Positions 1 through 64,000 of a stretch of 64,000 bases of DNA are shown piece by piece. Position 1 is the stretch's first letter. Every line of letters starts with the position of its first letter. Under the pieces are notes generated by a model. The model was given only the letters and a program-made list of their open reading frames with translations, had not been told where the DNA came from and searched no databases. The translations under genes and the position numbers were made by a program. The DNA lies in assembly GCA_014058105.1 (NCBI GenBank), contig JACGCM010002684.1, forward strand, positions 434,001-498,000, in the 5' to 3' direction. This DNA is from Kingdonia uniflora (Eukaryota > Streptophyta > Magnoliopsida > Ranunculales > Circaeasteraceae).

Positions 1-646
1 CTTGAGGGAATGCCAGTAGAAGTTGGATGCTGCTCATATTGGGGAGAAAGTTTTGGATAGGGAAATCAAAGAAAAGGAATCGCTAATGAAGAGAAAAGAA
101 GAATTATTAAAAGATATTCTGGCTAGGAAAGAATTGAACGCAAAAATTCGGAGACTTCGTGCTCGGGTAGTAGACTTAGAGGCCATGTACCTTGCTGAAT
201 CAACTAAGTATACAAATAAGTTAGAGGAGAATGTAATCTATCATGCTAAGGTCGATGAGGAAATGACTGAGTAGAGGAATGAGTATGCCAGGTTAGAGTC
301 ACGCCTCGAGAAGGTGCAGGCAAAATTTACAGTAATGGTCATACCCGATGCATCACGCTTTGACTTGCTAAAGGCAATTGTTACATACTTTGTAGAAGAA
401 GTAAAAAGACTTAAGTCAGAACGAGATACCTTGTTCAAAACACTGTCACATAAAGGATACATTTGTAGAGTTAAGATAGATCGAGGGAACTGTCTGGGCA
501 TCATGTTGACCCAACTGAGCCCTCGAACTGTAGAACTGATAGAATTGGGTAGAGCTGCTATGATCCGCGAACTGAAAGTTCAACCTCCTGATATAGGGGG
601 AAGCACTGCTGACTCTCCATCAGAAGAAAAGAAACCCTTGTTATAA
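1..646 (+). pseudogene. C-terminal tail of antisense ORF aORF-c of element C (coiled-coil protein)
   Basis: Open in one frame apart from one stop near 272; the frame is already open at the window edge. The product is a highly charged coiled coil, rich in Lys, Glu and Leu. It ends in a conserved segment containing YFVEEVKRLKSERDTL and then CRVKIDRGN, which recurs as YFVEEAIRLEVERVTL and IRRADIDQK in element D (near 8,770-8,690). It lies downstream of the C-terminal pol end of element C and runs against it. Function is unknown. The full-length relatives in A and D start with a domain like the plant 'putative gypsy type transposon' family. The stop near 272 makes it a probable pseudogene. Confidence 0.7.
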
Positions 647-659
647 GAATTTGACCTAA

Positions 660-1350
660 AAATAAATAATATCTGTCGCAAACACATTGAAATTGATGAA
701 AGCTAGTATTACCATTGCCTTATCATGTGTCTGGTGGGGTCTTTGATATAAAACAATTTTTTTACATTTGTTTTAATAGCAGAAATGGGTTGTGTTAAAC
801 CAAGTTGAAACTTGATTTGAACTATAGAAATGTCGCAGACATATTGAAAGAAATGAAAGCTAGTTTGACATTTGCCTTATCTTATGCCTGGTAGAATCTT
901 TGATGTTAAACAAGTTTCCACACTTGCTTCAATCGCATAAATTTAGTAGAGTCAGCCAAACCAAGTGATATCTTTGATCCAGCCGGTATAAATGATCCAA
1001 ACAAGTTGAAAAAGATGAAGACTAGTATTACCTTTGCCTTATCTCTTGTTTGGTAGAGTCTTTGATATGAAATAAGTTTCTACACTTGCTACAATCGCAG
1101 AAATTTAGTAGAGTCAGCCAAACCAAGTGATATCCTTGATCCAGCCGGTATAAATGATCCAAACAAGTTAAAAAAAATGAAGACTAGTATTACCTTTGCC
1201 TTATCTCATATTTGGTAGAGTCTTTGATATGAAGCAAGTTTCTATACTTGCTACAATTGCAGAGATGTTATAGAAGAAGTCAAATCAAGTGATATCCTCG
1301 ATCCAACTTCGATAAGATCGATTGTAAGCTAGTATTATCAATGCTTTAAT
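660..1350. repeat. Minisatellite of element C, period about 160 bp, 4-5 copies
   Basis: The landmark CTAGTATTACC or a close variant recurs at about 703, 860, 1022, 1184 and 1329, which gives spacings of 157, 162, 162 and 145. Each unit also carries GCCTTATCT and TGGTAGAGTCTTTGAT. The two central copies are nearly identical over more than 120 bp. Arrays at the same place, between pol and aORF-c, are found in elements D (162 bp) and A (114 bp) and share these landmarks. Confidence 0.85.
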
Positions 1351-1619
1351 TTATAGATTGTGGTCGAATGTTCGTGATGAGAATAATATTGTTAAAGAAA
1401 AGCTTTCATTGATAAGTTCAGAATTTACATTAGATGGAGATGAGAATCTCACTTTTGAAATTGAAAGACAAAAAGCAAATAATATAAATGGAGTAGTAAG
1501 ACGCCCAACGATAGTACCGTTTCAGTCGCCTAGTGTTCCAAGGATTTAGATGGGGACTCCCTCTTCTATCATGAGATAGTATGATCCTAGGCCTGAGAGA
1601 CCTGTGATAATGAATGGAC
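1350..1619 (-). pseudogene. Pol C-terminal end of element C, cut by the solo LTR
   Basis: On the minus strand this matches the end of pol in element A (39,120-38,960) in bases and in the residues around YLMTEEG and NPWNTRQLKWYYR, with frameshifts. It is the remainder of the integrase-coding frame that continues at 4,545 on the other side of the inserted solo LTR. The open stretch 1,358-1,549 on the plus strand is an antisense shadow and is not a gene. Confidence 0.65.
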
Positions 1620-2244
1620 TGTAATGACTCGTATTTTTATTTTTAATTAGTACTTTTTATATTCCAAATCTGCATATATTCCAATTCTTTAACTTCCGCA
1701 TATGTTCCTTTGCATCATACATCTGTACATTCTCCAATCCTTAATGCATCTATATTGATTGTAGTGCCAGATTTGGTATGGATTCCTTTTTGGCAGAGTT
1801 TTGGTGGTTTGATGGTTTTGGTAGTTTGGCATTTGGGCGTTTTAGTTTGATTGTGTGGTGTATGTTCGGAGAGCGGTTTCTATATTCGAAAGGGGTTTTT
1901 CACTTCTCTCCTCCGTGAGGGTCCTAGCGTTTTCAATTCTGGACGTTTTTGGAGTTTCCGATCTTCATTCTGGGGTGGTGAAATAGGGATTTGCTACCCC
2001 TGGTTTCTCAATGCCTATCAGACCGTCGTCAGACTCTTTCCATCCATTTTATTCCTTCCGGTTAAGTTTCTAGCCATTTGATTCTTTTCCCGGGTTTTAA
2101 GAGTTTTGGTGGCCGTTCAGCGGTGGAGGTGGTGCTAGACCTTAGGAACCCTTTGTGGTGGTTGTTCGAGTTGTTCCAGTCTTTTGAGGGCCTTGGAGTT
2201 GTGTGTATGTGGTTCAAGAGGACCACAGAGAAAATTTCCCAGAT

Positions 2245-2425
2245 TGTCGTCCGAACGAGGTTCCTAGTCGCTCGAACAAATCTTTGTGTTTTCTGATCAT
2301 TTTCTACGTCTTCTGGACGTTTTGGCCATTGGACAGAATTGTCGTTCGAACGAGATTTATTATCATTCAAACGAGTTGACTAACCTCCTAGAATTTGTCC
2401 CAAGACCTCTTAGTCGTTCGAACGA
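2245..2425. repeat. Five spaced copies of a GTCGTTCGAACGA palindrome-like motif
   Basis: Variants occur near 2,248 (GTCGTCCGAACGAGG), 2,268 (GTCGCTCGAACAAA), 2,341 (GTCGTTCGAACGAG), 2,365 (ATCATTCAAACGAG) and 2,411 (GTCGTTCGAACGAC). The core TTCGAA is self-complementary. All lie inside the solo LTR. They could be a protein-binding array in the promoter part of the LTR, but that is not shown. Confidence 0.6.
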
Positions 2426-3066
2426 CTTTCATTTGTTTCGACTACTTAAGTCTTTCTTTCTCATTTCTTTTGGTTAGTTTTTCTGTGAGGCGCTGCTTAG
2501 GACGATTTATGAGAGAGATAGAGTTCTAGAGAGAGGATTCTTTACCTCCAATCATCCCCATCACCTCCATTCATCGCCACCTCATCTTCATTATCATCCT
2601 CACCTCTCCCTAACCTAATCCCCTCACCTCAATACTCTTTACCCAATCTTCCCTATCACTCGCGGATTCTTTGCCTAGCATCGTCGTAACCTTTACACTT
2701 ATCTTGGGTAAGTGATTCTCGTTTCCCTTTCTGTCAATTTCGCGTAGGGTTTAATTTTTAGGGTTTGGGTTTTATTGTCGTTTCCTTTAATTGATTGGTT
2801 GTTTATTGTTCTCTATTGTTGGCATTTGATTATCAGGCGTTCCGCTGTCGTTTCCCGGATTTTGATTGGATTTTCGAGTTGGATTTCTACAAGACTCGGG
2901 TTGTTATCAGGCGAGTTTTCATTCTAGCATTACTAAGTTTCTTTACTTGTTCTGAGTATTATTTTAGAGAGTAGTATTGAACTTAAAGATGGGTTGCGTT
3001 TAACTATAGTTTAACTTAGAAACTATTCAGTTAGAATTGTTAACCTGTAGTTTAGAGTGATAACTT

Positions 3067-3159
3067 GATTCTGAGGTTGGGTTTTGGGTTGTATATTGAT
3101 TCTGAGGTTGGGTTTTGGGTTGTATATTGATTCTGAGGTTGGGTTTTGGTTCGTATGGA
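3067..3159. repeat. 31-bp tandem repeat, three copies, inside the solo LTR
   Basis: GATTCTGAGGTTGGGTTTTG recurs at 3,067, 3,098 and 3,129, an exact 31-bp spacing. The copies are nearly identical, with the last one diverging after the core. Confidence 0.9.
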
Positions 3160-4298
3160 ACCTGAGGTTAGTTAGTGGTGGTTGGGGTTCGCGTTTCCGC
3201 GGTTGCCCAGGAATGCCCCTTCCAGCCTTAAGAGATTGTTGGTTTGGATGTAGGCGACGGCTGGGTTGCTGTTTCCGCTATGCAGAGTCGGTACAACCGA
3301 GTCCCTATCGATCCTGTTTGGGTTGCCAGGTTAGTGGCAACTATGTTGTGCTTGGGCACCGATTACACATTATAACTTAACGCATTTTTCAAACTTATTG
3401 AGATTGGATACACAAATACTCTGCTTCGGTTGACCTCTGACAGGATCCAAGGAGTCCGTAAGATCGGGTCAAAAGAGACAGGTGAGATTGGGAATGGCAC
3501 TATCATACCTAGCAAAACCACCCCGGAGTGTGGATTGGTATGAGACAGAGTCCTGGTGATCCTAAACTTAGCCTCGTTGAGGTTGAAATTCCTTGAAATG
3601 TTTTGGACATGATACTCTGCGGGTTTGATCCACCCTTCCACTATGATCAAGTGCGACCATCCTAGCTTGGTCGAGCTTAAACAAATTGTATCAGTGTATC
3701 CCTTTACCGAATCTCTTTAAGATAGCATTAGACGTTAGCATCAACATTTTGTATTAGGGGATATTTATGGGAATGTCCCTGCTCATCACGTCATATCATA
3801 TCATTGCATCTAGGATAAGTATGGGATTATCCTAGTCATCACTTCACGCCATAGCATTTCATATCAAATCATCATCTCCTCCTCTCATATTCTTAACTCT
3901 ATTCCCTTTCTGAATCCACTCCATCTTCGCATTAACTCTATTCTCCATTCTCTTATCAACTCAATCCTCCTTTCCATATTGATTACTTATTTCATTGATG
4001 GTTACTGATTATATTGTTAGAATTTCTTAGTCACTTGTTTCTTATCACACTCATCTCTACTATATTTTCAGTACCTGCTATTAGTAAGTTATTCAGTTCT
4101 AATGGATTAGTGAGCTCGTTGTTTGCTCACTCTCGCATTTAAACATTTTTAGAGGCTGACTAGCTTGGACTGCCGGGTGGGTAGCCGGTCCAGAGACAGA
4201 TTTTGCCACTGCAGATTTCCTTAAGTTCCAGATTTCTGTAGGCGTTCTCAGCATATGTAGTTGAGCTTGTATTTGAGATATTGTATCATGTTTCGACA

Positions 4299-4340
4299 TG
4301 ATATATATATAGATATATATGTATATATATGTATATGTCT
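4299..4340. repeat. TA-rich microsatellite
   Basis: Alternating TA with occasional G, close to the right end of the solo LTR. It creates a meaningless run of Tyr-Ile codons on the minus strand. Confidence 0.85.
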
Positions 4341-4544
4341 TTTGATTCTGCATTATGTTGTTATATTGTTGTATCGCTATTTCTTTACACTGATGATTAT
4401 TGCTATATGTGAATAGCCGAGCTAGAATTTGTCTACGGCTTGGCTATTTATGGGGTAGAATCTTTGGATTCCCCGACCTGTACTACTTAGAGTCTAGTAA
4501 TTGGTCAAGCTACCGATTACTGGATTTTAGGGCGTGACATAGAC

Positions 4545-6290
4545 CCTCCCAATTGCTGGCTAATTTTCCAGCGTGAGGCTCTTTGCGATGTTGAGGAAGT
4601 ATGGCTCCTGACTCAGTTATTATACGATCTGACAAGCATATGATGATATCGACCTAGGTTAGCGATGGCGCGTTCCCTGGTCTCATCTATCATATTGAGG
4701 TTACAAGCCAATTCGAACTCATTTTCCTCGTCAGTCACCTCGTGATCACGAACTGGATAATGATATTTAGAAGGAATGATAGCCTTAGTGCCATAAGCAA
4801 GGAGGAATGGGGTACACCCAGTGGATTGTTAGGGAGTGGTTCGATACGCCCACAGGACGTGAGGCAGTTCGCGAACCTAATTTCCTTTTTTTTTGTGAGT
4901 GAAGCTATTTTTTGAGTCTATCCACGATGGTTTTGTTGGTGATTTTGACTTGGCCATTTCCTTGAGGGTAGTATGGATTTGATGGCGAATGAATGATATT
5001 GTGGTGGTTTAGGAAGGTTACGATCTTATCACCCACAAATTGGGGCCCGATATCGATACGAATTAGGTGGGGGAACCTGAACCGAGTGATTATGTGGTTC
5101 CAGATAAAAGAAATAACCTCTTCTTCTCTGGTTCGACATAGTGGAACTGCTTCTACCCATTTTGTAAAGTAGTCGGTAGCTACGAATAGGTGATGAGGAT
5201 TACCTGGAGAGTTTGGGAATTTGTCGACGAGGCCCAGTGCCTATCTTTTGAATGGCCAAAAAACCTTGCTTGCATAGACTTTGAGCGCAGGGACACATAT
5301 CATATGTCCATATCACTGGCAGGTGTCGCATCTACGGGTGTACTCTTCTATTTGCTTGCACATGCCAGGCCAAAATACTCCTTGAGTGATAGCACTGTTT
5401 TCTAATGATCTACCTACGACGTGAAAGCCACAAGTTCCTTCGTGTAATTCGTGGAGTAGTTTATCTACTTTTGACTTGGATAGGCACTTGAGGTCAGGCC
5501 CTGTGACGGAAAGGCGGTATAGCCTGCCATTTTGAGTAATGTAACTCATCGAGTTGTTGATCAGCTGTCTGCGTTCTTTTGGATCTACTGAGAGTGGTCC
5601 ATTGCAATTGTTTTCGACATCGAGGCAGGCTAAGAAAGGCTTTCGCCAATTGTCGTATCCCCCTTTATCACCCCAGTATTAATCGTGCATACAGAAATGC
5701 GATTAATGCTGGGGATTGAAATGATTTCGACCTGGAGATATTGAGCTTCTGTTCCCAAGACCCCAGCTAGATATGCCAAGGAATCGGCTTGTCTATTCTC
5801 ACCTCGAGGAAGATAATCGAGAGTTGCTTTCGAGAACTTACTCATCCTATCTGCAACGAGGGTTGTGTATTCTTCTTGTATTACTCAGAATAGTGGTGAA
5901 CGATGGGTAATGAATTTGTGTAAACTGAGAGTTTGGGGACGTCGAGCTCAAGTGTGAGGCCGAGTCTGTGAATAAGAGCTTCATACTCGGTGACAATATT
6001 TAAGGCCTCAAAATCTAAGCTGATTGATTTCTCAATTATGTCGTTAGAAGGGGTAATCAAAACGATCCCGATCCATGACCCTGCAAGTCTAGCTGATCTA
6101 TCTGTATGAAGCCTCCGCCCTGACGTAGTGATCAAGTAAACTCGCTCATCAAATGGCTTAAGGGTTGGATTCTCTGGTGTATCTTCGGTAAATTCCAGGT
6201 CGTGCTCCTCCCACTCGGGATTCTCCACTGAATGATCCACGAGAAAATTGGCAACAGCCTGACCTTTTTCAGAATGACGTTGTTCAAACC
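4545..6290 (-). pseudogene. RNase H and integrase remnant of element C pol
   Basis: Read from 6,290 down, the first part (6,240-5,881) has an RNase H-like fold with SLDFEALNIVTEYEALIH and VYTNSLPIVHHYSE, the Tat archaeal-type RNase H pattern with the usual Asp of TDS replaced by Asn. A break follows. Then (5,549-5,313) comes the integrase zinc-binding region with ELHEGTCGFH and RRCDTCQ, an intact HHCC. The catalytic core and C-terminal part to 4,545 are present as frameshifted pieces. Protease and reverse transcriptase are absent. Not functional. Confidence 0.85.
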
Positions 6291-6458
6291 TGTAACAATA
6301 TTCTAATGGAAGCGGTCATAGCTATTTTGTAACCTATAACAATACTCTAATGAATCTAATTCGACATGTAACAATACTCTAATGTTCAATGTTGTTCGAG
6401 CATTGGTGAAAGCGGTCACGGCTGTTTCGTGGGTTCGATTATCACAGATGGTGCCAAA
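6290..6458. other. Filler DNA at the internal deletion of element C, plus primer-binding site
   Basis: Short copies of ACAATACTCTAATG recur at about 6,294, 6,337 and 6,369. A relative (ATAATACTCTAATGGAAAG) stands inside the adjacent LTR near 6,523. A second pair, GGAAGCGGTCATAGC and GAAAGCGGTCACGGC, is also repeated. Bases 6,441-6,458 read on the minus strand as TTTGGCACCATCTGTGAT, the primer-binding site. The scrambled repeats look like templated filler left when gag-protease-RT was deleted. Confidence 0.65.
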
Positions 6459-7036
6459 TGTAATGGCCAAATTCGGAAAGCTCGAAATGATTAGGAATTA
6501 GCTATCACACCAATGAATCTGTAATAATACTCTAATGGAAAGTAAGAAATGGAAACATGTGTTTTTAGCGTAGAAAATTTCTGAACAGGTAAAAAAACCA
6601 CGACCTCGTATGGAGGGTTTTATAAAACTCTCTTTATTGCTTAAAGCGGATATCTTTATTACAACTAATCTCTAAATATAAAAATGCTTTTAATCTTGTA
6701 AATAAGAATTTTGTGTAATTTTTTTGGTCCCTGTCTCTTCTGGAACTTTTCCATTTTATAGACTTTTCCCACAGCTCTTTATCGTACTGGAGCACGTTTT
6801 TCGAATAATGTGGCTAGTGGTGGTTGACTGAATAACTAACTAGTTCATGGAAGACATATGTCTTTGGCTGGATTACATTTTTTGGGTTTAGCTTGATCCA
6901 CGTTCCTGAGTAGTTCGTGGGGCTGGTTGGAATGTTGACTGGAGTGTTAAGTGTCAAAAATGCGTGAGCCTGAAATGGAGGTAAATCGAGCTTCGTGAGC
7001 TCGATTTTGAGTGTGATTGAGGGATAAGTTCCTGCA
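6459..7036 (-). mobile_element. 5' LTR of element C (A-type)
   Basis: 578 bp, homologous along its length to the LTRs of element A (30,971-31,587 and 42,071-42,674) and to the 3' LTR of D (29,803-30,417). On the minus strand it begins TGCAGGAACTTATCC and ends GGCCATTACA. The shared CCACGACCTCG and GTCCCTGTCTCTTCTGGAAC blocks are clear. Confidence 0.88.
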
Positions 7037-7830
7037 GTAGCTACAAATTATTTTACAAAATGGGCAAAAGCAATTCCACTCTGTTGAACTAGAGAAGAAG
7101 AGGTCATCTATTTTATCGGGGAACATATCATCACACGGTTTGGATGCCCCCTCCTGATTCAGATCGATAATGGGCCACAATTTGTTAGAGAAAAAGTCAT
7201 AATTTTCCTCAACAAACACAACATCATCCACTCACTATCCAATCCCTACTACCTTCAAGACAATGGCCAAGGCAAAATCACCAACAATACTATCATTGAT
7301 GGACTCAAGAAAAGGCTTTAATCACAGAAAAAAGGAAACTGGATACGCGAACTTCCTCATGTCCTATGGGCATATCGAACCACTCCACGTCAATCAGCCG
7401 ACTGTACCCCATTCCTCCTTGCATATGGCACAAAAGTTGTTATTCTAATAGAATACCATTATCCAGTCAAAGATAACGAGCTTACTGACAAAGAAAATGA
7501 CTTCGAATTAGCCTGCAACATGAACTGGATTGATAAGACTAGGGAACGTATTGTTGCCAATCAAGGTTGATATCACCATATGCTGGCCAGCTCGTGCAAT
7601 AGAAGAGTCTGAAGTCATACTTTTCAAATTGACGATCTCGTCTTCAAGGAAATCTCTTATCACCGAAAAGAGTCACATGCCGGGAAACTGATAGAAAATT
7701 GGGAGGGTCCATTCCTAATCATTGGTCAAACTGGTATGGGATCATAATATCTCATGATGGAGCAAGGAATTCGAATCCTAAATCCATGGAACACTAGGTG
7801 ACTAAAACAGTACTATCTCTAAGTCTCTCA
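7037..7830 (+). pseudogene. Integrase core and C-terminus of element D
   Basis: Plus-strand frames with several frameshifts and stops. Visible are a segment matching NYFTKWVEA (7,045-7,075), the catalytic block IDNGPQFVRE near 7,163, a segment equivalent to YYPQGNGQVEAINKT near 7,250-7,290 in which the catalytic Glu is lost (GQGKITNNT), and a C-terminal part with WEGPFLI-like residues near 7,700. It is the truncated remainder of pol, cut at its left by element C. Confidence 0.8.
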
Positions 7831-7919
7831 CTTCTCCACGCCAAAATTCTCATTCCTTCCATTCCAAAAGCGAGATTTCATATCCATACAATGTACATTC
7901 TATTCTATTCAATGAAAGC

Positions 7920-8500
7920 TTCCAAGTTTTTTCCCACATTACTCTTTATTTACGTAGATAATACATAGGTTAAAGCAAAGGTAATACTAGCTTTCAATCA
8001 GCCTCTATTCTGGTTAGAGCAAAGATAAAACAAGCTTTCAATCGCACTCTATACATACTCTGTAATTAAAATGAAAGTAATACTAGTTTTCAATCAAAAA
8101 ACTCTACCAGACATAAGATAAATCAAAGGTAAAACTTGCTTTCATCTCTCAATATGGCTTCGACAATTATACTTATTAAAGCAAAGGTAAAATTAGCTTT
8201 CAATCGAACTCTATACATACTCTGCGATTAGAACAAAGGTATTACTAATTTTCAATCAATAAACTCTGCCAGACATAAGATAAAGCAAAGGTAAAACTAG
8301 CTTTTATCTGTTAATATGGATTCGACAATTATACCAATTAAAGAAAAGGTAAAACTAGTTTTCAATCGAGCTATATACATACTCTGCAATTAAAGCGAAG
8401 GTAATACTAGTTTTCAATTCAAGAACTCTGCCAGACATAAGATAAAGCAAAGGTAAAACTATCTTTTATCTCTCAATATGTCTGAGACAGATACTTTTAT
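7920..8500. repeat. Minisatellite of element D, period 162 bp
   Basis: CAGACATAAGATAAA recurs at 8,108, 8,270 and 8,432, exactly 162 bp apart. The motif AAGGTAAxACTAGxTTTCAATC occurs twice per unit. It is the reverse complement of the array landmarks in elements C and A and holds the same place between integrase and aORF-c. Confidence 0.88.
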
Positions 8501-8602
8501 AGGTTACAAATGCAGCCACTACAAAGGATTTCTCTCAGCTGATGAGAGGTCAGTCACGCTTTTCCCTACAATAGGAGGATGATCAGCCATAAAATCATGA
8601 GG

Positions 8603-11600
8603 TCAAGCAGCAGCCGTAATCCTGCCTTGCTTTACCAATTCAGCAGGTTGAGAACCTAACCCCATTTTTATGGTAATCATATAGGTTTTTTGATCTATGT
8701 CAGCTCTGCGAATACATCCTCTATCCGACAAGCAGTCATACAAGGTAACCCTCTCTACCTCAAGCCTTATCGCTTCCTCCACAAAATAGGCAATAACAAC
8801 TTCTAACATCTGCGTGCGCAGCACCTCAAGCATAACTAGCTTGGTAAAATTCTCTCTAACTTTCTGATGACGTTCTTGCAACTTCTTGTACCACATGTCA
8901 TGCCATTCTATTCGACTATCTGCGCGAGACATAACATTGATATGCTCCCTTCCCTTCTCATCTATTTTATCTGACTGGGCCTTGTTCATCGTCATCAATT
9001 CTGTCACCTGAGCACAAAGTTCCTTAAGCTCACTGTCTTCACCTTCCATAACAAAAAATTTCATTAACAATTCATCTTTTTTCCTTATCAAGAGATCCTT
9101 ACCCTTGATCACCCGCTCCAACTCCTGTTCCTTGACATCAGCAGCATCCAACTTACTTTGGCACTTCCTTAATCGTTCATTTCCTTTTTGTGCATGAGCT
9201 TGAGTACGGGATACATCTCCCTCCAGCTCTCTAATTTGAGCCTATAGGCTAAGTACGTCCCCCTGAATAATAGATACCCTGGCATCACCTTTATTCTCCC
9301 TCGAGTGCTCTCCAGCCTTGGCATTTTTGACGCGTAAATTGGCCAAAGCCTAATCGGCCTTCAATTGTGCCACCCTCTCATTTAACTCATCAAAACGTCT
9401 TTGCACCAAACGGAACTCAATATCTTTAGCAGGTAAAGTTGCAGTCAACTGCACAACCGCAATATCGAAGTTAGATAAGTCATCTTGAGCTCTCCTCAGC
9501 TTACTATCTTTCTCAATCATTTTTCACTTCAATCGCTCTAGTTCACTTTTAGAACTCACTAATTCAGCTCGAGTCTGTTTTTGTTCGTTTGTTTTGTTGA
9601 TCATTTGGTCTTTCAGGCTGGCCACAAAATGGCATAACTCTTTCTTGGTCACTTCTAACGACTAAATACGGTATCGAGCCATATCCGTATCCTTACTTTT
9701 TAAAATCAAGGCATCATTCTGGTTTTTGATCTTCGTTGTCTCTTCCTTCACCTCTGCAAGCTCTTATTGCCCCTTATTAATTTTGACATATTTCCCCACG
9801 ATCTTTTGAGAAAGGTCATTAACAGCTTGTGTTGCCTCGATAAACTTAAAATGTACAATTACGTGTTGATCCTCCCTGACTTCATTTTCCTATCTCATCC
9901 TATCAAACTTCACCGCAAGCTCATAGTTATACTGGTGTGTCTCTAGTTTGCTCATGAGAGCTGACTCCAGTTCGACCTACAGCACAGATACATCATATCA
10001 AGTTCAATTCAAGAATATTCAACCGGTACATTCAAACATGATACAAGACTCTTATTTCTAACAAATTTATATCTTTTGACATCTACTGTATGAAACTGCT
10101 TCTAAACTTAAGGTCAAAGTATAATCCCACTTCGATGATAACAACATGTACTTTCAATTTTAAGGTACACATTCTCTATATTCTAACTTTTTCAACACTT
10201 TGATATTATCTATACACAATTGAGTACCAGTGCCCCTCAACTATTAGCATATTTTTGGCCTATCTATATACTCTAATTTTTACTTTGTAGCTCTAAAGTT
10301 ATGCAGCAAATAAGTCAAATATTTCTTGCTCTTCTCTAACCTGTAGTTCTTCTTGCAAAGTCAACAAGGACATTGAGGCATCTTACTATTTAGCAAGCTC
10401 ATTCTCAAATTCTTTTATTCTGATGTGCATATCCTTAAGTTCCTGCAAACAAGGCTTACAAACATCACTTAGCCTATATAAATTTATCCTACAATGATCC
10501 ATACAATTACAGTTTACAAACCCCTCATAATCACACAACCATAGTGTCAACAATCTTTACTCTACCTTCACATTCTCATTCATTGGATTCATGTTATCTT
10601 CCCCTTGGTTCGCTCACTCGGTCTGGAGAGATACACCATCCAACCTTCTAACAACTCCAGTCCCATCATCTTTATCCTCCTTTCTTTAACATAGGTACCT
10701 CCCTTAATGTCATTCACCTCAGCTTTGGAGTACCCCATTTTGAGGAGGTGGCACCCAAGTCTATCACTCTAGACTATCACATCATCCAAATTTATCCCCA
10801 CTTCTTCTATCAGCTCGTTAATCTCTACTTCTTGCGCAGCCTTCACAGAATCTAGTCGCTTATCCTCCCGAACTAAATTGAATTTTAATCAAGCTATCTT
10901 CTTCTCGAGCTCTGCCTTCCCACTCTTGAGCTTGGCTTTCTCCTCCTTCATCCCAAGGCAAATCCCCTTCATCAAATGAGCAGCCTACAAGAACAAATCA
11001 ACAACATTTTTAGGTCGAATCACAATACAAATTCAACAAACATTCAAATCATCAAACTTACCACTTTGCACATCTTCTCCACACCTTTGCAAGCTGTAAG
11101 CCAAGCCTTATCCTATACTGCTCTCAGCTCGTCTTCCTCATTAGGTCGAGTCTCCGTGACTTTTGCCCCAGCCAATTCAGAAGGAGGGTCTACCCTTCTC
11201 TTTTTTGACTCTACCTCGACCTCACCACTCCCTATTGTACCAGAGGCCGAGCCACGCTTCAAATTCCTCTTCTTCGGAAATGTCTGAGCTAGCTTGGTCG
11301 ACATAGTAGATTTCGGAACATCCGCAAAATTTACCGCAGAGGCCTTTGGTAATAACATTTACCTCTCTCTGTCAGCCCCTCTTTTCTTACCAATTCTGAC
11401 CCCCGTCATTAGTCTCGTTGCTTAAGACTTCTAAACCTTTTCAGACCTGTTATTTGCTCGTTTATTTCTATTAATATTGAGGTCCTTCAGCACTACCTCA
11501 AACTCAACCCTTTCCTGAGCAACAATATCAAACAAGGATTTTTTCTTCTCCACCTTCGATAGAGGACCTATCAAAATAATAATGCATTATCAAGAACAGA

Positions 11601-12376
11601 ATAACATTCAATTTTAGCAGTTTGATGTTATATGTTGTTACACTTACTTTTCTTTACAGTTCTATACAGAAGTTTCATGGGTTCTTTATCATCTCTCTGA
11701 AGACAATCACCTTTCACCCAAATCACGTTATTATTCTACATTCGACCTGCTAAATTCAGATCGAAGAAAAGAGGTCGAGTCAAACTCGTAAAAAAGTATT
11801 CCCCTCCACTTGCAGAAAAATTCTTTACTCCCTAAAACTACAAAACATCTTCTGGAGATATTCTCCTTTCAACCTCATTCTCCTCCCACAAGCTATTTAA
11901 AATTTCACAAATATTTATTACCTCCAACATGTTCCTATTCAACTGAGCAGGACATGCCCCAATGATATTCATTATCCCTTTGGCAAGATTTCTAAGGGAA
12001 AAACTCAAACCATACTCCAACTGAGACAAATAATACAAAAAGCTCTCTTCTAGGTTACCCTGAACATTCCCATCAAAATACTCTAAGGAGATCGATTCGC
12101 CTAAGCCCTTATCCAATTTTTCCTTCTCTAAATTAAACAATAGAAAAAAATACTCCTCCCCGGATGCTACAATATAACTTCTAAACTGCCTACTGGCATG
12201 TTCTACGAAGTTTCCCCATCTTCCCCATATAAGAGCTTTGGATTTATAAAACTCTCTGAACACATTAGAGTTCGAAGGATATGATACCAATTTTCTAGGG
12301 AAATCAAGAAATTGAACTGCAACTTCATCCTCTCTCTCTCAGATACTACATTTTTAGACTGAGCTGAATGACCAGA
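8603..12376 (-). pseudogene. Antisense ORF aORF-c of element D: gypsy-type transposon domain plus coiled coil, five exons
   Basis: Runs against D's pol. Exon 1 (12,376-11,648) holds a domain like the plant 'putative gypsy type transposon' family: NSNVFREFYKSKALIW, a central LAKGIMNIIGACPAQLNRN segment and a C-terminal RPLFFDLN/VIWVKGD segment. The later exons encode a long charged coiled coil ending in YFVEEAIRLEVERVTL and IRRADIDQK. Splice-like junctions define introns 11,647-11,568, 11,061-10,985, 10,565-10,443 and 10,340-9,977, each with GT and AG ends and matched in element A. Several in-frame stops interrupt it. The first 17 codons lie at 26,893-26,843, beyond inserted element B. Role unknown; possibly nucleic-acid binding or regulatory. 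Confidence 0.72.
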
Positions 12377-13110
12377 TGTAGGGGACTAACTTCTTTTAGA
12401 GTGGAAGCTGGCTCTTACAACACTGGGTTAATCTTTAATCAAAGGAATGCAAGTAAATAATCTAATGCTTGAACAATCAATAGACTAAATACTTGCGTAG
12501 AGGCCCAAATGTGATGCTCTACGACCTCTGATGAGGATTTTTAAGAGTATTTTTATTACAGATGAGTAATCGAAGGCTCGAGTACTAGGTTTTTACAGGG
12601 TGGTCGAAGGTAAACTGCAAAGGGGTTGGGGGGATTATTTTTAGTTCCTCCTTGGTTCCATATCTCTCCTATTTATAGAACATAGGAAGGGCTGAGTCAC
12701 CAAGATTAGGTCAGATTACAAGGGTACAGTCCTGATATCCCAGCGGGGGATGGGCGTCGGACATGTCTGTGTTGTCACTGTAACAACTGCTGGAGATGTC
12801 TCTGTACTTTGCCACTGTGGCAGTGGTTGGGCTTCTCACTGTAGCTAGAAGGACCAACTACTGCACTGTCTTATGTGGTGAGCTGGCTGCCTGTCCTGTC
12901 ATACCTCGACCATGTGCAGCTATGGTCAAAGTGTTTCTGCTGCGATGTGTGGTTTCCATCCTTGAGGCTTTGTTAGAGTCGAAGCTTCACCTTCAGAAGA
13001 TCTTTGGAAGGCTTGTTTAAGGATTGAGTGGGCTTCGAGATATTCGAGTAGGCTGCGAAGTAGCCTTCGAGTGTCTGAGTGGTGTTGAAGGCTGCGATTA
13101 GGCTACTATA
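12377..13110 (-). mobile_element. 3' LTR of element B, with polypurine tract at 13,111-13,126
   Basis: Homologous over its full length to 26,105-26,837. On the minus strand it begins TATAGTAGCCTAATCGC (the first G has become A) and ends GTCCCCTACA. The adjoining bases 13,111-13,126 read on the minus strand as GCTGAGAGGGGGTGAA, the polypurine tract that primes plus-strand synthesis. The plus-strand open stretch inside the LTR (12,796-13,020) is not a gene. Confidence 0.92.
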
Positions 13111-13361
13111 TTCACCCCCTCTCAGCAAAGGTCCCAAAATAGTTGTAGAGGCATTGGCTAAGAAATTTGTTTGGCCTTGGAAGTTGAGCAGTTTGACTGT
13201 TGGTTTACGGGTAGGTAATTAAAGAGCGTAATAAAGAGGTGCTGGTAGTTATAGGGTAATAAATGAAATGAGGCTATAAGTATGGGTTATTGAGTAGGGA
13301 TACTATGTAACCTTCTTCTTTTTCAATCTTCTATCTTACATTTGTAACTTTTGAAATATCT

Positions 13362-13699
13362 ATGGATACCACTCCCAATACGCGATATCAGAAGAGGATG
13401 GGGTTCATCGGGACCATCGCGTAGGGCAGAAGACTGGTGAACTGCATATAAAGTTCTTCAGGCATCATGATCTGGATTGGGACATTCTCGAATAGGTTGA
13501 GGTAGAGGCTGGAGAGATCATCAATGCGGATCCTTATGCCTATCTTTGGAACCGACTAAAGTATGACTTTACTACTGCAGAGATGCATTATCTCTTTCTG
13601 TCAGCTTTAGCCGAATGCATCGTTTGTGAAGAAGAGGAGATTGAGGAACAGAGCGCGGTGAGTGGAGTTGGGCCTTTTATAAGTAGGGGTGCTGTTTGA
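13362..13699 (+). pseudogene. Antisense ORF aORF-a of element B
   Basis: Starts at an ATG (MDTTPNTRYQKR) after a CT-rich leader, with a possible TATA box (CTATAAGTA) near 13,271. After one early frameshift the frame is open to a TGA at 13,697. Its C-terminal half (AEMHYLFLSALAECIVCEEE) resembles the corresponding part of the aORF-a of elements A and I, where a small hydrophobic helix is followed by an acidic stretch. It is the first of three ORFs running against pol. Function unknown. Confidence 0.5.
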
Positions 13700-14293
13700 G
13701 GTGGTAATGGTTGGTCTTTTTGTATTGTGAGGTTTTATGTAGGGGTTTCTGTTTGGGCTGGTTGTATGAATGTATTTGGGTTTGAAATTTTGCTATTTTG
13801 TTGTTGTATGTGGTGGAATGGAATGAGAATAATATTTTGCTGCATATTTTTGTGTTTTTGCAACTAGGTATTGAAAACGAATAGGCTCATAGGCACGATA
13901 GCAAACTTTTCTTATCGAATGTTAACGGGTAATACTGATTAATGTTACAAAATGTGCTCTTCGAAGTATAATGATGTGATCGAATATAATTAATTTGGAA
14001 CAAGGAATTGGGGTCGAAGTGTAACAATGGTCGATGGTTTGATGCGGGAGTTTCGACTGGATGTCCTCGTAAATGGTGTTTCCATGCGCATGCAGAGGAA
14101 ACTGTTATGTCCATGAAGTTGTAGAGATTGGACTGTCGAATTTTCAAGGTGGGAATTAAAGGTAGAAATTAAGTCGGTTTGGGAAGAAGGAAAGTTGAAA
14201 TTGTCCTTCAAGTATAAAATGAACTGTGGTGGAGAGGATTTCTCACCGTTCTGCATTCTTTCTTTATCTTTCTTCTTATAAGCTCAGATCAGG
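13700..14293 (+). other. Spacer between aORF-a and aORF-b of element B
   Basis: No coding sequence recognised. It is T- and G-rich. Open stretches on the minus strand here have no family resemblance. It may hold the 3' end of aORF-a and the promoter of aORF-b, but no clear TATA box was picked out. Confidence 0.5.
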
Positions 14294-14621
14294 ATGGCTG
14301 CAAATGTACCCGCACAAGAGAACTAGGCAGTAGTGAGAGTCAGGCGAATACAGGAGAAGACATTGGAGCTGCAACAAAGGTTTGGGATTGATCAGGATAT
14401 TAATGTTAAAATGCCAAACCTCTTTGAAGTGGAACCCGGGGAGCCCATTGCCGCCCATTGCCAGAATGTCTTTTGCATACTGGTGGGGAATTCTGCAGAT
14501 AATGGGACCGTTACCCGGCCACCGGTTGTCCCTGCTCAAGTTGTTTGCAGAAGAGATTGTGGACGAGGAAGATGCTGGTGTTGTGCCTGGGGTCGAAGAG
14601 GAACAACCCGTTGATGATTAG
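14294..14621 (+). pseudogene. Antisense ORF aORF-b of element B
   Basis: ATG at 14,294 (MAANVPAQEN), then a stop, then VRVRRIQEKTLELQQRFG, the segment that aligns with IKVVELRERYFCQL in aORF-b of element I. A frameshift near 14,440 moves the frame. The second frame ends at TAG with the acidic tail LLKLFAEEIVDEEDAGVV. The Cys-His motif seen at the end of aORF-b in A and I was not found here. Lies between aORF-a and aORF-c, all antisense to pol. Function unknown. Confidence 0.5.
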
Positions 14622-14759
14622 AGTCCTTCGTTTGTTGGGTGTTTGATTGGCTTTTGTTGTTGCTCTGTTCTTCTTCTTTCTCTCCTCCTTTTTTTTATGG
14701 GGTTTATAGTTTATACTTGATGTATTGTCTTATTGAATGAAATTGGGATTTTAAATTAC

Positions 14760-15310
14760 TGTTGAAGTAGTATTCAGTCTTATTATAAGTAGCAATTTGA
14801 ATTCTTGTACTAAAAGTCTGCAATATCGAAATAAAGATTTTGAACTGTCGAAGTATCAGTAACATTTTTCGAAGGAGGATTCTTAATTCTCGAAGTTGTA
14901 TCCTAAGTTGTCGAAGTAATAATATAATCTGCCGAGGTAGGGTGTTTGAACTGTCGAGGGTAAGTTTTGAATAGTCCAAATAAGATACTGTAGTTTGTTA
15001 AAGTAAGAGGTCTAATATGTCGAAACTGAAGGGATTGATCTGTTAGTGTAAAAGGCTGGATCTGGGTAGGCATTAATTTTTGAACTGTCGAAGTGCATGA
15101 TTGTAATCTGTCGAAGGAAAAAGGGTGTTTAGGTATAAGTATAAGTCGGGTATGTCAAAGTAAAACTTGTTATCTGTCGAAGCAATGTTAAGCTTCGTGT
15201 ATAAATAAAATTTTGAACTTGTCGAAGGAATGGGTAATCTGTCGAAATAGTGAGGGCACGAGGTTTTGAGCTGATCAGCATTTTGTAGATCGAATGTCGA
15301 TATATTTGAG
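14760..15310. repeat. Array of spaced CTGTCGAAG motifs
   Basis: About a dozen copies of CTGTCGAAG or a close variant, spaced 20-70 bp, for example near 14,846, 14,906, 15,085, 15,106, 15,176, 15,219 and 15,239. The flanks usually read TAATCTGTCGAAGGAA or TTGAACTGTCGAAGTA. The motif is non-coding. It lies in the roughly 1.1-kb spacer between aORF-b and aORF-c and upstream of the aORF-c promoter. Confidence 0.7.
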
Positions 15311-15736
15311 AATATAATTTGTTGTTATCTGCTGACGAGTCTTCGAGTTGTGGTGTAGTCGATCACTCGATTGCGAGAAATGTGTCGAAGGCTTTGTTGG
15401 ATTTTACAGGTCGTACTGATAGCCTGGAAAGCTGGTCTATTAGAATGGTACGTACATCTGGGGCAGTATGTCATAGAGGTAATCATAATTTTTGCCAGTT
15501 TTATGGAAAAAGTTGTGATTAGACGTTGAGATTTGATTGGTTGGCTTCGAGTGAGGCTTAAAAAAGTTTTGAGGGGCTTTAGTTTTGTAGGCATCTTGAA
15601 GTGAGCGTGCAGCTCGCATGTAAGAGATATGCGGGGTAAATCGATCAAAACACATTGTAGCTAAAAAGCCAGGGTAGTGGGGTCGTGGTAATGATAGTGG
15701 TTTGAAAATTAAGGCGGTTTTGGTTTTTCGAGAAGG

Positions 15737-16178
15737 TATATAAATGTGAGAGATGTAATCACTATATTGTTTTTACTGAAGAAAACCAGAGAGAGTGAAA
15801 GAAAGAGAATGTACGCCATTAGTGCTTTAGAGAAGTTGTTGAAGTTGTTGCATTGATCTTGTTGTTTTGAGTATAGTACTTCCATCACAGGTATGTCACT
15901 TGATTTCTTCCAAAATTTGTATTGTTTTCCATTCTGTGTCTGTGAGTAGAATATTTTGGGTTTGGAGTTTGGAGGTTATCTTCGGGGATAAGAGAATTCA
16001 CGAGTCTAGGTTCCAACCCATTCGGGGAATCTGGGGGTTTTAAAGGAGGCATTGGGTTTAGGATTGATGTTTCGAATGTGTACAGATCTGTTGAAGGATT
16101 TAAATGGGATATGGTTTATTGACATGTAATTATCGAATATATCGATCTAATTGAGTGCTTCTTCTTATGTAAGGTAAG
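15737..16178 (+). promoter_or_regulatory. Promoter and spliced leader of aORF-c, element B
   Basis: TATATAAA at 15,737-15,744, followed by a purine-rich leader. A donor CACAG|GTATGT stands at 15,890/15,891 and an acceptor ATGTAAG at 16,173, giving a 283-nt leader intron that ends five bases before the ATG at 16,179. The same layout (TATA box, leader, intron ending just before the start codon) is seen in element I and, with a weaker acceptor, in A. Confidence 0.6.
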
Positions 16179-18439
16179 ATGCATACCCATCAAGCTTCAA
16201 GACAGAGGCTGATAGGCAGAGAGATCGAAGCATTCAAAGCTAGTATTTATGGTCATGTCCCAATGGATGAGGGCAGTAACTTAGAAGTGTTAGATGTTGT
16301 AACCGATACCCCTATGTCTATGGTGCAGCCAGTTGGAAAGGTTCCTATTATGAAATGTCATAGGACGGTAGTAACTGAGGATAGTGAGGAGGAGGACATA
16401 GTGTGGGGAGAGAGAGGTGAGGGTAACACAGGGCCCTCTAGTGGTGGAAAAGGAGAAGAGGGGGAGGGTGATGAAAGTGGGGATTCGACTGAGTCGGATA
16501 GGGTCGAAGGTGTCATTTCTGCTTGAGATATGGTTAGGTTAGATCGATTTGCTGCCAAGCTGGAGTTGTTGAAAGTGAGGGTGTTGTTAAGCGTGGCGGG
16601 AGTAGGGTTAACTTCCAAATTGATCCCTGGAGATGGAATAATGGCATATAGAGGCCAGATTCGACTGTGGATGGAACTTCCTCTTCGAAGGCTGATATAA
16701 ATGGTATTGAATTTTTGGGAGGTTGCTCCGGTACAAATGAATGGAAATTTTTATGAGATGATGAGGGTAATTAAGGGCATGAATACAAAATCGTGTGGTG
16801 AGGTGCGGGGTTTGATTAAGTAGTTTGATATTATGACCTTCTACTCGAAGAAGGCGAGCCAAAATATGGGTACCTACCATATCAAGTGTCACCCTGAGAA
16901 GCCCTAGTTTTTTTATCTGTGTTCGACGGGTCGAGGGTAGAATAAAGACTTAATCATAGTACGGGGTAACTATGAGAATGTTGAAGGGGAGGACCTATAT
17001 AAGTTACATCATAGGGTCTATAATCAGAGTAAGTTTGATGTTGAAGGATTGTTGCTGATGTATGTCTTGAATAAGTGGTAAATGTATTATGTTTGTTCTG
17101 CAGGTCCGAAGAATCTGACTTGGAAAAATCCGAGGAAATATATTGATACCATGCTCGAAGCTAGTGAGGATTGGGCGAATTATGTTTTCGAAAGTCTTGG
17201 TATCAAGAGGCAGAGAAGGAAGAAAATAGATTCCCTGCTTTGAAATGTACCCGTTACGCCGAAGCCATCAAAAGGAGGAGAGGCGAAGGTGGTTCAAAGG
17301 TTCCCAAAGAAATGTGGGGGGGGGAGGGGGGATGAGTTACCAAGAAATATTTAGTAAGTTCCAAAATCGAGGAGGGGGTCGAAGTAAGCAGCGCCAGTAC
17401 CCGAAGTGGCTGGCGATGCATCGAGAGTAAGGCCGATGACGAAGTGGCTGGTGATGCATCGAGAGTAAGGCCGAAGCAAGCAACACTAGTACTGAGGCAG
17501 ATGCCGACACAGGCTGAGAAGGGGAAGGGCTGAGTTGTTCTCAGAGTTGCGAAGGTACAACAGTCAAAGGTTATTCAGTGAAAAAGGCGTAGGGTACTGG
17601 GGGAGGATGATGCAGTGGATAAGGATTAAGAGATTATGAAGCTGAATGACAAGAGCAAGTGGTAGCCAAGCAAGCTTCGATGGTTGAACTCTGCGAAGAC
17701 GACCCAGACAAGGCTTCGAAAGAGATGAAGAGGAGTATATTTCAGGTAACTGTTTATTAATTTCTTCTGTGAGATTCTGAGATTTCTTTTTAAGTTCGTC
17801 AAATTTTGAGGGGTACTGACTACTCGAATATTCTAACAGAAGGATGCTTAGGCACAATCTTACGACAAGGCCATGAAGTCAGCAAAGGGGAAGCTGTGGC
17901 AAGCGATTGAAAGTCTGGATCTTGCTCGAGGGACTGAGGCTTTGTTACTGCTTGAGGTCAACATTTTGAAGCAAGATTTGGAGGCAATTACAAACTCCTT
18001 TGATGAGAGCTTTGGGCATCAGCGGTCTAAACAAGAGTGGGTGTGGGTGACGAAGCTTGCTGTTAAAGAAAAGGAAATGGAAGAACTGAAGGTGTTGTAC
18101 CAGGCCTAGTTTGATGGTGAGTGTAGAGTGATTGTCAAGCTGAAGGAGCTTATAGAGGATATGGGGTATAACCCCGATACTTTGGAGCCCTTCCCTGTTT
18201 CCCAAGAGCTTGTTGCTGGTGATGATTTGGAGACGAAGGAAGGAGAGGTAGATGTTGTTGATGGAGCAGATGGAAGTACTGGAAATGGTGGGGAGGTACC
18301 TATGATTGGAGCGACCAGTGTTAAAACCGTGGATGGTACGGTTACCGATGGTGCGGGTTCAAAGCCTTCGACTGAAGGTAATGAGGGTGTTGGCACTGTA
18401 GGGCCTGTGGGAGAAGAGGATCCGGTTGCGCCGATATAG
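16179..18439 (+). pseudogene. Antisense ORF aORF-c of element B: gypsy-type transposon domain and coiled coil
   Basis: Starts MHTHQASRQRLIGREIEAFK, followed by a Ser/Glu/Gly-rich acidic stretch. Past a stop at 16,524 comes a gypsy-type transposon domain: the 16,620-16,790 segment matches the pattern 'pl+rlv...l.f..vapvQlngN.w..m' with APVQMNGNFYEMMRVIKG. Introns are predicted at 17,039-17,103 (A|GTAAGT to CTGCAG) and 17,746-17,839 (CAG|GTAACT to AACAG), matching introns 1 and 2 of A and D. After intron 2 a coiled coil (17,873-18,109) leads to an acidic Gly/Val/Asp-rich tail ending at 18,439. A 38-bp tandem duplication at 17,402-17,477 and several stops show decay. Shorter than the A/D version. 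Confidence 0.68.
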
Positions 18440-18930
18440 GGTATTCGTTCCTGCTTTTTCTGATTGATGTGGAGTTGTAATATTTAAACTCAGTTACTTT
18501 TCTGTGGAGTTGATCTTTGAACTTGAAATTTTTATGAGCTGTTGTACTGTACTGATGCTTCTTATCTATTTAAACTTCTGATTTTGTGTGTGAACTGCTT
18601 TTGAATTGATGCTTGATGGTCTGAACTGAATTTGTTATCTTATTCTGGCCTTGCTTTCATCTGGATTGTTTAAATGTTGATGTTTAATCTGTTGGTTTGA
18701 CTTGTACCAAACTTTTAATGACTTATCATGAGTTGTAATGAAACTGTTTCTCTGATGTATGATGTTTTGAATCTTCTTTGCATCGTAGATATATATGTAT
18801 AATAGTATCTGTTTGCACTATTTTTGTAGAATGACTGTAGAGTGATCAAACCCTGAAGAGCTTCAAGGATGTTGTGATACCTCCTTTGAAATTGTCGGAT
18901 CTGCTGGACATCAAAGGCTGAAGCCACAGC
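18440..18930. other. Spacer between aORF-c and the 198-bp repeats, element B
   Basis: T-rich, no coding signal recognised. It should contain the convergent 3' ends of pol and aORF-c transcripts. Confidence 0.5.
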
Positions 18931-19495
18931 AATGTAAGACGTGTTCACCCCCAACGTATTCCCGAGGGTCTGGTCTTTGGACCATTCGTTCCCCTCGAGT
19001 TTGCTCGAATATTGAAAACTTTAAAATTTCCAGTTCGCCCCCATGTATCAGTCGAGGCGAGGGTGGACATGATTGCAGGGGTAAACCAAGAAATTAACTG
19101 GACTTCGACGATTTTGGAGCCTGATCGAAGCATAACTGTTCGCCCCCAATGTTTTCTTGACGGTCCAGTCTTTTGACCATCCTTGCCCCTTGAGTTTTCT
19201 CGAAATTGGAAGCTTTAAAATTTCAAGGTTGCCCCCAAGTATTAGTTGGGTCAACATAGGGTTGACATGATACTTTGAAGAAGCCAAGAAATTAACTGGA
19301 CTTCGACAATTTCGGAACCTGATCGAAGCATAACTGTTCGCCCCCAATGCATTCTTGAGGGTTCGGTCTTTCGACCATCCTTGCCCCTCAAGTTTGCTTG
19401 AAATTGGAAGCTTGAAAATTTTCAAGGTCACTCCTAAGTATCAGTCAGGTCGAAGGGTTAACATGATACCTAAGTTAGACCATGAAATTCATTGA
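18931..19495. repeat. 195-198-bp tandem repeat of element B, three copies
   Basis: CATAACTGTTCGCCCCCAATG is at 19,131 and again at 19,329, and a diverged copy stands at about 18,933. ATTAACTGGACTTCGAC is at 19,093 and 19,291. Two spacings are exactly 198 and one is about 195. As in the other elements it lies just past the integrase end. Read on the minus strand it produces a repeated open frame (19,431-19,048) of no evident function. Confidence 0.88.
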
Positions 19496-19599
19496 AAAGA
19501 AGAGATGAAGTATGGGTGGAAAAACTGTTTATTGATTATTTTGTGTTACATCAGTTGTACAAGGTTGTGGCCGAGCCTGTTATAGGAGACCAGCTGCAT

Positions 19600-20980
19600 T
19601 ACGTTTTACGGGTTTGGTAAAGGTTCTTCGTCTTCTGTCATCAGATAGTAAAATCCTTTGTCAGTTTTATCATACACGACATAAGGTCCTTCCCAGGATT
19701 CGGTTAGCTTGCTGGCACTTCGAGGTTTCGAGGATTGGTTGACACGTCGAAGTACTAGATCTCCAATATTGAAACTTCATGGTCGAACTTTCTTGTGATA
19801 GGATTTCTGAAATGATGTGTGGTAGCGGCCAAGGTTGGCGATGGCTCGGTCTCTAGTTTTGTCGATCCACAACATATTACATACGAGTTCAAACTCATTG
19901 TCTTCATCTAGGAGGTTAAGATCTCGTGTAGGTACTTCAAATTGAGTAGTGAGCACAACTTTGATACCGTATGTTTGAAGGAAAGGGGTGCAGCCAGTAG
20001 ATTTTCTTGGTGTCATTCGATAGGCCCAGAGGACATGCTATAAATCCTGAACCCATCGACCTTTCTTCGCATCGACCCATTTTTTAAGACCATCAGCAAT
20101 GGTTTTGTTGATTGCTTTGACTTGATCGTTGCCCTGGGAATAGTAAGGTGTTGAGGGGGAGAGAAGGATGTTGTATTTTTTAAGAAAATTTCTGACTTTG
20201 TTGTCGACGAACTAGGAACAATTTTCGCATCGAATCATATGGGGGCATCCGAAGAGTATGATGATGTTTTCTCATAGAAATTTAATAAATTCTTCTTCTC
20301 TGGTTTGGCACAAAGATACAGCTTCGACCCATTTGGTGAAGTAATCGGTTGCAACAAGGATATTTTCTCTGCTACCCAAGGCTTTAGGGAAGGGTCCAAT
20401 GAGATTGATAGCACATCTTTTGAATGGCCCGGAGACTTGGCAGAAATGGAGGTCTTGAGAAGAGCAATAGATGTCATGAGCGTGACGATGGAATTTGTCA
20501 CAGTGTTTGGCATACTCTTCTGCTTGTTTTCTCATATTCGGCCAGAATAATCCTTGAGAGACGGCTCGAAGGGCCATAGAACAACCAACAGTGTGAGCAC
20601 CACAGGTTCCTTCATGAAGTTCGGCTAAAATGGCAGAGGCTTCGGCGTGGGACATGCATCAAAGGAGGACGTCATTTGGGGATTCGCGATGTAATTCATG
20701 TTTTTGGATAGTGTATCTGCGATAATTTTCTAACATCGATCGTCTGGCTTTGGGATCATCTGGGAGGATGGCATTGTTGAGGTAATGGAGGAATGGTGTT
20801 CGCCAGTCATCAGGATTGAGACTCTCTCCCCCAGTATTTATGGCATTAACTTTTATCTGGTCGATACATTGTTGAGTACTTCTGACTGTCCGAGCATGGC
20901 TACGATGTAGGCAAGGGTATCTGCATGTCAGTTTTCTCCACTATGCTAAGGAGTGATAGTAGATTTTTCGGGAAAACGGT
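19600..20980 (-). pseudogene. Integrase of element B
   Basis: Read downward from about 20,980. The zinc-binding region (20,655-20,500) shows ELHEGTCGAHTVG and, downstream, HCDKFHRHA, with one Cys of the HHCC replaced by Phe. The core has the segment AINLIGPFPKALGSRENILV, where the first catalytic Asp reads Asn, then NYFTKW-like residues. The second and third catalytic blocks are in shifted frames to 20,100. The C-terminal LWIDKTRDRAIANLGRYH is at 19,880. No chromodomain, as usual for Tat. Multiple frameshifts and stops. Confidence 0.88.
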
Positions 20981-21420
20981 CCATGCGTTGTCGAACGAAT
21001 AGAGCATAGTCAGCCATGTGCCATTAGCCCGATTTTCTCTTATATAATGCCTCTGAACAAGTTGGGAATCTATGAATATGGTAAGTTTGGGAATTTCGAG
21101 GTCGAGAGCGAGGTCAAAACCGTGGATCAGGGATTCGTACTTAGCTTTTCTATCAGAACATTCGTAGGTAAGTTTGATGGCTTTCTCTATTCAGTCATCA
21201 GTGTGTGTGGCCAAGACAATATCAATTCCTGAGCCATTAAGCCCAGTGGATCCATCTGTGAATATGTGCCAGCCAGTATTGGGGTTCTAGGGATCTACTG
21301 CTTCGGGTTGGTCTTCTGTTAAGTGATCTTTGTGTTCTTCCCAATCGGCATCTTCGACCGGGAAATCAGTAAGGAAGTCTGGTACTGGTTGGCCTTTCTG
21401 GGATATTTGCTTCTCGAATA
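20980..21420 (-). pseudogene. Archaeal-type RNase H domain of element B
   Basis: Frame with stops containing HIFTDGSTGLNGSGID (first catalytic Asp), YESLIHGFDLALDLEIPKL (Glu) and FIDSQLVQRHY (Asp). This second RNase H-like domain after the RT-linked one is the hallmark of the Tat clade of plant Ty3/gypsy elements. Confidence 0.85.
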
Positions 21421-22864
21421 TAATGTCATGTTTACCAAGCTATACGGACCACTGTTGTACTCGTCTGGATTTCTCTTTTCAACTGAGTACTTCTCAAAGA
21501 GGGTAACTTGTTATAACACAGATGGGGTGAGCTTGAAAGTATGGTTTGAGTTTGCGGGCTGAATAGATATGGGTGAGGAGCAATCGCTCAAGCTTTGAAT
21601 ATCAGGTTTCTGTGGGTGTTAGAGTTTTGCTGATGAAATATACAGGTTTCTCAATGTTTGAATCGAGTCGAATAAGCACTGAGCTGATAGAGGTGTCTGT
21701 AACAGCGAGGTATAAATAGAGTATTTTGACTTCGATAGGGGTACTGATAATGGGTGGTTGGCCAAGATAAGTTTTGAGTTTGAGGAAGGCCTGTTCACAC
21801 TCGGATGTCAAGTTGATCGCGGGGTTGTTTTTCTATTTTACGTTGTGGATGCCTTGGTCGCGTAAGAGAGAAAAGAGCCAAGTGCATCTGTCTGAGGATT
21901 TAGAAATGAAACGGTTAAAGGCTGTTATCTTACCAGCCACTTTTTGGACGTCTTTTTTATTTCGGGGCGAAGGCATATCGATGAGGACTCGAATATGGGT
22001 AGGGTCAATCTCGATACCTCATTTACTGATAAGGTGGCCCAAAAATTTACCAGAAAAAATGCTAAATTTGAATTTGTCTAGGTTAAGTTTCATGTTATAT
22101 GTACGAAGTATTGAGAAGACTTTGGCTAGGTCTTGTATGTGGGTCTATTTTTGAAGGCTTTTGTATAGCATGTTGTCAATATAGACTATGACCGGCCTGT
22201 CAAGCAAAGGTTTAAACATGATCGTGACAAGGCGTTGGTAAATGGCTCCCGCATTTTTAAGGCTAAAAGGCATAACGTCAAAACAGTAAAGGCCTTGTTC
22301 AGTGATAAAAGAAGTTTTAAGTTGATCTTCAGGGAGGAAGGGTACCTGATTGTAACCCGAAGCCTCGTCCGTCATTGATAGGCGCTCATGTTCAGCGGTG
22401 GCATCGAGGAGTGCTGAAATGATCGGGAAGGGGAAACTGTCCTTCGTTGTGTGCTTGTTGAGATCTGTGAAGTCGGCATAGATTCAGATCTTGCCGTTCT
22501 TCTTGGGGACTGCCACAATATTTGATATCCAGTCAGCGTACTTCACTTTTCTGATAAAACTTGTGGCTATGAGCATGTCTACTTCAAGGTTAACTGCTTC
22601 ACGAAGTCTTGGTGCCAGGGTACGCTTGTTCTGTATAACTGTTGAGGCATAGGGAATGAGGTCGAGGCGATGGCAAGCCAAACTGGGGTCGACACCAAGC
22701 ATCTCGTGGAACGTCCATGCAAAGACATATTTGTTTGTTCGAAGGAAATTTGTAAGCTCGAGACATTCTGCCACATCAAGAAAAGTTCTGGCGAATGTAC
22801 CTCGACCAAGATTGTCGAGTTCGATATAAGCAGTGGGTTCGATGGGTAAGGTGGTATCTGTCAA
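21420..22864 (-). pseudogene. Reverse transcriptase and RT-linked RNase H of element B
   Basis: From 22,864 down: ACHRLDLIPYASTVIQNKR (the LHRIDL-like block), ADWISNIVAVPKKNGKI, MTDEASGYNQVPFLPEDQLK, MPFSLKNAGAIYQRLV and the catalytic box as YIDN, in which the last Asp of YIDD is Asn. Then the thumb/connection segment HIRVLIDMPSPRNKKDVQKV and the RNase H part ECEQAFLKLKTYLGQPPII and KPVYFISKTLTPTE. Scattered stops. Confidence 0.9.
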
Positions 22865-22869
22865 AGATG

Positions 22870-23145
22870 TGGGGATAGAAAGAGACAGTGATTGCTATGG
22901 GCGGCTGACGAGTTTCTAGGTATGATCGATCTCTGGGTGCTCGCATGAATGGGTGAGGCATTGAGAGCCTTTCAGGCTCCAAGTACCATCGGGAGTAGTA
23001 AAATGAAGGGTCTGATGGTAGGTCGAAGGTATGGCACACATGGCGTGGACCCAGTCTCGTCCGAGGATACTGAGGTATTCTGACTTCTTGTAGATGACAA
23101 GGAAGCTTGTTTGAAGTGTAATAGGGCCCGTGGAGACTGGTAGGC
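22870..23145 (-). pseudogene. Protease C-terminal part of element B, downstream of the LINE
   Basis: Continues the protease frame after the LINE: GQISLPVSTGPITLQTSFLV, then SILGRDWVHAM, the usual late protease 'iLGRdWl' motif, and then the linker toward RT. The same stretch is uninterrupted in element H (48,470-48,600). Confidence 0.85.
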
Positions 23146-23156
23146 TGATTTGACCT

Positions 23157-23984
23157 TCTTTTTTTTGCAAAAGGTATGATTGAATAAGAGACGAAGCAAG
23201 AGTACAAGAGAAGGTAGGCAGAACCTACACCCAAACTAAAACAAATTAAGAAACTCTAAAGTATTCTACCAAGGGATCCTCAAAACAAGAGATGAAATGA
23301 GGAGATCCTACAAAGTCTTCCGTCTCGAAATAAGGCATATCAAGCCCTTTTTTTGCAGCTTGAGCCGCGAAGGAGTTCCCTTCCTTCCAGATATATGATA
23401 TGCGCAATGAAGAAAAAGTATTTTGCAATCCCGCCCATTTAGTGCGATACTTCCTAGGGACCGCGTTATTAATGAACGAACTAACTGTATCATCATAGTC
23501 GGCTTCAAGCCAAATCTTCTACCAACCCATATCAGTAGCCTAACTCATGGCCTCCAATAACGCGCAACATTCAGCTTCAGGTCTTTTAAGAACTACCAAA
23601 CCTTTAATACGGACCCCCAAAACTTCACCCGAGTGAGTCCGAGCAATCACCCCCAATCTAGCCTTACCCGGGTTCCCAAGAGTCGAGTTGTGGCAGTTTA
23701 GTTTGATCTCTTTGAGCCAAGACAGCTTCCATTTGCAGCTCGCAATACAGGGGGCAGGCCTAGCTCTATCTTTCACCCCCAACTTCGAAATGATTTGCAA
23801 ATCACCTATTGTATTATGCATGCTGTTAACCGAAAGAGAAGCAACTTCCATAATCAGCGCTATCAAATGCTCTTTAATCTTGATTCCATTAAACCTCTCT
23901 TCTCTGAAGATGATCGAGTTCCTTGCCAGCCAGATAAGATACGAGAGATTAATCATGGCAGCGCGCCAAAGATCTTTTATGTAC
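23157..23984 (-). mobile_element. 5'-truncated LINE fragment with RNase H domain, inside element B
   Basis: Inserted in the protease of B and flanked by an 11-bp duplication CTGATTTGACC (23,146-23,156 and 23,985-23,995). Read on the minus strand it starts with LIWLARNSIIFREERFNG, typical of the end of plant L1 ORF2. It continues with an RNase H-like domain (LGNPGKARLGVIARTHSGEV, AECCALLEA, and a C-terminal WKEGNSFAAQAAKKG), then a stop, a short 3' UTR and an A-rich tail (AAAAAAAAGAA at 23,157-23,167). The 5' truncation, tail and duplication are the marks of target-primed reverse transcription. Confidence 0.85.
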
Positions 23985-23995
23985 CTGATTTGACC

Positions 23996-24619
23996 AACGG
24001 TAACTTCTATGGCTCCGTTAAATCCCTTCAATTCGACATTGGCAGCGGTTATGAGGTCGGTTTTCTTCATGGTTTTAGCAGTTTGGAGAAAAAGGACATC
24101 AGCAGCGCTCCCTGTGTCTATGAGTATTGTGTGGAGGATGAGGTTTTCAATTTTAATCATGATGACTAGTAGATCAGAATGGGGAAAATGGACGTGAGAT
24201 GTATCACAGTCGATGAAAGTAATGCCTTCGAGGCGAGGGTGATGGCTTGGTTCTGGTAGGAGGGTGAGAAGTTTCTCCTGGTAGGTGAGTTTGTAACATT
24301 CATCGACGCACTTACGTTTGCTTTTGGAACGTCTGTTGTCTATGTTGTTGGCTTCGATAAAGTTTATTCTGTAAATGTGCACCTCGACTGGGTCAGCAGT
24401 CAGGGTGGATTGAGGTTTGAGGTAAGACCTGTCAAGATAGCTGGGAAGGTCGACAATATACAGGTGTAAATGACCTGCTTTTAGGATGAGTTCGAGAGAG
24501 CGCTGGAGGGAAAAGCACTTGTTGGTATGGTGACAGTTGTATTTGTGATTAGTGCAGTAGGGTTTGCCTGGTCTTACATCGATAAGGAAAGGGATACGCC
24601 AGATAGGGTCTGTCTGCAT
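23996..24619 (-). pseudogene. Zinc knuckle and protease N-terminal part of element B
   Basis: Begins QTDPIWRIPFLIDVRPGKPY, then the zinc-knuckle-like YCTNHKYNCHHTNKCFSLQR (CxxH...H...C type common in Tat Gag), a basic linker with KSKRKCVDECYK, and the protease active site TILIDTGSAADVLFLQT with the catalytic DTG. The frame is open here but runs straight into the LINE, so the predicted long protein is a chimera. Confidence 0.88.
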
Positions 24620-26020
24620 ATGTGGTAGATGGGTGCTGAGAGGGGCGGTGAGTGTGGGTAAGACTGGCTTCGGTCGCTTCTTGTGAGCTTCAACGTTGTT
24701 ATCGATGTTAGGGCATTTGTTGCTCTCAGCCTCCTATGAGACAGGAGCAATCAGGGGTGTTGGAGTGGAAGGCAAGTTTTGTCATGGTTTATTGATAGCT
24801 GGGGTCGAAGGTTGGCTCAGTTTATATGACTCGTAGAGGCGCTCGAGGTTAATATAACCGTTAACTTTTGAGAGCATCTCTCCAAGGGTTTGAGGTTTGT
24901 GTAGAACTAGTTATTCTTTGACTCGACTGTGATCAGGGAAGGCATTCGAGTATGCAAGTATAGCATTCGCGCAGTCAAGGTTCTCAATTTTCCGTGATTC
25001 ATCGAGGAACCTTTTGGTGAAGGCTTCGAGTGTCTCATTACTAGATTTTCTAAAATTGAACAGGGTATCAACTCTGACTTCTCAATCCATATTTAAGGCA
25101 AACTAGATGATGAAAAATTGTGACAGTTGCTTAAAGCTTCGTATCGAGCCATTTGGAAGATTGTGATACCATCGAAGGGGGTTGTCAGTAAGGCTGGTGG
25201 GAAAATGGCGACATAGTAGGTAATCGGCTATAGAATAGAGGCTCAGGGTATTTTGGAATTCGAGAATGTGCGATTGAGGGTCTGTGTTGCGGTATTTGCT
25301 GAGTTTGGGGGCACATAAATTAGGGCGTATCTCGATAGCGAGAAGTTTAGGGCATATGGGGTTATTGAGGCAACTTTAAGAGTTGGTGGCTGGGCTCGCA
25401 CTGACGCGAATAACTGGTTGTATTTTGAGGTCGAAGTCCTATTGTGCAGCATAAGTAGCATGAGGGGGAGATCGAGGAATTCGGGGATGGTGAGTTCGAG
25501 TGGGTGGAATATGTTCAGCGCTGCGCTCCCCGGGACTTATTCGAGCAGGGCGGTGTATGGGGTCTCGAGATAACCTGAGGGCGGAGTCAGAGGAGTTTGT
25601 AGGGTGAATGCCGAGATGGATGGAGCCGGTAAGGGGAATAGTGTAGGGAGCACCCTAGGCTTGGATACGGCCTTGGGCTACTCCAAGAGTGGGTAGGGGT
25701 CCCAGACGGGCATGGGCCAACATGCGTGACGGGGCTGGTGCTTGGGTTGGTCGAGCAGGATCTAGAGGCTATAGTCTCTGTAGCTCTCGAACGGTATTGC
25801 GTAACTTGCCGATTGCCCAGTTCTGTCTATTCTCGTCATCCAAGCGGTGGTTCCATTCAGTTTCCATCTCCAGGCAGTGGTTTTCATTCTTTTGGCTAAG
25901 TTGTGAATGGTGGCACTCCTCGGCTTGAGTGACTTGTTGGGATAGCAAGGCTATTTGGGCGGCCACTCCATCAATGGAGATGCCGGCATGGGTTGAACTA
26001 GAATGGAGGGTGGGTGCCAT
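24620..26020 (-). pseudogene. Gag of element B
   Basis: Start ATG at 26,018-26,020 (MAPTLHSSSTHAG), followed by a coiled-coil N-terminal region with RHLDDENRQN-like residues, shared with Gag of element H. The capsid part, near 25,200-24,900, lies in shifted frames with many stops. The primer-binding site (26,090-26,104, minus strand ATTGGCGTCGTCTGTG) is about 70 bp upstream. Confidence 0.75.
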
Positions 26021-26104
26021 TGGGGAGAATCTTTGGGTGTTAAAAATAAAGGGAGGGAAAGAGAAAAGATGATTGGTAGGGTAGAAAGCACAGACGACGC
26101 CAAT

Positions 26105-26837
26105 TTTAGGGGCCTAACTTCTTTTGGAGGGGAAGTTGGCTCTTACAACATGGGGAAATCTTCAATCAAAGGAATGCAAATAAATAATCTAATGCTTGAA
26201 CAATCTATAGACTAAATACTTGCGTAGAGGCCCAAATGTAATTCTCTGCGACCTCTGATGAGGAATTTTAAGAGTGCTTTTATTACTGATGAGTAATCGA
26301 AGGTTTAAGTACTTGGTTTTTACAGGGTGGTCGAAGGTAAACTGCAAAGGGGCTGGGGGGAATTTTTCTAACCCCTCATTGGTTCCCCCTCTTTCCTATT
26401 TATAGAACATAGGAAGGGCTGAATCACCAAGATTAGGTTTGATTATAAGGGTACCGTCCGGATATCCCGGCGGGGCCTGGGCGCCGGACATGTCTGTACT
26501 GTCACTGTAACAGCTGCTGGAGATGTCCCTGTACTTTGTCACTGTAGCAGTGGTTGGGCCTGTCACTATAGCTGCAAGGACCAACCATTGCGCCGTCTTG
26601 TCTGGTGAGTTGGTTGTTTATCCTGTCATACCTCGACCATATGCAGCTATGGTCCAAGTGTTTCTACTACGATGTGTGGAGTCCGTCCTCGAGGCTTTGT
26701 TTGAGTCGAAGCTTTGTTTTCAGAGGATCTTTGGAAGGCTTGTTTAAGGATTGAGTCGACTTCGAGATATTGAAGTAGGTTGCGAAGTAGCCTTTGAGTG
26801 TCTGAGTGGGGTCGAAGGCTGCGAGTAGGCTACTACA
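26105..26837 (-). mobile_element. 5' LTR of element B
   Basis: 733 bp. On the minus strand it begins TGTAGTAGCCTACTCGC and ends GGCCCCTAAA (the expected terminal CA is AA). It carries a TATA-like box (CTATAAATAG, minus strand, near 26,400). Homologous to 12,377-13,110 and to the LTR of element H (45,709-46,424). Confidence 0.92.
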
Positions 26838-26842
26838 CCAGA

Positions 26843-27370
26843 GGTCGAGGCCTCCATCACAGGTAAAGTCTCTATATCAATTATAAGTTTAAAGATGTGG
26901 TATAACTCTACACAAATACCCCTCACGCTTGACCTACATATTGGTCCAGGTATTCTATCATTATCTTTTTACACATACATCATACTTATATCGTTCGTTT
27001 CTCCTTTTACGCATTTATCTAATAGAATTTTATTGATTACTATAAATAGTAATTTTTTGAAATTCTAAAACCAACAAAAATCTTTCAAAAATACATTCAC
27101 AATATCATGATTTATCTACTAACCTCAAACGCCTGAAAACGAATCTGAAGCACCGCCAAATCCTTCCTTCACAATACTGCTATAAAACTACCTTCATGAC
27201 TCAGTCTCTGCTGCCTTCTCTCGCCTTTACTGTCAATCACTCTCATTTAATCTCTCATGTAAATCTCTGCTATTTTTACTCATTACTCTCCCACTATTCT
27301 TCGATTTCTCTAAAGTTGATAAACGTTTGAATGAGGAAGATGAAGAAATATTTATATTTTCTCTCACTAA
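26843..27370 (-). promoter_or_regulatory. First codons, leader intron and promoter of aORF-c of element D
   Basis: 26,893-26,843 encodes IETLPVMEASTSG, matching MKTSPFNEASTSG of element A, with the start ATG changed to ATA. Upstream a donor GAG|GTTAGT (intron from 27,123) matches the donor at 34,060 in A. The box AATATAAATA (minus strand, near 27,354) matches AATATAAATAA in A (33,827). The acceptor is no longer recognisable. Confidence 0.6.
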
Positions 27371-27819
27371 CTGCTTGCAGTTATTGGGCCTCGCACGAGC
27401 CACCTTTGGCTTTGGAACTGAGGTGCCCCTTTTTTAATTAATGTCAAATGAGTTACAACTTTTTGGTGAAAACACCTTCCCATCATTGCCCCCTGCCCTA
27501 TATTTTAATATATTTTTATCTCTCTTACCCAAATCTCCCTCTGACCTCCCCACACTTATGATGATTCAACACTTATACGCTATCAAACTTTCCATACACT
27601 AACACAAGAGACAAAAAAATTAAAGCTACCTACTTTTTCTATTCTTGTTTCTACTACATATAGAAGTGCTGACGATATTTCCAAAGCTCTCACATTTCAA
27701 AATACAAATTCTTTATTCAAAGCAGTCATAAACAACATTTGTAACAAAAGTGGACAGATTCAAGCTTCATTCTAATTACATTTCCATGATAGTTATTCGA
27801 CCTCATACAATTAACTCCC

Positions 27820-28160
27820 TCACAAATATTTATACATGAAACATCCTAGATGTTCTGGGGAGCCACACCTAATCAGTTCCCTTCCAATAATCTTCACATC
27901 ATCCAACTTGATCTTTTCCTCAACAATTAGCCTCACAGCCTCTTTTAGAGTTAAAAACTCAACAATAGCCCTATATAGAAGCGACGCCCGAACTCATGTT
28001 CTCTACCCATTCAATATAAAACTTCAAACTAATATTCGGTCTTTGGCAAGTCAGTATCATAATCCAGCAACCCGAAAATCCTCTCTCGAACTTCAGCTAT
28101 TTTTATCGCCAATCGTCCCTCAGTGGCATAACAAATTCTCTCAGATCGAGTCCATAACAT
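27820..28160 (-). pseudogene. Antisense ORF aORF-b of element D
   Basis: ATG at 28,158-28,160 followed by LWTRSERICYATEGRLAIKI and AEVRERIFGLLDYDTDLPKT, then a stop. A later frameshift leads to the end LIRCGSPEHLGCFMYKYL. It aligns over its length with aORF-b of element A (33,071-33,424) and with that of element I (60,429-60,782). The C-terminal Cys-His motif has lost its last Cys (C-x4-H-x2-C-x2-Y). Function unknown. Confidence 0.62.
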
Positions 28161-28689
28161 CTTTTATGTCTTCCTCCTATCTAAAACTCATTTCCCCTAT
28201 TTACGCAATTTTCTAAATCACTTCAAATCCCCCACAATTTGTATATATATATATTCTATTTTTCCATAACAGCAAACCCTAATATCTTCATTAAACGTGA
28301 TTTGAACTTATCTATCCAAATTGAACTCTGTAGATTAGGCCTACCTCATTTCAAACTTATTTTCCCCAAATCCAATATTTTAAAAGAGATTTCCTTGAGC
28401 TCGAATTTCCAATTCCTACAAATTGTAAATCTTCTACAATTATCCCCCCCCCCCAATAATTCTAAGATATTCAATTTGAAACAAGTTTGTACATATATTT
28501 TATTTTACAAACACATTTTTACAACTCGATTGCTAAAATGTACTTTCTAGTTCGATCATATATATTACATTTCATCCTCTATTCATAAATCTCCAAATTA
28601 CTCATTACTCAATTTTAATCAATGGCGTTCACTCTATCTATCAATACAGAGTTTGAATAAACATTTTTAAGCTTAAATATAAATTATAG

Positions 28690-28824
28690 GTACTTTATAG
28701 ATAACAAGTTTTTCAGGTAGTTTACAGATAACAAGTCTTTCTGGTACTTTATAGATAACAAGTCTTTCAGGTAGTTTACAGATAACAAGGCTTTCAGGTA
28801 CTCCAACAATAACAAATCCTTCAG
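28690..28824. repeat. 27-bp tandem repeat, five copies
   Basis: GTACTTTATAGATAACAAG followed by TxTTTCAG repeats five times, with two alternating variants (GTACTTTATAG and GTAGTTTACAG). The matching place in element A (32,516-32,575) has only about two copies. It lies between aORF-a and aORF-b. Confidence 0.85.
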
Positions 28825-28971
28825 TTCATCTGTCTTCAGTGGTATTTCACTCTAAGAATCTTCTGAAGTAAAATAGGCACTGGAAAACACATAACATCCT
28901 CCCGTCCCCAAGTTTGATTGAAGTTTAGACATGGAGCCCAACTTCAAATGGAAACTATAGAATTAAGGAAG

Positions 28972-29464
28972 TCAGTGCTTGAACCAAATCTTCAAACATA
29001 AGAACTTCTTAGAGCCCATAAATGATGATTGGGCAGGGGCAGACATCCAATCTTTGTCTCCCTTCTCCACTACCACCATTACTTCCTCTATAACCACCAC
29101 CATCAGAGAGTTGGCAGAGATAAAGAAAGCCCTACCTTTGAATCCAACCCTATGCAAGATACTGGCGATATTGCCTAGCAGTTACACCGGTCCCCATATC
29201 TGCCTCCTCAACCTTATCCTCCATAAGGATTTAGAGATACCTCACACGTTGCTCGCCTGTTAAGACAATGTAATAAAATTACCACATACAGCAAAAATAT
29301 TCTTCAGCTTCAGCTACTTCTTCTTTCGACATACCCTGATACATCAATAAATTGGGAGTTGGGGAGAACATCTCTGCATACTAATCCCTAAAGTATTTTA
29401 GTTTTAGTCTCTGTATTTTAGCAACAACATTATCTTCATACACCATCCTCTAGGTTTTTACCAT
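28972..29464 (-). pseudogene. Antisense ORF aORF-a of element D
   Basis: ATG at 29,462-29,464 giving MVKT, a stop, then RMVYEDNVVAKIQRLKLKYF, LMYQGMSKEEVAEAEEYFCC and VLTGEQRVRYL. The last part, including GSKKFLCLKIWFKH, is open from 29,157 to 28,972. It aligns throughout with aORF-a of element A (31,853-32,345). A TATATAAA box stands at 29,536-29,543 (minus strand), 72 bp upstream, the same distance as in A. Function unknown. Confidence 0.62.
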
Positions 29465-29802
29465 TATCAGTCAAGGATTACAAAGAATTTTTCAAGCAAT
29501 AGCATACTTTGCCAAAATCCTTGGTACAGGTACTATTTATATAACCCTCGTATTTAATGTATATGTACATTTCCAAAGCAATCATCATTCAAACAGACCC
29601 ACTCTCAGAACCCCAAACGTCGCGTACATCAATATTATACATCATCATTCAATGCAGATACATCCCTCCATAAAAAATACCCATTTTTTATACCAGTCAA
29701 ATTAACATTAATACGTCATATCTTTTTAACTTCCAATACTACATAGCCACGTATTCTTTTTTTAGCTAAAGCCACTCGTGACTTCAATTGTGAGGGGGCG
29801 AT
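29465..29802 (+). promoter_or_regulatory. aORF-a promoter region and polypurine tract of element D
   Basis: Contains the minus-strand TATATAAA box at 29,536-29,543. Its right end, 29,786-29,802, reads AATTGTGAGGGGGCGAT, the polypurine tract directly before the 3' LTR. Confidence 0.75.
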
Positions 29803-30417
29803 TGGAAGAGCCTACCCTTTGATCTTACTTTATTCGAACTACTTTAAATTTGAAGTACCTCCATAATAGACTCGCGCATTTTACACGTGATATGAACAGT
29901 CAACAGTGCCTCCTAGCCCATGAACTAATGAAGAATGTGGATCGAGCACAACAGAAAAACATGAACATGTTAAAGACACCTGTCTCCTACAAAATCAATA
30001 GTTACTCAGTCAACCACCACTTACCTCATTGTTTAAAGAACGTGCTTCAGTACGATAACGAACTACGGGTACAGCCTATATAAAGAGAAAGTTCCAGAAG
30101 AGATAGGGACTAGAAAAATATATAAAAAATCATCAAGAAATCTAGATTTTCTATATTCTTAAAACATCAAAATTTTTATTTATAAGATCAAGTAATTTTA
30201 ATTCGAGAGATCACTTGTAATAGGATATCAGCCTCAAGCAATAAAAGTTACTGCTACTAAAACCCTCAACTCGAAGTCGTGGTTTCTTACCTATTCAAAG
30301 GTTTTCTACGCTGAATCACCTATTTTAATTCTTACTTTACATTAGTATTTGTCACAGTTACATTGGTACAAGAGCTTATTCCAAGCCATTTCGAGCAAAT
30401 AGAATTAGGTCACTATA
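29803..30417 (+). mobile_element. 3' LTR of element D (A-type)
   Basis: 615 bp, the reverse complement of the element A LTRs: starts TGGAAGAGCCTACCC, contains CTATATAAAGAGAAAG (TATA box, near 30,075) and GAAGTCGTGGTTTC, ends AGGTCACTATA. The terminal TG...CA has decayed to TG...TA. The open stretch 29,850-30,083 inside it is not a gene. Confidence 0.88.
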
Positions 30418-30970
30418 GTAATTCATATTGTTAGATGCTTATGCTCCCAAATTTGCAAATATTTGTGATGCACTATTGTCACTTTGAGAAACCTAATGCC
30501 ACACCCCAAACATTCATATTCCAAAACTTGTCAGAACATGTATCTCGAGATCATGATTAGGTCGACCATTCCCAAAAGGATAAATACTACTCATGCTCTT
30601 GATTGAGAGGGGGCAATTGTAAGGACTTATTCTCACCATTAACCTCATAGAAGTTGTAATATTGACCACTGTTTAAATAATTCAAATCCACAAAAATACG
30701 ACATCATTAAAGAAGCCATTACAGAAAGAAGAGCCAAATGTTATACAGACATTATAAAGACTTATTAAAACAATGTTCTACCATTCATCTTTAAAGATGA
30801 TAATGTTCATAAAATTGTCATAAAATTAATTTCAGATTTTGATACCTACAAAGTATATACTAAAACTCTCCAGAATACTCGTTATAATATAGTCACTCAA
30901 TTAATAAGATTGATATTTCTAAATCCTCAAGAGAGGTCGTGGTCTTTACCTATTCAAAGATTTCTACATT
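30418..30970 (+). mobile_element. Element E remnant: 3' internal end, polypurine tract and first part of its 3' LTR
   Basis: 30,418-30,617 is internal sequence ending in the tract GATTGAGAGGGGGCAAT. The LTR begins at 30,618 with TGTAAGGACTTATTC, resembling the F-type LTRs at 44,456 and 58,702 (minus). It is cut at 30,970 by element A and resumes at 42,675. It is the oldest layer visible on the left side. D lies between this end and the rest of E. Confidence 0.78.
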
Positions 30971-31602
30971 TGCAATGGCCTAATTCTGTAAGCTCGAGAT
31001 GGCTCAGAATTAGCTCTTAAACCAATGTTCTTGTGACAAAACTAATATAAGATAAGAAATGACACAAGTGATTTAGCGTAGAAAACATCTAAATAGGTAA
31101 AAAAAAACCACGACCTCAAGTTGAGGGTTTTAGTAATAGTAACTTTTATTGCTTGAGGCTGAAATCTTATTATAAGTGATTTATCGAACTAGAAATACTT
31201 GATCTTGTAAATAAGAAGTTTGGTATTTTAAGAATCTATAAAATATAGTTTTCTTGACGATTTTTCTTATATTTTTCTGGTCCCTGTCTCTTCTGGAACT
31301 TTTTCTTTATATAGACCTTGTCTGCAGTTATCTATCATGCTGAAACATGTTTAGCGAATAACGTGGTAGGTGGTGCTTGACTGAGTAAATTTTGAGTTTA
31401 GGAGAGACAGGTATCATTGACTTATTCATGCTTTTCTGTTGTGCTTGACCCATGTTATTTATCAGTTCGTGGTGTAAGTGTCAATGCTGACTATTTTAGT
31501 CACATGTAGAATGCATGAGTCCAATATGTAGGTAGTTCAAACTTGAAATAGTTCGATTTATGTTAGATCGAGGGATAGATCCCCACAATCGCTCCCTCAC
31601 AA
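30971..31602 (-). mobile_element. 3' LTR of element A (to 31,587) and polypurine tract (31,588-31,602)
   Basis: 617-bp LTR matching 42,071-42,674 along its length. On the minus strand it starts TGTGGGGATCTATCC and ends GGCCATTGCA. Bases 31,588-31,602 on the minus strand read TTGTGAGGGAGCGAT, a polypurine tract interrupted by one C, as in the other elements. Confidence 0.9.
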
Positions 31603-31773
31603 CCGAAGTCATGAGTGGCTTTGGTTGAGAAAGAATTTACGGGTATATGGGTATATGGGTTTTGGAAGTTGAAAATAAAGGAAGTGATGTACGCAACACT
31701 TGGGGTTTGGGGAGTTTTTCTGCTTTGAATGATGATTCTTGGGAAACGTACCTACATATTTAAATATTAGGGT

Positions 31774-31781
31774 TATATAAA
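31774..31781 (+). promoter_or_regulatory. TATA box of aORF-a, element A
   Basis: TATATAAA, 72 bp upstream of the ATG at 31,853. The same box at the same distance is found in element D (29,536-29,543, minus strand). Confidence 0.6.
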
Positions 31782-31852
31782 TAGTACATGTACCGAGGAT
31801 TGTGGCCAAGTATACTATTTGTTACAAAATTCTCTGTGAGTCTAGATAGACA

Positions 31853-32345
31853 ATGGTAAAGACCCGGAGAATGGTTTATGAAGAGAGAGTTTCTATTGAG
31901 ATACAAAAGTTAAAGTTGAGATATTTTGGTAATCAGTCCTTGGAGATGCCCACTCCTGTTCCCGTTCTACCGATGTATCAGGGTATGTCGAAAGAACAAG
32001 CAGCTGAAGCTGAAGAATATTTTTGTTGCATATAGAGATTTCATCACGTTGTCTTAACAGGCGAGCAACATTATAGGTGTCTCTGTATCCTTGCGAAAGA
32101 CAAGGTTGAGGAGACAGATGCCGGGGTTGGCACAACTGCAGGGCAGTTTTACCGATGTCTTGCGTAGGATTAGATTCTAAGGTCAGGCTCTCTTTATCTC
32201 TGCCAACTCTCCGATGGTGGTAGTTATAGAGGAGGCGATGGTGGTAATGGAGAAGGAAGACGAACAATGAAAGTCTGCTTCTACACTATTATTACCTCTT
32301 GGCTCTAAGAAGACCTTTTGCTTGAAGAGTTGGTTTAAGGACTGA
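31853..32345 (+). pseudogene. Antisense ORF aORF-a of element A
   Basis: MVKTRRMVYEERVSIEIQKL, then LRYFGNQSLEMP, MYQGMSKEQAAEAEEYFCC, a stop at 32,034, VVLTGEQHYRCLCILAKDKV, and after a frameshift the end GSKKTFCLKSWFKD. A relative in element I (59,049) shares MVTTR...IQVKIEELCVRFF and HGMTYKEALEVEDD, and one in D matches throughout. The N-terminus also resembles aORF-b (MVRTHSQR...IKVVELRERYF), so a and b may be tandem paralogues. Antisense to pol, next to the 3' LTR. Function unknown. Confidence 0.65.
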
Positions 32346-33070
32346 CTCTTTCTGCTTTCTTGCCCAGACTTCCTCCAAACCCAGTTTCTAGTCTGAGTAA
32401 TCTAGTATAAAGGGAGAAGGATGTTTGGTGACTTCCAATGCCTGCTTTACTTCAGAAGATTTTTTGTGTAAAATATCATTAAAGTAAGATGAACTGAAGG
32501 ATTTGTTATTGCAGAGTACCTGAAAGACTTGTTATCTATAAAGTACCTGAAAGATTCAATATCTGTAAAGTTCCGTTAATTTATATTCGAGCTTAATAAA
32601 ATTTGTTATTCAAACTCTGTGTTGATATATAGAATAACTCTTGAAATCGAGCGATGAATAATTCGAAGATTTACGAATAGAGGATGAAATTTATTAAATG
32701 AGATTGGAACTACAGAATCTACTATAGTAATCGAGCAGTAAAAATATGCTTGAAACATAAATTCAATTTTGAACTAAATGACTTAGAATTATCGTGGGAG
32801 AGAGATAACTGTAGAAGTTTCAAGATATATAAAAATTGGAAATTCGAGCCCAGAAAGGTCATTCTGGAATATTGGATTTGGAAAATATAAGTTCGAGATG
32901 GAATAGGTCTAATTTATTGAGGTCAATTTGGATAGATAAGTTTAAATAATTTTCCCCAGGATACAAGGGTTTTCAATTGTGAAAGAGCAGAATATAATTG
33001 TAGATTGTGGGGGATCTGGTGTAATCATAAATAGGGGACAATGAGCCTTTAAGAAGGAGGAAAAATAGAA
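32346..33070. other. Spacer between aORF-a and aORF-b, element A
   Basis: AT-rich, with no coding sequence recognised. It holds about two copies of the 27-bp repeat (32,516-32,575) that has five copies in element D. Confidence 0.6.
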
Positions 33071-33424
33071 ATTGTGTGGACTCGATTTGAGAGAATTTGT
33101 TATGCCGCTGGGGAACGGTTAACGATAAAGATAGTTGAAGTACGGGAACAGATTTTTAGATTATTAGACTATAATCTTAACCTTCCAATGACTAAGTGTC
33201 ACTTTAAAGGTTTAGATTAGATGGGTAGGGAACTTTAGTATAGGCGTCGCTTCTACGAGGAGCTATTATGGGAAGTGATTGTGGAGCCTTTATTTTGAAA
33301 AGAGGTTGTGAGGCTAATTGATGAAGAAGAGATCAAGTTGGAAGATGTGAGGATTGTTGGAGGTGACTTGATTAGGTGTGGTTCCCTAGGACATCCGGGA
33401 TGTTTTAGGTGTAATAATATGTAA
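33071..33424 (+). pseudogene. Antisense ORF aORF-b of element A, with C-terminal Cys-His motif
   Basis: The start codon is degraded (ATT where element I has ATG). One frame then runs the whole length with three stops: TRFERICYAAGERLTIKIVE, VREQIFRLLDYNLNLP, RRRFYEELLWEVIVEPLF, and the end EDVRIVGGDLIRCG then SLGHPGCFRCNNM. Element I has DERVIGGEIIPCG then MLNHLDCFKCNYM. The shared C-x4-H-x2-C-x2-C spacing could bind zinc, which is inference. No known family recognised. Confidence 0.65.
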
Positions 33425-33826
33425 GGGAGTGAATTTTATGAGTTGGAATAACTGTCAGCGAAATGTAATGAGAATGAAGTTTGAATCTGTCCTCTATTAT
33501 TGCAAATGTTTTTTGTGACTGTTGTAAAAAATAAATTGGAATATTTTTGAAATGTTTAGAGCTTTGGAAATGACGTCAGCACTTCTATAAGTAGAAGAAG
33601 CATAAAATAGAAAAAGCAAGCAGCTTTTGATTTTGTCTTGTAAAATAGTAGGGAAAGTTTGATTGCGCTTAAGTATTGGGTCATCAAGGGTACAGGGAGG
33701 TCAGAGGGAGATTTAGGAAAGAGAGATGAAAATATATTAAAATATAGGGCAGGGAGAAATGATGGGAATGTGCTTTTATCAAAAAGGTGTAAGGCCCAAT
33801 AACTGCCAGTAGTTAGAGAAAGAAAA

Positions 33827-34303
33827 TATAAATAATACTTCATCTTCTTCATTTAAATGTTTATTAATATCTGAAAACTTGAAGAACAGTGAGAGTTGAA
33901 AAAGAAAAAATAGCAGAGAATTTCTTGAGAAATTAATCAAGAGTGATCAACAATCAAAATGAGAGAGAGTTGCTGAGACTAAGTCACGATGGTGGTTATA
34001 TAGCAGTGTTGTGAGGGAATGATTCAGTGTTGCGTCAGATTTATATCCTGACATAGAAGGTCAGTAGATTATTTGTGATCCTTTGAATGTGTTCCTTTTG
34101 AAAATCTTTTTTTGCGATATGCAAATCTAAAAATTACTATTTATAACAATCAATAAAAAAATCTACTTGATATATTCATAAAATGAGATATGAAAGATAT
34201 ATGTATAGGGATGATATATATGTAAAAGATAATGATGGAATACTTGGACCTGTATGTAGGTCGAGTGTGAGGAGTTTGGTGTAGGATCAAACCTTATCTG
34301 TAG
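33827..34303 (+). promoter_or_regulatory. Promoter and leader intron of aORF-c, element A
   Basis: AATATAAATAA at about 33,827-33,837, an A/G-rich leader, donor GAAG|GTCAGT at 34,059/34,060 and acceptor TATCTGTAG at 34,303, 13 bases before the ATG at 34,317. Element D has the same TATA box and donor. Element I has the acceptor TATCTGTAG at 62,026. Confidence 0.58.
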
Positions 34304-34316
34304 ATTTGTAGTTGAT

Positions 34317-37300
34317 ATGAAGACTTCACCTTTTAATGAGGCGTCGACCTCTGGTCGATTGGCTGAGTCTGCGAATATAATATCTGATAAGGAGGATGAA
34401 ATAGAAGTTGTTCAATTTCCATATTTCCCTGGTAAATTGGTATCCTATCTTCCAAATTTTGATGTGTTTAGAGAGTTTTGCAAAGCCAAAACTTCTGTAG
34501 GGGGAAGAAGGGGTAATTTTGTTGAACATGTCGGTAGGTAGTTTTGAAGATATATTGTAAGATCTAGACAGGAACATTTCTTTTTGTTGGCTGATTTAGA
34601 GAAGGGGAAACTTGATAGGGGGTTTGATGAGTCAAATTCCTTAGAGTATTATGATAGAAATGTATAGGGCGATCTGGAAGAGGTTTTCTTATGTTACCTG
34701 TCCCAATTTAAGTATGGGTTGAGTCTGCCTCTAAGTAATCTTGTAAAAGGGATTATGAATATCATAGAGGAATGTCCTGTTCAGTTGAACGGGAACATGT
34801 GGGATGTAATAAATGTCTACAAATTTTTGAATAAGTTGTAGAAGGAGGATGAGGTTGAGAGGAAGATATCTCCTGAAGATGTCTTGCAGTTTTATGGGGT
34901 AAAAAACTATTATGCAAGTGGAAGGGCATACTTTTTTGTGAGTTCAACTCGACCTCTTTTGTTTGATCTGAATTAAGTTGGTCGAATGTGGAATGATAAT
35001 ATGATATGGGTGAAGGCTGATTGCCTTCAGAGAGATGATGAAGAACCAATGATACTTCTATGTAGAACTATGAAACAAAGTAAGTATAGCAATGCATAAT
35101 GTATAATATTAAAATATTGAAATTGAATGTTGCTTTATTGATGATAATGCGTTATTGATTGATAGTTCCTCAATCGAAGGTGACGAGGATGGAATCTTTG
35201 TTAGATATTGTTGCTCAATAAGGGATTGAGCTCAAGGTTGTTTTGAAAGTAGTTGCCACTAGCAAAAAGAAGTATGCTAATAGCCGGTCTGAAAAAGTTC
35301 AAAAGTCTCAAACAACGAGGCTAATCACAGGTGTTGGTGGCAATAAGAAGAGGAGAGCTGATGGAGAGAGACGAGTAGTCTTTCCCAAGGCCTTTGGAGT
35401 GGACTTTACAGATGTGCCAGAGTCTACTACATCGAGCAAGCTAGCTCGTATATTTCCAAAAAAGAAGATGTTAAAGTGTGGCTCGACCTTTAGAACCACA
35501 GGAAGTGGTGAGGTCGAAGGAGGGGCAAAAAAAAGAAGGGTTGATCCTCCGTCCTAACTAACTGGGGTGAAGACCGTAGAGAGTAAACTTGGTAAAAAAG
35601 ATGAGTTGAAAGTGGTGGAGGATAGGGCGAAGCTTGTAGTTCACAATTGTAAGAAGAAAATGAGTAAAATGGTAAGTTTAATAATTTGAGCATATGTTAA
35701 ATTCTGTATGACGATTCAGGCTAACAATGTGGTTAATGTTTGCTGTGTTTTTGTAGGCTGCTCGTTTGATGAAGGGGATCTACCTTAGGGTAGAGGAGGA
35801 TAAAGTCGACCTTGTGGAGGGGAAGGCTGAGCTCGAGAAGAAGGCAGAATTGGTTAGGGAGGGGAAGCGACTGAACTCTTTGAAGGCTTCCCAAGAGGTG
35901 GAAATCAATGAGCTGACAGGGTGGAGGAGGATAAAGTCGACCTTGAGGAGGGGAAGGCTGAGCTCGAGAAGAAGGCAGAATTGGCTAGGGAGGGGAAGCG
36001 ACTGAACTCCTTGAAGGCTTCCCAAGAGGTGGAAATCAATGAGCTGACCGCGGGAAAGAATTTGGGGGAAGTAGTAATCCTTCTAAAAATTGAGTACTCC
36101 AAAACATAGGTGAATGACATTTTGGCAGACACCTATGTTGAGGAGGGGGAAGATGATGAGGCGGAAAATGTTACGATTGGAGTCATAGACGGGTTATATG
36201 GTGTCTCTCCTCAAATGGTGCAAGACGACCAAGGGGATGACAATGAGCGTCCAGAGGAAGGGAGCAAGAAGGTAGAGTAGAATATTGACTCTATGATTTT
36301 GTGATTATGAAGTGTTTGAAATTTTACAATCTAATGGAACATTGTTTGTTGGATAGACTTCAGTAGGCTAAGATATGTTTTTAAACCTTGTTGTAGGAAC
36401 TTAAGGACATGCTCTTCGGAATAAAAGAATTAGAGAATGAGCTCACTAAGGAGAAAGAAGCCTCAGCGTCCCTGCTGTCTTCGTAAGCGGAGCTACAAGT
36501 TAGAAATGAGCAATAAATATTTGACTTGTATGCTTCATTACTTTAGAGCAACAAAGTATAAAAATAGACCAAATACTTGCTAACAGGGGCAATGGCACTT
36601 AAATGTATATAGATAATATCAAAGTGTTGAAAAAGTTAAAATATAGAGAATGTGTATCTTGGAATTAGAAGTATATGTTATTGTTCATCAAATTGAGATC
36701 ATACTTCGACTTAAGTTTAGTAGAAGTTTCACATAGTAGATGTCAAAAAATAGAAATTTCGTTTGAAATAAGATGCATGTATCGAGTGAGTATTCTGAAT
36801 CGAACTTGACATATTGTATTTGTGATATGTATGTCGACTTGGAGTCTGCTCGTTTGAGCAAAGAAGAGACACGCCAATATAACCAAGAGTTTGCTGCAGA
36901 GTTTGGTAGAATAAGAGAGGCAATCAAAGATAGGGAAGATCAACATGACATTTCAAGTTCGTCTAGGAAACTCAAACCATTGATAGCCTTACTCAGAAAA
37001 TCAAGGAGAAGGATGTTGAAATTAGTAAAGGGCAAAAAGGGCTCACGGAGATGATAGAAAAGGCAGCAAAGCTCAAAAGCCAGAATGATGCCTTGATGGT
37101 AAAGAGTAAGGAGGCCGACATGACTCAATACCGTATACAGTTGTTAGAAACATCAGAGATAGAATTATGCCATTTTGTGGCCAGTCTGAAGGACTAAATA
37201 ACCAGCAAAATCAACGCACAAGAGCAGACTCGAGCTAATTTAGGGAATACCAGGGGCGAAATGGAGCGGTTAAAGAGTAAAATGACTGAGAAAGATAACG

Positions 37301-38281
37301 AGCTAAATAATGATTTAGATGACTTTTTGAGCTCCAAAATTGCGGTTGAGCAGTTGACTACAGCTTTACCTGCTAAAGATATAAAGTTTTGGCTGGTACA
37401 AAGGAAATGTGATAAGCTGAATAAAAGGGTGGCACAGTTGAAGGCCAATTTGGCTCAGGCCAATTGACGTGCCAAAAATGCCGAAGCTGGAGAGTGCTCG
37501 AGGAAGAATAAATGTGATGCCAGAGTCTCCATTGTTCAAGGGGATGTAGTTATCTTATCAGCTCGAATCAGAGAGCTAGAGGCAAATGTAGCTCGAGCTC
37601 AAGGTCACGTGCTAAAAGGAAATGAGTGGTTAAGGGAGTGCCAAGGTAAGTTGGACGCTGCTCTTTCCAGGAAACAAGAGTTAAAGTGGGTTATCAGAGG
37701 TAAGGAGATCTTGATAAAGAAAATGATGAACTGTTAAAGAAATCTTCTGCTGGGGAAGATTTTGATTAGGAGCTCGAGGAACTTTGTGCTTAGGTGGCTG
37801 AATTGAGGGTGATGAATCATGCTGAATTAGCTAAAGTTGATAAGAAGGCAAAGGAGAACATTGAATTTATATCCCGCGGAGATAGTCAAATGGAATGACA
37901 AGAAGCACGGTATAAGAGGTTAATAGAGCGGCTTCAAATGGCAAGAGAGAATTTTTCAAAGTTAGTCGTGACAGAAGCATCGTGTTCAGAGATTTTAATG
38001 GCAGTGATTGCCCATATTGTTGAGGAGGTAAAAAGGCTACCTTGCACGACTGTTTGTCAGAGAGAGGATATATTTGAGGAGCTGATATAGATCAAGGAAA
38101 CTGTATTCACTCTATGGAAATGGAGCTTGGTTCTCGGCCTGCTGACTTAGTAGAGTAAGGCAGGGTCACTGTGGCTGCTCAAGCTCAAAAATTTATGGCT
38201 GATCATCCTCCTATTGTAGGGGAAAGCGTAACTGACCTCTCAGTAGCTGAAAGGAACCATTTGCACTGGCCGTATATATAA
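34317..38281 (+). pseudogene. Antisense ORF aORF-c of element A: gypsy-type transposon domain plus long coiled coil, five exons
   Basis: Exon 1 (34,317-35,079) encodes MKTSPFNEASTSG and a domain like the plant 'putative gypsy type transposon' family: YLPNFDVFREFCKAK, CYLSQFKYGLSLPLSNLVKG, IMNIIEECPVQLNGNMWDV, YYASGRAYFFV and RMWNDNMIWVKAD. Predicted introns are 35,080-35,165, 35,672-35,756, 36,272-36,396 and about 36,495-36,831, the last with decayed sites. Exon 2 is basic (Lys/Arg-rich); exons 3-5 are a charged coiled coil ending near HIVEEVKRL. Several stops, a 131-bp duplication in exon 3 and late frameshifts make it a pseudogene. Runs against pol of A. Could act on chromatin or as a silencing antagonist, but no evidence here decides. 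Confidence 0.72.
35790..36051. repeat. 131-bp tandem duplication inside aORF-c of element A
   Basis: 35,790-35,920 and 35,921-36,051 differ at only a few positions. The period is not a multiple of three, so the second copy is shifted out of frame. The single-copy state is kept in element D. Confidence 0.92.
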
Positions 38282-38289
38282 CCTGAAAA

Positions 38290-38870
38290 AGTATCTTTCA
38301 CAAACATATTGAGAGATGAAAGTTAGTTTTACCTATGCTTTATCCTATGTCAGGTAAAGTTTTTTGATTGAAAACTAGTATTACATTTATTTTAATCACA
38401 GAGTATAATTGTCATAGCAATATTGAGAGATGAAAACTAGTTTTATATTTACATTATCTTATGTCTGGTTGAGTTCTTTTATTGAAAACTAGTATTTCCT
38501 TCGTTTTAATCGCAGAGTATAATTGTTGCAGCCATATTAAGAGATAAAAGCTAGTTTTACCTTTGCATTATCTTATGTCTGGCAGAGCTCATTATTTGAA
38601 AACTAGTATTACCTTTGTTTTAATCATGGAGAATAAATGTCGCAGCCATATTGAGAGATGAAAGTTAATTTTACCTTTGTTTTATCTTATATCTAGTAGA
38701 GTTCTTTGATTGAAAACTAGTATTACCATTGTTTTAATCGCAGAGTATAATAGAGTCGATCAAAGCTAGTTTTACCTTTGCTTTAACCGGAATATAGATC
38801 GATTGAAAGCTAGTATTACTTTTACTTTAATCTAGGTATTATCTATGTAAGTAGAGAGTTGCATAAACAA
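38290..38870. repeat. Minisatellite of element A, period 114 bp
   Basis: ATTGAGAGATGAAA or a close variant stands at 38,308, 38,422, 38,536 and 38,650, exactly 114 bp apart. A fifth partial unit follows. The unit also contains TTGAAAACTAGTATTACC and TTATCTTATGTCTGG, as in elements C and D. Confidence 0.9.
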
Positions 38871-38959
38871 AACTTGAGAGTTTTTATTGAATATAATATA
38901 ATGTACATTTATGAAGACGACGATCTCACTTTTGGAATGGAAAAAGCAAGAATCTAAAA

Positions 38960-41830
38960 TGGAGTAGTGAGGGACTTAACGATAGTACCATTTAAGTTGC
39001 CTAGTATTCCAAGGATTTGAGATATGGACACCCTCTTCGGTCATGAGGTAATATGATCCCAGGCCAGTGAGACCTGTGATTAAAAATGGACCCTCCCAAT
39101 TTTTTGCTAGTTTATTGGCATGTACCTCATTTTTGTGCTGAGATTTCTTTAAGGACGAGATTGTCAATTTGGAAAGAACGGCTTCAGACTCTTCTGTGGT
39201 ATAAGCTGGCTAGCTATGGTGATTTCAACCTAGGTTAGCAATAGTGCGTTTCCTAGTCTCATCAATCCAATTGTGGTTGCAGGCCAATTCGTATTGTTTT
39301 CTTCGTCAGTTAGCTCGTTATCGTTGACTGGATAATGATATTATGCTGGAATGGCGACTTCGGCACCATTGGCGATGAGGAATGGGGTACAGCCGATTGA
39401 TTGACGTGGAGTGGTACGGTATGCCCATAAGACATGAGGAAGCTTTCGTACCCAGTTTCCTTTTTTCTATGAGTGAAGCCTTTTCTTGACTCCATCCACA
39501 ATGGTTTCGTTGGTTATTTTGGCTTGGCCATTGCCTTGAGGGTAGTAGGGATAGGATGGTGAGTAGATGATGTTGTGTTTGTTGAGGAAAGCTATGACTT
39601 TTTTTCCAACTAATTGTGGCCTATTATCGATGCGAATTAGGTGGGGGCATCCAAACCGAGTAATAATGTGTTCCCAGATAAAAGAGATGAACTCTTCTTC
39701 TCTAGCTCGACAGAGTTGAACTGCTTCTACCCATTTTGTAAAATAATTTATAGCTACGAGTAGGTATCGGCGGTTACCTGAAGAATTTGGAAATTCACCG
39801 ACAAGATCGAGTGCCTAACTTTTGAATGGCTAGAAAACCTTGCTTGTATATAGTTTGAGAGCAGGGGGCGTGGATCATTTATCCATGTCGTTGACATGTA
39901 TCACATTTGCGTTAATACTCTTCTGCTTGCATGCGCATGCTTGGCCAGAATACTCTTTGTGTAATGGCTCAATGTAAAATGGCTTTATTTGCCAAATGTA
40001 ATGGCTATTTTTATAAGTGATCGACCTGCGGCATGGGAGCCACAAGTACCTTCATGTAAATCATGGAGCATCTCGTCTGCCTTCTTTCTGGAGAGGCACT
40101 TGAGGTAAGGCCCCGTGACTGAACGGTAATATAAAAAACTGTTTTGATTTGTTTAGCGCTTTGAGTTGCCAATCAGCTATCGGCGCTCTTTTGCATCTGT
40201 TGGAAGGGGGTCTTTGTATTTGTTGTCGGTACCAAGGTAAGCAAGGAAGGGCTTATGCCAATTATCGTTCTCCCCTCTATCGCCCCCAGTGTTGATCGTG
40301 CATACAGAAATGTGATCAATACTGGAGTTTGATATCACTTTAATCTGGCGATATCGGCCTTCTATTTCCAAGACCCCGGCTAGATAAGCCAAGGAATAGG
40401 TATATCTGCTTTCACCTTATAGAAGATAATCGAGAGTTTCTTTCGTGAACTCGCTCATCATATCTGCAATGAGGGCTGGATATTCGATCATTTTGCCATT
40501 ATTCTTGAATTGCTCAGAGTAATGGTAGGCGATGAGTAGTGAATTTGTGTAGACTAATAGTTCGGGGAAGCCAAGCTTAAGTGCGAGGTTCAGTCCATGA
40601 ATAAGAGATTCGTATTCGGTGACATTGTTGGAGTCTTCAAAATTCAAGCGAATTAATTTCTCAGTTTTTTTGTTATAAGGGGTAATTAATACGATTCCAA
40701 TTCCGCAGGGTCCTGCTAATCCATATGTAAGAAGTTTCTGCCCTTTTCTTGTAATCTATTCAGTTCGCCCGTCAAATGCTTTAGTGGGTGGATCTCCTAT
40801 AAATTCTTCTGCAAGGTCAGGATCATGATCCTCCAACTCCGGATCTTCCACAGGAAAATCCACGAGAAAATCGCTAACGGCCTGACCCTTTTGAGAATGA
40901 CATTGTTCGAACAATTTATCGTGTTCTCCCAAACTAACTGACCATTGTTATACTCTCCTAGATTTTTCTTTCTAAGACAAAACTTCCCAAAGTGGGTAAT
41001 TTGTCTTGACTTTGACTGAATGAGCTTGGAAGTAGTGCTTAAGTTTCTGTAAGTGTAAACTAGTGTTAGAAGGAGTCTCTCAATTTTATAATACATCTTT
41101 TCTGCTGGAGTGAGGGTTTTGCTGATGAAGTAGACTGGCTTCCCAATTTTTTCTTCAAGTCGAGTAAGAGCTGAGCTGATAGAAGTATTTGTAACTGCTA
41201 GGTAGATGATCAGTTCCTCGTTATCTACTAGGGTGTTCATTATGGGAGACTTCCCTAAATAGGTTTTGAGATCCTGAAAAGTTTCCTCGCATTCTGATGT
41301 CCATTGGATCTCTGCATTTGGCTGAACTTTTCCTCATTTGGTATAACTGCAAAGTAGTAAGAACAGCCAATGACAGCGATCTAAAGATTTTGAGATGAAT
41401 CGGTTGATAGCGGCAATCTTGCCAAAAAAAATTGTACGCCTTTCGTCTTCTTTGGAGATGGCATGTTAGGAAGAGCTCGAATTTAATTTACATTAGCCTC
41501 AATCCCTTTCTTGCTGATGAGATGGCGGAGGAATCAGCCTGAATGTACTCCGAATTGACACTTATCAGGGCTGAGTCACATCCGGTAAGATCATAGAATA
41601 TTAAATATTGTGTTAAGATTTGTAATGTGGCTGACTGACTATATGCTCTTGCGCAAGAGATCGTCAATGTAGAATTTCACAACTTTCCCAAGATGTACTT
41701 TAAACATTTTGTAGTCATCAAACGTTGATAAGTCGCGCCTATATTTTTGATTCTGAAGGGCATGACTTTGTAGCAGTCTACATGGTTTTCATCTGGTCTT
41801 CATGTCATTTGAACACTATCAAATAAGCTT
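38960..41830 (-). pseudogene. RT end, RNase H and integrase of element A
   Basis: From 41,830 down: YKMFKVHLGKVVKFYIDDLL with an intact YIDD box, then the RNase H part KPVYFISKTLTPAEKMYYKI (41,140), the archaeal-type RNase H with NFEDSNNVTEYESLIHGLN and LVYTNSLLIAYHYSE (40,640-40,500), integrase zinc region with HDLHEGTCGSHA near 40,050, the core in shifted frames, and the C-terminus NWEGPFLITGLTGLGSYYLM (39,110-39,050). The first RT motifs and protease are deleted. Many stops. Confidence 0.86.
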
Positions 41831-41867
41831 ATCGCTCAGCTTTAAGCTCCTTCTCATGGATCTCTCA

Positions 41868-42070
41868 GTCAAGAGTTAACTGACGCTCGAGCTCATTACG
41901 TTTTTCTTCTTTGGCATGGAGATTCTCCCGTAGTTCTATAAGCTGTTCCTTCTCAACTAAAAGATGGAGCTGGATTCCTGTTACTGGTCGCCTGGAAGTG
42001 ACCATGATTGGAGTGAATGTATGCCTTAGGATATCGTAGAAATGTCTTCTTTCCCACAGATAACGCCAAA
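41868..42070 (-). pseudogene. Gag N-terminal fragment and primer-binding site of element A
   Basis: Primer-binding site on the minus strand at 42,070-42,053: TTTGGCGTTATCTGTGGG. ATG at 42,003-42,005 begins MVTSRRPVTGIQLHLLVEKE, a short coiled coil (ELRENLHAKEEKRNELERQL) ending at a stop near 41,868. Only this N-terminal piece of Gag survives, before RT sequence follows at about 41,830. Confidence 0.72.
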
Positions 42071-42674
42071 TGTAATGACCTAATTCTCTAGGCTCGAGAT
42101 GGCTCAGAATTGGCTCTTATATCAATGTTCTTGTAATAAAACTAATATAAGATAAGAAATGATACAGGTGATTTTGAGTGGAAAACCTCTAAATAGGTAA
42201 AAAAACCACGACCTCGAGTTGAGGATTTTAGTAACAGTGGCTTGTATTACTTGAGGTTGATATCTTATTACAAGTGATCTCTCAAACTAGAAATACTTGA
42301 TCTTGTAAATTAGAAATGTTTTCCAAAAAATATAGTTTTCTTGGTGATTTCATGTATAATTTTTTGGTCCTTTACTCTTCTGGAACATTTTCTTTATATA
42401 GACCTTGTCCACATTTCCCTATCGTGCAAAAGCACGTTCTCCGAATAACGTAGTAAGTGGTGCTTGACTGAGTTACTATTGAGTTGGTGAGAGACAGGTG
42501 TCTTTGACTTCTTCATGCTTTTCTATTGTGCTCGACCCACGTTCTTTATCAGTTCATGGCGTAGATGTCAATGCTGACTGTTTATGTCACATGTAGAATG
42601 CGTGAGACTGATATATAGGTAGTTTAAATTGGAAATAGTTCAAATTAGGTTAGATCGAGGGATAGGTCTCTACA
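42071..42674 (-). mobile_element. 5' LTR of element A
   Basis: 604 bp. On the minus strand it starts TGTAGAGACCTATCCC and ends GGTCATTACA, has the TATA box CTATATAAAG near 42,395 and matches 30,971-31,587. Confidence 0.92.
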
Positions 42675-42777
42675 ATGCTAATTCTTGTGTGTTCGTGATT
42701 ATTTTTTATTTCTAGTGTTCTGATTAAATTTGGTATGAGCTACAAAGTTTGGGATCCAAAATTAGGCTTTTACAAAT
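42675..42777 (+). mobile_element. Right part of the element E 3' LTR
   Basis: ATGCTAATTCTTGTGT and then ATTAGGCTTTTACA match the end of the F-type LTR at 54,103-54,200. With 30,618-30,970 it forms one LTR split by element A. Confidence 0.78.
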
Positions 42778-42970
42778 GTTACATATGCCGAAGGCACTTG
42801 AAGATGTAAGAAAATAATGTGACATGTATTGTACAAATGTGTTTAGACATCGCATATTGTCAAATGTGTTTAGACGTTGCATATAACCATAGTGCAGAAG
42901 GTACGTCACATTATAGAGATAGGTACTTTATCGAAAAGACATGATCCGTAGCGTGGCACAGGTATTCGTT
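42778..42970. other. Unassigned spacer with a short direct repeat
   Basis: AAATGTGTTTAGACxTxGCATAT occurs twice (near 42,835 and 42,863). No gene seen. Confidence 0.6.
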
Positions 42971-43480
42971 AGTCTCTTATATAAAATGGCTCTCCCTAAG
43001 GGTACATTTAAGAGTATATTTTGGGCTCTTCATTCTCCCTATTACTCGATATGGGTTATAGTGCGTGTTCCAAGGAGGATATGGGGATGGGGTTGTAGGC
43101 GCGTCGTGCACCTTGAGTTTGACACTATCTTTCTCTCTAAGCATAAGTAAATATAAAGAAGAATAAGCTTGGTATGAAAGTGGTTTGTGTCGTAGGCACG
43201 GGGGTGCACTAGTCTCTTATATATTACGGCTTAGGGGTACACTTTCCTCCCTAGGGTTATATTTAGGGGGATATTTGGGACCTCCGATCTCCCTTTCACT
43301 AGATATGGGTTATAGTGCGTGTTCGAGGTAGATCTGGGGTTGTGGGCGCAATGTACACCTTGGATTTGATACTATCTCTCACAGTAAGTATAGTAAAGAA
43401 GAGTCGGCTCGGTACGAAAGTGGCTCGTGTCGTAGGCACGGTGGTGCACTAGTCTATTACATAAAACACAATGGGGTACA
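42971..43480. repeat. 240-bp tandem repeat, two copies and a partial third
   Basis: AGTCTCTTATATA starts copies at 42,971 and 43,211, and AGTCTATTACATA starts a third at 43,451: exact 240-bp spacing. Copies 1 and 2 share blocks such as ATATGGGTTATAGTGCGTGTTC and GTGTCGTAGGCACGG, with moderate divergence between. No similarity to the retroelement arrays in the window. Confidence 0.9.
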
Positions 43481-43481
43481 C

Positions 43482-43761
43482 ACATTTCAACCTTGATATT
43501 TTCCAACTGTCCATTACTTTCTCTTACTAAGATAATGAGTCGCTTGAGGAAAATTAGTACTACGATATACTTTTTGTGGGCATAAACAGACCAGATTGAC
43601 CTTTTTTCTCACTAGAACACTACATTTCAACCTTAATATTTCTAGCCGTCCAAAACTTTCTCACAAAAATAAAGTGTAACTCGAGGATAATTACTACTGT
43701 AATGAATTATTCGAGGATTCTAAATGGTGCAGATTTAGTTTCTCACACTAGTGGAAAATAT
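43482..43761. repeat. 140-bp tandem duplication
   Basis: ACATTTCAACCTTxATATTT begins at 43,482 and 43,622. The two copies continue in parallel to CAGATT...TCTCACTAG near their ends. It abuts the 240-bp repeat on its left. Confidence 0.78.
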
Positions 43762-43789
43762 TATACTTGAGGTATTTTTGGTCATTTTG

Positions 43790-44455
43790 ATTTTCAGTCC
43801 TTCATATATAAGAAAAAAAAAAAACTCTCACTAAAATCTTTCTTTCGGTCTTGGGCAAGATGAGAGTTTTTCTCTCTAAAATCTCTGCGTTTCTCTCTCC
43901 AAAAACTTTGATCATCTCTCTAAATCTGCGTTTCTCTTAATAATTCTTCGATCATCTCTCTAAAATCTGTATTTACATTTGTTTGATTCGCGATGAAATT
44001 TGATCTTCTCTGTCATTAAATTGTCTCTAACAACTAATTTGGGGTTTTAAGAACGATCCTCTCCAACAGCAAAATCTCTATGATCTCCAGGTAATTGTCT
44101 TAGATTTGCTCTTATTTGGAGATTTAAGACCTGATTTGAGGGTTTCAACAACATAGACGAAAATTTAGGTTTTAATGTGTTCGGTGGTTCAAATGTGTTT
44201 ACTGATATCTTCACGTTTGATCATTGATTTCTAGGTCTGCCTTTAAGTGGTTGATTTGGAGGTATGTAATCATTTGAATTCTCAACCCAGCGACTGTGCC
44301 ATCATTGCTAAGTTCAATTTGGTTTTTTGTAATCGAGTATTAAATAATGCTCTTAACTGTAGTTATTAATTATGTATTTGTTGTTGTTGGTAATTGATTT
44401 GCCATAATATTTCAATTTACCATGATTTCGGGGTTTAAACAACAATAATGATTTG
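43790..44455 (+). promoter_or_regulatory. Gene-like promoter, 5' UTR and start of an intron
   Basis: CATATATAAG box near 43,803, then a leader very rich in CTCTCT, as in many plant 5' UTRs, and a donor CTCCAG|GTAATTG near 44,090. No coding exon follows before element G begins at 44,456. Could be the first exon of a host gene cut by G, or a captured fragment. Which gene it was cannot be told. Confidence 0.4.
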
Positions 44456-45039
44456 TGTAGTAGCTTATTCTGGATCACGAACTCAAGTCTCAACATCGAC
44501 CATCACACATCTACTCGACCTCATCAGCATACGATCACATGGCACAACATGGAATAACTACAAAGAAGTATACTCATCATTTTCGATCTCTACATCGACA
44601 GTTTGAGTCAACAAGCGCTCCGCCATCAATGAAGTCGTTATAAGACAAAAAGATCAAACAGTTACAAAATTATCTCAATAACTCATCAAATCTATATTGT
44701 AGTGTTCATCATTAAATATAATAATGGCTGTCAAATGGTTATATTATAAGACCTATAATTAAGACCAGAAAACCACAGATAAAGAAGGACATAAAACTCC
44801 GCATATGAACTGCTACCCGGAAACTTTACACAAAATTATCCAGAGCATTCTTTGTAATAGCTAGCAATCATCAATAAGATCTCTCTCTCTTTCAAAATCT
44901 TCAAGAAAGGTCATGGTTTCTAACCTATTCAAAGGTTTTCCACGCAAAACATTGTGTTAGCAATTACTCATTATTCACTAACGTTCTGATTAGTATTGGT
45001 GTAAGAGACTAAGTTTAGAATACGAAATTAGCAATTATA
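44456..45039 (+). mobile_element. 5' LTR of element G (F-type)
   Basis: 584 bp, starts TGTAGTAGCTTATTCTGG and ends CAATTATA. It matches the LTR fragment at 53,698-54,200 and, inverted, 58,165-58,702. Followed at 45,040-45,056 by the primer-binding site TTTGGCGCCATCTGTGG. The five bases before it (ATTTG) would be the target duplication; the partner was not found. Confidence 0.85.
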
Positions 45040-45113
45040 TTTGGCGCCATCTGTGGAAATGAAATGTTTTTCCACAGTTCTCATAAATACCTGATACCAA
45101 CTCTCTTCACAGA

Positions 45114-45703
45114 ATGCCACTTCTATATCAAAATACACCGATAGTCCCAACTGAAGGAAGCACGGTACTAGTTGAATTACGGGCCACTCTACACTTCGAG
45201 ACTGAAAGATGTGCCGCTCTAGAATACCAGTTGGCAGATGCACAAGATATGTTGAAGGTTCTGCAAGGACAACAGATTGTAGCCCAGAAGAACAAACGCG
45301 TATTGCCAGCCACCTCACGAATTTTTGCTTGAGACAGGCTAAGACCTTATGCCAACAACTTGGGAGGTAATATTCAATCTAACCATAATCATTCAGGGGT
45401 CGAGCTTACCCAAAAATCGGAAGTCTACTAAGAAGTTGATGACGTTACTGATGGAGTCAGACAGGCAGAGGATCCATCCCACGGAAAAGTTTGTATTCGG
45501 CGCGTGATCGACCAAGTAAGGGAAGTGGCGACTACAATCCTCGTAAAGGATGCATCCCATGCCAGACCGTCACAGCTCATCAGTATGTAACTCAATAACA
45601 CGTTGAAAAATGTATCAAAGAGTTATTCAAAGCTCTGGTTCAAACCGCCATAGGCATCCACAACCGACAACAGAAAAACTCGATTACTCAGGAACTATTA
45701 GAC
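45114..45703 (+). pseudogene. Gag N-terminal region of element G
   Basis: MPLLYQNTPIVPTEGSTVLV and ELRATLHFETERCAALEYQL, a coiled-coil start like that of Gag in element A (ELRENLHAKEEKRNELERQL). Open to a stop at 45,330, then readable to about 45,600 in the same frame. Cut at 45,708 by element H. Nothing further of G can be recognised with certainty in the window. Confidence 0.65.
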
Positions 45704-45708
45704 AGCGA

Positions 45709-46441
45709 TGTAGTAGCCTACTCGTAGCCTTCGACAGACAGTCGAAGCCTACTTCACAGCCTACTCGAATGTATCGAAGCCCACTCAATCTCAAAAACAG
45801 ACTCCCCAGAGATCCCCCGAAGACGAAGCTTCGACATCAGACAAAGCTACGAGAACGGATTAACATACTACAGCAGAAATCCTTCGACCTTACTAACACA
45901 CGATCGAAGCAAGATAAGACAGACAACCACCTCATCAGATTAGACGGCGCATTGATTGGCCCGTGTAGCTACAGTGACATGTCCAACAACCGCGCCATTC
46001 AGATACACAACCAATAAATGTTGTAGTGACAAAACCGACATGACCGGCGCCCATAACTCGCCAGGATTTCCTGACAGTAATCATGTAATCCTGACCCACA
46101 CCTAGTGACTCAGCTCCCTGTATCTCTATAAATAGAGGAGAGGAGAAACCAAGTGGATGTTAGAAAAATTATCTCCAACCCCTTGCATTTTACCTTCGAC
46201 CACCCAGACACTCTGTACTCGAACCCAGTTATTTACTCTTCAGTAATACAATCTGTCTTAAAAAATCCTCATCAGAGGTTGCAGAGAGTCACATTCGGGC
46301 CTCTACGCAAGTATTTGTCTATAGTTAGATCTTATTTTAGGTCAATTGCTTGTATCCTTTGATTGAAGATTGATTATGCGCTATGAGAACCTACTTCACC
46401 TCCAAATGAAGTTAGTTCCCTACAATTGGCGCCATCTGTGT
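45709..46441 (+). mobile_element. 5' LTR of element H (B-type, to 46,424) and primer-binding site
   Basis: 716 bp, starts TGTAGTAGCCTACTCGTAG and ends GTTCCCTACA. The TATA box CTATAAATAG lies near 46,125. Reverse complement of the element B LTRs. The primer-binding site, 46,425-46,441, reads ATTGGCGCCATCTGTGT. Confidence 0.9.
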
Positions 46442-46509
46442 TTCCCACCCTGCACATCCCCCATCCTTCTTCCCCTCCTTTTGTTTTCTACTTTAACAGA
46501 TTAACCTAA

Positions 46510-47810
46510 ATGTCACCGACACGCCGTTCTAACTTTACCCAGGCCGCCACTCCATTGACGGAGTAGGTGCCCAAAGAGCCTCATTATCCCAACAAGTCAC
46601 TCAGGCAGAGGAGCACCGCCAGAACCAAATATACCAGGAGCGTGAAAGCCACTGCTTGGCACTGGAAACTGAGCGGAATCGCCACTTGGATGATGAGAAC
46701 AGACAGAACAAAGCAATCGACGAACTGCGCAACACCAACCGGGAGCTACAGAGATTACAGCCCTTGAAACCTGCTCGCCCATCCCAAGTACCAGACCCAT
46801 CGGGTGTCTCTGCTCGCGCCCGCCTATGGTCTCCACCAAACCTCGAGATACCCCCCATTCACACCGGTGCCGAAGGTTTTCCCTGTATTATTCCCCCAAC
46901 AGGCTCCATTCACCTCGGGATTCACCCAACAGAAGACTCTACTGACTCAACCCTCCGCTCCTCCAGACACCCCAGACGCCATCCAGCCCGGGAACGGCTC
47001 GGCAAATGCAGTACTGATTTTATATTACACACTCGACCTCACAACCTTTGAATCCATCAATCTCCCCCACATCCTACATATGTTACACAACAGAACTTCG
47101 ACCACAAAATACAACCCGTCATTCGCGTTAGCACGAGCCCAGCCATAAACTCCTGGAGCAACCTCAATAACCCGTAATACAGACCCCAAATCCCACATCC
47201 TCAAATTCCAAAACTCCATGAGCCCTTACTCTACCGCTGACTACCTATTATGTCTCACTTTCCTAACGAGCTTTACCGATAACCCCCTTCGATGGTACCA
47301 CAATCTCCTAAATGGCTCGATTCGTAACTTCGAGCAACTTTTACATCTTTTCATTGCCCAGTTTGACTTCAACAAAGATAGAGAGGTCAGAGTTGACACT
47401 CTTTCCAATTTTAGAAAATCTGGCAGTGAGACCCTCGAAGTCTTTACTAGAAAATTCTTTGGCGAATCTCAGAAAATAGAAAATCTCGACTACTCGAATG
47501 CTATTTTGGCATATTTGAATGCCCTGCCCAACCACAGCCGAGTAAAAGAGCACACAGTCCTCTACAAACCAAAAACACTCGAGAGATGCTCTCGAAGGTC
47601 AATGGCTATATCGATCTCGAGCGTCTTCAAGAGTACCGCAAACAGAGCCAGCTTTCACAAGCAGCAAACTTCAATAAACCTCGGCAACACCCCCATTCTG
47701 CTCCCACAGCCCCGATTCCTCCTGTCTCATAGGAGACTGAGAGCCACAAACGCCCCAACATTGACAACAACACCGAAGCTCACAAGAAATGACTAAGGCC
47801 TATTTTGCCT
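46510..47810 (+). pseudogene. Gag of element H
   Basis: ATG at 46,510 (MSPTRRSNFTQAATPLTE), an early frameshift, then a coiled coil with LETERNRHLDDENRQN. The retrotransposon Gag (capsid) domain lies at 47,218-47,600: TFLTSFTDNPLRWYHNLLNG, SIRNFEQLLHLFIAQF and SGSETLEVFTRKFFGES, the usual W-h...F..L...F..qF pattern. A frameshift near 47,590 precedes the C-terminal part (VNGYIDLERLQEYRKQ). Not functional. Confidence 0.85.
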
Positions 47811-48700
47811 ACACTCACTGCCCCCCTCAATACCCTTCTACCACACATACAGGCAGACCCCATTTGGCGCATCCCTTTCCCCATAAAATTCAGACCAGGC
47901 GAATTTTACTGCGCCAACCATAAATGCAACTATCACCATACCAATAAATATTTTGCCCTTCAGCGCTCTCTCAAACTTATCTTCAGAGCAGGTCATTTGA
48001 ACTAGTATATTGCTGATCTTCCAAGCTACCTCGATGGGTCCTACCTCAAATCCCTATCTACCCCTACTACTGACCCAGCCGAGGTGCACATCTATAGAGT
48101 TAAGTTTATCGAAATTAACAAAATAAACAGTGGACATTCCAAGAGAAAACAAAAATGCATCGAAGAATTTTACAAGCTCACCTATCAGGAGAAGTTTCCT
48201 ACCCTTATGCCATAATCAAGCCATCACCCTCGACTCGAAGGAATTTCTTTCATCGACTGTGACACTTCACACGTTTGTTTCCCCCATTCTGATCTGTTAG
48301 TCATCATGATTAAGATCGAGAACCTCGTCCTCCATACAATGTTCGTAGATACTGGGAGCGCAGCTGATGTCCTCTTTCTCCAAACAATCCAAACCATGAA
48401 GAAAATAGACCTCATAACCGCAACCAACATCGAACTAAAAGGCTTTATTGGATTAACAAAAGTTGATGTTGGCCGTATCAGCCTACCCGTCACTACAGGC
48501 CCTATTACCCTTCAAACCAACTTCATCGTCATTGACAAGAAGTCTTAATACCTCATTATACTCGGACGAGACTGGCTTCACGCCATGCGAGCACTCATGC
48601 GAGGGTACTTGGAATTGGAAAGGCTCTCAACGCCTTGCCCATTCATGCGGGCACCCAGAGATTGACCAAACCCGAAAACTTGTCAGTCGCCCATAGCAAT
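47811..48700 (+). pseudogene. Zinc knuckle and protease of element H
   Basis: ADPIWRIPFPIKFRPGEFYC with the knuckle CANHKCNYHHTNKY, in which the final Cys reads Tyr, then the protease active site MFVDTGSAADVLFLQTIQ at 48,340-48,400, GRISLPVTTGPITLQTNFIV and IILGRDWLHAM. A deletion of about 60 bp after LHAM relative to B shifts the frame. It shows what the LINE disrupted in element B. Confidence 0.85.
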
Positions 48701-48720
48701 CGCAGCATCTTTCCATCCCT

Positions 48721-49900
48721 TTGACTTCGACAGATACCACCCCATCCATCGAAGCTACTATTTATATCGAACTCGACAGTCCTGGTCGGGGTACATTTAT
48801 CGGAACCATCCTCAATGAGTCAGAGCGCCTCAAACTTTTCGAGTTCCTTCGAGCAAGCAAAGTCATCTTCGCCTGGATATTTCTAGAGATGCCTGGTGTT
48901 GACCCCAACCTGGCCTGCCATCGCCTCGATCTCATCCCCCATTCCTTAGCAGTAAAACAAAAGAAGCGTGCCCTAGCACCACGACTTTGAGATGCCGTGA
49001 ACCTTAAAATAGATAAGCTTATAGCCGCAAGCTTTATCAGAGAAGTAAAGTGCGCAGACTGAATATCAAACATTGCAGTAGTTCCTAAGAAAAATGGCAA
49101 GATCCAAATCTGCGTCGACCTCACAGACCTCAACAAGCACACACTGAAGGACAGTTTCCCCCTCCCAACTATCTCAGCACGCCTCGATGCCACTGCTGGA
49201 CACGAGTGCCTATCAATGATGGACGAGGCTTTGGGTTACAATCAGGTACCCCTCCTCCCCGAAGATCAACTTATAAATTCATTTATAACTGAATAAGGCC
49301 TTTACTATTTCAACGTTATGCCCTTTGGCCTTAAAAATACTGGTGCCACTTACCAACGCCTTATTACAACCATGTTCAAACCTTTTCTTGGCAAATCTAT
49401 CGAAGACTATAACGACGATATGTTATGCAAGAGCCCTCATAGACATGCCTTCACCCCAAAACAAGAGAGACGTCCAAAAAGTGGCAGGCATGATAGCAGC
49501 CCTCAATCGATTCATTTATAAATCCTCAGATCGATGTGCCTGGCTCTTTTCCCTCTTACACAATCAAGGCGTCCACAAAGCAAACAAGAAAAATAATCCC
49601 AAAATTGACTGGACCCCTGAGTGTGAACAAGCCTTCCTTGAACTCAAAACTTATCTTGGCCGTCTACCGATCATCAGCACACCTATCGAAGGAGAAACAC
49701 TCTCTTTATACCTTACTGCCACAGAAACCTCTCTCATTTCAGTGCTCATTCGACTTGATTCCAACATCAAAAAACCTGTATATTTCATCAGCAAAACCTT
49801 AACCTCTGCAGAAACTCGATATTCAAAACTTGAGCGTTTACTCCTCATACTTGTCTATTCAGCCCGTAAGCTCAAACCATATTTTTAGGCTCATCCCATC
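48721..49900 (+). pseudogene. Reverse transcriptase and RT-linked RNase H of element H
   Basis: ACHRLDLIPHSLAVKQKKRA, VVPKKNGKIQICVDLTDLNK, SMMDEALGYNQVPLLPEDQL, MPFGLKNTGATYQRLITTMF and the catalytic box as YNDD where YIDD is expected. Just after it (about 49,436) some 60 codons of the thumb are missing relative to B. The frame resumes as IDMPSPQNKRDVQKVAGMIA. The RNase H part has ECEQAFLELKTYLGRLPIIS and KKPVYFISKTLTSAE. Stops at DAV, ADxISN and TExGL are all single C-to-T or G-to-A changes. Confidence 0.9.
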
Positions 49901-49949
49901 CGTGCTATTACCAGTTCTCCCCTTCGAGAGGTACTTAGCAAAAAAAAAT

Positions 49950-50596
49950 CTAGACGAGTGGAACAGTGGTTTTTATACCTTGGCGAACACGATATTACCT
50001 ACGATAAGAAAATATCCCTGAAAGGCCAAGCAGTAGCAGACTTTCTAGCTGACTTCCCAGTCGAAAATGTCGACTGGGAAGAACACGAAGATGATTTATT
50101 AGAAGATCAGCTCGAAATAGTTGATCCCTGGGACCCTATCACTGGCGGGTGTTTATTCACAAACGGATCAGCAGGACCTAATGGCTCAGGAATTGGCATT
50201 TACTTGGTAACACCTACTAATGACCGCATAGAGAAAGCTGTCAAACTTGCCTTCGAAAGTTCCAATAATGAAGTAGAGTATGAAGCCTTGATCCACGGCC
50301 TTGACCTCACACTCAACCTTGGCATTCCCAAACTTGCAGTCTTTACAGATTCCCAACTTGTTCATAGACATTACATAGGAGAAAACCAAACTAACGGTCG
50401 CATGGCTGACTACGCTCTTTTGGTGCGACAGCGCATGGACCGGTTCCCCGAAAAAACCACAATCATACATTACCCTCAAGGAGAAAATAGACATGCAGAT
50501 TCCCTCGTCTACATAGCTGCTATGCTCGGACAATCAGAATCTTGGACATTCCATATCGAAGTACTCGAACGCCCAAGTATCGACCAGATGGAATAA
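49950..50596 (+). pseudogene. Archaeal-type RNase H of element H
   Basis: Open from 49,958 to 50,596. SLKGQAVADFLADFP leads into GGCLFTNGSAGPNGSGIGIY (first catalytic Asp is Asn), VEYEALIHGLDLTLNLGIPK (Glu), AVFTDSQLVHRHYIGENQTN (Asp) and HYPQGENRHADSLVYIAAML (Asp). Best-preserved RNase H in the window. Confidence 0.9.
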
Positions 50597-50599
50597 ATA

Positions 50600-51661
50600 C
50601 CATCAATACTGGGTGCGAGAGTCACGATCCAGACGATTGGCGAACACCATTTCTTCACTACTTCAGTAATGGTACTCTCCCAAATGATCCCAAAGCCAAA
50701 GGCTCTCTGCTAGAAAACTGCCGCAGATATACTATCCACAAAAACCAACTACATCAAAAATCCCCAAATGGCATCCTCCTTCGATGTATATCCCATGCCA
50801 AAGCTTCTCAAACCTTAGTCAAACTTCATGAAGGAACCTATGGTGCTCATACTGTTGGTCATTTTATGGCCCTTCGTGCTGTTACCCAAGGGTTATTTTA
50901 GCCCAATATGAAAAAATAAGCTTCAGACTACGCAAAATACTGTAACAAATGCCAGCGTCACGCTCGTGACATCCACTGCCCATCTCAAGACCACAATTTC
51001 AGTCAAATTTCCTGGCCATTCAAACGAGGGGCCATTGATCTCATTGGTCCCTTCCCAAAAGCCTCAGGTAGTAGAGAAAACATCCTCGACACAACCGATT
51101 AGTTCACAAAATGGGTCGAAGCAGTACCTCTATGCCGAACCAGAGAAGAAGAAATTGTCAAATTTTTATGGGAAAATATCATCACTCACTTCGGCTGTCC
51201 CCACATGATTTGATTCGACAATGGTCCCCAATTCATTGGCAGCAAAGTCAGAAACTTCCTCAAAAAACACAACATCATCCTCTCACCCTCAACACCTTAC
51301 TATCCCCAGGGTAACGGTCAAGTCGAAGCAATTAACAAAACCATCGTCGATGGCCTTAAGAAGAGAGTCGATGCAAAGAAAAGATGATGGGTTCAAGAGC
51401 TACAACATGTCATCTGGGCCTATCGCACAGCCCCAAGGAAATCTGCAAGATGCACTCCCTTCCTCCTAACATATGGAACCGAAGCTGTATTTCCAACTCA
51501 ATTCGGCGTACCTACTCGATACCCTAACCACCCAGACAAAGATAATGAGTTCGAACTTGCATGCAACATGTTATGGATCGATAAAACCAAAGATCAAGCT
51601 ATCGCCAACCTTGGCCGGTACCACACATCACTTCAGAAATCCTATAACAAAAGAGTTCGAT
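50600..51661 (+). pseudogene. Integrase of element H, truncated
   Basis: Zinc-binding region KLHEGTYGAHTVGHFMALRA with the pair CNKCQRHA, then the core: GAIDLIGPFPKASGSRENIL (Asp), FDNGPQFIGSKVRNFLKKHN (Asp) and YYPQGNGQVEAINKTIVDGL (Glu). All three catalytic residues are kept, though stops and frameshifts separate the blocks. C-terminal LWIDKTKDQAIANLGRYHTS ends at RVR, 51,661, where the element is broken. Confidence 0.9.
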
Positions 51662-52083
51662 ATATCGGTTGCATCGCCGACATCTCGGAAATACTATTGA
51701 GATTCAGGAGAGTAGGATTAAGTTTAAAGGGAAATATGCAAGGTAGGAAGACCTAGAATAAAGGCAAGGAAAGATAAATTATAACTAGCATAGGTTGTAA
51801 CCATAGGCGTGTATATTCTTAGTAAGGAAATCACAAGGTAATTATTGTTATGAAAATATTTCCCGATGAAATGTAGCAACAATTAGCACAAAAATAGAAT
51901 TACAAAATGAGTTGAGTTACTCACAAGACTTGAAACAAGAGCATTGATTATCTTCTTAAGTAGTGAGCACAATGTTTTTCAGGATACAATTTTCTGAAAT
52001 GGGTGACAATGTTCATGCTCATTTACTTTCTAAGACATAGGACATTTCTGTGATCTAATATGTTTTACTTGAAATTTTCTCAG

Positions 52084-52147
52084 TGGCATTTTCTATTGTT
52101 TGGGAAGCTGTAAGAAGGATGCTTGGGATGCGCCATTTTGATGTGCA
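52084..52147 (+). pseudogene. Captured exon of a SecA-like preprotein translocase ATPase
   Basis: Flanked by splice-like TTCTCAG| and |GTATCATT. One frame reads AFSIVWEAVRRMLGMRHFDV followed by Q, matching the SecA segment 'eAFavvREaarR.LGmRhFDVQ' that precedes the Walker A region. Plant plastid SecA is the likely source. No neighbouring SecA exon was seen. Single short exon, so moderate confidence. Confidence 0.6.
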
Positions 52148-52414
52148 GGTATCATTTTTTACTGTTTCGTTAGTAGTTTTACTTGTCTAGAAGTAGAATA
52201 TTTATATATACACATCTTGGGGACGATTCTTGTAAGCAAAATTTGCACCTAACACAACCGATCACTACCATAGTTTCCACATTCATCCTAATCTAGTTTG
52301 AGGTTTATAACTTTGACCTATCACAGATTACAACACAATAAAAACTAACATATTCATATTGTAGTTACTTTCAAGCAAATACTCGAATAATAAATTGAAG
52401 GTACAAAACCTAAC

Positions 52415-52618
52415 CTGGATGTATGATCGAGAGCCAACATGAATTAAAGGCCTTGTCCATGGAATCTCTTTGTCAAAATAAGCGAGCAACTCTTGCGACT
52501 TATAAAATGGTAGAAACCGAGGGTAATAGACGACTTCGCTTCCTTTTCCAAGATCCATTATAGTCTTCTCCCTTGCAGAAGTGTTTAGAGTAATACTGGG
52601 GGCAGTTTTAACTTCCAT
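52415..52618 (-). pseudogene. Captured first exon of an ALKBH2-like DNA repair dioxygenase
   Basis: ATG at 52,616-52,618. MEVKTAPSITLNTSAREKTI, then MDLGKGSEVVYYPRFLPFYK and YFDKEIPWTRPLIHVGSRSY. In AlkB homologues 2/3 the corresponding block is 'hIPWTRP.irvfG+s..qPRd'. The frame ends at CAG|GTTAGG (exon end 52,415), a good donor site. The iron- and 2-oxoglutarate-binding exons are absent, so it is a fragment. Confidence 0.7.
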
Positions 52619-53389
52619 ACTAGAAGAGAAACAGAGAGCTGATAGGTGATGATGACGACAAGTGTTGCCTCAATGACCAAAAGAAATTAAGAATTGGATG
52701 CAGCGAGGTTGGTTTCAATCTTCAGCTTTTATATCGATATACCTTTGGCATTTTCTCTAGACTGTTTTATTTTTTAGGCAAGTAGACCACACTTCATAGG
52801 AGTAAAATATGTATGTTGCTTATATGTAGAAAATGAACACATTGTACCAATTTTGGTCATTTTTCCTCTGGAACATGTTCATTCCTTCTATGTACGACGA
52901 GTTTCAAAAATTAGCATTAGATGATGCAGCTGTTGATTACAATTATGGCACAGAATGTCAATTCCAGTTCTAAAGGTATGTATCATTGCATGATTTGGTG
53001 TAGTATGATTAGATTCTAATTATTCTGCTATATTCCCAATTATCAAAATTTCGTCAAATAAAAACTAATTCATTGCTAAAAGATGTAAAACGAGGTAATA
53101 TACTTTATGGTATCAATAGGCGCATGCTCCTGGTTCCACGCACCAATTGATTTAGCTCTGTAATTAAAATAATGAAGTGATTAATTCAAACTCATTATAT
53201 TGAATGAAAGTAATATGATTTAGCCAAATATTTTACCTTTTTGTAGAATATGGTGGTGGTCTTGTAGAGAGGAGGACAGGGTAGTGGATTAACAATATTT
53301 GATTTTTGATTTTTAATTTTTTTTTTGTATTTTTCGAGGTATTAATGTCATTTTAAAAATGTCATTGTTGATATATGAAAACGCTACCA

Positions 53390-53697
53390 CGTCACTTCAA
53401 ATATGACGTTAAAAGAGTTCAACTACGTCATTTTTTTAATAACGTAATTTAGTAACGTCAATAGAATAAATTAGCCAGCTTGCCACCGGAATTGAGTATC
53501 AATAACGTCATTTTTAAGAGGTCAAATACGTCACTTAATTAATGACGTTAGTGCTTAGCTTTCCCCGTCACTTATGTAATGATGTTGCTAGTCCCTACCT
53601 TTCCAAGTCATCGCCTTCGACGTCATTTGTACAAATGGCGTTAACTCCATTTTACATCATTTTTTTAATGACGTAAAAACCTGTATTTGTTGTAGTG
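53390..53697 (-). repeat. CACTA terminal and subterminal repeats
   Basis: At least ten copies of ACGTCA/TGACGT-cored motifs in both orientations (for example near 53,423, 53,447, 53,524, 53,549, 53,563, 53,619 and 53,671), ending in the terminus CACTACAACAAATACAGG on the minus strand at 53,697. Such subterminal repeats are the known transposase-binding sites of CACTA elements. Confidence 0.78.
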
Positions 53698-54200
53698 ATA
53701 TGATTACGTACCATACTGCGGAACAACAACAAAGCAGAATGTAATTCTCATTCTCAACCTCTACATCAGCAATTCGATTCAACAACACTCTGTCATTAAT
53801 GAAGCTGATACAAAATAGAAGGATCAGACCGTTACGCAATTAGTTCAAAGACTCATCAAATCCACATTTTGACGTTCATCATTAAAAAATAATAATAGTT
53901 GTCAAACGGTCACATTATAAGACATATAAATATGACAAGAGAACTACAGATTAAGGACATGCAATTCTAGACAAAGAATTCTACCTAGAAAATATATACA
54001 AAACTACTCAGAGCGTTCTTTGTAATAGTTAGGCATTATCAATAACATCTCTCATTCTAAATCCACAAGAGAGGTCGTGGTTTCTACCTATTCATAGGTT
54101 TCCATGCTAATTCTTGTGTTGATTAGTTGTTGTTTATTATGTTTTAATCGTATTCGGTGTGAGATACTAAGTTTAGAATACGAAATTAGGCTCTTATACA
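53698..54200 (+). mobile_element. F-type LTR fragment, 5' end removed by the CACTA element
   Basis: Aligns with positions from about 80 to the end of the element G LTR (44,530-45,039). The shared landmarks are CCTCTACATCAGCA, CATTAATGAAG, CTCATCAAATC, GAGAGGTCGTGGTTTCTACC and GAATACGAAATTAGGCTCTT. The missing first 75-80 bp should lie on the other side of the CACTA element but were not seen. Could be the 3' LTR of element G or a solo LTR. After 54,200 the words AAATTAGGCTCTTAC and GTTTTAATCATATTCTG are repeated, an odd local duplication. Confidence 0.75.
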
Positions 54201-54252
54201 ACTAAAATTAGGCTCTTACGTTTTAATCATATTCTGTAGCAGAAGCTAGGGG

Positions 54253-54441
54253 TTATAATACCCCTTGTGAAACCCTAAAATTATTATCCTTCAAGAGATC
54301 TAAACAGCAATCAAGCAATGAAGTCACATCTACCGATGAAATACTCTTTCTCGATATCTCTAACAACTGGTGTAGATGCTCAACTCTTGCCATTCTCTCC
54401 TTTGTATCCTTCGATCGCACCATCTTCAATGCTTCCTCCAT
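54253..54441 (-). pseudogene. CLASP: First exon of a CLASP microtubule-associated protein gene
   Basis: ATG at 54,439-54,441. MEEALKMVRSKDTKERMARV and EHLHQLLEISRKSISS, then SLLDCCLDLLKDNNFRVSQG, closely matching the N-terminus of plant CLASP (CLIP-associated protein, HEAT/TOG repeats, cortical microtubules). Homology ends at SQG next to a possible donor (CAAGG|GGTATT or CAAGGG|GTATTA). The remaining exons would lie leftward, but an LTR fragment starts 50 bp away and no more CLASP was found. Upstream (54,442-54,752) is an AG-rich leader. Either a host gene split by transposons or a captured exon. Confidence 0.8.
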
Positions 54442-54752
54442 TGTTAGGGTTTCAGATCTAGTGTGAGAGTAAGAAATCTAGAAAGAGAAAGCAAAGTTTT
54501 AAAAAGAGAAAATTAGGAATGAGAGTAAGAGAGAGAAAAAAATAGAGTTTGAACCATGCGGGGATGACGGGAATGGTGAGATATGTGTCTCTGTACGACA
54601 GTTGTTCTGGTATAATATTTGGTGGAATTATGAGAATGACCAGAGAATTTAGGAGGGTTATGATGTTTACCTAAACAGCTTTGGCAGAATTTAGGAGTCA
54701 TGAAAGATGAATTCGATTTGAATTAGATTTTGAGTGAGAGAGATGAAATGGA

Positions 54753-55698
54753 TAGGGGTGAGCATGTACCGACCAAACCAAGAAACTGGACTGAGCCGAC
54801 CTAAACTGAACTGTTTGGATTGGTTCTTCAGAGGTGTTCAGTTCGGGTTGGTTGTGAAACATGAAAACTGAAGTGGCTCGGTTTGGTTTTTGGTTTATTA
54901 TATTTATAACCCATATAAACCGAACCGAACTGATTTTCAGCCTTAACTTTCAAAACACAGACTTAGGTCTCAAAAATCTCTCTCTTTCTTTTTCCCTCTC
55001 CAAAGAGTCCAACACAGACAACAAACAACTTATATTAATCCAGATCTTTATTTTACAATATGGGTACGATTTGGCTGCATCAATTGTTTTGGGTACTTCT
55101 ACAACATCATCTTCTTCAAGCTACATTTATCATGACCCTCAAGATTTCAAGAGGAAGAAGAAACAAAGTATTAAATGAAGAGATCTCTTCTCATTTGAAA
55201 ACTAACCGATTGTTGTTGTTATTATTATTATTCATTGATTTCATCTTCTTTTCTCCCCTCTTTTTTCTTACTTCCAAGATCTCTTGCAGCAAGGCAACTC
55301 AATCATTGAATAAGAAATAAACTAATCATTCCAAAATCTCTACCTTCTCACCATTTCAAAAAGTCAGTTTTTTTGTATTCTAGCTACAACACTCATAGAA
55401 GAAATCAATCCGAACAAGTTCCCAAAATACTTTTCAACCTACAAAATCTGATTTGGGGGCTTTGTTTGATTTTAGGGTATTTTTTTGGGATTTGGAGTAA
55501 GAAAACTTGACCCGATTCGATTTTGGTGTGGTTTCAGTTCGGGTTCGGGTTCGGGTTCGATTTTAGCATTAGTTTTTTTGGGTCTATCTTTAAGCCCAAA
55601 TCGGGTCGGTTCGGGTTGAAATTTAAAAAACCAAACTAGGTTGGTTCGTGTTCAGATTTAGTCGAAACCCAACCCGAACCGACCCGTGCGCACCCCTA
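54753..55698. mobile_element. Non-autonomous hAT-type element
   Basis: 946 bp with terminal inverted repeats TAGGGGTGAGCA and TGCGCACCCCTA (one mismatch), flanked by the perfect 8-bp target duplication GAAATGGA at 54,745-54,752 and 55,699-55,706. No transposase. The ends are rich in GGTTCGG/CCGAACC. It lies about 310 bp upstream of the CLASP exon. Confidence 0.88.
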
Positions 55699-55706
55699 GA
55701 AATGGA

Positions 55707-56703
55707 TGATGAGGAAAGGAGAGGACAAGAGGCTGGGGTTGTTGTTATTTTGACTTAAGAGACACGAGGGGTTGAATCGAGACCAAAAGGGTTTTGTTTT
55801 ATAAAAGGGTACCAAGAAACCATATATTTACAAATAGACGTAAACCTAAACCTAAATGGGTCACGGGTTAACCCGAACTACTTAAGGTAAACCCTAATCC
55901 AACCTATTTATTAAATAGGTTAGGCTGGCTCGGGTCAAATGACCTGCGACCCATTAAGGCCAAACCCAAACACCCTTAAAACTGGGTTGGATCGGGTAGG
56001 GCTAGTATGTTGCAGTTCACTTTGCCAACTCTATTTCATGGTGGTAAATGAAAAAAAAATTAAAATTAAAATTAAAAATAGAGATAAATAGTTTATATGA
56101 ATTGGTTATCCATGAAATGGTAAAGAATGACATCATAGAAGTCTAATTCCCTTTCCTTACTTGACTTTCAAAGAATAGAAGAAACATCAAAAACATGTTT
56201 TTTGATGTTTTTTAGCTTGCTTAATGACAACAAATTTTTCAACTCATAACTATTTTTCCCAAGTTTCAGTATCTTGTCCTCCCTCTTCAAGTTTTCTCTA
56301 CAAATTTCCAACTTGTTGTTTCCTAAAGTATTATGCTAGGTCCAAAATATTTTTCAAGATGTTCTCAAACATTATATTCCATCACTCCAAATTCTTACTC
56401 TAGAATTTCTATTTTTACTTCCTACAATCCAAGCTTTCCCTCTTTAGACTCTCGCAATGATCTCACTGTCAAGACATACTTTTTCAATCCAAATTTTCTA
56501 TCACTGAACATTTTTAATCTAAAATTTGAACAAGAACCTGTCCAACTATATGTTCTAATACAATTAGGATTACAAACACAAAATTATTTTGAAATAATTT
56601 TTGAGCAATTTCTTTTCAAACTATTAATAAATAAACTATAATCAGAGATAAGAATCGTGATGAGGATCATACCTATGAAAGAGCAAATACAAAACTTGTT
56701 TTA
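55707..56703. other. Intergenic, no gene recognised
   Basis: Holds a stretch of GGGTTAACCCGAAC-type words (55,850-56,000) that may belong to another small transposon, and a plus-strand open stretch (56,333-56,641) with low-complexity composition and no family resemblance. I do not call it a gene. Confidence 0.5.
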
Positions 56704-57110
56704 GAGCATCAGCAATAGGTTGGCTAAGTAAGCGAGCTACGTAGGCTTAAAATCATAAAAAATATGACATGTAGCCAGGGGTATAAAAGTGATCTTCTTC
56801 AGGGTAGGGATGGATGTCAGAGTTTGTTTGTTTTTTAAATAATAAAAATTTTCAAAAAAATTGTGCCAATTCAATTAACACACAAATCCTTTAGTTAATT
56901 TAATAATAGGTTTTATTAAGTTTTGTTTATCAAAAAAAAATTTTTTAATGGTTCAGAAAGTGGGCCAACTGACAAGCCCTTTCCAAAACAAACTCGCCAT
57001 AGATAACCACTAATTTTCTTAATAAAATCACTATCTGAGCGATAACGATCCTAAAAATTGGGTTGGTTTGGATCGTTTTTGTAGTGATAGCGAGGCTATT
57101 GCCCATGCTC
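56704..57110. mobile_element. Tourist-like (PIF/Harbinger) MITE
   Basis: 407 bp. Left end GAGCATCAGCAATAGG, right end (inverted) GAGCATGGGCAATAGC. Flanked by TTA at 56,701-56,703 and 57,111-57,113, the 3-bp duplication of this superfamily. No coding capacity. Confidence 0.82.
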
Positions 57111-57323
57111 TTAGAGATATCAAAATTGTAGAAAGAGAGAGTAAGAGTAAAATTCAAGAAACCTCAATAACGTGATAACTGATAAGTAAACATTTTCAAT
57201 TGTTTTTTACTGTTTAAGGAAGGATGCGACATTCATGTATTAAAAAACATGGTTTAGAAGTAGACTGTGTGACCCGTGTTCAATATATTTGTGATCTTTT
57301 GGACTTTTGGTTTCAATATCTAT

Positions 57324-57619
57324 AATACTAAAGGAATAACCATGCCATGAGAATTAATCTCGGCTGTTGATCACTCCACCCTGCACATGTTGAGGAAAAC
57401 TTATGGTTTAGGTTATAACAATAAATACATGAAATTGTAACAGCCATTAGATCATAAGGGTTATTTCATATATTACTAAAGGAACAACCGTGACATGAGA
57501 ATTAATCTCGGCTGTTGATCATACTACCCTACACATGTTGAGGAAAATTTATGGTTTATGTTATAACAATAAATACATAAAATTGAAGCAACCATTAGAT
57601 CATCAGGGTTATTTCGTCT
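57324..57619. repeat. 148-bp tandem duplication, possibly Helitron 5' ends
   Basis: ACTAAAGGAAxAACCxTG starts at 57,327 and 57,475, with long matching blocks such as GAGAATTAATCTCGGCTGTT and CACATGTTGAGGAAAA. The left copy starts TCTATAATACTAAAGG, similar to plant Helitron 5' termini (TC followed by TAxTA). No 3' hairpin was identified, so the Helitron reading is weak. Confidence 0.7.
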
Positions 57620-58164
57620 ATTCTCACAATTTATTTAATTCTAAAATACCCCCATTTTGTCTATACCAAATCCCATAAAAATTAGGCATCTCAATCATAA
57701 TTACTTGATAAAATAATTGGTATAAATGGAAGTTCAGCCCATAACTTTTTGTCTATATAAAATTAGAGGTATTTTGGGATGTCTAAATACAAAATCAAGG
57801 GCATTTCTGGAAGAATAACCTAATATTTTTGTTTATACGAAACCTTTTTTTCTTCCTAAAATACCCTTACAGAGCTCTCATCTCTAAAGAAAAAACTAAA
57901 ACCTAACCCCAAACTTTCTCTCGATCAATCGATCAATTTTGCTTCCACCAAGGGAAACACATCATCGATGCTTCTAAACCTCAATCAATGGTGAGAACTT
58001 GGTTCTACTTTGATCAATTCTACTATTCACAGTGTCAAAGAAGAACCCATCACTCAAGAATCCCATTCTGAGTCATTTTTAATTTAGCAAAATCTTCATT
58101 AGTAGTATTGGAAGATAAAATTTAAAGGTTGAAGAAACCTTAAAAACTAATTTGATATAAGTTT
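57620..58164. other. Spacer with gene-like promoter words
   Basis: AT-rich. Contains CTATATAAAATTAG near 57,758 and a CTCTC-rich leader-like stretch near 57,880-57,990 ending in AATG|GTGAGAAC. No exon or protein resemblance found. Confidence 0.4.
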
Positions 58165-58719
58165 TGTAATAGCCTAATTTTGTGATTCGAATTTAGCCTT
58201 TACACCAAAGATATTCAGAGCGATTAGTAAACAAAAAGTAATAATTAACATCAAGTTTAGCGTGGAAAACCTTTGAATAGATTAAAATCCATAACCTCTC
58301 TTTATTGAGGATTGCTAACTGTTACAATGGAGGTTTTTGAATAGTTTTGTATAGAGTGCTTAGTGAGGATTCCTCTGTCCTTCATCTAGAATTCTTTGGT
58401 CCTATTTATAGGTCTTATAATATGACCGTTTGATGACCATTATCCTCTTTAATGAGGGACGCTACAATATATATTTGATAATCTGAGTGTGAAACATTCT
58501 AATCTTTACTGTTTTGTAATGGCTTCATTAATGACTGTGCATTTGTTGGCTCAAACTGCTGATGTAGAGGTCGAAAGTAATTAGTAGAACTCTATAATTG
58601 TAATGTGTTATACACTATACCACATGTCTATTAATAAGGTCGAGTGGTCGTATGATGGATGAAGATGAAGCATGAGTCCGAGATGCGGAATAAGCCACTA
58701 CAACTGCCCCCTTTCAGCC
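58165..58719 (-). mobile_element. 3' LTR of element I (to 58,702) and polypurine tract
   Basis: 538 bp. On the minus strand it starts TGTAGTGGCTTATTCC and ends GGCTATTACA. 58,703-58,719 on the minus strand read GGCTGAAAGGGGGCAGT, the polypurine tract. F-type, as at 44,456 and 53,698. Confidence 0.88.
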
Positions 58720-58932
58720 AATAGTACGAGATACATTGTGGGAGAGTGATGTTGGTTGACAAGCTTCATTAAAACTAAAATTAATAATTGGGAATCATTT
58801 CCAAAGCATCTTTATAGATAACTATTTGTGGCTTTCAGGTTTTCTAGAACCAATGGTTCTAGTCAATTTTACGGCATGGGAAATCTTTCTGACATTGGGA
58901 ACTTGGAGAGTCATCTTTAATGTTGACTATAG

Positions 58933-58939
58933 TATAAAG
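58933..58939 (+). promoter_or_regulatory. Probable TATA box of aORF-a, element I
   Basis: TATAAAG, 110 bp upstream of the ATG at 59,049. Confidence 0.45.
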
Positions 58940-59048
58940 AGCATTCTGATTTGTGTGTGATGAACCAAGTATTCTTCTTAAATTTTCTTCTATAACCTTC
59001 TTTTGTTAACTACATGTTATAACTTAGAAACTTTGGGGTGTTGAGACT

Positions 59049-59641
59049 ATGGTGACGACAAGGCAACAGTCTCGGGAGCCTAGGATTCAAGTGAAGATAG
59101 AAGAACTCTGCGTCAGATTTTTTCCACACCAACCCTTGCACCTGCCGACGTTATTTTTGGTGTCCCCTATATTTCATGGGATGACATATAAGGAGGCATT
59201 GGAGGTAGAGGACGACCATATCTAGATGGTGCGTTTACATTATTTACTGGCATCGGAGAGTGAGTACCGAAATGGGCTGCGGCAGCTGGTGGAGAAAGTT
59301 GTTATAGCTGAAGATGAAGTGGCAGGCATTCCTCCAAGGGAGTCTCGCCGGCACCCTTCTGGTGAGTGGGTCCTATCTAAGAAATAGAACCCTTTCTTCC
59401 TTCTCTGTCGTGGGGGGTGGTGGGGGCTATGGTGGAAGAGACGGTGGTGGAGGAGGTTTTTCTTCCAAAGACAATAGATTTTGGCCATCTTTCTGCCAGT
59501 ACCGTCACTCTTTCGGTGATTTCCAGTGCTAGTATTTCCCGGCCCATTCATGCAGGGGATCAGAGTTTGAAAGTTGCTTCAATTATGTTTCATCCTCCTT
59601 GGTGGCTGCTGAGAACTATTTCGAACTGTGACTTGATGTAG
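59049..59641 (+). pseudogene. Antisense ORF aORF-a of element I
   Basis: MVTTRQQSREPRIQVKIEEL, CVRFFPHQPLHLP, HGMTYKEALEVEDD, a stop at 59,223, LHYLLASESEYRNGLRQLVE and KVVIAEDEVAGIPPRES, then a frameshift and an open tail rich in Ser and Val to 59,641. Matches aORF-a of A and D in order and length. Function unknown. Confidence 0.62.
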
Positions 59642-60428
59642 TTTATAAAGTAATCTGTGAATTGTCTGGAACATCCCTTATCTGTAAAGTAATATGTAAG
59701 AAATATTCAAATTAATGAAATGTCATCGTTCTATTATTTTGATGCTGAGTCTCTAACTACACAACTTATATGTATAGTTTCCTGTGCGAACTAGTTTGTT
59801 GGGCATTTAGAAATAATAATTCGAACTATGGATGGGGTAAAATGGGAGAAAAAATAGAGGACCAGAAATAGGTAGATATGATAAACGTCTAGTTGTGATG
59901 GAGTACCTGGGAACAAATCGAACTGTAATGATCTTAGTATGTATATTTGTAAAGGTAGTGGAATTTTAGGTTAAAAAATAGAGGAGTTCGAAGATGTAAA
60001 GACGTCGTATGGTGAAAGTAAGTAAACAATTGGCTTAAGATGATGGGGTGGTTGTAAGGGTATTTGTATATTTACGAACTGGTGATTGAAACTGACTGAA
60101 AAATGTCTTGTTGTATGGAAGTAGCTGATATATGCTTGTTAGTACTACTGCTGGAAGTACTTGATTAGATGTTGTAATCACCATATGTGTGCAAAGAAAA
60201 ATTTGAGGAGATATTTCATAAACTGGAAAGTGTGACCTAGCATAATATTTTCTAGCTTCTGTTAATAATCTTTTTTCAAAAATATGTAAAATATATATTT
60301 CAGCAAATCTGCAGGGTGATTTAGTTTTACATAGATCCTCTTGGTGTCTATATAAAGTACTGAGCTTTGTTTGCTTTGCCATGTATCTTCTGCAAGGATA
60401 AGTTATTGTGGAGGTAGAGCAAATAACC
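59642..60428. other. Spacer between aORF-a and aORF-b, element I
   Basis: No coding sequence recognised. Holds TATATAAA at 60,349-60,356, 73 bp upstream of the aORF-b ATG, a likely promoter. A minus-strand open stretch (60,035-60,430) is judged chance. Confidence 0.5.
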
Positions 60429-60782
60429 ATGGTGAGGACGCATTCTCAGCGTGTTAATCGTGCAGTAGAAGGTAGGTTCCATATCAAGGTCGTTGAACTT
60501 CGTGAACGATATTTTTGTCAGTTGTCTTACGATGCCATATTGCGGGAATGGTCGTTAAAGCTGGGTGGCTTAGATGATGAAGGTATGCGTGTAGAGTATG
60601 ACTATTTTTTCTGGTGTGACATGTTTCGCGAGTTGCTATTAGATACAACTTTACGAGAAGAAGTTGTTCGAGAGATCGCACGGGACAAGATTGCTAAAGA
60701 AGATGAGAGAGTAATAGGAGGGGAGATAATACCATGTGGTATGTTAAATCATCTGGATTGTTTTAAATGTAACTATATGTGA
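60429..60782 (+). CDS. Antisense ORF aORF-b of element I, intact, with Cys-His motif
   Basis: 117 codons, open from ATG to TGA. Begins MVRTHSQRVNRAVEGRFHIK and VVELRERYFCQLSYDAI. The middle is acidic and hydrophobic (FFWCDMFRELLLDTTLREEV). The end is IGGEIIPCGMLNHLDCFKCN, YM, with spacing C-x4-H-x2-C-x2-C. The same order of segments, including the C-terminal motif, is seen in element A (33,071-33,424) and D (28,160-27,820). A single small zinc-binding knot is possible. Preceded by TATATAAA 73 bp upstream. No known family recognised. Conserved length across three copies supports a real gene. Confidence 0.62.
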   Translation: MVRTHSQRVNRAVEGRFHIKVVELRERYFCQLSYDAILREWSLKLGGLDDEGMRVEYDYFFWCDMFRELLLDTTLREEVVREIARDKIAKEDERVIGGEIIPCGMLNHLDCFKCNYM

Positions 60783-61034
60783 CAGTAATCTCAAACTGTA
60801 GGAGTTCGAAATCAATAAGTAATCAGTTTGCAGTATTCTATTTTTGTAATTTGTTGAATGTAGAATGGGGCATATTGAATATGTAAATTGGAATAAATAA
60901 GATCAAAGTATTTATGGACTGTTCATATGGCAGATATTATGGATTACAACTGTCTGATTTCAACAACTATATAGATAATTTTGAATTTGAATATTGAGTT
61001 ATTCTAGGAATGTCGTATATTCTGGTACGATCTA

Positions 61035-61422
61035 TATAAAAATAGGGTGATTGGTCGTGTATACTACTTTGGGAAAGAGGGGCAGAATTATTTAATGGCT
61101 AAAAATAGAGACAGGCATAATGGCATTAGACGTTATCACAAAAGTCATGATGATGTTGTGAGATAAAAAGACGTGCCTATAGAGATAGTAGAGGTGACTT
61201 ATATGTGTCTGAAAGAACGGTCATTTTGTATAAAAATATGGTGATTGGTCGTGTATACTGCTTTGGGAAAGAGGGACAAAATTGTTTAATGGCAGAAAAT
61301 AGAGACAGACGTAATGACAGTAGACCTTATCACAAAAGTCATGATAATGTTGTGAGATGAAAAATGTACTTGTAGAGATATCAGGGGTGACTGACATGTG
61401 TCTGAAGGAACTGTCATTTTGT
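61035..61422. repeat. 194-bp tandem duplication carrying TATA-like starts
   Basis: TATAAAAATAxGGTGATTGGTCGTGTATACT begins at 61,035 and 61,229. The two copies are highly similar to about 61,228 and 61,422. They lie just upstream of the TATA box of aORF-c (61,437). Confidence 0.88.
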
Positions 61423-61436
61423 AAACTGAGGGAGGG

Positions 61437-62033
61437 TATAAAATCTTGCCTCTTTCTCTCTTATAAATTATCTACAGTGACAGAGTGAGAAAAAAGTGGT
61501 ATAACCCATATCTCCAGAGAGGCAAAACATTTAAGTTTTGAGTTTGATTTGGTAAGAAAGTATTCATCTGGCGATAAAAAATTGTTGGAAAAATGATAGG
61601 AGTGGTCAATTTCTGTGAAACGTTCGGGTAAAGAAAATGATTGTGGTTCTTTAAGTACAGGTTAGTGTGTTGTTCTTCTATTTTGATATTATATCTTGTA
61701 ATTTGTACATGATTTTGGATTTGATATTTGCTATCTTATGAGAATAATCTTGGGATATCAAAGGTTGAGAATGTAGGGGATAGGGGCTGAGTAATTTCCT
61801 TTTTTCTGTTATGCACAAGATTTGGGTATGTGAACAGACTCTAGAGAGAGAAAAGTACTTTTTTGGAGAAGAACAGGGAAAATTGAAAATGATTTACTAT
61901 TGTTTTTGAAAAGTTTGAAAGTAAGTACTTTGACTGGGTAAAAAGTATGGGTGGAGTTATTTCTATAGTGTGTAAGGTACAACATGTAATGTAGAAACAA
62001 TGATAAAATATTTTATGTATCTGTAGGTCCAGT
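61437..62033 (+). promoter_or_regulatory. Promoter and spliced leader of aORF-c, element I
   Basis: TATAAAA at 61,437-61,443. Donor TACAG|GTTAGT at 61,660/61,661 and acceptor TATCTGTAG at 62,026, seven bases before the ATG at 62,034, giving a 366-nt leader intron. Same arrangement as in elements A and B. Confidence 0.6.
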
Positions 62034-64000
62034 ATGCGTTCAAAACCCGTAAATCTCATGAGTAAATTTATAGTATTATCGAGTTCAGAGGAAACCTCAT
62101 CGCCGGGGAGGGAAGACGATTGTAATGTAATGAAAGAGATTGTACATAAGATAAAAGTTACTATAGGTGCAGAAGCTGGGGAAACCAGTGAAGTAGAGAA
62201 AATTATAGGGGAAGAGGATACCAAGGTGAAGGATAAATTATTTTTTATATACCCAGAGGGAGTAGATATAGGGAAGGAATTTCTTAAACATAAAAAAGAA
62301 ATTACAAGGAGAGTGGGGAAATTATATGATGGACCAAGGCCGGTAAAGAATGAATTTAGGAAGTATTTAATGGATTGTGGGAAGGATTTCAATATAGAGA
62401 ATGAAAAAGCTGAAAATATATGGTTTACAAAAGATGATGAGGAAACGGTTGTTGAAAAACCAAGTCCTAGATAAAGAGAAAATATGTCAGAAGAGGACGA
62501 GGAGGAGGTTGCGAGCCTGAAACCTCAGTCACGACAAAAACAACATTAGCAAGAGGTGGTAACCTTTATAGCTCCTTTAGATGTTCAAGTAGAGAACTCA
62601 AAGAGTTCGGGAAACAAGGGGCAGTCCTCTCGTAGTTCAAAGAAGTGAAAGTAAAGTAATAGTAGTTACTTGCCGAACTTGCTTATGCATTAGATTTATG
62701 TACACTGTTTGGATGACAAAGGAAATCTATTCTCAGTGTTGATTATATAGAAAGTATTCAAATATTATGTTTTTAAGTAAACTTGTCGAATGTGATATGT
62801 AATCTGTTTGAATATGCGAACTATTATGAATGTTAACTATTTATGCAGAGTAAACTAGCAGAGGTTCAGAAGTAGTGCGAAGTGTTACGTGCTTTAAATG
62901 AAAAAATGGAGGTATCAGTAATGGAAGAGCGAAGTACAGTGGTTTGTTTGACTGCACAATTTAAAGTTAAAGAGGCCGAACTAGCCACGGAGCTGGAAAA
63001 AATGGAGGGATTGAAAGAAGTAATAAAGGAAAAAAAGATTTGGAAATTTTGGACATTTCGGAACCTATCGAACAACAAAGGTGGAGTTGATACCTGCGCG
63101 AACTAAAATTTTAGAGCAGTTAGCAGTGTTGGAGAAAGAAGAGGATAATGTTAAAGATTTGTAATATCAGATAAATATGCTTGTGGCGAAAAGAGGTGGT
63201 GCACGAGCAACTGTGAAAAAGGCAAATGGACGTGCCCATAAATATGAAGTATTGCGGTATGTTACTATTATGATGGTAAAAGTGATCAAAGAGGCCCATA
63301 GTGAGCAGAACGAAATAATAAAAAAGGATTAACACCAAATATGTACTCAAGAGAATACCGTTCAAACGTTGAAGTTTGACATTTTAGAAGATTAAACGGA
63401 GAATAGAAAATTGCATGATGCGAAGACCAAGTTGGAGGCTGATCTTTTTAAAGCCGAGATAAATCTTGAGGAATATGCTTTAGAGAAAGATCAGAATGAG
63501 TTTAAAATGGAGGGATCGATGGCTTCGATTTTCAATATGGACGAATTCATGACAGTAATGGAAACTCGTAATGAGGTGACGCTGAATGAAAAATGAGTGC
63601 CGGAAGAATGCTGCAAAAGTTTGGAAACCACGTTGAACGAAGTTAAAGGAAAACTTGTAGAGTTTGTTCTTTTTAAAAAGGTGAAATGTGAGGCAAGTGA
63701 TGTGTATGAGAGAGAGATGACGACAGTGCTCTCTTTCCTTGTGTCTGAATTTGAGAAACTAGAGGCCGAAAGCAAAATTGTATATGATAGCCTTGTTGCC
63801 AATAGTATGTAGTGTGAGTTGCGGTTGATATAATATGAGTACCTGGATCGCATGATGGCAAAAATTGGTGCTCTTACAAAGAGTAAGGTTAAAGAATTGA
63901 AACAAATTGTTACTGGGAAAATGTCAGAGTTAATGCACTAGCGACTGTCTGTGCGCGGGGAAAGCTCGCATGGCGATGTGTTATCTGATAACTCAAGTGA
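62034..64000 (+). pseudogene. Antisense ORF aORF-c of element I (short N-terminal domain, coiled coil; runs off window)
   Basis: First exon open from 62,034 to 62,474: MRSKPVNLMSKFIVLSSSEE, an acidic stretch, and GVDIGKEFLKHKKEITRRVG, which may correspond to NFDVFREFCKAK in A. Most of the gypsy-type domain is missing. A probable intron ends at TTTATGCAG (62,846). The coiled coil then follows in pieces: MEVSVMEERSTVVCLTAQFK, ATELEKMEGLKEVIKEKK and, from 63,411, DAKTKLEADLFKAEINLEEY. The last part (63,597-63,812, VYEREMTTVLSFLVSEFEKL) resembles the conserved C-terminal segment of C and D. Stops separate the pieces. Continues beyond the window. Confidence 0.62.

Follow-up and report, generated by a model that had tools for sequence, protein, structure and literature searches.

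Antisense genes in Retand-type retrotransposons

The Retand elements of angiosperms carry antisense ORFs in a long region between pol and the 3′ LTR, where TRP28 and coiled-coil (Smc-like) domains occur, frequently accompanied by tandem repeats (Vicient 2025, PMC11963269). In the parts of that survey drawn on here, antisense TRP28 ORFs are found in 97% of Retand clusters and DNA binding is predicted for TRP28, and the portion used of a second survey reports antisense TRP28 (PF04195) in 23% of elements (PMC6317226). An antisense gene likewise lies between pol and the 3′ LTR in maize Grande (gene23) and in rice RIRE2, and GENE23 of Grande is described as a nuclear protein transcribed from its own promoter (PMC7264820, in part). 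Silene Retand, as partly described, also has extra ORFs, ORF3 and ORF4, with pfam04195 in ORF4, and an amplified tandem repeat. The antisense protein HBZ of HTLV and the anti-silencing ORFs of VANDAL elements, as partly described, are accessory regulators encoded outside the main polyprotein, and we liken them to the present case by function only.

The element described here lies in a 64-kb window, the whole stretch of DNA analysed, from the genome of Kingdonia uniflora (Ranunculales). Despite its similarities to the Retand elements of PMC11963269, it differs from those covered here in that, close to the 3′ LTR, there is an additional pair of small ORFs related to each other, which we call a and b, besides a long ORF c. 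The portions covered of the two surveys (PMC11963269, PMC6317226) make no mention of such a pair; in the same way, the covered account of Grande and RIRE2 (PMC7264820) mentions no pair of small related ORFs, and we found no earlier description of them in the portions used of PMC11963269, PMC7264820, PMC6317226, PMC11728184 and PMC9055855. ORF3 of Silene Retand may be related to a and b. PMC11963269, in the part used, shows ORFs of at least 600 bp and shorter ones only if they have TRP28; with the ORF cut-offs of the two published surveys (250 codons and 600 bp, as given there), a and b would therefore be missed. The initial annotation knew of no description of the three-ORF set with its two small ORFs; against the literature portions covered, c is of an already known kind and the novelty lies in a and b. 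Ranunculales is absent from the orders listed in the covered part of PMC11963269, and a Retand-type element with an antisense block is now described in this early-diverging eudicot order.

Host element and its lineage

The antisense ORFs belong to element D of the window, which has the following framework:

30971–31589, minus strand: 3′ LTR of D, matching 42071–42676 at 82.7% (K2P 0.204)
38305–38751, plus strand: units of about 114 nt repeated in tandem, separating the antisense region of D from pol
38976–41333, minus strand: broken pol of D, with Pfam matches to RT_RNaseH_2, RVT_3 and rve
42071–42676, minus strand: 5′ LTR of D, paired with 30971–31589

The minus-strand pol remnant comprises RT_RNaseH_2 at 40797–41333, RVT_3 at 40417–40755 and the rve integrase at 39467–39814. 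According to the portion of PMC6317226 used here, elements of the Ogre/Retand group carry an additional RNase H (aRH) that follows the first and precedes integrase. In D, RT_RNaseH_2 is followed by RVT_3, which we read as the aRH, and then by rve, and on this domain order we assign D to the same group. As in Retand elements, antisense ORFs lie between pol and the 3′ LTR: pol is on the minus strand and a, b and c are all on the plus strand. The 114-nt repeats are a further trait often found in Retand elements. Our favored explanation includes the view that these ORFs form a block of antisense accessory genes in an old family of Retand type (Tat clade, Ty3/gypsy), a placement made by domain order and antisense ORFs. 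The LTR pair, pol domains and ORF coordinates bear out the earlier proposal of a conserved, antisense ORF order in Tat-clade elements. First-pass searches of the genome returned thousands of candidate copies of the element.

ORF c is a spliced Transposase_28-like protein gene

The coding blocks of c in D were delimited mainly by comparison with element A of the same window:

34317–35079, plus strand: exon 1 of c, from the third-position excess in D versus A and Kingdonia P0002–P0004
35166–35670, plus strand: exon 2 of c, from a phase switch in D versus A
35758–36271, plus strand: probable exon 3 of c, which holds a local duplication in D
36839–38090, plus strand: coiled-coil and C-terminal coding blocks of c, from pN/pS and the match of 37710–38084 to element C

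Between D and A, four blocks of c have pN/pS of 0.25–0.40 against 0.56–0.89 in the other phases. The ratio is 0.28 for exon 1 (0.77 and 0.89 in the other phases), 0.25 for exon 2 (0.56 and 0.80), 0.40 for 36967–37737 and 0.39 for 37737–38090. Constraint is weak in exon 3 (0.64 at 35757–36110, versus 0.86 and 0.72) and in 38090–38280 (0.65). The two sides of the first intron are joined by the gene models P0002 and P0004, and the GT of the intron before exon 3 is kept in 22 of 23 copies. As framed, the coiled-coil block and the C-terminal block each contain one majority-stop column, so the D frame shifts or ends there. The TRP28-like domain of c in D, at about 34671–34841, matches PF04195 with an E-value of 0.007, below the cut-off; PF04195 matches overall have E-values of 0.006–0.01 and 16.6–17.2 bits against a cut-off of 26.2. 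Among annotated proteins outside Kingdonia, in a search requiring shared 5-residue words, no homologue of c was found. We take c to be a spliced Transposase_28-like, coiled-coil protein that is ordinary for the lineage and known from Retand elements, and it probably binds DNA.

Two small ORFs precede c

Between the 3′ LTR and c, element D carries the two small ORFs:

31853–32161, plus strand: ORF a in D (about 103–104 aa), from a protein match to a of element I; broken by an in-frame stop
33071–33424, plus strand: ORF b in D (117 aa), from a protein match to b of I; broken by three in-frame stops

Gaps of about 0.9 kb separate a from b and b from c in D. The C terminus of b is rich in Cys and His. 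The start codon of a is kept in 21 of 23 copies and that of b in at least 17 of 26, with the TAA of b kept in 21 of 26. The only unbroken copy of either ORF within the window is b of I. Elsewhere in the genome, unbroken copies encode a 104-aa a (L022 and L028) and a 117-aa b (L016, L020, L022 and L028); the outcome that would have refuted the initial annotation, no reading frame conserved across independent copies, is thus not what the genome shows.

Conservation between subfamilies points to coding

The comparison with D draws on two ORFs of element I:

59049–59384, plus strand: ORF a in I, from a protein match to D; one stop
60429–60782, plus strand: ORF b in I, an unbroken 117 aa

Above 35 bits, D and I match only in a (54.7) and in b (73.9), each time in the coding frame. 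Their protein score was reached in 0 of 1000 neutral simulations, and the conservation follows amino acids, not nucleotides. The proposal that the module predates the split of the subfamilies is supported. Majority-stop columns are absent from all 103 columns of a (24 copies) and all 117 of b (27 copies), and also from the first two exons of c across 24–27 copies, and four intergenic controls have 5–16 in every plus-strand frame. Frame openness alone was rejected as proof of a, since majority stops are likewise missing from a reverse frame of a and from a reverse frame of a control.

The dN/dS comparison called for in the initial annotation gave a divided answer. Among D-family copies picked by DNA (21–28 rows), dN/dS is 0.45 for a and 0.58 for b against 0.49–0.83 for controls, b is lower in another phase than in its coding phase, and the C-terminal block of c stands at 0.63. 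The a and b values do not separate from the controls because most differences arose after insertion. In the D and A pair, too, control frames could not be told apart from a and b, and both comparisons were dropped as support for the small ORFs. Three sets of 20 copies drawn from protein-ranked lists, an ascertainment that biases toward low dN, gave 0.31 for a without stops, 0.29 for a with two or more stops and 0.33 for b without stops; the other two plus-strand frames gave 0.63–1.40, and reverse frame −1 gave 0.39–0.42. The comparison between subfamilies is a better test than dN/dS among copies, and at the sequence level it supports coding. The frames, start codons, introns of c, protein conservation between subfamilies and existence of many copies are documented by sequence, and the comparisons indicate that all three ORFs were maintained as protein-coding genes until the copies seen here fell into decay.

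ORFs a and b are distantly related

Profile–profile comparison aligned a with b over 89 columns (probability 79%, E 1.6e-5), and P0005 matched two B-type copies at their second small ORF, with E-values of 3.5e-6 and 7.7e-5; several single a–b pairs scored no better than shuffles. A relation of a or b to c was tested and none was found. ORFs a and b are distant relatives, so the set consists of two small, mutually related genes together with c; our best explanation takes both products to be small and helical. A profile of the a and b rows picked up two Kingdonia proteins and, among annotated proteins outside Kingdonia with shared 5-residue words required, no homologues. A single-sequence protein search with b of I gave no matches, and Pfam gave none for P0005, P0006 or b of I at E-values up to 10. 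By sequence, no relative of the a and b proteins was found in the PDB (best E 0.24). Confidence in the structure models is low to moderate (pLDDT 66 and 62); with these limited-confidence models, Foldseek returned nothing for P0005 at E-values up to 10 and a best E of 6.2 for b of I.

A proposed nuclear role and its alternatives

Two stretches upstream of the small ORFs resemble promoter elements:

31774–31783, plus strand: TATATAAATA, a TATA-like box some 80 nt upstream of ORF a
33026–33036, plus strand: weak TATA-like stretch before ORF b that departs from the TATAWAWR pattern in D

The exact 14-mer around the box of a is kept in 16 of 22 ungapped copies. A well-conserved TATA-like box is found only before a; the strict form is absent before a of I, both small ORFs of B and b of D.

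We lean toward a reading in which a Retand-type antisense block encodes three proteins, a, b and c, opposite to gag-pol. The three genes would have their own promoters next to the 3′ LTR, which would allow the proteins to be made without the genomic RNA. ORFs a and b, at 104–117 aa, most likely encode accessory proteins that would work in the nucleus to influence how the element is expressed or silenced, as small helical adaptors or binding subunits alongside the probably DNA-binding c; together the three may raise the element's expression or shield it from silencing. A more specific and tentative version is that a and b form an undescribed small accessory family, duplicated inside the retrotransposon, whose products would join the Transposase_28/coiled-coil protein in an antisense-encoded regulatory or anti-silencing complex. 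Such a complex, if real, would help to explain the thousands of candidate copies.

The small proteins could instead help to build or package the virus-like particle, or serve env-like functions. Their helical character and the Cys/His-rich tail of b, which could bind RNA or gag, fit this view, but a profile comparison found no relation to gag (probability 0.1%) and the antisense orientation uncouples their expression from gag-pol, and we regard it as unlikely. Only c might be functional, with a and b being old hitch-hiking frames or leader ORFs that regulate translation of c. Both precede c and share its strand, the clearest constraint between D and A is in c, and neither is resolved in that pair or among the DNA-picked copies. 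Yet their frames are long for leader ORFs and are conserved as protein between subfamilies, the gaps in D are wide, and a has a TATA-like box of its own, which together make this distinctly improbable. About as little credit goes to the idea that the antisense RNA itself matters, pairing with genomic RNA to feed or tune silencing, with the small frames incidental: the box before a and the proposal, in the part of PMC7264820 used, that antisense transcripts of such elements can form double-stranded RNA speak for it, but the amino-acid pattern of D–I conservation and the retained open frames and stop of b speak against it.

The block bears on what antisense genes do in plant Ty3/gypsy elements. 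If a and b truly partner c, they offer small, testable proteins in place of a single large coiled coil, and they show how cut-offs on ORF length can conceal some of what these elements encode.

Copies in other elements

Further copies of the ORFs were located in three elements of the window:

29147–29464, minus strand: ORF a in A
27823–28160, minus strand: ORF b in A, in two frames, frameshifted
11841–12338, minus strand: TRP28 part of c in A, an open 166-aa frame
13362–13696, plus strand: first small ORF (a) in B, 72% over 99 aa to P0005, with the start matching in another frame; frameshifted
14294–14617, plus strand: second small ORF in B, a-like, frameshifted
16635–17015, plus strand: TRP28 part of c in B (iE 5.3e-8, from a profile without any B sequence)
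20–643, plus strand: end of c in C

The c of A is split, starting near 26837 and resuming from 12338 downward, because B inserted in its first codons. The initial annotation had placed a, b and c in A, B, D and I and the end of c in C. D and A do carry all three, and 83–445 of C matches 37710–38084 of D at 67 bits. The second small ORF of B is a-like and lacks the Cys tail of b, and c of I is uncertain: its candidate is a coiled-coil-like reading frame with no significant match to the TRP28 profile and a weak one (iE 0.42) to the c C-terminal profile, which was built from A, C and D, where its matches are by construction, leaving that to I as the informative one. As for the three LTR subfamilies proposed, the LTRs of D and A are a distinct family from those of B and E, and the stretch before a of I, of a third kind, is a candidate LTR. 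Three further B-type places were fetched from the genome. L090 has the first small ORF only and L089 has two small ORFs, with no TRP28 within the stretch fetched; L091 has the order small ORF, second small ORF, TRP28 and coiled coil.

Architecture of the antisense region

The Kingdonia uniflora window (Ranunculales; genome 1.003 Gb) is made up of old, nested Ty3/gypsy elements. In one of these, D, which lies on the minus strand, the pol remnant runs RNase H, second RNase H (RVT_3) and integrase, the order that the consulted part of one survey gives for Ogre and Retand elements (PMC6317226). In D, the region from pol to the 3' LTR holds 114-nt tandem repeats and about 6.5 kb with plus-strand reading frames, antisense to gag-pol: two small ORFs, a and b, and the larger, spliced ORF c.

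Features of elements D, B and E
42071-42676, minus strand, 5' LTR of D
30971-31589, minus strand, 3' LTR of D (pair 82% alike)
31853-32161, plus strand, ORF a of D
33071-33424, plus strand, ORF b of D
34320-35090, plus strand, block of c (pN/pS 0.28, D versus A)
35222-35640, plus strand, block of c (pN/pS 0.25, D versus A)
12379-26837, element B, nested within the first codons of ORF c of element A
12379-13108 and 26107-26835, LTRs of B (88% alike)
45709-51660, plus strand, element E, retaining a fairly long gag (47218-47796) and RNase H and RVT_3 frames

ORFs a and b are conserved as proteins

The a proteins of D and of a further element, I, are 37% identical over 76 residues, and the b proteins 36% over 125. 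No other D-I match exceeds 35 bits, and both of these fall in the plus-strand coding frame. At nucleotide identities of 0.49 (a) and 0.52 (b), the protein scores exceed those of all 1000 neutral simulations in both directions. By codon position, nucleotide identity is 0.43/0.72/0.33 in a and 0.54/0.64/0.36 in b. A profile of the a and b rows matched two annotated Kingdonia proteins: the first, P0005 (E 1.9e-14), is an unbroken 112-residue version of the first ORF of B, whereas in the second, P0006 (E 6.7e-12), a D-type a is embedded in a larger predicted gene.

Genome-wide copies

Of 6709 candidates from a DNA search with 33000-34500, the best 40 were scored; they gave at least 75 matches, all at 79-87% identity except the window itself. 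We analysed 26 places (L003-L028), having dropped L001 (the window) and L002 (which repeats L003); L017 (contig C2022) and L021 (contig C1535), nearly the same copy with the same layout, were both retained. They possibly represent a single insertion found twice, either as two haplotypes or through duplication in the assembly. Excluding rows with less than 60% coverage left 21-28 rows per region, including D and A.

Columns with a stop in more than half of the copies are absent from a (0/103), b (0/117) and exons 1 (0/256) and 2 (0/158) of c, and number one each in the coiled-coil and C-terminal blocks of c as framed here. In four intergenic controls each plus-strand frame has 5 to 16 such columns. 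A caveat is that they are also missing from one a frame and one control frame on the reverse strand. ORF b is unbroken from ATG to stop in 4 of 26 copies (117 residues in L016, L020 and L022; 10 more in L028), and a at full length in two (L022 and L028). The ATG start codon of a is kept in 21 of 23 rows; counting the commonest variants listed, at least 17 of 26 keep that of b and at least 24 of 27 that of c, and 21 of 26 retain the TAA that closes b. Before a, the TATA-like box and its surroundings form a 14-mer that 16 of 22 copies match exactly. For D a, A a and I b a strict TATA match stands 77-80 nt ahead of the ATG, and for A b 89-93 nt ahead; none was found within 100 nt upstream of I a, the two ORFs of B or D b.

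Selection among copies

Pooled dN/dS among the DNA-picked D copies was 0.45 for a, 0.58 for b (another phase of b being lower, at 0.45), 0.44 for each of c exons 1 and 2, 0.42 for the coiled coil and 0.63 for the C-terminal block, against 0.49-0.83 over all control frames; most of these differences post-date insertion, and the ratios carry little information. Protein searches scored the best 150 of 7445 candidates with P0005 (70 without stops by hand count) and the best 150 of 14808 with the b of L022 (26 without stops, query included). From these we took 20 of the 70 stop-free a copies (the top-scoring ones, with one duplicate passed over), 20 of 26 a copies with at least two stops, and 20 of the 26 stop-free b copies.

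In these sets dN/dS was 0.31 for stop-free a (other plus frames 0.63 and 1.29), 0.29 for a with stops (0.72 and 1.40) and 0.33 for b (0.66 and 0.79); ranking by protein score in itself depresses dN, and a reverse frame came out at 0.39-0.42 in all three sets. That broken and unbroken a copies share the same ratio suggests constraint before insertion. The dN/dS comparison proposed in the initial annotation gives mixed results: support, short of proof, for coding a and b in the protein-ranked sets, and DNA-picked values that do not set a and b apart from controls.

ORF c is a known kind of gene

Between D and A, mismatches concentrate on third positions in three blocks of c, and the phase changes across the first intron, both flanks of which are joined in gene models P0002 and P0004. 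The coiled coil and C-terminus give pN/pS of 0.40 and 0.39, other phases 0.56-0.89, and weaker stretches 0.64 (35757-36110) and 0.65 (38090-38280). In D, the coiled-coil part at 35757-36110 contains a local duplication, both halves of which map onto one stretch in many copies. About 60 nt extra at 33792 in A and many genome copies, relative to D, indicates D-like and A-like sub-types.

The domain of c resembles Transposase_28 (PF04195; E 0.006-0.01, under the curated cut-off), and c is a known kind of Retand-lineage antisense gene. In the sections consulted, one Retand survey puts TRP28 in 97% of its clusters and finds antisense coding regions in every one (PMC11963269); in an earlier survey the share of Retand elements with the domain is 23% (PMC6317226). 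The three-ORF set had been put forward as having no known description; the antisense block and c are already known, and what stands is the small related pair. The examined sections of the literature do not mention this pair; the primary Grande, RIRE2 and Silene Retand papers and a 2011 survey may do so. As given in the parts consulted, the ORF cut-offs of two large surveys (250 codons in one, 600 bp in the other) would pass over a and b. P0003, a predicted pentatricopeptide-repeat protein fused to a piece of a TRP28 antisense gene, is either a gene-model artefact or carries an exon taken from an element.

Possible roles

The antisense frames were maintained as proteins; c has introns, and the start codons of a and b are conserved. 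Plus-strand promoters beside the 3' LTR would express a, b and c independently of genomic RNA. By analogy with Grande GENE23 (PMC7264820) and the TRP28 prediction (PMC11963269), each as described in the sections consulted, c would be nuclear and DNA-binding. ORFs a and b may encode small helical proteins that act alongside c, most likely in the control of expression or silencing. In rival readings the antisense RNA alone matters, or a and b are particle-related or leader ORFs.

The LTR of element E belongs to the LTR family of B, and no antisense region was recognised in E (45709-51660). Three stretches, each some 500 nt long and related to one another, lie in both orientations at 44551-45031, 53720-54189 and 58302-58702; the last, directly before ORF a of I, may be an LTR of that element.
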